Origin: Podaxis mareebaensis
Taxonomy: Eukaryota; Basidiomycota; Agaricomycetes; Agaricales; Agaricaceae
Assembly (NCBI GenBank): GCA_018524725.1
Contig: JAEUWP010000521.1
Coordinates: 1 to 34,133 of the forward strand
Direction of reading: 5' to 3'
DNA length: 34,133 bases
Positions 1 through 34,133 of the stretch are shown piece by piece (position 1 is the first letter of the stretch; each line of letters opens with the position of its first letter). The position numbers and the translations under genes were made by a program. The notes beneath the pieces were generated by a model, which saw only the letters and a list, made by a program, of their open reading frames with translations, had not been told where the DNA came from and did not search any database.

Positions 1-87
1 GCAGAAACCATGTGGTATATAGCACATCAGGCCTAACTTTAGATGGCTATTTTATGGATCCCTTATCTCTATTCATCACTCAGTACC

Positions 88-3000
88 ATGGACAATTCCC
101 CACACAATGTCATGCCACCAAAGAAGTGGCAAAGAACCAAGAAGTGCCACACGTTGGTTGAAGACGACAATGAAGCAATTGATGTAATAACATACAATAC
201 AGTTGTGAGAAACATGCCAGCAGGCCCATCAACCCAGCATGTTGAAATGGCATTGAGACCAATACCAAATGCTGCACCAAAAGCAGCTCCTCAACAAGAA
301 ATGTTGGGAATATCACAAGGGGTTCCCGATACACCAGTGTTTGACAGTGTGCATTTGCCAGATGAACCATCTACAAATAAGGTGCATATACAGTTAAATG
401 GTCCTTCCGCAAATCTGTAACCATACATATATTGCAGCAACAAATGTGGATGGAGCAGTTTTGCCAGCATTCAAATGAGCTATTGGCATCCATACTTGCA
501 CAGGAAGCATTGCCAAATAATGGATCATGTATGCGATGTCCGGCCAACTGGCATGGAATATGGCGATGCAAAGATTGCACACTACCCCAATTGCTGTGTC
601 ACTTTTGCATGCAAGAGACTCACTGCGAAAGTCCTCTGCACAATGTGGAATGTTGGACCAGCATGTACTTTCGTCTGGCAGCACTGTGGGAAGTCAGCAC
701 ATACATTTTGGTGCCCCATCACCCAGGAATGAATGCTGCTAAGTGTCTCTCTAGCCAGACTGAGATTTTGGAGCAGCTGCAGCAAGAAAAGGATGAAGAT
801 GAGCAGGGAGTGTTGGCCCAATGGCTTGGAACTGGCATCGTGCCTGAGATGCCAAAAGGTCAGGCTTGCCAGTACAAAGAACATCCAATGGACTTCACAG
901 AAGAAAATGATAACGAGCCAGGGTGGGAAGACCTAGATGAGGAGGTGGCCGACCTAGAAGATATTGTTGAATATCTCAACCCAGCACACCCAGCAACAGG
1001 TCCTCAATCAGAAGCCCCGAAATATGATGCCTTCAACAACCACTATGTCTGGATTGTGCACATTAATGGAATTCATCACTGGGCATTGGTGACCTGCTCA
1101 TGCCATGGTGCCGATGCAGTACATGCCGACCTCATGTATTGCCGATTGGTTCCAACAACATTCAGCCATTATTGTACACTCTTTACAACAGCCATCCTTG
1201 ATGACTTTTGGCTCTCAAACTTGGAATGTAAAGCATCAGCTTATCAATACTTCCAGAAGCTTCGTCGTCTCACATCCCCAATGGACCCATCCAAAATGCC
1301 CAATTTGTACCAGGAGCTACTTCAAATGTCAAGACTTTGGTGGTGGTTGAAAAAGAAGAAATGGGCTGGCCATGGTCATAAATCTGGCATGCAGGCACTG
1401 GAAGCGCCGGGTGAGCTTGCAATATTTTGTCTGGCATGCCCTCAACCTGGTATCAACCTGGCTGAAAATTGGAAGGAAGATCCCCAATGGTGAGGGTATT
1501 CTTGATACATGTTATTCACCATCCTTAACTTCATTTCAGTTGGGTGTACTGGTGCTTCTTTGTTGCCGACAGCAACCTGAAAGCAGATCATGTTTGGCAG
1601 ACATATACATTGGACATATGGCTTTCCGAGGGGACAGGAATGTTTTCCACCCATGAACAATATCATAAATTTTTGGAGGCAGCTGTGGAGCGTCTTACCG
1701 TGCATGCCCACTCTCTGTGTGCCAGGGCAGTAGTGCTGGTGGGGTGATTTCTTCTGATTGATGCTTGAAAACAGAAAGCACCTTGTCAGGCCAAATTCCA
1801 TGTGGTTGACCTCACAATGCATGGCTCCAAGGCATGCGATATAACAGGCATTGTGGGCATCACATGTGCCCGGCATGGTTGTTTTGCACTGAATGCCATT
1901 GCTGACCTCTTCAAGGGTGAACAGCAAAAAAACATTGACTGGGTGCTCTTACATGCACTAAAGACCACAAATATGGACCCAGAACAAGGTGCTATGCTGA
2001 TCTATGATATTGCCTGCCAGTATTTTGTTCATCTCCAAGATCGCATCGGGCATTTATTGCCGGATCAGCTAAAGCTTGATAGGGGCATCGGCATGTTCCA
2101 CGTCCATGGCCACAAGGAAGAATGCCTCTTCTGGTATGCAACATCGTTCATCCCATATACGGGTGTAACAGTTGGGGAGATTCTTGAAATGTTGTGGTCA
2201 AATCTCAATGCAATCACCCCCACTGTGCAGATGGCAACTCCGGCCACTCGTGCCGAGACAATTGATGATCATGCAAATGACTCAAATTTCAAAAAGCTTT
2301 TGGTGATAGGTGTAAACTTTTTTGCACTAAGTGCCGACAATATACTTATGCTTCATGTTAGTCACAGTTCTATGCAATTGTCATCAGGATGCATCAGCCA
2401 TGGCACTCGACTCAGAGACTTATTTCTTAAAAATCACTGGGTCTAGCTGACCAGAGGACTGGGCAAAATGGGAACGGGATATTGTCAAAGCTGAGCAGTG
2501 CTGGTTCGATAACCCAGCAGCAATGGACATACTACGTACTGAAAGTGTGCCGGCCTCCACCAGTCCTGTGATGCAAGACCCGAATCCGGGGAGTACAGAT
2601 GCTGAACGGTGGCTTGAAATGGTCCTTGATACTGAAGAGAAACAGTAAGTGGCAACCTTAGTAGCTATTTAGGAAATGTGCTCAGGCATTGCAGAACCAA
2701 ATTACAATATACCTTGGACCATTTCCAGGACATAGCTCACAGAACTACATCTGAGGAGCTCCTTCAAATGTCAGAGGCTCTCCATGTGCAGCTTGCTACA
2801 CTGGAGCAAATGCAACACAAAGTCACTGGTTGACCCGGACATACCTATGACATTGACCCAAATATGGAGGAGGTCCCACCACTTGATGTCATTGAAGACA
2901 ATAATGCTGAAGAAGAGACGGATGGTGAAAGCGCCGATATGGCGCATTTGGCACCAGCAATACCCTTGTCACCTGGTCGATCATCGGCCTCAACATTGCC

Positions 3001-3766
3001 AATCCCAATGCCCTCAACAAGCAGCGCTCTGCGAGATATGTATAGAGAGCTTGAACTTGCCTTGCACAAGGAAAGGGCTAACTGGCATCTCTCCACACTT
3101 TGGCAATTGATCACAGAAAAATCGTTCCAATATTCCCATGTCATCTGTGTCGCTCCTCGGAAGAGCCTTAAAACACGCTCGTGTGTGGAGATTGCAAAAC
3201 TTAACAAGAAGATTTCATTTCATTGCTGGTCATACAACAAGTGCCAATCAGCACTATTCCATCTTCAACTGGATCCAGTGACACAGGCAGTGTTTCAGCC
3301 ACTTGCATGGGAGGATGTCAAAGCTAGCATGGCATTGCTTGACCCAAACTGGCCAGGTTCAACTACAATATGCCTTTCCTGGATATGGCAACATGGGCCA
3401 GGTGCTGGTTCGGCCTCCCCTGGGGCTGTCCATGAATGTAAGTCTGGCAATTGGTGCTTTATCTGTGCCTCGGCATTATGTCTCATCTATCTGACAGTTC
3501 AACAGGTCCATTATTTACATGCCTGAGCTAGGAAAATGCATTGGGAAGAAGAAGTGACACTTGTCCGGTATGAAATGGAGTGGGTAGTTCATTCCTTTCT
3601 TTTCAACTGGTCCCTCTGGGAAAATAGGAAGATGTTGGCAGTATCTCTGGGACTGGCAGCCTATGCCACACGTAAATTGGCAATGTGGCAAGGCATGGCT
3701 CACAAAGCTGATGCTGCATTTGCTCAGACCAATGACCAATATGTAATGCAATGTTCCGGCACTTGA
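88..3766 (+). CDS. KDZ-family DNA transposase (spliced, near complete)
   Basis: Transposase of the Kyakuja-Dileera-Zisupton class. The ATG at 88 has a good context (ACCATGG); ATGs at 43 and 112 are in frame alternatives. A 56-bp intron (382-437) joins the N-terminus to a Cys-rich CxC2-type zinc module (CMRC, CKDC and CHFC, about 530-610). The conserved blocks follow: LDDFWL, LRRLTSP, then GELAIFCLACPQPGINL near 1410-1460. An intron at about 1490-1539 precedes the catalytic part: VADSNLKADH, ARHGCF, YDIACQY (a likely catalytic Asp), FHVHGHKEEC and TIDDHAND (1560-2290). A GTAAGT...TTCCAG intron spans 2645-2728. The C-terminal region has KLNKKISFHC, GSTTICLSWIW and YEMEWVVH (3190-3600). Exon borders near 1735-1774, 2300-2450 and 3430-3505 are not fully resolved. 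One in-frame TGA at about 3525 sits where Arg is expected. KDZ elements in basidiomycetes are known to travel with TET/JBP genes; none is seen here. The family call is firm; whether the gene is functional is open. Confidence 0.88.
382..437 (+). other. Intron in the KDZ gene
   Basis: GTGCAT...TTGCAG, 56 bp. Removing it joins two codon-phase-0 exon ends (AAG to CAA) and bypasses the stop at 418-420. Confidence 0.65.
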
Positions 3767-3823
3767 CCTTGGACCCATTGATAATGCTGCAGATAAGCTT
3801 ATATAGATTTTCGTTATGTCATT

Positions 3824-6218
3824 GTGTATATCCTGAACCAATCTTATCCATCTTTGCTTCCTGCTCCCATGCCTTCTGTTCCCCAACCCACTGCAACAGA
3901 ACCACCAGCCGACCTTGACTCAAGGCTACTTATCCAGTACTTTGAGTCTTGCCTTTGTGCCATTCTACTTCACAGGCAGAATACAAGGGATTACAAAAGA
4001 GCGGAATGGCTTGAAAAAGGCCTTATCAGGGAATATGTAAGTTCAACATTATTACTGAATTATCATATGACCCGTTAGTTGATGTGAATACAGTATTTTG
4101 TGATGTCCTGGTTCGGAATGGAAGCCATCAGGGGTTGTCAGGTAGTCTTGGTTCTGGCAGTCATCCACGCTCTTGCCTCAGCCATCGACCACTGGGAACA
4201 GTGCTTGGTATTTGACCAGCACCTTCAACATGTCTTGGATGCCAGTGATATTATTCCCTTCCCACTCGGCACCGTAACCAAATACCTAAAGGACTGGTGG
4301 AACAAGAGGTGGTCGCCTCTGGACTCGTTCTTCCTCGACTTCACATTGTTGCCAGAGTGCCTGTTGTTTCACCAGCAACAACTGGCGAAGGAACAAGGCA
4401 GACCAGCACCTCCCCTGGACCTCACAGACCATGCTGACAAGGTTCCCACAGCTCATATACCACTGAGTTGCGAGACATGCACTCTTTACTGGGGGGTAGC
4501 AATGGATGCCCTTCAGCACCTCCAGGCGTTACAACATCAAATCCAGCACATTGGCGCTGAACACCAGGAGAAATGGCAGTTAACAATGCACCATGTATCT
4601 GGCTTCAACCAGTTGTATGAGAAGGCCATCAGCAAAGAAGCCAAAAACTCTGCCCAGGGATATGAGGCACAGGGCACTGTCCCTGAGTCTTCGACATTGC
4701 AATCGATGCCAGCAGGAGAACCTTTGGCATCAACTCCGGCTACTGGGCACACATGGACTTCCAAGGGCAAAGGAAAGGCAGGCAAGCCTCCTGTCAAGGT
4801 ATCCAAGCATGATCTCATTAGGTTTATCCAGGAACATTCTGAAGCTGAGAGAGATCGCATCACCCCACACCCGTCCCTCAAATGGACCTGGGGAGTCGAC
4901 CTGACTACTGATGATATCTCCCAGATGCAGCGCACCGGTGACAACAATTTTGAAATTCCACACACTGGCTACGATGCTCCCTTGCCCTGGGGATGCTTCA
5001 CTGGCACATACTACTCTGGTGAACCTTCTCACTCAGCCACCCTGGCACCAGTGCCCCATTTGTCCATTAATGTGGCCTCTCCCTTGCCAGAACTAGCATC
5101 TGCTGATGTCCCAGACCATTTCCACCTCAGGCCCCTGTGCCACCATGCCTCATCTTCTGTTGGTTGGTTTCCTCCATCCTTGCCTGATGCAGATCTGGCC
5201 ACAATCAATGCTCCTGATGCTGGTGCTGATGCCCAACTCCAAACACCGGTCACTCCTGCTGCCCAAGCCAGTGTCCATGCAAGTGCCAGCTCAGCCCAAC
5301 TGTTGCCACCTTCACCCTCTGTTGTTCTCGCTGCCCTCCACAGATGTGCTGCAAGTGACTCATCAGGTGTCTCGCCAACATCTCCCCCTACCTTTGCTGC
5401 TATCGACACTGCAGCTGATACCTCTCCCAAATCTTGCAGTTCCGGCAGTGAAGTTTCCATCCCTTCCATTGCATGCATTCATCGGGCCTGAGTGGATATG
5501 TCTCCAGATGACAATGGTTCTCATGCTGGCTTGCCTCATGATGTGCTGGTTGCTGGTTTGTTATCCCCTCTGCTTGCTCTCTCTTCCTTATAACTTACGC
5601 TTATTTGCAGCTGTTCACCAGGCTCTTTTGGCCATCTCATCTGATGATGAAAGCTCCCACTCTGACTTCCAACCCAATATGCCAAATGCCAGTAACCCAC
5701 CCTCTCTCACTTTGTTTTTACATGGTTCACCTCACCAACCCCACACCTAGCTGCAGATATCCATAGGGCACTTTTAGAGATGTCCTCCGATGCTGAAAGC
5801 TCCCCTGATAACTCACATGCTGATGTGCTGGATGCTGGTAAATCACTCTCACTCATCTTTCATCTTTTTTTCACCTGACGGCCCATGTGCCTATCTACAG
5901 ATGTTCACAGGGCACTTTTAGAGATGTCCTCCAGCTCAGAAAGCTCCCCCACCCACGTAACCGATGATTTGCCAGATGCTGGTGTGTTACCATACACTTT
6001 TACTTTCTTCCCATGTGACTCAGACGTCTACAGATTCTAGTGATGGTCTGTCTGTCCCAGATGTGACAGATATTCACCATATTCTCTTAATCATGCCAGA
6101 CTCCAACGACGACATGGAGGCTGGTCTGTCTGGCACAACTATGGCACCGGGACCTTACACTGCAGCTGACTTTGAAAACTATCTGGGGCCAGATGACTAT
6201 GCAACATTCACCAACTAA
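3824..6218 (+). CDS. Unrecognised multi-exon gene downstream of KDZ
   Basis: I do not recognise this protein. A first exon (from 3824, or the Met at 3869) encodes a short Pro-rich start and a helical segment (LIQYFESCLCAILLHRQN), then a GTAAGT donor at about 4036 with the next exon opening near 4093. The long segment 4100-5490 has a helical, Trp-rich N-terminal half (KYLKDWWNKRW at about 4290), a short basic linker (SKGKGKAGKPPVK, about 4760), and a Pro/Ser/Ala-rich acidic tail. The 3' part is split into repeated 81-bp exons (listed separately), ending in an exon 6070-6218 that stops at TAA. It lies 57 bp downstream of KDZ on the same strand, so it may be a passenger of that element or an interrupted host gene. 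No signal peptide or membrane span is evident. A TGA at about 5488 falls in the first repeat unit. The exon model is by eye. Confidence 0.45.
5475..6150 (+). repeat. Tandem array of duplicated 81-bp phase-1 exons
   Basis: Units of about 145 bp (81-bp exon plus intron) recur with exon starts at 5611, 5757 and 5901. A related, altered unit begins at about 5475, a last diverged one at 6070, and a possible older one lies near 5330. The exons 5611-5691, 5757-5837 and 5901-5981 are all exactly 81 bp and begin and end in the same codon phase. Introns are 5556-5610, 5692-5756, 5838-5900 and 5982-6069, all GT...AG. Each exon encodes a hydrophobic helix start and an acidic Ser-rich tail (HRALLEMSSDAESS, HQALLAISSDDESS, HHILLIMPDSNDD) ending in ..DAG. 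Confidence 0.7.
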
Positions 6219-6631
6219 TGTAATCATTATGCACACAATCTCTTGACTGTAATGTCCTGCACGTAGTTACTCCCTACTTGTGAATACACTCTCTCAACTT
6301 CCCACTTCTCCTCTCAGGGTGAAGAGCTGGTCAGCTTCCGGCTCGCTCCTGGTGCTGGAACCATGGTGCCTGTTTACCCATCCAAACCCGTTGTATGGCC
6401 AGTGGGCCCACTGGTCCTGTCTCACTCGTTACATTGTATGGCTTCGCTGGAGTGAGTCACTCACTACACTGTAGGTTGACTATGTGATGACAGTGGGCAA
6501 GAAGCAGAAACATGTGAATAAAATTCAGTGGATTCTATTTAAAATAACTACTCTTCCAGGCCCTGGAAATGACAGTGCTGCAGTCAAGGTCAACCAAATA
6601 ACTCAAAGACCAAAGCAAAATCAAATCTGAA
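6219..6631 (+). other. Stretch without a recognised gene
   Basis: No recognisable gene is seen. An open segment from about 6319 follows a CTCTCAG acceptor-like site and reads GEELVSFRLAPGAG..., so it could be a further exon of an interrupted gene. Nothing else supports it. Confidence 0.3.
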
Positions 6632-6904
6632 GTGTGTAAATGCAACACTTCCACAGACAGTGAAATTAATGGTGGCAATGATGATGTTGATGATGACTCA
6701 TTGAAACCAGTCACTGTTGCAAGCTGTCAAAGCTTACTCAAGGCCTCTATGCTCATCAATGGGTATCTCTCCACCACAAACCACTCATTCTCAAGGTCAA
6801 TGGAACAAATTTTGGCGACATTCAACTTTCAACTTTGTCTGGAGGAAGTAGAAAACCTAAAGGATACAAGTATCCTTGACTATTTTCCCCAGAAAGCCAT
6901 ATAG
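6632..6904 (+). pseudogene. C-terminal fragment, possibly of a pogo/Tigger-type DDE transposase
   Basis: A 90-codon open frame has an acidic Asn/Asp stretch, then a helical segment, and ends DTSILDYFPQKAI. Fungal pogo/Tigger-like (DDE_1, CENP-B type) transposases often end in a similar (T/S)xIxDYF tail, which resembles a PCNA-interacting box. Here the usual Gln of that box is replaced by Asp. No HTH or catalytic domain is found upstream, so this is at best a fragment. It could equally be the last exon of an unknown gene. The call rests only on the tail motif and local composition. Confidence 0.3.
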
Positions 6905-7036
6905 TATACAAGTTATGCCTTGTCTCTTCACTTATAGAAGTCTTTTGCATAGTATAGCACAGAAATGATTTTTTTTCGATTTTTAATGAATTTATTTGGC
7001 ACCAAAAACTGACCTCTTTGATAACCCATACTCTGT

Positions 7037-7041
7037 CATAA
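7037..7041. repeat. Target-site duplication of Gypsy-1, left copy (CATAA)
   Basis: CATAA immediately precedes the LTR start at 7042. The same five bases follow the other LTR at 18157-18161. A perfect 5-bp duplication fits Ty3/Gypsy integration. Confidence 0.93.
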
Positions 7042-7732
7042 TGTTGTGTTCTGGACGGGTGCCTAGGGTGTCAGGGAGCAGACCTCAGCCTCAGCTTATG
7101 TGCTGTGCCCTTCCAGTATCACATTGGTCTGATTTGGACAGAGGTGGAACCTGGAGGCAGAAGGAACAAGAGACAGAGTGTGGACAAGCAGCAGGAGTGG
7201 TTGGAAGATGACCCAGAGGACTGATGAGCAGATCAGAGGAGGAGGAGGATAATGAAGTTGATATTCAGACTGAGGAAATGGATACAGGGAACTACTACAC
7301 TTAAATACACATTGAGAACTGGAAACAGGGAACAGGAAAATAACTGGAGAACAAAAGCAAGTACAAATGGATAAAACATTTCGGAGGTAAAGCAGGAACT
7401 GGAAGTGTGTGGAAGGTACAGGTATGGAGGCAGAATGGAAAGGAGGCTGTTTGGAATGTAATAAAATGTAGAACAGAAGCAAGGAACAAATGGACCGAGG
7501 CAAGGGTAAAGAATCCAAGATGATAAAGGGAAAGCAAATGAACAACACTCGTTGCAGTGGTTGTGAGCAACTGAGTGCATGCACCCACCTGTTCAGATAA
7601 CAGGGCAGATGGAAATCCATCAACAGAATAAGTGGATTGGAGTTATGTGAAATTGGAACATCAGATATCAGATTTTTGGACATTGGATAGGTGTGGGAAA
7701 GTAAGCACAGACATGTGCAAGCAGTTGTGACA
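7042..7732 (-). repeat. 3' LTR of Gypsy-1
   Basis: 691 bp, starting TGTTGTGTTC and ending GTTGTGACA on the plus strand. It aligns end to end with 17466-18156 without gaps. About 67 positions differ, all transitions, and about 25 dinucleotides read TG in one copy and CA in the other. Open frames inside it on the minus strand (about 7096-7683) are chance readings. Confidence 0.95.
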
Positions 7733-7749
7733 GTATTCCCCCCTTAAGG
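7733..7749 (-). promoter_or_regulatory. Polypurine tract of Gypsy-1
   Basis: On the minus strand, CCTTAAGGGGGGAATAC directly abuts the 3' LTR, the expected place for the plus-strand primer of reverse transcription. A near copy lies at 13736-13753. Confidence 0.8.
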
Positions 7750-7877
7750 CTGAGCCCTTGAGGCCTTGAGGCAGCTGACTTGGAAATGAAGCCTAAGTGA
7801 TCAGGAGTTATCAGAATGTGTATCTGGGTCGGAACTCATCAAAAAAATTTTTGTTCCAGCCTTCCCCTCATACCCTC

Positions 7878-9078
7878 ATGCCATCCCAGCCCAGCCAAGT
7901 CACTGTTGACCTCAGCAAGCTCACCCTGGAGCAATGTGTGATGCTTGAGTTCCCAGACAAGTCTCTGGTGGCTATGGAAGTCAATGCAAGTGAAAGTGGA
8001 GATATGAGCAAGCATTGTTGAGAGTCAGAAGGTAGTCAAGCAGCTGTGAGGGAGGCAACTAAGAAGAAGTTGAAGAGTAAGTGGGTGGAGAGTCCAGATG
8101 AAGAAGACAACAATGAGGGGCCAGGTACTCCAGCTCTGAGTGTGCAAATTGGTCAGCAGGCATTACAGAGTTCACAACAAGTAGTTCCATTGGGTCCTAC
8201 AATGTCACATGTTGCAGTTCCACCCATGCCTTCACAATCAGGTGGTTCAAGCTCAGGAGTGGGTGAGGGAGGTATCCTGCCAGTGCCATGTAAAAGGTGC
8301 TTGGAGAAAGGACTGGTGTGTTGCAGGTATCCAGGGATGGCCTGTAATGAATGCAAGTGGGGACACATTGGGTGCAATCTATCCAGGGGTATGAGGTCAA
8401 CAGTGCTGCCTGCACCTAGGAAGAAGACTGGGGGATCATCAGTGGCTTTGGGAGTGACATCAGGCATGGCATTGAGCTCTGGGAGGAGTGGTTTTGGACA
8501 TCCAGTCAGGTTAACAACTCCAGCCTTCTTGCCACCTGCATCTTCAATGGCATGGACTCTGTTGAGCTCTTTGGCAGTCACTTGGACCCCATTGCCATTC
8601 TCTCAGCCAGCTCCAATACTGATTAAGAGTCCTGAGCATGAGGAGGCTGAAGCTGGGTGGGAACTGTCCCTGGTGAGTGCATCCAATACACAGAATAATG
8701 AAAGCTGACAAAAACCAACAGTCCCCTTTGTCTCTGCAATCCTGCCAATGTGTGCAGGAGATGAAATACCTCAGGTCCATGATCGAGTGATTCTCTGACG
8801 AGCTGGCAATGATGTGGGAGTTACACAACCAGAATCGGCAGGCAATTGACTGTCTGCAGACCACTCTGGAGTGAGGTATTGAGTTGAGCCAGTTGCTGCA
8901 GTGGACCATCATGCACTCGATGGATAGGACAGTGGAGGTGATGGATCAGAACATGGAGGCAACAGAAATGATGCAGGCAACAGTGGAGTAGAACATGGAG
9001 ATGATGTGGGATCTCAAGCTGGTGCATTGTCAGGAGGATCCAGAGGATCACAGGGGAGGTTCATTGAGGCAGGTCTAG
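7878..9078 (+). pseudogene. Antisense accessory gene of Gypsy-1: Zn2Cys6-like, coiled-coil protein
   Basis: This gene lies inside Gypsy-1 but runs opposite to gag-pol, between the chromodomain and the 3' LTR. From ATG 7878 the protein opens MPSQPSQVTVDLSKLTLEQC. A Gly/Ser/Pro linker leads to a Cys block at 8289-8375 (residues about 138-166) spaced C-x2-C-x6-C-x7-C-x2-C-x6-C, which fits the fungal Zn(II)2Cys6 binuclear cluster. A 49-bp intron (8673-8721: GTGAGT, branch-like GCTGAC, AACAG) has a phase-0 junction. Splicing it moves the frame into a long heptad-rich coiled coil (IELSQLLQW, VEVMDQNMEA). Without splicing the frame ends at 8706. In-frame stops at 8019 (TGA), in the coiled coil (TGA, TAG) and the end (TAG 9076 or TGA 9088) look like decay. 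The gene converges on pol with about 210 bp between stops. DNA binding is suggested by the cluster but not shown. Confidence 0.72.
8673..8721 (+). other. 49-bp spliceosomal intron in the antisense gene
   Basis: The donor is GTGAGT, a CTGAC-like branch site sits near 8704-8708, and the acceptor is AACAG. Exon ends are in phase 0. The downstream frame after removal is the coiled-coil frame. The intron is antisense to the genomic RNA, so it would not be removed during retrotransposition. Confidence 0.65.
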
Positions 9079-9090
9079 AAGGGCCTGTGA

Positions 9091-9296
9091 GTCCCCTTGC
9101 CTCCTTATGCCCTCATGCAGAGTTCATTCATTTTCTTGGAATGTAGTATTGCAATGTCATTGGAATGTTTTTTGTGAATATAAGTGAATGTTTTGTCTTG
9201 GTCCCAGAAAGTGTGAAAATAAGAAAATGAAAATGAAAATGAAAATCAGAAACTAAGAAGAAATGATAAGTAAAAAAGGACAATAGAAATGGAAAC
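9091..9296. other. Convergent 3' region with GAAAAT microsatellite
   Basis: This is non-coding sequence between the end of the antisense gene and the end of pol. It is purine-rich, with about four GAAAAT-like repeats at 9217-9246. It probably holds the 3' ends of both transcripts; no specific signal is recognised. Confidence 0.5.
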
Positions 9297-10586
9297 TTAG
9301 CATGAAAATGAGAGAGCAGAAAGAGGACCAGGCTTGGTGGGATGAGCACCATGGAAGTCGGCTACAAGTTCAGCAGTATGTTCTAGCTCCATAGCAGGTA
9401 GCCAGGAGGATTCCTTGTCAGTATCCTCATAACCTAACCAGATTACCTTGTACAATAACTTGCATGCCCTGTGACAATCAATTTCTGAGTCAACAATCCA
9501 AGCAATTTCATATTCAGGTTTGCCATCAATAATAACAGGTGCAGGAGCAGGTTCAGTACAATTCAGAATCAGGTTCAGAGTGGCAGGCTTGAGCATAGAT
9601 ACATGGAACATGGGATGGACAGCACACATGGAATTGAGTAGTCAGATTGTGAATGAGTGTGAGCTGGCCTGGGAGATGATCTCATAGGGACCTAGGTACT
9701 TCTCAGAAAGCTTCTTCAAAGGCCTCATAGTATGGAAGAATTGCACTTTGACAAATACCTTGTCTCTGACATTGAAATCGGGAGCCAGAAGGCAATGGGA
9801 GTCAGCAGAGAGCTGGTATCTACACTGGGTGTGAGCAATCTTGGATTTCAGAGTAGTGTGAAGCTCATCAAGGTCCACAGTAAATTGTTGGGCATGGGCA
9901 GAAGCAAGATCACATTCAGGATGAACAGTGATATTTGGATGGTAACCTTTGTTTGTGAAGAAGGGAGAGATACCCATAGTTGTGCTCAAGGCATTATTGA
10001 ATGCAAACTCAGCAATCAGAAGGAGTTCAGCCCAGTTGTCCTGTTGGTAGTTGCAATAAATGCAGAGGTACTGTTCCAAGGTCTGGTTAGTTTGTTCCGT
10101 CTGTCTGTCACCTTCAGGATGGTATTTGGAAGTATAGTGAAGCTTCATGTTGAGAGCTTGACCAAGGGAATGGAAGAAGTGTGATATGAACTTGGAACCA
10201 CAGTCAGAAGTAACATGCGAAGGAACACTGTGCTTGGAAAATACATGTAGGATGAATAATCAGGTGAGCTCAGCAGAAGTGATGGTATCATGCATCAGAA
10301 CAAAGATTGCTTGCTTTGTGAGGCAGTCAACAATTATGAGGATAGTGTCATAACTGGAGGAAGAGGGAAGTTTCTTGATAAAGTCCATGGAAATTGAGTC
10401 CCAGGGGTGTTCAGGGATCAGGAGCTGCTTGAGGTTCCCATATGGCTGATGACATTGAGGTTTGGATTGCATGCATGTCATGCAACTCTTGCAGAACTCC
10501 TTGATGAAGTCTCAGATACCAGGCTACATGTAATTGCATCAGATCAGTTCTAGGGTTTTGTTCTGGCTGAAATGACCAGCTAGAGC
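9297..10586 (-). pseudogene. Gypsy-1 pol, distal part: integrase core, GPY motif and chromodomain
   Basis: The minus-strand reading opens AGHFSQN at the hAT junction and continues through the integrase zinc-binding tail (FCKSCMTC) to the core. The first catalytic Asp lies in SMDFIKKLP, the second in TSDCGS (a Cys where Arg is usual), and the Glu in YHPEGDRQTEQ, so the DDE triad is readable. A GPY motif (KYLGPYEI, about 9690) and a chromodomain follow (KPEYEIAWIVDSEID...LLYKVIWLGYEDTDKESSWLP, 9350-9540), ending at a stop at 9297. A chromodomain marks the chromovirus branch and is known in such elements to target integration to marked chromatin. Stops at about 10500-10540 (TGA, TAG, TGA) replace Arg and Trp. 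This part joins in frame with 13421-15885 once the hAT is removed. Confidence 0.93.
10579..10586. repeat. hAT target-site duplication, left copy (GCTAGAGC)
   Basis: The right copy at 13421-13428 is GCTAGAGT and is followed by G. A single C-to-T change in a CpG would explain the one mismatch. Eight base pairs is the hAT standard. Confidence 0.8.
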
Positions 10587-13420
10587 TAGGGTGGGTGGCA
10601 GAATGTTCAAAGACCTGGGAAATGCCAGCAATATGGCAATATAGCAATTGCCAAAACAGCAATACATAGCAGAATAAATTGTTGTACTTTCACTTGTTCA
10701 TTGTCAATTCTGCTACCTATTACACATTTACCCTACCTATGGACTCTCTATGATGTCATGATCTCCTTGCCCAGCAACAAGGCATCAACATCCCAGGTAG
10801 AGTGGCCCTCCTTGCCACCTAGGACTACTCTGACTTCTTCGGCAGCACTTGGGGCAACTACTCCCATATCAACCTTCTCCAGCTCCTTGAAATCATAAAC
10901 CAGACCCTCAAGCACCCCTGTCACACCTGCACCATTACCAGCTGCCATACCCACACCATTACCAGCTGCCATACCTGCTGATCTTGCCTCCTCTGCAAGC
11001 TCAGTCTCCAGCTTCTCAAATGTGGCATCAATTTCTTCAAGGGACACCTTTTCAGGGCCTGCCAGCTCACCATTGTCATTGTCATGCATATGGAGTGGTT
11101 CAAGAGTGAAGGAAGAGTTGAGGTCATCAACCAAAATGGTGTTGATTCTGGATTCAGTCCAAGTATGCATGTGAGCATGGTGCCAACATTGCTTTCCATT
11201 TTGCTTAAGCACTGCATAGAGGGGCTGACTGAGGTGTCCGTGGATTTTTGCAAGCTTCATCATATTGGTTACCAATAGACTACACCTCCATATGCTTTGT
11301 GTACCACCCAACATAGAAAATAGTCATTCAACTTCAGCTGTGTGAGGAACAATGGAGAAGAAGACAATTGCAAATGCTTTGAGGGGGTATTCTTCAGCTG
11401 GCACTGGAAGATTCCTCCACCACTTCAGTGCATCCCTATTACCACCTGTGAAAATGCCCTGCTGCTGGTGATACTGTTTGAGGTTGTCTATGAGTTGGTG
11501 TGCACGTTCTGCTGACCATCTCCATTGTTTTGCCACTTCGAGTGCTGCTTTCATCATGAAAGCAAATGAGTGGCCTTTTGCTGCTTGTGAAATGGCAAGA
11601 TTGCAGCAGAGGGGGTGCAAAAATAATGCAAGGGAGTGAAGATCTGTGTTCATTGAGTGGAACTGATGGTTGAAAACAGATTTTGCATGCTTGTGAAATG
11701 AGAGGTCATCTTCTCCCACCTTGAATTCAACACATATCATGTCCCGAGCTGCTCAGATAAGCTCTAACATGCAATCAGCAAGTGAGGCATCCTGAGATTC
11801 TGTGTTGCCAATGACATCAACAAGGGGTTTGATTGTGCATAATAATTGGTTGAGATGAGGCCAGAACTCTGGGTCATGAAGGATTGTGTCCACAATGTCA
11901 GGAGCTACAGGGGAAAGTCCTCCTCTCCTTGACTGTGCTTCTGTATGACAACATATAGCTGTCAATGGTTGACTATTTCAATAGTAAATGAGTACCATAG
12001 AACATAAGAATCAGCTTGATAACACACTGCAAAGTTTCCAGGCTTTGGCAATGTAAACTTAATGAATAAAACTGTGTTTCAACATTCTTTTGCAATGAAG
12101 CATTTATCTTCTGGCACTGTGCTTCCTCTTTGAGTTGACCACCCCAATAATATGAACTCTGAAAGAATGCAACAACTCAAGTGGACTTCCTGATAACCCT
12201 CTTCATGGAAGCAAAAGATGCAATCTCTCCAATCAATGTATTGACTTGATGCAAAAAGCATGGTAATGTCTATGGCCCAGAAATTAGTATGTACTACACT
12301 CATCTAAACCCAAGATAAATGTACAATGACCCAATAGAACTTTTCCTGGTATTTCCTTCTCACTGACTGCATAACAGTTGGGTTATCTGTCACAAAAGCA
12401 ACCACCTTTCCTGGTAGTGGATTGCTCAGCCCCACTGAAGCCAGTGATGTCAATGCTGCATCAAAAATTCCATCTGTGCTTGCCCAAAGTCCAGTCAGAT
12501 CCTTGAGTCCAAGGATGGTGGGATATTGGCCAACTTGTGAAGTTATTGATGCATATAATGACCACCTTGATATATCCTCCCAACCATTGATAATGTGTGT
12601 AAGGTGATCTTGGGTCACAAGAAGTGCAATTTCAGCAACCTTGACTTGAGCATATTCTTTGTCCATTATGGAATGTGACAGTATGTAACAAGTTGGACAT
12701 GAATAAAATGGGTGAAGCTCTTTCAGAAACTCAATGAAGTAGTAGTCTTCAGCAAATGAGAAGGCAACATTCCCATGAACAAGTGCACTAGAAAAAGGGT
12801 GTCAGTTCATCAATTAGTCACTATCTATAAGGACACAAACTGAAATAGCTTTATATTTGCACATTCCCCTCCATCAGGCAGAGGATAATCAACCATACCA
12901 GCCAGGGTTCCATCCTGACCACATTGCTTCTTGGAAACATGACCATGGGTTTCTCCCACAGATTTCCCTTGTCCTTCACATTCCTGTGGCTTGATAATGA
13001 TTTGATTGGCAGCATTTGTTCCCATCAGGTAGGTTAAAGCCTGAGCCCAGACTTTGGCAGGGGCTTTTGGACACTTGAGGCAATCAGTGAGATGCTTGAT
13101 GTGTTTATTATCTTGATTGATGATGGATGGTGATTCTGGACCACAGTAATTGCACTGTAGGCAGTATCAGTTGGTTTTGTTATCCAGTTTTTCAATAACA
13201 GTGAAGTTCGAGGTAATGATGGCAGGTTGCTGCTTAGACATTGTTTTACAAGTCAAAAAGTGTTTATTTTGTGTAATTGTCTAGATGCAAATAGATCATT
13301 AATGTTATTTGGTTTTATTTTATTCTGCCACATTCTGCCAGTGACCAGTGGTCATGCTGCCAGCATCTGCCAGTTTTTGGCAGATCAGGGCAGAATGGCA
13401 GGATACTGCCAACAGCACTA
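10587..13420 (-). mobile_element. hAT transposon nested in the Gypsy-1 integrase
   Basis: A 2,834-bp element. Its ends read TAGGGTGGGTGGCAG and, on the other strand, TAGTGCTGTTGGCAG, matching 13 of the first 19 positions and the hAT end consensus YARNG. An 8-bp duplication flanks it. Its transposase reads on the minus strand. Both subterminal regions (about 10596-10660 and 13325-13415) contain clusters of TGCCA/TGGCA pentamers, plausible transposase binding sites. Confidence 0.9.
10748..13241 (-). pseudogene. hAT transposase (BED finger, RNase H fold, dimerisation domain), degraded
   Basis: It starts at ATG 13241 (MSKQQPAIIT). A BED-type zinc finger follows (YCLQCNYCG...HIKHLTDCLKC, about 13070-13170). 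Catalytic-core landmarks are SRWSLYASITSQVG, STDGIFDAALT and VTDNPTVM (12380-12580, an acidic catalytic position), then LHQVNTLIGEI and SSYYWGGQL (12120-12270). The C-terminal dimerisation region has LHPLCCNLAISQAAKG, KQWRWSAERA, LKQYH and FSIVPHTAEVE (11330-11640), then a Glu-rich tail ending at TAG 10748. A short Met-Ala-Ala-Gly-Asn-Gly duplication is present in the tail. Introns and stops break the frame. For example, KST*VV at about 12180 has TGA where Arg is expected. The strand matches Gypsy-1. This copy is inactive as read. Confidence 0.9.
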
Positions 13421-13428
13421 GCTAGAGT
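13421..13428. repeat. hAT target-site duplication, right copy (GCTAGAGT)
   Basis: It pairs with 10579-10586 and matches 7 of 8 bases. The Gypsy protein reads HTLA before it and GHF after the other copy, the expected uninterrupted integrase motif. Confidence 0.8.
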
Positions 13429-13735
13429 GTGGTCATGGTGGTACTGCAAGATGCAGAGGCAGAGGTTGTCAGAGTTGGGTACATAGATCCTGTCATCAAG
13501 TTGTAAGAAGCCATCAGAATCTACAGACCAACATCCTTTGGGGTTAGCAAGGTGCTCAGCTGTGGTTGGGTCATTAAGAAGAGCAGTGAGGATATCAGAA
13601 TGGAGTTTAAATGTATCCATGACCATGGCAGCACAAAGGGTTGGAGTGTAGAGGTAGGTAGCATGGATGGAGGCAGCAAGCTGTTCTTGGGTGAATACAG
13701 GCTGGAAATTGTGCAGATTGACTACTGAGTAGTTG

Positions 13736-13753
13736 CTATTCCCCCCTTTAGGG
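13736..13753 (-). promoter_or_regulatory. Internal polypurine-tract copy (candidate central PPT)
   Basis: On the minus strand this is CCCTAAAGGGGGGAATAG. It shares the 12-mer AAGGGGGGAATA with the terminal tract at 7733-7749. It lies in coding sequence between RNase H and the integrase (reading YPKGGNS). Confidence 0.45.
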
Positions 13754-15875
13754 TAGACATCCCATCATCTAGTCAAAGTGTCTGGTTTTGTTCTGAGGCA
13801 ACCAGGGCAGAAGCAGATGACAAGGTTGAATTGGGAAAGATATTTGGACCAGTGGGCTTGGCATCAGGTCAAAACCTTCATAGTACAAAAATACTCGAGG
13901 TTCTTGTGATCCGTGATGATGTCTATTGGAAGAGCAGAGCCTTCAAGGTAATGTCACCAAATGCAGAAGGCTTTGAAGACCACCAAGAGTTCCTTGTCAT
14001 GGGTGTCATAATTGAGCTCAGAAGTGGAGAATGTGTGTGAGTGGAACACTATGGGATGTATATCGCCATCTGGAGTGACAATGGAGAGAATTGCAGCCAG
14101 GGCATAGTTGGAAGTGTCAGTCTCGATGATGATTTGGGAGTTGGGGATTCAATGAGTGAGAACCAGAGCAGTGGTGAAGGCTTCCTTGAGGGTGTTGAAT
14201 GATTTGCAGGCTTCATCACTGAAATTCCATGGAGTACCTTTCCAGCTGAGATGAGTCAGTGGAACAATGATGTCAGAGTATGCATGGATGAAACAGCAGT
14301 AGAAATTTGCAAACCCAAGGAAAGACTGAATGTCTTTAACCTTCTTTGGCTTGGGCCACTCCTGGATGATCTTGACCTTGTCCTCAGACATCTTGAGACC
14401 TTTGGGAGATAGAATATAACCAAGGTATTCAACAGTATTGGAGTTGAACTTGCATTTATCAGTGTGCGCATAAAGGCCATTTTCATGAAGACATTTGAGG
14501 ACCTCCTGGACATGCTTGCAGTGCTCAGACAGGTTGTCGGAATAGATCAGGATGTCATCCAAATAGACAGTGACACACACATCAAGCAAATCCTTGAAGA
14601 TATCATTCATGAATTGTTGGAAAGCAGCAGGAGCATTGGTAAGACCAAAAGGCATGATGAGCCATTCAAACAAGCTGTAGCAGGTTCAGAATGCAGTCTT
14701 CCATTCATCACCTTCAGCAATCCAAACCAAATGATAAGCATGATGGAGATCAATCTTTGTATAAATGTGGGCCTTGCAGGGTGAGTTGAGGAGATCAGAA
14801 ATGAGAGGAAGTGGGTAATGATCCTTCTTGGTGATATGGTTGAGGCCTCAGAAATCAACACAAAGTCAGAGGGATCCATCTTTCTTCTTGACAAAAAGAA
14901 CAGGGGCACCATGTGGAGAGGTGGATGGATGGATAAAGCCTATTGACAAATGTTCATCAATAAACTCTCAGAGCACTTCCAGCTCAACCTGCAATAATGA
15001 ATAAATCATTCTGACTGGGGGAGAAGCACCCTCCTCTAAATTGATCTTGAGGTCAAAAGGATGGTGTGGAGGAAGGGAGTCAGCACAGGCTTTGCTGAAA
15101 ATGTCAGCAAATTCGTGATGCTCAGTGGGAACTTTGGAAAGGTCAGTAGGCTCTTTGGTGGAGGCAGTGGAAGCAGAAACAGTGGCAGAGCAGAGATTAA
15201 GGGTGAAGCAGTATGAACCCAGAAGACATGAAGCATGCATGAATGCTGCAGCATTGATGAGATGGATGTCAGGCTTCGCAGAAGAGAAGGGAGTGGAGTC
15301 AGAGAATGGAGTCAGAGATGAAACCAGATCCAGAACAGTGGTAAGTGACTCCACAGAAGCAGAGGATGCATGTATGGAAACAGAAGGTGTGAGATTTGCA
15401 TTGTCAGGGGCATGGAAAGTGATATGGCCTGAAACCCAATCAATCAATGGATTGTGGTGGGTGAGCCAGTCATGTCCTAGAACCACTGAACAAGTAGAAT
15501 CAAGCCAGGTGACATACAGGTCAAGGTTCATACATTCACCAGTATCAAAGGTTACAGGAAGTGAAGCAGACTGAGTGATAAAGGAATTTGAAGAGCCATC
15601 AAATAAGCAAAGTTCCACTGGAGTGATAGACAAAGTTGGAATGTCAAATTTGCACACTAAACTGGAGTCGATGAAACAGTGAGTAGAACCACTGTCAACA
15701 AGTGCAGTGACAAAGAAAGGAGAGTCAGAAGAAGTGGAAGGAAATAGGGAAGAGGTAAACTTGAGGTACAAAGCATTAGGGTCAGAAAGAGCAGATGCAT
15801 GGAGGTGGAAACTCCCTGGTGCACAGAGGAGATCAACATGGCCCCCAGTCTGTGCAGAGTCCTGAGGACCACCCT

Positions 15876-17243
15876 CTATTTTTTTGAGCCCTCTGAAGGG
15901 GAACCCAAAGCAAGAAGGGCATCTGTATTGGCCTTGTGAGCCTTAGCCTTGATAGCAGATTTCTGAGGACAGTTGTTGACCTGATGACCCAGCTCACCAC
16001 AGAAGAGACATAGCTTGTTGTCAATGCAACACTGGCATTCCTGGGGGGTCAACTTACCATCCTTTCTGAGCTTGTTAGAGAGTGACTTGGGCAGAAATGA
16101 AGACGAAGATGAAGACAAGGGCTGATTGGTGGATAGAGTGGGCTTGGTGGAATGGAACCCTTTACTGGACTGCTGGGGCCCATTTGTGGAGTTATTGCTA
16201 TTGCCAGATTTGGCAGTTGGAGGTGGGTTCTTGCCCTTGCCCTTGTTGGGAGAATGTTGTGGAGACTCCTGTTTGTTGTGGAATGCTGCAGACCAGTTAC
16301 CAGCCTGGCTCTTCTCACATTGGTGTTCCCAGTAGCAATTGTCAATGCACATCACAGTGGTGTGCATGTCAGCATAGGAGGTGGGTTTGCCATTCAGAAG
16401 TGAGATGAGGGCATCTTGGATTCAGTCCAGAAGACCACAGTAGTAGCAATAGCAGAGGATGGAGTCAGGCTACTTGAGGAGACCAGCAAGATGGGTGAAC
16501 TTGATGTTATACTTGGAGATATGCAACCCATTAGCCATGGTGAGGTTTTTGAGTTCCTCAGCGGCTTTGGTGATGGGGTCAATGGCACCAAAATAGAGAT
16601 TGAGTTCATTGGAGAGGAGTTTCCAGTCAGTGTACCATGGGATCTGATCCCAATCTGGCTCTGAGTCCAGAATGGTCTAGAACCATTGGCATGCTGACCT
16701 GGAAAGATAAGAAATGGTGAAATTAACTTTTGTGGTCTCCATTTGGAAAAGTTGTGGGTTCATCCTAAAATAGATGCAACACTGGAAAAGGAAATCTGGA
16801 AGCTTGTGTAGCTTAGATCCATCAAAGGTGTTGGGTTCCTTTGCCTGGATCTTCTTGGGGTGTGCAGTGGGAGGAGGAGGAACAGATTGGTTGCATATGC
16901 TGGATTCAATACTGTGGGCAAGTCTCTCCATGACTCTCATAAAATGCATACCATCATCCTCAGGAGGTTCCTGAGCACCATGGGCTTCACGTTCGCTATC
17001 ACCATTGTCATCGCTTGGACCATCACTGTTACTGGAGTTGTCACCTGGAGGACCACCACCACCCTGACCATCTTCCTGACCTTCAGCATTGTCAGCTGGA
17101 TTCAGGTTGTCAGGCAGGTCATAGTACTCAAGCTCATCTTGAGTGTCATCAGGGATGTGGGATTCTCTATTGTCCAGTTGGGACTCTGTGACATCCTCAG
17201 ACTGGTGTTCAGTGAGTTCCCAGTTGTTGGGCTCTTGGTCCAT
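15876..17243 (-). pseudogene. Gypsy-1 gag with CCHC zinc knuckle
   Basis: From Met 17243 the protein begins with a very acidic Asp/Glu/Asn/Gly-rich segment, then the capsid-like region (IQAKEPNTFDGSKLHKLPDF, about 16,800). A Ser/Asn-rich basic linker leads to a zinc knuckle CLFCGELGHQVNNC (C-x2-C-x4-H-x4-C, about 16,010). It ends at TAG 15876-15878 just after SEGSKK. Gag forms the virus-like particle and binds RNA. Stops at about 16,674 (TAG), 16,47x (TGA) and 16,42x (TGA) interrupt it. The capsid start fits the common fungal chromovirus gag; the true Met is uncertain. Confidence 0.85.
15879..15885 (-). promoter_or_regulatory. Possible -1 frameshift heptamer (A AAA AAA) at the gag-pol border
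   Basis: Read on the minus strand in the gag frame: TCA AAA AAA TAG. Slipping back one base gives ATA GAG GGT, the pol frame. The stop directly after the heptamer fits a programmed -1 site, but a one-base loss in an A run would look the same. Confidence 0.35.
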
Positions 17244-17465
17244 GAGTGGCTCTTTGGTTGTGGCACTAAGAGTTCGAGAGTTGGAACAGGATGTGGGGAA
17301 TCAGGGAGTGGAGGAGCCAAAAGTGGCAGCAGAGGAATGGCAATGAGTGCCCAAAGGAAGTGGATGAGTGGGGATAGTGATGTTCTGTGAATGAGCAGTA
17401 GTACAAGTAATAGTTCTGGTAGTCATAGAAAAATGGCAATACCAGAAGTCAGAGTCTGAATATAC
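17244..17465 (-). other. Gypsy-1 leader between 5' LTR and gag
   Basis: This untranslated leader should hold the primer-binding site. The bases after the LTR read GTATATTCAGACTCTGACTT on the minus strand. The first TGG comes about 20 nt in, so I cannot name a tRNA primer. Confidence 0.5.
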
Positions 17466-18156
17466 TGTTACATTCCAGATGGGCACCTAGGGCATCAGGG
17501 AGCAGACCTCAGCCTCAGCTTATGTGCTGTACCCTTCCAGTATCGTGTTGGTCTGATTTGGACAGAGGTGGAACCTGGAGGCAGAAGGAACAAGAGACAG
17601 AGTGCAGATGAGCAGCAGGAGTGGTTGGAAGATGACCCAGAGGACTGATGAGCAGATCAGAGGAGGAGGAGGATAATGAAGTTGATATTCAGACTGAGGA
17701 AATGGATACAGGGAACTACTACACTTAAATATATGTTGAGAACTGGAAATGGGGAACAGGAAAATAACCAGAGAACAAAAGTGAGTACAAATGGGTAAAA
17801 CATTTCAGAGGTAAAGCAGGAACTGGAAGTGTGCAGAAGGTACAGGTATGGAGGCAGAATGGAAAGGAGGCTGTTCAGAATGTAATAAAACATAGAACGG
17901 AAGCAAGGAACAAATGGACTGAGGCAAGGGTAAAGGATCTGAGACGATAAAGGAAAAGTGAATGAACAACACTTGTTGCAGTGGTTGTGAGTGACCAAGT
18001 GCATGCACCTGCCTGTTCAGATAACAGGGTGGATGGAAATCCATCAACAGAACAAGTGGATCAGAGTTGTGTGAAATTGGAACATCAGATATCAGATTTT
18101 CGGACATCAGATAGGCATGGGAAAGTAAGCACAGACACATGCGAGTGGTTGTGACA
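17466..18156 (-). repeat. 5' LTR of Gypsy-1
   Basis: 691 bp, TGTTACATTC...GTTGTGACA on the plus strand. It is the ungapped partner of 7042-7732 and should contain the promoter of the genomic RNA. Confidence 0.95.
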
Positions 18157-18161
18157 CATAA
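18157..18161. repeat. Target-site duplication of Gypsy-1, right copy (CATAA)
   Basis: Identical to 7037-7041. It overlaps the left arm of an 11-bp inverted repeat, TAACCCATAGC / GCTATGGGTTA (18159-18169 and 18188-18198). Confidence 0.93.
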
Positions 18162-18198
18162 CCCATAGCTTGACCCTTCCACTGAGGGCTATGGGTTA

Positions 18199-18660
18199 AG
18201 AGAGAGGTGACTGTATGAGCTTAGATTCCATGTGTGTATGATGTAAATCACATGCTGTGATATAATATGATGTGTATACTGTACACAAATACCTATTGGG
18301 TCTGTCAGATTTAGTCTAGTCTAGTCTTCTAGGAAGAATGCTACAATGGGCCTGAGAATGTTGGAGCTTAGTAAGATTTGTCAGCTGTTGCTACTTTTAG
18401 CTGTTTTGATCAGATTTGCTAAACTTAGAAGTTTTTGATTGGATTTACTAATATTAAGAGTTTTGATCAGATTTACTAATATTAGGATTGATGATCAGAT
18501 TTGCTAAACTTAGGGATGCTTTGTCAGCTGACTAATAGCTGACTAATAGCTGACAAAGTGATGTCCCAGGCTTTTTAAAAAGTCAATCTATCAATCAGTT
18601 CAGTGATCTCTGTCAGCTTTGATGGCTGACAAATTGCTGTCATGTCTGATGGTCCCTTGT
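18199..18660. repeat. Non-coding block of short tandem and inverted repeats
   Basis: There are four diverged copies of a unit of about 28 bp (TTTTGATCAGATTTGCTAAA type) at about 18404-18517. A palindromic block with 11-bp arms CTTTGTCAGCT / AGCTGACAAAG follows at 18519-18558, containing two GCTGACTAATA repeats, with another GCTGACAAA at about 18625. One unit reads GATTGG where others read GATCAG, the TG/CA signature of a lost CpG. No gene is seen. It may be an LTR-like or MITE-like remnant. Confidence 0.55.
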
Positions 18661-18829
18661 TGCAAGTTCTATCTGCATTGTATACTTTGAATGGTTTCTC
18701 CAATTTCTTCATCAATATCTCCTGTTCTTTGACTGCCTTCTTTGCAATGCAGGTGTGTGTGCATCCTGAGTTGATCAGCATCATTGGTCTCCACTGCTGG
18801 TTTCTGGGTGTTTGAACCTTCAGTTTCAC
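18660..18829 (-). pseudogene. Gypsy protease fragment with catalytic Asp changed to Asn
   Basis: It reads MLINSGCTHTCI, where retroviral-type proteases have (I/V)DSG. The codon at 18770-18772 is AAC after ATC; GAC to AAC here is a CpG-to-CpA change. A short KPFKVYNADRT segment follows and then similarity fades. Confidence 0.65.
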
Positions 18830-18889
18830 AAAGAGTTCTCATGCTCCACTTCTTCTTTGAGGAATTGTGTATGATTGTCTAGAAGAAGC

Positions 18890-19947
18890 TTTAAATACAG
18901 CAGCTCAAGAGTTCATGCTCACTCTGAGCCTTTGGAAAAACCCTGCTGCTCTGATCCCTCCATGCCTTCTTGTTCCTCCTCCATCCTCCTAATATGTGCC
19001 CTCTTGGGTGCTCTGCAGTTTCTGGAGATGTGTCCTTCTTTGCCACAGTTGAAGCACCTTCTTCCTCCTGGCTTCTTGCAGTCTCAGGCAATGTGCCCTA
19101 TAGTGTTGCATTTGAAGCATCAGAGTGGTGCCTTGTTGCTGGGCATCATTTGTCTCCCTATCTCCATTGGTTGACCCATGCCTCCATATGTGATGCCTGT
19201 TCCCATGCATCTGGTTCAGGTTTCAACAGCTTCATATCCCAAGCCAATGTTTAGGATGGTTTCCTTCCATTGTTTGTAAGTGTCAAGCATTGCCTCAATT
19301 GGGAACCCCAATATGGTCTTGATGATGTCTGAGCATGTGTTCTTCTTGAGCAAGAATATGGTGTGCTTGTCATCTGTCTTGGATCTCATCTTCAATATGT
19401 CAAATTTGATGAGGATGTCTGCCATGTGTTTGTTGTTCTGCTGGTATGTCTCAATTCTCCACTCTGCATCATTTTGTTGTCCTTCATTCCTGAATGTTGC
19501 CTCTACTTCCTTCTGGAACATGTCCCACACAAGTGTGTCATTGCTGTTCTCCATCTGGTCAAGCTTCATGCTTGTGAATTGCCCTGCTGTTCCTCCTCTC
19601 ATCCACAAGAGTACTGCTATGGCCTTCCTGTCAGCCTCATTAATCTTGTTGAACTTCAAGAAAAATACCATTGACCTCCACCAGTCATCAAACTGGCTTC
19701 TATTCCCATCAAAAAATCCTGGATCAGGGACTAATGATTTCCCTCCTGTCTACTGAATTGCTGCTGTCTCTTTGGCTATGTTGATATCAATATCTTCTTC
19801 ATCTGCAGGTCCTTCTGGTTTTTCTTCATCTGCTGATTCCTCTGGTTGTTCTTCATTTGCAGGTTCTGGCTGGCTTTCAAGTTCTAACTTAGTGGTTTCT
19901 TTGTCATTCGTGTGCTTGCTCTCTGTAACATCTAAAAACTCCACCAC
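18890..19947 (-). pseudogene. Gag of the truncated Gypsy, with two CCHC knuckles
   Basis: From Met 19947 there is an acidic, repetitive lead (Glu/Pro/Ala-rich, EEKPEGPADEE type), then after one in-frame TAG the capsid-like domain (WWRSMVFFLKFNKI, MRGGTAGQFTSMKLDQMENSND, about 19,560-19,690). Further on are GNEGQQ-like and WRIETYQQNNKHMADI stretches. Two zinc knuckles close it: CFKCNTIGHIA*DC and CFNCGKEGHISRNC (about 19,020-19,110). The TGA inside the first knuckle sits where Arg is usual. The protein would package element RNA. It is the most readable part of this remnant. Confidence 0.85.
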
Positions 19948-20115
19948 TGATGGCTCTCTGGTTTGTCCTAGGCTGTACAGTGCTAGTGTTCCTTCTCAAC
20001 TGTTCCAAATATTGCTTCTGCTCATACACTGAGCCTTGCTCCTAGTTGAGCACTGGTGTTACACCTGGTTGCACCTCAATACATGCCCCTAGTTGGGCCT
20101 TCCTTGTTGCAAGGT

Positions 20116-20135
20116 GAGTTGGTGATGCTTTACCA
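20116..20135 (-). promoter_or_regulatory. Primer-binding site of the truncated Gypsy
   Basis: On the minus strand TGGTAAAGCATCACC starts 2 nt after the LTR end. TGG pairs with a tRNA CCA tail. The tRNA is not identified. Confidence 0.5.
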
Positions 20136-20137
20136 AA

Positions 20138-20397
20138 TGTTATGACCTTTATATGAACTCAGGTTGCAACTAAGCAAAGACTTGAGGATGAGCAAAGGGG
20201 AAAGAACTAGTTGGTAAAGCATAAGGAATACAGGTGCTCTACCTAAGGCTTATATACTGTAGAAAGGAAAACTAAGAATAGATGAAACAAGAGGATGAGT
20301 CAGTGGATGACTAAGGTGAGGTGTAACAAGGGGCTGAGACATAAGATGAAATAGTGTGCTGAGTAAGTATGTTCTAAATATAGCTGAGACTGTAACA
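20138..20397 (-). repeat. 260-bp LTR, minus orientation
   Basis: It starts TGTTATGACC and ends GACTGTAACA on the plus strand. It matches the reverse complement of 32344-32603 end to end, with a mix of differences including transversions. Homology stops exactly at TG/CA ends, so it is an LTR rather than a DNA-transposon terminal repeat. Confidence 0.8.
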
Positions 20398-20927
20398 CAG
20401 TTCAATAGCAGCAACTCCATCAGACAGTACAAAGAGCATGTACAACTTGCACAGGACATCATCTGCCTTTGGCAAGTCTACAATGATGTACATGAAGCCA
20501 CCCAGTTATTCAGCCAAGCAGTCCAAGCAGTTATTCTACAAGTCCAGAAACCAGCCAGAGGATCAGAGAGAGCCACCTAGATGAATCAACATGTTTACAT
20601 CATTCTCTACAACGCCAACAACTTCCTTGCAACTGACACAGGAGATAGATTCACTAGCATCCTTGTCATAGTGGCAGAACAGCTCTCCAAACTCCCCCCT
20701 ATCTGATGATGAAGAAAAAGAAAACTTCATAGCCTGCCTCATGGTAGCCACTCAAGGAAAAGACCTTTTCCCCCATAATGAATGCCTACTGACTTGACCA
20801 GCCACATACCACCATCCCTTGACAGACATTGAATCCAACAAAGAAGACCCCACCATCAAAGAAGAGGTCCAGCACCTCATCAAGTTCCTCACCCCCAAAT
20901 GCACTGGACCCATGACAGTTGAGCAAT
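20398..20927 (+). pseudogene. ORF of unknown function, 5' part, split by Gypsy-2
   Basis: The plus-strand reading includes QYKEHVQLAQDIICLWQVYNDVHEAT, MNQHVYIILYNANNFLAT, LVIVAEQLSKLPP, and after a frame change DDEEKENFIACLMVATQGKDLFPHNE, ending GPMTVEQ at the Gypsy-2 junction. The 3' part resumes at 31972 as RIPPVLFKTLKKYS, so removal of Gypsy-2 and one GCAAC copy restores the frame exactly. I recognise no domain. It ends just before a polypurine stretch and an LTR, so it may be an extra 3' ORF of a retroelement. It carries several stops (TAG, TGA). Confidence 0.55.
20923..20927. repeat. Gypsy-2 target-site duplication, left copy (GCAAT)
   Basis: The right copy at 31967-31971 is GCAAC. It matches 4 of 5 bases, and the split ORF becomes continuous when one copy is removed. 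Confidence 0.75.
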
Positions 20928-21168
20928 TGTAAGGGTGCACCCTTACACTTAATTTGAAAATCAAGTAACCCATGTTGCTGTATTATATTTTGATACCATT
21001 CTTGTTTACCCATCACTCCATCATCTATTTGTACCTACTGTTTATTAGGGCACTTTGGTTGTCAGGGACAACTGACCTTTGCTTGTGCCACATAGTCTCC
21101 CAATATATAGGTTTGAACTATTTGGTGTGAGTGTGAGGTCTTCCAACTGTAAAGCCTGAAGCTTTACA
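20928..21168 (+). repeat. 5' LTR of Gypsy-2
   Basis: 241 bp, opening with the 20-bp perfect palindrome TGTAAGGGTGCACCCTTACA and closing with TGTAAAGC-CTGAA-GCTTTACA (21148-21168). Confidence 0.94.
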
Positions 21169-21173
21169 TTTTT

Positions 21174-21194
21174 TTAGTTCACCGAGTGGACTAA
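21174..21194 (+). other. Hairpin directly after the 5' LTR
   Basis: TTAGTTCAC-CGA-GTGGACTAA: nine pairs including one T-G, with a 3-nt loop. It lies in the expected primer-binding region; no clear tRNA-complementary TGG is present directly at the LTR end. Confidence 0.5.
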
Positions 21195-21283
21195 CACATG
21201 AGCAAAATGCCCTATAACACCTAAACACTGCATACATGTGGCAACCAAGAATAACAATGCCCAACAAGCTTTGATGTGATAAC

Positions 21284-23985
21284 ATGTCAGATTCACCACC
21301 TAGTGGCAGTAGCTGCACTGACAATAATGGAGGAAAGGGAAATTATCCCCACTCCAGACTATTTAAATTAGAACCTGTCGACAATAGTCAACATAATGTA
21401 GAGAATCTGACTATGGGATCTAACACCACAGCCAGAAGCAACTCACATACTCTGCCACCAATAGAAGAGGAGAGTGAGCAACCATTGTCGCTTGACAGGG
21501 CACCATTGCCTGAGTTTAACACTGTAATATCGAGTGAATTATATACACTCGAAGAAAGAATTTCCCTCATTTTCAATGTGAATCATGTCAAAAGCCCTGT
21601 AAGAAGGGCAGAACTGCAATTCCACACAGAAGAATATACCATTGAGCTGTTTAAGAGCTCAACAGATATACCAATAGACCCTACATCAGAGATGTATAAG
21701 AATCTCCTATGTAAAACAATTAAATGACTTGCTTTGCTGTATAAGGCAGCAAAGCAACATAAAGGGGAACGACCTGAAACCCCCATGAATGAAATCTATC
21801 AAGCCATGCCTATGGCTCAATCAAGGAAACAAATGGATGACACAGGTGATGAGCACCTGTACAACCCTCTTTCCCAGGTAGAATCACCATCTGATGCTGA
21901 CCCTATGGTGGCACTTGGTGGCACCCTTGACAAAGGAAAAGCACCAATCAGAGGAACATCATCCTCTGTGGACCCAACCCCTTCAGAGTCAAGTATCACA
22001 ACATACTTGACCCAACAAGCCTTGGGTGAGCTGTTTGCCCCTCAAAAAATTGGTGAAAATGATGATGAATACTCTTGTCATCTAGAAAGCCAAACACAAG
22101 TGCTGACTGCCCTCAATAGGGCAATCCCCAATGTCTCTATTGCTCAACCAAGACCTATACAGAGTTCAGAAAAGCACTCTGTTAAAATTGATCTTAACCT
22201 GAGTGGAGGTGAGAGAGAAAAGTGGCTTGAAACTGGGCCATCCAAGCCCAGTATAGAATGTGCAGAATACTGGAGTGATCAAGTGGCACTCCAGCAGATG
22301 TGGAATGAAGATATTCGACTATATGGAAGGTCAAAAATACCAGACCAAGGCATCTGATTCATAGGAACAACCCCTGTAGACAGGGATGTCTTGGATGATA
22401 ATGACCTAAGGCAAGGAGCCTTGCATCCTCAATAACTGTTGTTACCACCACCCACAGCACATGCAGCCACACTAAGAGGAGTAGCCCCAGCTACTCCTCC
22501 AGTATATTCCCCAGCAGTACCACAACCCCAACTGGTTGTGGAAGTCATCAAGAGGAAGGATCCAATGAAGGGGAGGAATTATACCAACCCCCTGAAAGAC
22601 CAAGGCAAGGATATTCCCTTGTTAGAGACATACCACTGACCTTTGGGTCCCCAGGTGTTGCAAGCACCATTTGCAACCACACATGACTAATGCACAATCA
22701 ATTGAGTGCAACTATCTGAGAGTACCTCTCACAACCCTTTGAATTCCCAGAGGGGTACAGGCCTGGAAATAGGAAACCCCCCACTGAGAAAGGCCTGGAG
22801 CCTTACAGTGGGAGTCTGAGGTTTAGTGACCTCAAAAACTTTGTATCTGCACTCTGCCTAGACCTTGCATTAAAAGGTCTAGGTGGAATGGATCATACAA
22901 GGGACAGGCTGTGCCTGTATACCCTACCTTACCACTTAGCTGGAGAGGCCAAATGAATGATTGTTCAGCATGTTATAAATGTTAATTGAACCAAGTTTGA
23001 TTGGACTTTCAAGGAAGCAATCCTTGCTCTGTACAATCACTTCATGCTACCTACATCCATGCATGAAGTGAGAGAAGGACTCAAATAAGTCCATTATAGC
23101 CCTTGCATTGGAGTGCAAGGATACTATGACTCTGTCATGGATAATGCACAGTGCATGACTGTGCACCCTGATGATTACACCCTCATTGAGTTATTCCTGG
23201 AAGGAATACCTGAGGACATGAGGACAGACCTGCTATTTCATTGAGGTCTGTCCCCTGAAGCAGACTCGTTAGATGAGTTCCTTGCATACACAGTCTCATA
23301 TGAAAGCTGATGGAAACTGACATCATACTACCATCAGGCTCTTCATCTGAATAGTAGGGGAGTAGATCCCCTGATGCATAATAATTGTCCAGTACTGATT
23401 CAAGATCAATCTAGATCTCAAATGGCATTCATGCCCAAGAAGGTAGCAAATGGGCAAAAACAAATGCATATTTGAGAGTTACAGCAACTCTCACATGACT
23501 CAAAAAACAAAACAGCTCAACTGGATTACAAGTCGAGCAACCACCAAGGTGTGAGGTGGCCTAGTAAACTACTGGACCACAATGCCAATAAACCTACTGG
23601 TGCCATAAGATGTTATCACTGTGGTGGTAACCATTATGCCAGCTCAGACAAGTGCCCTTTGAAGGGTAAACCCTCACAGATTTGAGCAGCTCACACAGTG
23701 ATACCTGAAGATGGAGTATCTCACACAGGAGAAGAAGACAATGATCAGGCAGAAGATGACTGGCCTGATTATGAAGAAGAGGAGGATGATGTTGATGAAG
23801 ATCATGTGTCAACACAAGCCTCAGAAGATGGGTACACTGAAGTAACCATCATCAAGTCTGACTATGGATCTGATAGTGAGGACATGAACTTCCTTGCAAG
23901 TATCGATGATACTTCCACAGAGAGTGAAATAAATGTGCTCACTGATTACCCTGAGGAAGATGAGCCTCAAAATCAATGGGTTTGA
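21284..23985 (+). pseudogene. Gypsy-2 gag and gag-like N-terminal region
   Basis: Met 21284 opens an acidic, Ser/Asn-rich region without a recognised domain (to about 22,640). After a frame change comes the capsid-like part (LSQPFEFPEGYRPGNRKPPTE, SDLKNFVSALCLDLALKGLGG, LPYHLAGEAK; 22,720-22,960), and then EGIPEDMRTDLLFH*GLSPEADSLDEFL. A zinc knuckle CYHCGGNHYASSDKC (about 23,610) has spacing C-x2-C-x3-H-x6-C, not the usual x4/x4. A very acidic segment (EEEEDDVDEDH) follows before the protease. In-frame stops are mainly TGA. The long N-terminal extension before the capsid region is unusual. Confidence 0.8.
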
Positions 23986-24018
23986 AGAGTCACTCTTTGA
24001 ACCAATAAAGGAAAGATA

Positions 24019-27000
24019 TTGCACCCACAAATTGCCCCTTGTGAGAAGCAATGTCTTGCATCATATATCAGCATTAACAGCATTGAAGCCTGGATGCTCT
24101 GGGACTCAGGGAGTACAACCTCCAGAATGACCCCAGCCTTTGCTCAAATTGCTGACATTAAAGTCAGTGAATTAGAAGATCTGCACATGCTCCAACTGGG
24201 CACAGTTGGTAGTAGATCCACTGTGAAGTACAGCATGACTGTTGAATTAACAGTTAGGCCTATAAAAACCTCATCATACCTTGACATAGTGAACTTCAAT
24301 TGCTATGACATGATTATCAGAACTCCCTTTATGCATCAGCATAAAGTGAAGCTTGATTTCGAGAATTGAGCAGTTATCATTGATGGAGTCAGCATTCCAG
24401 CTACTGACACCATTGGTAATTCAGATATGTGGCTCTGTCGCCATCATTTGACCAATAAACATCAGTCAACATGACTATATGGAGGCAAAGAGCCCACTAA
24501 AAATTGAGTGATGGTAGAGGACATCACTGAAGCAAGTGGAATACATGCTGGGGAAAAACTCCCCCACAATTATCCCCATATCCTTGAGGAGATCCCCTTG
24601 AGGACAAGAAATGAAGACTATGGGGAGAAACTCCCCCACCCACAATATGTGAGTGAACCTAAATTTCACCCTATCATCTCAGTCAAAGATGAGTTACTAG
24701 CTTGTCAAAAGTGAGGACCACCAGTCTACAAATGACTCATCAAAACACTGGTCATCAAGGCAATGTACAACTGGTACTATGACCCACAGATGCCTGACAA
24801 ATGGAACACCATGGTATCAGGTGTCTGGTCAATGAAACAACCCACAGACGGACACCCACTGTCTACAGGATACACCCCAAGCAGTGTGGACAATATTGTC
24901 CACACAGAAGAATTCACCAGGATAAGGTACCCTGAGCAGTCTCTCAGGGACTATATCCATAGTATGACAGTTGTCTGTCTACCAATGGAAGATGACTGCA
25001 TAAAATGAATCAAGGACACATGTGCTTGATTCAAAACAAAGAAACCACCCAATAATTTGGGTGACCAGAACCAGTGCAAAATACTGCAGATTGAGCAGTG
25101 GTTGATGCATGACTACCACGATATGATGCAGGGAACACTATCTTGCCTACCCCCATTCTGAGAGGTGAATCATGAGATTCACCCCATTGAGGAGAACAAG
25201 TGATATAACTATCACTTGCCCAGATGCCCACAGTCATTACAGGAGGAGTTCCATGTAAAACTCAACCACTACATTGATGTGGGGTGGTGGGAACCCCACA
25301 ATGTTATGCAAGCAGCCCCTTTGCTTTGCATCCCCAAGAAGGATGGATGACTGCATACAGTTGTCAATGTGAAGGAGTGAAATGATAACACAGTAAAGGA
25401 TGTAACTCCTTTACCTGATCAAGAAGTAATCCACAAAGATGTAGCTAGAGTGAGATATCACTCTAAGATCAATCTAGCTGATGCATATGAACAGGTTAGA
25501 GTCTGACCTGAGGATGTGGAAAAGACAGCCTTCTCCACCATTGTGGGAACTTACAGACATCATCAGCATATTCATCCACATATACCTGGATGATATATTT
25601 ATATTTTCTAATTCTGTGGAGGAACGCAAGCAGCATCTACAGCTCATATTAGACCAACTCCACCAACAACAGCTCTACATCAAAGAGTCAAAGGTAGAAC
25701 TGTATGCAGACTGAGTAGACTGTCTTGGTCATGTAATAGACAATAATGGTATCCACCCTGATACTGATAAACTATCCCAGATCTGGGAGTGGAGAATCCC
25801 CTGCAACTATAATGACATGCAGAAATTTGTTGGACTTGTTAACTATGTGTCCAACTTTCTGCCAGATGTAACTGTGTATACTGGCCTGTTAATGGCCATA
25901 ATGCAGAATGGAACACTATTCCACTGGTGACTGTTACATCAGAGATGCTTTGATATGATCAAATGCATCTGTTGTAAAATGCCTATGATATGACTGATAG
26001 ATCCAAAGAATGGAGAACCCATATGGGTTATCTGTGACACTTTGAAAACCAGTGTCAGTGCCATGTATGGACAAGGCCCCAGCTGGGTGGACTGTTGCCC
26101 AGCAGGATTCATGTCTAAAAAGTTCTCTGCAGCACAGCAGAACTATGCTGTGCATGAACTCAAAACATTGGCTATCCTTGAAGCTTTACTGAAGTGGGAG
26201 GATAAGCTGGTAGGCTACCAAATCCACATCATTACCAATCATAAAGCACTTGAGTTTTTCAAAACTCAATCAAAATTGTCAAGCTGACAATGATGATGCC
26301 TTGACTATATGTTGAGGTTCAACTTTGACATAACCTATGTCAAAGGAGAATGCAACAAGATCACTGACTGTCTTCACAATAAGTGATCAACTGGGGTGAG
26401 CACCCCAGTGGGGAGTACATACAGGCTGACTTTCATATTGACCCTGAAGGAGATGATTTGCCAGCACCAAGATGAGCAGAGATACAATGTCTGCAAGATC
26501 AACTGGCAGCTATGAATGACGAAGGAGTCAGGTGAAGCACCAGACTCCAAAAAAAGCATGAACAATGAGATATTGAAGCTGAAGAGCTTCAAGAGGCAGC
26601 CACCCTCTGTGCTGTAGAACCAGATGTTGGCTGAGTGAAACACTCGACACAAAAATGCAAAACCAAGGGAATAACCCTTGGTGAGTCACTCTCTGCAACT
26701 GGTAACACTGCCAATTTCACCATTGGAGATGACTTCATTGATAAAGTCATTGCCAGCTACAATGCAGATTCATTAATGAGTATAGTCAAACAATCCCCAG
26801 AGAAGTATAGAGACTTCTCTGTAGATAACCAAGGAGTGATCATGAAGAAAACTCCCCTAGGAGACTGAATCATATGCATTCCAAATGACAGGCAACTCAT
26901 AACCCAGGTACTGACAAAGGCCCATGAAATTGTGGGATACCTAGGTGACCAGTGAACAGCAGAGTATGTCTGCAGATGGTACTAGTGGCCTTCATTGGTA

Positions 27001-28201
27001 AAAGATTGTCACAAGTTCTGTGGAACTTGTGAAATGTGTGCTCAAACCAAGACATTGAACACAAAACCCAGTGGAGAGCTACACTCTCTACCAGTTCCTA
27101 CCAAACCCTGGGACTCAATCAGGATGGACTTCATCAGTCCATTCCCAGAATCCAGAGGCTTTAACTATCTCTGGGTAGTTATGTGCCAGATGATGAGCAT
27201 GGTGCACTTAATACCAGTGCACACAAAAATGACAGTGTTGGAGCTGTCATGGGTTTACATATGAGATATTGTATGCTTACACAGACTACCGAGCTTGATT
27301 GTGAGTGATTGAGACTCAAAATTCACATCCACCTGGTGGAAAGAACTTCACAAGATATTAGGAGCCAAGCTCCTAATGTCAACTTCTTTTCACCCTCAAA
27401 CAGATGGCCAGACCAAGTGAATGAATTGCAATATTGGTCAGATCTTCTGTGCAACAGTACACTACAACTAAACTAATTGGGTCAACAAAGCACCATTAAC
27501 TGAGTTTGCAATCAACTCGAGCATCTCAGCTACCACAAAATACACCCCATTTGAGTTGAATTACAGATATATGCTGTCCATGATCTGGGACAGCCACAAT
27601 GCTGAAACCATCCACAAAGGGATAAAAACCTTTGCAGAAGCAGTGCTGCTAAACTTAGCAGCCACCCATAACACAATAATAGAATCATGGGTTTTCCAAA
27701 CCCACAATGCCAATAAAAAATGAGGGCCAGAACCTTGTATCAAAAAAGGAGACTTAGTCTACCTTTCTACACAGAACCTCTTGTTACCAAAGGACAGAGC
27801 TTGAAAGCTCTGTCCAAAGTTTATAGGACCCTACAAGGTCCTAGAATTGAAGCCAGAGACTTCCAATTACAAATTGGAACTGCCTCCAGTGTTATTACAC
27901 TGGAAAATCTATCCAGTGTTTCATGTAAACCTTCTGAGGCCATATCATGCCTCAGATGACACCTTATTCCCAGAGTGATCACAGCCCAAGCCATATGACT
28001 TCATGTTTGACAACAAGCACAAATGGTTCATTGGAGAGATCATAGGCCATCAGTTTACCAATGATGGTAAGATCAAATTTCAGGTCCAGTGGAGTCTGGG
28101 AGACACCACTTGGGAACCAATACAACACTGAAGAACTCATGGTATTGGATAGGTACCTGGAGCTGCAAGGGGTGTTGAAGGTTCAGCAACTTCAACCCTG
28201 A
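24019..28201 (+). pseudogene. Gypsy-2 pol: protease, RT, RNase H, integrase, chromodomain
   Basis: The protease motif WMLWDSGST is at about 24,100. RT has LLCIPKKDG*L, KE*NDNTVKDVTPLPDQ, LADAYEQVRV and, after a deletion, IYLDDIFIFSNS (YLDD at 25583-25594). The deletion near 25,548-25,556 removes roughly 25 codons expected between GTY and the YLDD strand and shifts the frame. RNase H has VICD, GFMSKKFSAAQQNY, AILEALLKWEDKL and TNHKALEFF (Asp changed to Asn, 26237-26239). The integrase has a CGTCEMC finger, RMDFISPFP, IVSD*DSKFTS and [10 protein letters not shown], where the catalytic Glu is Lys (27415-27417). KFIGPYKV precedes a chromodomain (HKWFIGEIIGHQF...QVQWSLGDTTWEP, 28,010-28,120). It ends at TGA 28199-28201. 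Between 24,019 and 25,560 I traced twelve in-frame stops, all TGA. Confidence 0.93.
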
Positions 28202-28217
28202 TCACAGCCTACCAGAA

Positions 28218-31200
28218 ATGGTAGGTACAAATCAGGTCAAAGAGATTAACTTTGACCCTGAGAATCCTACAATATATTACCAACAGCAACTTGCAAAGGT
28301 TGCCTCTTCTCTCCCTACAACCACCACCATGAACCCCCAGCACCCACAACAACCACAACAACCAACTTCTATGCCTCAGCAGAGCAGCACAAGTGGCTCT
28401 GCACCATCCACATCCCAAGGACCCTGGACAGGTCCTGGGAGGGGGAGGGAGTCAATGGACATGACTTCAGACCCCACCCCAACATTTATGAGTCAGCCTG
28501 AGCATCAACAAGGGCACCAAGACCCTCATCGCACCCTACTGTCGATGATACCAATGTCAATGTCTCAACACCCACAATTCAAGCAATGGCTGAATCAACA
28601 ATCCAGCCACCCTCCATTCAATCCCTACCCACAGGGCTACCTGAACCCTGCATACTACCCTCCTCTGCCACCAATGCTCCATCATCTGATGACAATGCCT
28701 TACCACCCCTATCATGCATTGCCGCTGCCACCAACTGCACTCCAGTTGGCCCATCACCATCACTACCCAACTGCACTGAGTGAATACACTTGGCAACTAC
28801 CTCACCCCATGCCTTCAATGACATCTGGGCCATCGAGAGCCAAAGGCAAACAACACACATCAGAGCAAGACTTACTCCAACAGCAATATGAGGAACAGAA
28901 CTTGGGCCTCATATCTTGATTACACGAGGTTGGGTTAAATGACCACCTCATTGACATGATCAACCCATTTGACAAGTTGATCAATCAAGTTCTCAATGAG
29001 CTCGTTGAGATTATACAAAACAAAAACATGCACATCAGTGTCCTTGAAGGATGCCTCCACCACCTCAATGACACACTCTCCACTGTACAGCAATCAAGAG
29101 AGTATGAGCTCAAGGCCACAATTCGTGCATCAAAAAAGAGGACCCTATCTGGTTCTCTAACACCTCCCAGTGGAGCCACCCCAGCTCCACTACAACAGCA
29201 ACAACAACCTGTGTTGAGCTCATCAGCTCGACCAAAATCATATGCTTCAGCTGCAAGTAATGCAATGACTTGCACATCCTCTACATCTTCCAAAGCAAGC
29301 ACCAGCAGTGCTTGCTCATCATCCTCATCCTCAAAGGCAGGTATGCAAACCAAGCTACTGCCTGTCACCTCCAAGAAGGTGAGTGCTCCCAGCACTCACC
29401 TGACTGCAACCTCCTCCAAGACTAGTACACCTAGCACTAGTCAAGAACCAACACCTGTCAAAAAGTTGTCCAAGTGAAGGTAACAGGATTCACCCATCAG
29501 GATAACTGATGAGTTGGTCACCCAAGAACCAGATGTCACACTCATCTATGATGACATCCCAATGGATGACACCCTGCTCCTGCCGATGACTGCTTCTGAG
29601 CAGTCATCGCATATTGAAGAACTACTGTTGGGACCTGGGATTCCAGGTCCCACCTCCCCCACATGCAACTACAGACCACTCATTCTGGTCCATCTCCCCA
29701 CCAAACTCAAGGATGCTCCTCAAGTTGTCCCCAACTACCTCACACCTGAGGACATGAACCCCATGTCCTCCAGTGAGGAGGAAGATGTGGCTGAAGACTT
29801 CAAACCCAAGAAGGGTAAGAAGAAGGCCCCTCAATTGTTGACCTCTAGGTCAACATCTCAACCAATCATCCATGACCTGCCAGGTTGTAACGGCATTATT
29901 CCATCCATGTGGGGACTATGGCAACACAGCCAAGTCCATAGTCACAAATGTGACAACAGCATGTGGAACATGTTGTCATGGCAAGTTCATTACTCACAAT
30001 GAACCAATACCATGTTTGCCAGCCACTGCCACCATTGCTGCAATGATGGAATATAAAGGCTGGGAGTTCAAAATCCCTGCCACTCATCCAGTTTATAAGG
30101 CAGCCCATTGTGGACTGCCTATGACCCCCTGCAAAGTAGAGAAGCTGATTAAGCTTCTCAATAATCATCATGCCAAAGCTGAGCATTGAGCTGAGGCACA
30201 CCACCTCCTGACTGAGCTCTACAAAATAGCTCAGTGCATGGAGGAGGGGCACTACGATGATGCAATGATCTTCCTGTTGCACCATAGTGGCTTCCACCCA
30301 GACATGCACCCATCTGGAATAACCACTGAGATAAGGGAAGAGCACCAACTGTTGTGAGCATACAAACAAGCTCATGTCTCAAATCCCAAAAACCAGACCC
30401 AGGGCATGGGAGCTGGCCTCCTCAATATCAACCATCTTGGTTGATATCTTCTTACCCATAGCCACCCAGGGTCCAACAACCTCATCAATGGTATCTTGTC
30501 TGAGCATAGACAGCTCATACATCATCGAACCACTTTTGGATACAGCCTAGCTCACTTCTTTGGGCCACCCGAATGTGGTCCTAATCATGCTGGCCAAGTG
30601 AGATTCACCCAGCTCTTTGCTGTCCTAGTCACATCACTGCAACTTTATAAAGAATATATTGAGCATTGGAACACTCAACATCCTGAACACCCCTTTGTCC
30701 CACAACTGGGACCAACATGTTATTTCTGATCACTTGACATTGATGATAGTCAAGTGCCAAATATGAACCTCAACACTGTCACTGAGGTCCTCATCCACAA
30801 TGGAGTTGACCCATCCTGGGTTGACCATGCTTACCTTTTTGGGATCCATTACTTGGATCAATCCTATACTGGTGAGCCTAGTCACCAGTCCATGTATCAT
30901 GACTGGGATGATGAACACATCTGTCATCTCAACCTATATGGACCACCCCCAGCCATCAAGAGATGGGACAGATGGTTCTACCCCAATGACCATGACCTTC
31001 TTAGGTTGTTCTTCTTCAAACAATGAGAATTCCTTCACACAGGGAAGGAAATGCAAGATGACCCCAGCTGGCTAAAGGCCAGGGGCCCCACTCACTTCCA
31101 CCTCCTAAGCAAGCAGGAGTACCCTCCACACCTGCTCAAGCCCCCAACCATACCTGTAGTTGATGGGCCCAGCAAATTGACTCTGCCCATTGCATCTAGT

Positions 31201-31374
31201 GAGGCTCAGGTTGAGGATCACCCCTCGACTGAAGCCCAACCAATGGAGGTTGATCATCCCTCCATTCTTCATCCTGAAAGTGAGTCATCACCCACTGATG
31301 CATCTGATGATGATATTGCATCATCAAACAGCTCCACACCCAGGGCTGGGAGAGCTTCATTGCTCCCCACCTAA
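28218..31374 (+). pseudogene. Gypsy-2 extra ORF (about 1,050 codons), function unknown
   Basis: The ATG is 16 nt after the pol stop, in another frame, and the ORF runs to TAA at 31372-31374. Parts: a Gln/Pro/His-rich N-terminus (28,320-28,800), a helical stretch (MINPFDKLINQVLNELVEI, 28,956), a Ser/Thr-rich basic linker (29,130-29,470), an acidic block (SSSEEEDVAEDFKPKKGKKK, 29,765), then, after a frame change near 29,885, a compact Cys/His-rich region (HPCGDYGN, CGTCCHGKFITHNEPIPC). A large helical domain follows (KVEKLIKLLNNHHAKAEH, LHHSGFHPDMHPSG, SLAHFFGPPECGPNHAGQV, YLFGIHYLDQSYTGEPSH, RWDRWFYPNDHD; 30,130-31,020), then an acidic Ser/Pro tail. The in-frame stops number about seven TGA and one TAA. 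No signal peptide, transmembrane span or catalytic motif is recognised, so it is not an obvious envelope protein. Confidence 0.65.
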
Positions 31375-31725
31375 TTTTCTATTGATGACAGGGGAGCAAC
31401 CTAGTTGCTCCACCATGTAACTATCCTCATCAAGTCTCATGACTTGATTCTACTTGTATCCTCTCCCAGGCCTCACCACCTGACCCCTATCATGGTCAAG
31501 TCTCATGACTCGACTCCCTACACACCCAGCCAAGGGGCTTTATCCCTTCAGCCTCACCACTCATTAAAACTGTATCTGAGTGACCTAGTCATCTTGGCCA
31601 TATACCCTATACCCTGAAACAGAGCATCTCATTTGTCTCAGACCTATACCTTATCATACATGACTATTTATTAATCCTCTCCTCTCTCACACCAAGAGAC
31701 TGTAAAACAGTCTGGAGGGGGTGTG
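31375..31725 (+). other. Gypsy-2 3' untranslated region and polypurine tract
   Basis: No gene is seen. It holds perfect hairpins GGAGCAAC-CTA-GTTGCTCC (about 31,392) and ATCAAGTC-TCAT-GACTTGAT (about 31,429), a related GTCAAGTC-TCAT-GACTCGAC (about 31,497), and AGACTGT-AAA-ACAGTCT (about 31,698). The polypurine tract GGAGGGGGTGTG (31714-31725) abuts the 3' LTR. Confidence 0.75.
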
Positions 31726-31966
31726 TGTAAGGGCATGCCCTTACACTTAATTCAAAAATCAAGTAACCAATGTCACTGTATTATATTTTGATACCATTCT
31801 TGTTTACCCATCACTCCATCATCTATTTGTACCTACTGTTTATTAGGGCACTTCAGTTGTCGGGGACAACTGACCTTTGCTTGTGCTATGTAGTCTCCCA
31901 ATATACGGGTTTGAACTATTTGGCATGAGTGTGAGGTCTTCCAACCATAAAGCCTGAAGCTTTACA
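31726..31966 (+). repeat. 3' LTR of Gypsy-2
   Basis: 241 bp, an ungapped partner of 20928-21168. Its first 20 bases, TGTAAGGGCATGCCCTTACA, are again a perfect palindrome though changed at four central bases. About eight TG/CA swaps, two retained CpGs, one other transition and one transversion separate the copies. Confidence 0.94.
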
Positions 31967-31971
31967 GCAAC
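31967..31971. repeat. Gypsy-2 target-site duplication, right copy (GCAAC)
   Basis: It pairs with GCAAT at 20923-20927. Joining GAG CAA to CGC ATA across the site gives VEQRIPP in one frame. Confidence 0.75.
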
Positions 31972-32343
31972 GCATACCCCCTGTCCTGTTCAAAACCTTG
32001 AAGAAATATAGCAAAGAAGAAGAATATTGGAAGCAAATATTACAAGTTCTCATTGAGAAACACAGCAACACTGGTGCCATGTATTGAGGTACTATAATTC
32101 CCATGTATGGTAGAGGCCCTGACTATGCTCCATTCTTCATTGCCTGGAAGAAATCACCAACCAGTACTTCATTGGCCCCAATAAGAAGGATGTCACTCAT
32201 AAGATCACCCATTGACTATAGAATCCACTGACTTTCAAAGAAGCCCAGAATTTCCTAGCTCATTTCACTTTTTCAGTATGCTGTAACTTACATGGCCCTT
32301 TACAGTAGTTTCATGTGGTCATGACACCTTAGGAGGAGGGTGA
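31972..32343 (+). pseudogene. ORF of unknown function, 3' part, split by Gypsy-2
   Basis: It continues 20398-20927: RIPPVLFKTLKKYSKEEEYWKQILQVLIEKHSNTGAMY*GTIIPMYGRGPDYAPFF, then frame changes and AEAQNFLAHFT- and TYMALYSSF-like segments. A purine-rich stretch (TTAGGAGGAGGGTGA) sits right before the LTR at 32344, as a polypurine tract would. This suggests the ORF is the 3' end of a plus-strand retroelement. A TGA interrupts it at MY*GT, where Arg is plausible. No domain is known to me. Confidence 0.5.
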
Positions 32344-32603
32344 TGTTATGGTCTCATTTATATTTAGGTCACACTTACTCAGCTTACCATTTCATCTTAT
32401 GTTTCAACCCCTTACTACACTTCACCTTAGTCACCCACTTACTCATCCTCATGTTTCACCTATTCTTAGCTTTCCCCTCATCAGTATATAAACCCTAAGT
32501 GGAGCACCTGTATTCCTTATGCTTTAGCAACTAGTTCTTTCCCCTTTGCTCATCCTCAAGTCTTTGCCTAGTTGCAAGCTGAGTTTATACAAAGGTTGTA
32601 ACA
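32344..32603 (+). repeat. 260-bp LTR, plus orientation
   Basis: TGTTATGGTC...GGTTGTAACA. It is the inverted partner of 20138-20397 and is preceded by a polypurine-like stretch. A TATA-like TATATAA occurs at about 32,486. Confidence 0.8.
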
Positions 32604-33139
32604 TCATCAGCCTCAATCAAACCATCTTAGTGTCCTCAGTGACCTTGCTATTCACAATAATCACAACAGCTGGACTCTATCAAGGAACTCAGTGCTTCCA
32701 ACTTGGATTCCAAAGCTGATAGATTTGCAAGTGATTGCAATCAGTTAGAATACCTCAGACTCTTTCTTGGTCTAGTAGGATACTCTTAGAGTGGATGTAT
32801 GCATATCAACCTCAGTTAATGGTAGACCACTGAGTGTATTTACCTGTAGTGGGTGTGTAACTACAAGATAATCAGTAATGATACAAAATACAAACAGCAG
32901 AATACACATACACCTCAGTTGATGGTAGGCAACTGAGAAAGACAAATGGAGAGGTCCACTACATAACTCATACCAGAAAAGGAAAGTCATGTGATGTCAT
33001 TAATCAATGTAGTCTAATAAATTTAGCAGAAAACTTTATAATGGGCCACATAGTGTAATGGTATGTTGTTCTTGTCTGTTGTTGCATCTTGTTTAGTTGC
33101 TTCTCTGTAGTATTGGGTTCAATTCAACTAAGGTACAAT
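32604..33139. other. Intergenic stretch, no gene recognised
   Basis: Two related short hairpins are present, CTCAGT...ACTGAG (32811-32834) and CTCAGTTG-ATGGTAGG-CAACTGAG (32914-32937), and a tRNA-like stretch near 33,043-33,130. Nothing else is seen. Confidence 0.5.
33043..33130 (+). ncRNA. Possible decayed tRNA or tRNA-derived SINE head
   Basis: TAGTGTAATGGT (33051-33062) resembles a pol III A box and GGTTCAATTCA (33116-33126) a B box, in the right order and about 55 bp apart. The D and T stems pair poorly, and no 3' acceptor strand matches the 5' GGGCCAC. CpG loss could explain part of this. Weak call. Confidence 0.25.
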
Positions 33140-33142
33140 TCC

Positions 33143-34133
33143 TTACAAAACCGAACCCATATGGCCCTCCAACTGGGCCTCCACTACGCCTGTCCCTGCA
33201 TTCCAGATCCTCACCATCCGATCCACCGATCCCGAGGCGACTCGTGCGCCGTCGGGCGAGAAAGCGACCGAGCACACCTCACCCGTGTGGCCCTCCAACC
33301 GGGCCTCCTCCTCGCCTGTCCCCGCACTCCAGATCCTCACCGTCCCATCCTCTGATCCCGAGGCAACTCGCGCGCCGTCGGGCGAGAAAGCGACAGACCA
33401 CACCCCACCCGCGTGGCCCTCCAACCGGGCCTCGACCTCGCCTGTCCCCGCATTCCAGATCCTCACCGTCCCATCCTGTGATCCCGAGGCAACTCGCGCG
33501 CCGTCGGGCGAGAAAGCGACCGAGCGCACCCAATCCGTGTGGCCCTCCAACCGGGCCTCGGCCTCGCCTGTCCCCGCATTCCAGATCCTCACCGTCCAAT
33601 CCTGTGATCCCGAGGCGACTCGCGCGCCGTCGGGCGAGAAAGCGACCGAGCACACCCAACCCGTGTGGCCCTCCAACCGGGCCTCGGCCTCGCCTGTCCC
33701 CGCATTCCAGATCCTCACCGTCCAATCCTCTGATCCCGAGGCGATTCGCGCGCCGTCGGGCGAGAAAGCGACCGAGCACACCTCACCCGTGTGGCCCTCC
33801 AACCGGGCCTCTGCCTCGCCTGTTTCCGCATTCCAGATCCTCACCGTCCCATCCTGTGATCCCGAGGCAACTCGCGCGCCGTCGGGCGAGAAAGCGGCCG
33901 AGCGCACCAAACCCGTGTGGCCCTCCAACCGGGCCTCTGCCTCGCCTGTCCCCGCATTCCAGATCCTCACCGTCCCATCCTCTGATCCCGAGGCAACTCG
34001 CGCGCCGTCGGGCGAGAAAGCGACAGACCACACCACGCCCGTGTGGCCCTCCAACTGGGCCTCGGCCTCGCCTGTCCCCGCATTCCAGATCCTCACCGTC
34101 CCATCCCCCGATCCCGAGGCGATTCGCGCGCCG
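33143..34133 (-). CDS. WD40 repeat gene, C-terminal part (NLR/HNWD-like propeller), open at the window edge
   Basis: The frame is open from the window edge down to a stop at 33140-33142. The first Met in view (34096) is internal, so the start lies outside. Seven complete 42-residue WD40 repeats and partial ones at both ends are visible. The repeat core is LEGHTG...SVAFSPDGARVASGS.D.TVRIWNAGTGEAEAR, ending in the usual IW in place of WD. Repeats are almost identical except at positions 7, 9, 25 and 27, counted from Leu of LEGH. In fungi such long, near-identical WD40 arrays form the sensor end of NACHT-domain NLR proteins in heterokaryon incompatibility (HET-E/HET-D type); the NACHT part would be upstream, not seen here. 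The last repeat is cut short (LEGHMGSVL, stop). DNA is GC- and CpG-rich, unlike everything to the left. Confidence 0.9.
   Translation of the reverse strand, partial: GARIASGSGDGTVRIWNAGTGEAEAQLEGHTGVVWSVAFSPDGARVASGSEDGTVRIWNAGTGEAEARLEGHTGLVRSAAFSPDGARVASGSQDGTVRIWNAETGEAEARLEGHTGEVCSVAFSPDGARIASGSEDWTVRIWNAGTGEAEARLEGHTGWVCSVAFSPDGARVASGSQDWTVRIWNAGTGEAEARLEGHTDWVRSVAFSPDGARVASGSQDGTVRIWNAGTGEVEARLEGHAGGVWSVAFSPDGARVASGSEDGTVRIWSAGTGEEEARLEGHTGEVCSVAFSPDGARVASGSVDRMVRIWNAGTGVVEAQLEGHMGSVL

Follow-up and report, generated by a model that had tools for sequence, protein, structure and literature searches.

A Ty3/Gypsy retrotransposon of Podaxis mareebaensis with short local hairpins throughout its genome

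Gypsy-2 belongs to a clade of Ty3/Gypsy LTR retrotransposons in which short local hairpins crowd the entire genome, with about 50 in every 10 kb. It occupies positions 20928-31966 of the window, the whole stretch of 34,133 nt of contig JAEUWP010000521.1 from Podaxis mareebaensis that was analysed. On balance, sequence comparisons suggest that the hairpins are probably selected as genome-wide local structures of the replicating RNA or cDNA rather than of the inserted DNA, likely shielding the genomic RNA. A genome-wide hairpin load of this kind in an LTR retrotransposon is not named in the search listings of open-licence papers.

Anatomy and hairpin content

Gypsy-2 lies on the plus strand between direct repeats of 241 nt with 91% identity, the 5' LTR (20928-21168) and the 3' LTR (31726-31966). 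Direct reading of the sequence reveals a perfect palindrome of 22 nt where the 3' LTR begins (31725-31746). The interior (21169-31725) consists of a gag-like region, pol, and an extra downstream ORF region. The window copy has broken reading frames and a CpG observed/expected ratio of 0.07. The RT/RNase H part of pol (25478-26284) comprises three open stretches in this copy; a CpG-intact relative, L013, matches RVT_1 and two RNase H families. The integrase zinc-binding/core segment lies at 26986-27261, and a relative, L060, matches Integrase_H2C2 and rve. The LTRs and the order RT, RNase H, integrase, with domains taken from CpG-intact relatives and the integrase piece downstream, assign the element to Ty3/Gypsy. 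A Tf2-1-like SH3 domain accompanies the integrase H2C2 in the Gypsy-2 family, and a Chromo match behind the integrase of CpG-intact relatives is sub-threshold (23.3 bits against a cut-off of 25.1). The extra ORF region 3' of the integrase (28179-31371), traced in the window copy and in L060, has no Pfam match in either.

A scan for inverted repeats with stems of at least 8 bp and loops of at most 15 nt finds 54 perfect cases in 21168-31726, with stems of 8-11 bp and loops of 0-14 nt. Six have 11-bp stems (loop length in brackets): 21729-21757 (7), 23037-23071 (13), 24884-24905 (0), 27792-27815 (2), 29377-29401 (3), and 29584-29609 (4). Seven have 10-bp stems: 22476-22499 (4), 22857-22883 (7), 23222-23253 (12), 26323-26345 (3), 27009-27032 (4), 29629-29652 (4), and 30425-30447 (3). 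Ten have 9-bp stems: 21988-22011 (6), 25006-25033 (10), 25197-25218 (4), 26250-26269 (2), 26390-26409 (2), 26798-26821 (6), 27357-27377 (3), 29294-29316 (5), 29748-29770 (5), and 29836-29855 (2). The remaining 31 have 8-bp stems: 22270-22294 (9), 22520-22541 (6), 23145-23165 (5), 23473-23493 (5), 24327-24346 (4), 25164-25183 (4), 25278-25300 (7), 25393-25414 (6), 25446-25465 (4), 26132-26153 (6), 26573-26592 (4), 26662-26682 (5), 27645-27662 (2), 27861-27879 (3), 27885-27904 (4) and 27897-27919 (7), which overlap, 27933-27956 (8), 28235-28257 (7), 28886-28914 (13), 28957-28983 (11), 29169-29191 (7), 29914-29943 (14), 29951-29978 (12), 30139-30159 (5), 30211-30235 (9), 30731-30756 (10), 30868-30889 (6), 31242-31266 (9), 31305-31326 (6), 31393-31411 (3), and 31429-31448 (4).

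Forty dinucleotide shuffles of 21169-31725 predict about 3.0 such repeats against the 54 observed. By the same measure the rest of the window is unremarkable: 3 against 3.4 in the interior of a second element, Gypsy-1 (7338-17461), 2 against 2.0 in 1-7037, 0 against 1.1 in 17762-20927, and 1 against 0.35 in 31967-34133. Because the frames of the window copy are broken, codon-preserving shuffles were run on CpG-intact relatives whose open frames are long, from family A, to which Gypsy-2 itself belongs, and from family B, a distant sister with mostly 61-71% RT identity to A. Family A has 53 repeats against a mean of 2.96 and a maximum of 7 in 100 shuffles (two of its coding segments overlap by about 200 nt), and family B has 51 against a mean of 2.75 and a maximum of 6. 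As the original prediction held, the excess is real, lying far above both kinds of shuffle and above Gypsy-1, and it extends over gag, pol, and the extra ORF region. The original count of about 37 was too low, and the roughly eleven stems of 10-11 bp are in fact 13. All 15 of the listed examples exist, 14 with the correct stem length (30425-30447 has 10 bp, not 9), but a supposed isolated case in Gypsy-1, 15242-15255, spans only 14 nt, too few for a stem of 8 bp.

The excess is limited to short loops: 46 cases have loops of 0-9 nt and 8 have loops of 10-19 nt, and each further ten-nt bin as far as 200 nt holds 0-3. Gypsy-2 shows no surplus of short direct repeats (8, compared with 22 in Gypsy-1), and no shared loop motif was seen by eye among the 54 loops. 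Stems of at least 7 bp have a spacing CV of 0.76-0.79 against 0.95 for randomly placed points, which is judged to reflect no more than that hairpins do not overlap, rather than regular spacing. Controls include four unannotated host stretches and 20 RT loci hand-picked from two lists, for which 150 out of 501 candidates and 115 out of 356 had been scored. The second list contains 11 of these loci, and the other nine, of unassigned superfamily, come from the first alone. Five control RT loci reach at least 15 stems per 10 kb, all of them among these nine.

Folding, turnover, and constraint

In the window copy, the mean folding z is -3.82 and z falls below -2 in 31 of 35 tiles, against 0 of 33 in Gypsy-1. 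Across 300-nt tiles of the relatives, folding energy exceeds that of shuffles by 32.9% in A and 27.1% in B, with 132 of 136 tiles above 10%; codon-shuffle controls give 36.9% and 29.3%. The gain per tile on sense and antisense strands is 24.0 and 19.9 kcal/mol in A, and 20.1 and 17.7 kcal/mol in B. Sense z is lower than antisense z against dinucleotide shuffles (A, p 1e-5; B, p 0.012), and against codon shuffles the p values are 0.011 in A and 0.88 in B.

In the CpG-intact copies, with CpG observed/expected near 1, hairpins number 56 over 11.0 kb in A and 59 over 10.7 kb in B, and they are therefore not a product of decay. Stem density is 51 per 10 kb in A and 55 in B, yet only six of the 46 A stems with a mapped place in B pair there fully or save one pair. 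Density is thus kept while positions turn over, since most hairpins of the two families are at different places. Among the exceptions, 26323-26345 is common to family B (11 of 11 loci), 26132-26153 has a perfect stem in 3 of 11 B loci, and the L060 stem matching 30425-30447 pairs 10/10 in B, one pair by changes on both sides. The hairpin at 22857-22883 is perfect in all nine other copies ungapped there. Among the best kept is 26250-26269, which all 14 other A copies ungapped there have as a perfect stem, with 9 of 9 pairs in A-prime, the one close relative, and 0.89 of cells in B. Amino-acid identity between A and B, in well-aligned stretches only, is 0.719 in stem codons and 0.655 outside. 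A family-level count by the commonest pair per column pair gave 29 stems of at least 8 bp, fewer than in single copies, and was set aside as unreliable, since many pairs lack a majority owing to CpG decay and sparse 3' coverage. No relatives of Gypsy-2 were found in viral contigs; those in other species are known here as proteins only.

Divergence of A from A-prime, a single decayed copy, was measured with stems defined on the A copy only. At third positions, non-CpG divergence is 113/594 (0.19) in stems of at least 6 bp and 772/2186 (0.35) outside, and drift in stems at all three codon positions runs at 0.5 to 0.6 times the outside rate. This brake is absent from loops (105/301) and from long-loop decoy repeats (57/142 and 27/95). 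Double changes tend to restore pairing: 35 non-CpG pairs are changed on both sides against 12.7 expected, 23 of the 35 are still Watson-Crick, in 18 stems, and 7 of 8 wobble-wobble double changes are compensated. Between A and B, stems present in one family only are not slowed at third positions (0.634 and 0.511, against 0.593 outside).

Variation among copies dates this constraint. The comparison omits L014 and L016, which are partial, and L018 and L029, which occupy the same place as L015; its p values refer to the shared:singleton ratio. Shared variants number 12/624 in stems and 151/2495 outside in A (p 0.002), and 8/744 and 72/2014 in B (p 0.009). The frequency of singletons per site is 0.072 in stems and 0.081 outside in A, and 0.051 and 0.060 in B (0.039 and 0.062 in B with stems of at least 7 bp). 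Since singletons are nearly equal but shared variants threefold rarer in stems, the constraint acts in replication and not after insertion, and selection apparently preserves stem pairing only as long as the element is replicating. Such a comparison of shared and single-copy variants in stems is applicable to any multicopy retroelement.

Explanations for the hairpins

Selection for local hairpins in the replicating RNA or cDNA would make Gypsy-2 a case of genome-scale ordered RNA structure, whose individual hairpins would fold alone, fast, and locally. Together the hairpins may hide single-stranded RNA from Argonaute-guided pairing and from nucleases, while being too short to serve as good Dicer substrates, and may compact the RNA for particle assembly. 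Host RNAi genes are present in the genome. On this view selection rather than copying between arms would maintain the hairpins. The benefit would be distributed, so that any place will do, since A and B agree in density but not in most hairpin positions. The earlier suggestion of selected structure gains from the slowed third positions, the compensatory changes, and the replicative-phase constraint; the purposes it named, packaging, stability, or escape from RNAi, are possible ones. Gypsy-1, with length and CpG loss like those of Gypsy-2, has no hairpin excess, and that an equally long and decayed element manages without hairpins counts against this explanation. If the hairpins are selected, retrotransposons share the distributed RNA structure of persistent RNA viruses and carry it further, and RNAi-bearing fungi are a place to test the reason for it.

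Selection on sense RNA alone fits some details poorly. One-sided stem changes to A.C and G.U stand at 100:77, against 493:536 outside (p 0.04), opposite to what sense-RNA selection predicts. Stems holding G.U and A.C exceed expectation from dinucleotide shuffles 3.6- and 3.1-fold in A and 3.1- and 2.7-fold in B, slightly in favour of G.U, while codon-order shuffles give 2.9 and 3.3 in A and 1.7 and 3.0 in B, against G.U. G.U pairs are not consistently favoured, and their enrichment relative to A.C varies with the shuffle used. In silico selection of synthetic ORFs for folding of the sense RNA yields 4 perfect stems in 3960 nt, and other runs 6.5 or 10-23 per 10 kb, against 48 per 10 kb for real copies in the same tiling; selection of both strands at once yields 1 stem in 3960 nt, at 16%. 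Judged by these small simulations, which use simple hill climbing or, for the copying process below, simple mutation rules, the Gypsy-2 hairpins are more perfect than RNA-folding selection yields.

The rival that survives best, though unlikely, is arm correction during reverse transcription, in which the cDNA would fold back and one arm of an imperfect hairpin be copied onto the other; the hairpins would bring no benefit, and protein selection would filter the changes. The strand-switching that was originally offered as an alternative predicts just the over-perfect stems and the antisense folding gain close to the sense gain that are observed, and it ranks as a rival rather than the lead. The lack of consistent G.U preference and the restriction to the replicative phase agree with it, and the halved stem divergence and the double changes are also expected from it. 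In neutral simulations on synthetic ORFs, most settings of the first runs were too low in rate, the strongest giving 17.5 stems per 10 kb; two later settings reach 30 and 39 perfect stems in 10 kb, and the first of them resembles the real copies in stem length. At those two settings, however, the local folding gain is 16-19% against 47-56% in real copies, and stronger settings attain 46-51% only when stems number 121-122 per 10 kb. The simulation also required 0.3 to 1 trials of each nucleus for every 2% of mutation attempts. Shared variants occur on both arms in just one pair in A and none in B, and non-CpG differences from A-prime are not one-armed (38 in 5' arms and 47 in 3' arms, from 54 of 56 stems, two being gapped). 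The wobble-wobble register, found in only 18 of 104 stems of the CpG-intact A and B coding segments, is missed by arm correction (152/499, p 0.003) and by RNA selection (32/114, p 0.016); it separates the rivals poorly because both simulations give 0.28-0.31. Were the hairpins made by reverse transcriptase, they would reveal a mutation process writing hairpins across a genome.

It is doubtful that the hairpins are a built-in error check, whereby the arms store each other's sequence and the reverse transcriptase folds the cDNA back and rewrites a mutated arm. If so, genome-wide parity bits would slow the retrotransposon's own drift, and only during replication. Of similarly low probability is selection on hairpins of single-stranded cDNA, or of RNA and cDNA, for instance in RT pausing or jumping that promotes recombination. 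Only Watson-Crick pairs would then serve, because a G.U pair in RNA is a mismatch on cDNA, and the perfect stems, near strand symmetry, and replicative-phase restriction agree with this. Against such a putative DNA role, there is some sense-strand folding excess.

Host-genome processes after insertion, such as cruciform repair or methylation-linked CpG decay, are very improbable. Some window stems do owe their existence to C-to-T type changes absent from most other copies, and the CpG ratio of the window copy is 0.07, but CpG-intact copies are equally hairpin-rich, which refutes this origin for the bulk of the hairpins, and Gypsy-1 shows the same CpG loss without an excess. Host-side repair was rejected from the singleton and shared-variant comparison, singletons being nearly equal in and outside stems. 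Chance, composition, and codon use are refuted by the dinucleotide and codon-preserving shuffles, as tandem repeats are by the direct-repeat count, and this whole group has a negligible probability.

Comparison with known systems

Gypsy-2 presumably resembles the chromovirus-type Ty3/Gypsy elements of fungi in its LTRs, RT, RNase H, integrase with H2C2, Tf2-1-like SH3, and sub-threshold chromodomain, and differs from them in its hairpin load and in the long extra ORF region behind pol. Quasi-palindrome correction, or short template switching, perfects imperfect inverted repeats during DNA synthesis and leaves sporadic mutation clusters; as an account of Gypsy-2 it would need a genome-wide steady state.

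In yeast Ty1 and Ty3, SHAPE-MaP assigns up to 30% of the genomic RNA to stable regions (PMC11381356). Gypsy-2 shares with them an LTR-retrotransposon genomic RNA with dispersed structured regions, whereas short perfect hairpins throughout are not mentioned in the parts of that account consulted (PMC11381356).

The closest likeness is to genome-scale ordered RNA structure (GORS), which runs through the whole coding genome of viruses, its extent being kept while positions vary between relatives, according to the portions consulted (PMC7642675). The threshold for GORS is a difference in folding energy of more than 3% from order-shuffled controls, and the gain of GORS transcripts is 6-16% among the Table 2 rows listed (PMC3950689); the highest coronavirus mean cited is 23.4%, with single genes higher (PMC7642675). 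The Gypsy-2 relatives, at 32.9% and 27.1%, lie well above 3%, the structure is not confined to known elements (31 of 35 tiles of the window copy with z below -2), and between A and B its extent is conserved while positions are poorly conserved. Gypsy-2 differs from the viral cases in being an LTR retrotransposon, in its gain of 27-33% against up to 23% in the viruses consulted, obtained with different folding programs, and in its unusually perfect stems, in which G.U is not consistently favoured.

Hairpin density in Gypsy-2 and its relatives

The interior of Gypsy-2, a Ty3/Gypsy retrotransposon (21169-31725), is crowded with perfect inverted repeats of short loop: 54 with stems of 8-11 bp lie in 21168-31726, while dinucleotide shuffles give about 3. 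This bears out the excess over chance claimed in the original prediction. Its second claim, that other elements of the window nearly lack such hairpins, also held, as Gypsy-1 (the other LTR retrotransposon, interior 7338-17461) and the remaining parts lie at or near chance in such shuffles. In 300-nt tiles, folding of the window copy is 25% above shuffles, with z < -2 in 31 of 35 tiles; no tile passes this value in Gypsy-1 (0/33) or in 1-7037 (0/23).

The 10.6-kb interior runs from a gag-like region through a broken pol to an extra ORF region. The LTRs are 241 nt each (91% identity), and a perfect 22-nt palindrome (31725-31746) lies where the 3′ LTR begins. The gag-like region includes a stretch, spotted by eye, that we take to be zinc-knuckle-like. 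CpG-intact relatives encode RVT_1, RNase H, Integrase_H2C2, rve and Tf2-1-like SH3 domains (Pfam) and give a sub-threshold chromodomain match; a Pfam search of their gag-side and extra ORFs returned no match. The long extra ORF region, 3′ of the integrase (28179-31371), comprises two long frames of 779 and 299 codons in one such relative, again with no Pfam match. Among protein matches, the named reverse transcriptase (RT) relatives come from mushrooms, with 71% identity in Lyophyllum shimeji and 52-58% in Meripilus lineatus and Trametes, which makes a basidiomycete the likely host. An inverted repeat of 261 nt, 87% complementary, flanks Gypsy-2 on both sides (20137-20397 and 32344-32604), from which the element is possibly inserted within another. 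The contig ends in a tandem array of about 8 copies of a 126-bp unit (33145-34133).

Family A, to which Gypsy-2 belongs, occupies at least 15 other places in the genome (37 Mb, 429 contigs) at 87-92%; one more place lies at 74% (A-prime, a decayed close relative), and then there is a second, distant family, B. On contig C70 (L033-L035), the single A-prime copy adjoins an A copy in opposite orientation, and the two are possibly nested. Stem density is 32-51 per 10 kb in 14 of 16 A copies (those with at least 3000 aligned columns), 44-69 in 11/11 B loci examined, and 21 and 24 in two stretches of A-prime. Differences among A copies are 93% transitions and about 70% of CpG type. CpG observed/expected is 0.07 in both Gypsy elements of the window (7338-17461 and 21169-31725) and near 1 in some other Gypsy-2 copies; some insertions underwent heavy CpG loss. 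Two CpG-intact copies (ratio near 1) carry 56 stems in 11.0 kb (A) and 59 in 10.7 kb (B), and the codon-preserving shuffles proposed with the original prediction, run on these copies, yield only about 3. The hairpins are therefore a property of the undecayed element.

Among 115 scored rows, RT identity to the query is 58-100% in A and B (61-100% except for one partial row) and at most 35% in all others. Fifteen of 20 sampled non-A/B RT loci do not exceed 6.7 stems per 10 kb. At the other five RT loci (L055, L057, L068, L069 and L070), density reaches 15-25 perfect hairpins per 10 kb. The hairpins that L055 and L057 have in common, in opposite orientation, make these two look like a single family. 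Four 4-kb host stretches contain 0, 0, 1 and 0 stems. At a further RT locus (L066, C194:44700-46700; 33% identity to the query), folding is 21% above shuffles in sense and 9% in antisense with zero perfect 8-bp hairpins; this resembles conventional, G.U-tolerant RNA structure in a separate family.

Constraint and turnover of stems

Only 18/104 stems pair wobble positions with each other (p 0.0004 against one third); in this register, silent sites contribute least. Where A and B align well, stem codons show no reduction in amino-acid identity (0.719, against 0.655 outside). Judged from these coding sequences, the hairpins appear to be built at silent sites.

Between A and A-prime, with the CpG-intact A copy as reference and CpG-related sites left out, third-position divergence is 0.190 in stems of at least 6 bp and 0.353 outside (p 6e-15). 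Loops diverge at 0.349, and decoy inverted repeats, whose loops span 30-60 or 100-130 nt, at 0.401 and 0.284, neither value significantly different from outside (p 0.24 and 0.16). In stems, positions 1 and 2 of the codon diverge at only about 0.6 times the outside rate (0.077 vs 0.129 and 0.056 vs 0.101). Both partners changed in 35 pairs, where independence predicts 12.7; 23 of the 35 remain Watson-Crick, three of these via transversions on both sides.

Variants found in a single copy, mostly post-insertion, are nearly equally frequent in stems and outside, whereas variants common to at least two copies, which arose in the replicating lineage, are depleted about threefold in stems (p 0.002 in A, 0.009 in B). 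By stem cut-off, this test gives p 0.14 (A) and 0.02 (B) at 8 bp or more, and 0.002 (A) and 0.18 (B) at 7 bp. Since shared variants and not singletons are depleted, the constraint acts during element replication; it seems to end after insertion.

Hairpin positions turn over between families. In 3.3 kb around the RT, the sites of A and B are mostly non-coincident. Across coding pieces, 46/56 A stems can be mapped onto B, and 6/46 pair there fully or in all but one pair; one pairs 10/10, with one pair altered on both sides. Third positions are not slowed between A and B in stems found in one family only, as expected from turnover.

Candidate processes and known systems

The likeliest reading, and one we prefer by a modest lean, is that selection favours numerous local, uninterrupted hairpins in the RNA or cDNA during replication. 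The main rival, correction of one arm against the other during reverse transcription, strikes us as rather improbable. A neutral model of such correction yields 30 and 39 stems per 10 kb at two settings; synthetic ORFs selected for sense folding reach only 6.5-23 (real copies 48, same tiling). However, local folding gain at those settings is 16-19%, against 47-56% in real copies, and stronger settings match it (46-51%) only at 121-122 stems per 10 kb. The register of the stems in this arm-correction model is unbiased.

RNA-level selection should tolerate G.U pairs, and the synthetic ORFs selected for sense folding are enriched in G.U over A.C (2.5 vs 1.4; 2.3-3.3 vs 1.7 in another run). In the real stems, tests of interior mismatches, enrichment and one-sided changes gave no clear signal of such tolerance. 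Interior mismatches number 21 G.U and 23 A.C in A (random 2.7 and 4.7); the corresponding counts for B are 11 and 28, with 2.2 and 4.2 at random. Observed/expected ratios for stems holding G.U and A.C are 3.6 and 3.1 (A) and 3.1 and 2.7 (B) against dinucleotide shuffles, and 2.9 and 3.3 (A) and 1.7 and 3.0 (B) against codon-order shuffles. One-sided changes lean toward A.C. Neither simple model, sense-folding selection or arm correction, accounts for every feature; a mixture of both processes, or selection for uninterrupted stems, would fit them all.

If the hairpins are selected, shielding from RNAi, nuclease protection and packaging are possible benefits on equal footing. Shielding is possible because the host genome has matches to Argonaute (Piwi-domain), RdRP and RNase III, the last with two domains, Dicer-like, at two places.

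A close known parallel is the genome-wide structure (GORS) of RNA viruses. The mixed G.U tests qualify the likeness of the Gypsy-2 clade to GORS as RNA-level structure. Its folding gain exceeds the viral genome means consulted (PMC3950689; PMC7642675), a comparison made across different folding programs. As GORS is described in those sources, the hairpins of the clade resemble it in spread, strength and positional turnover.
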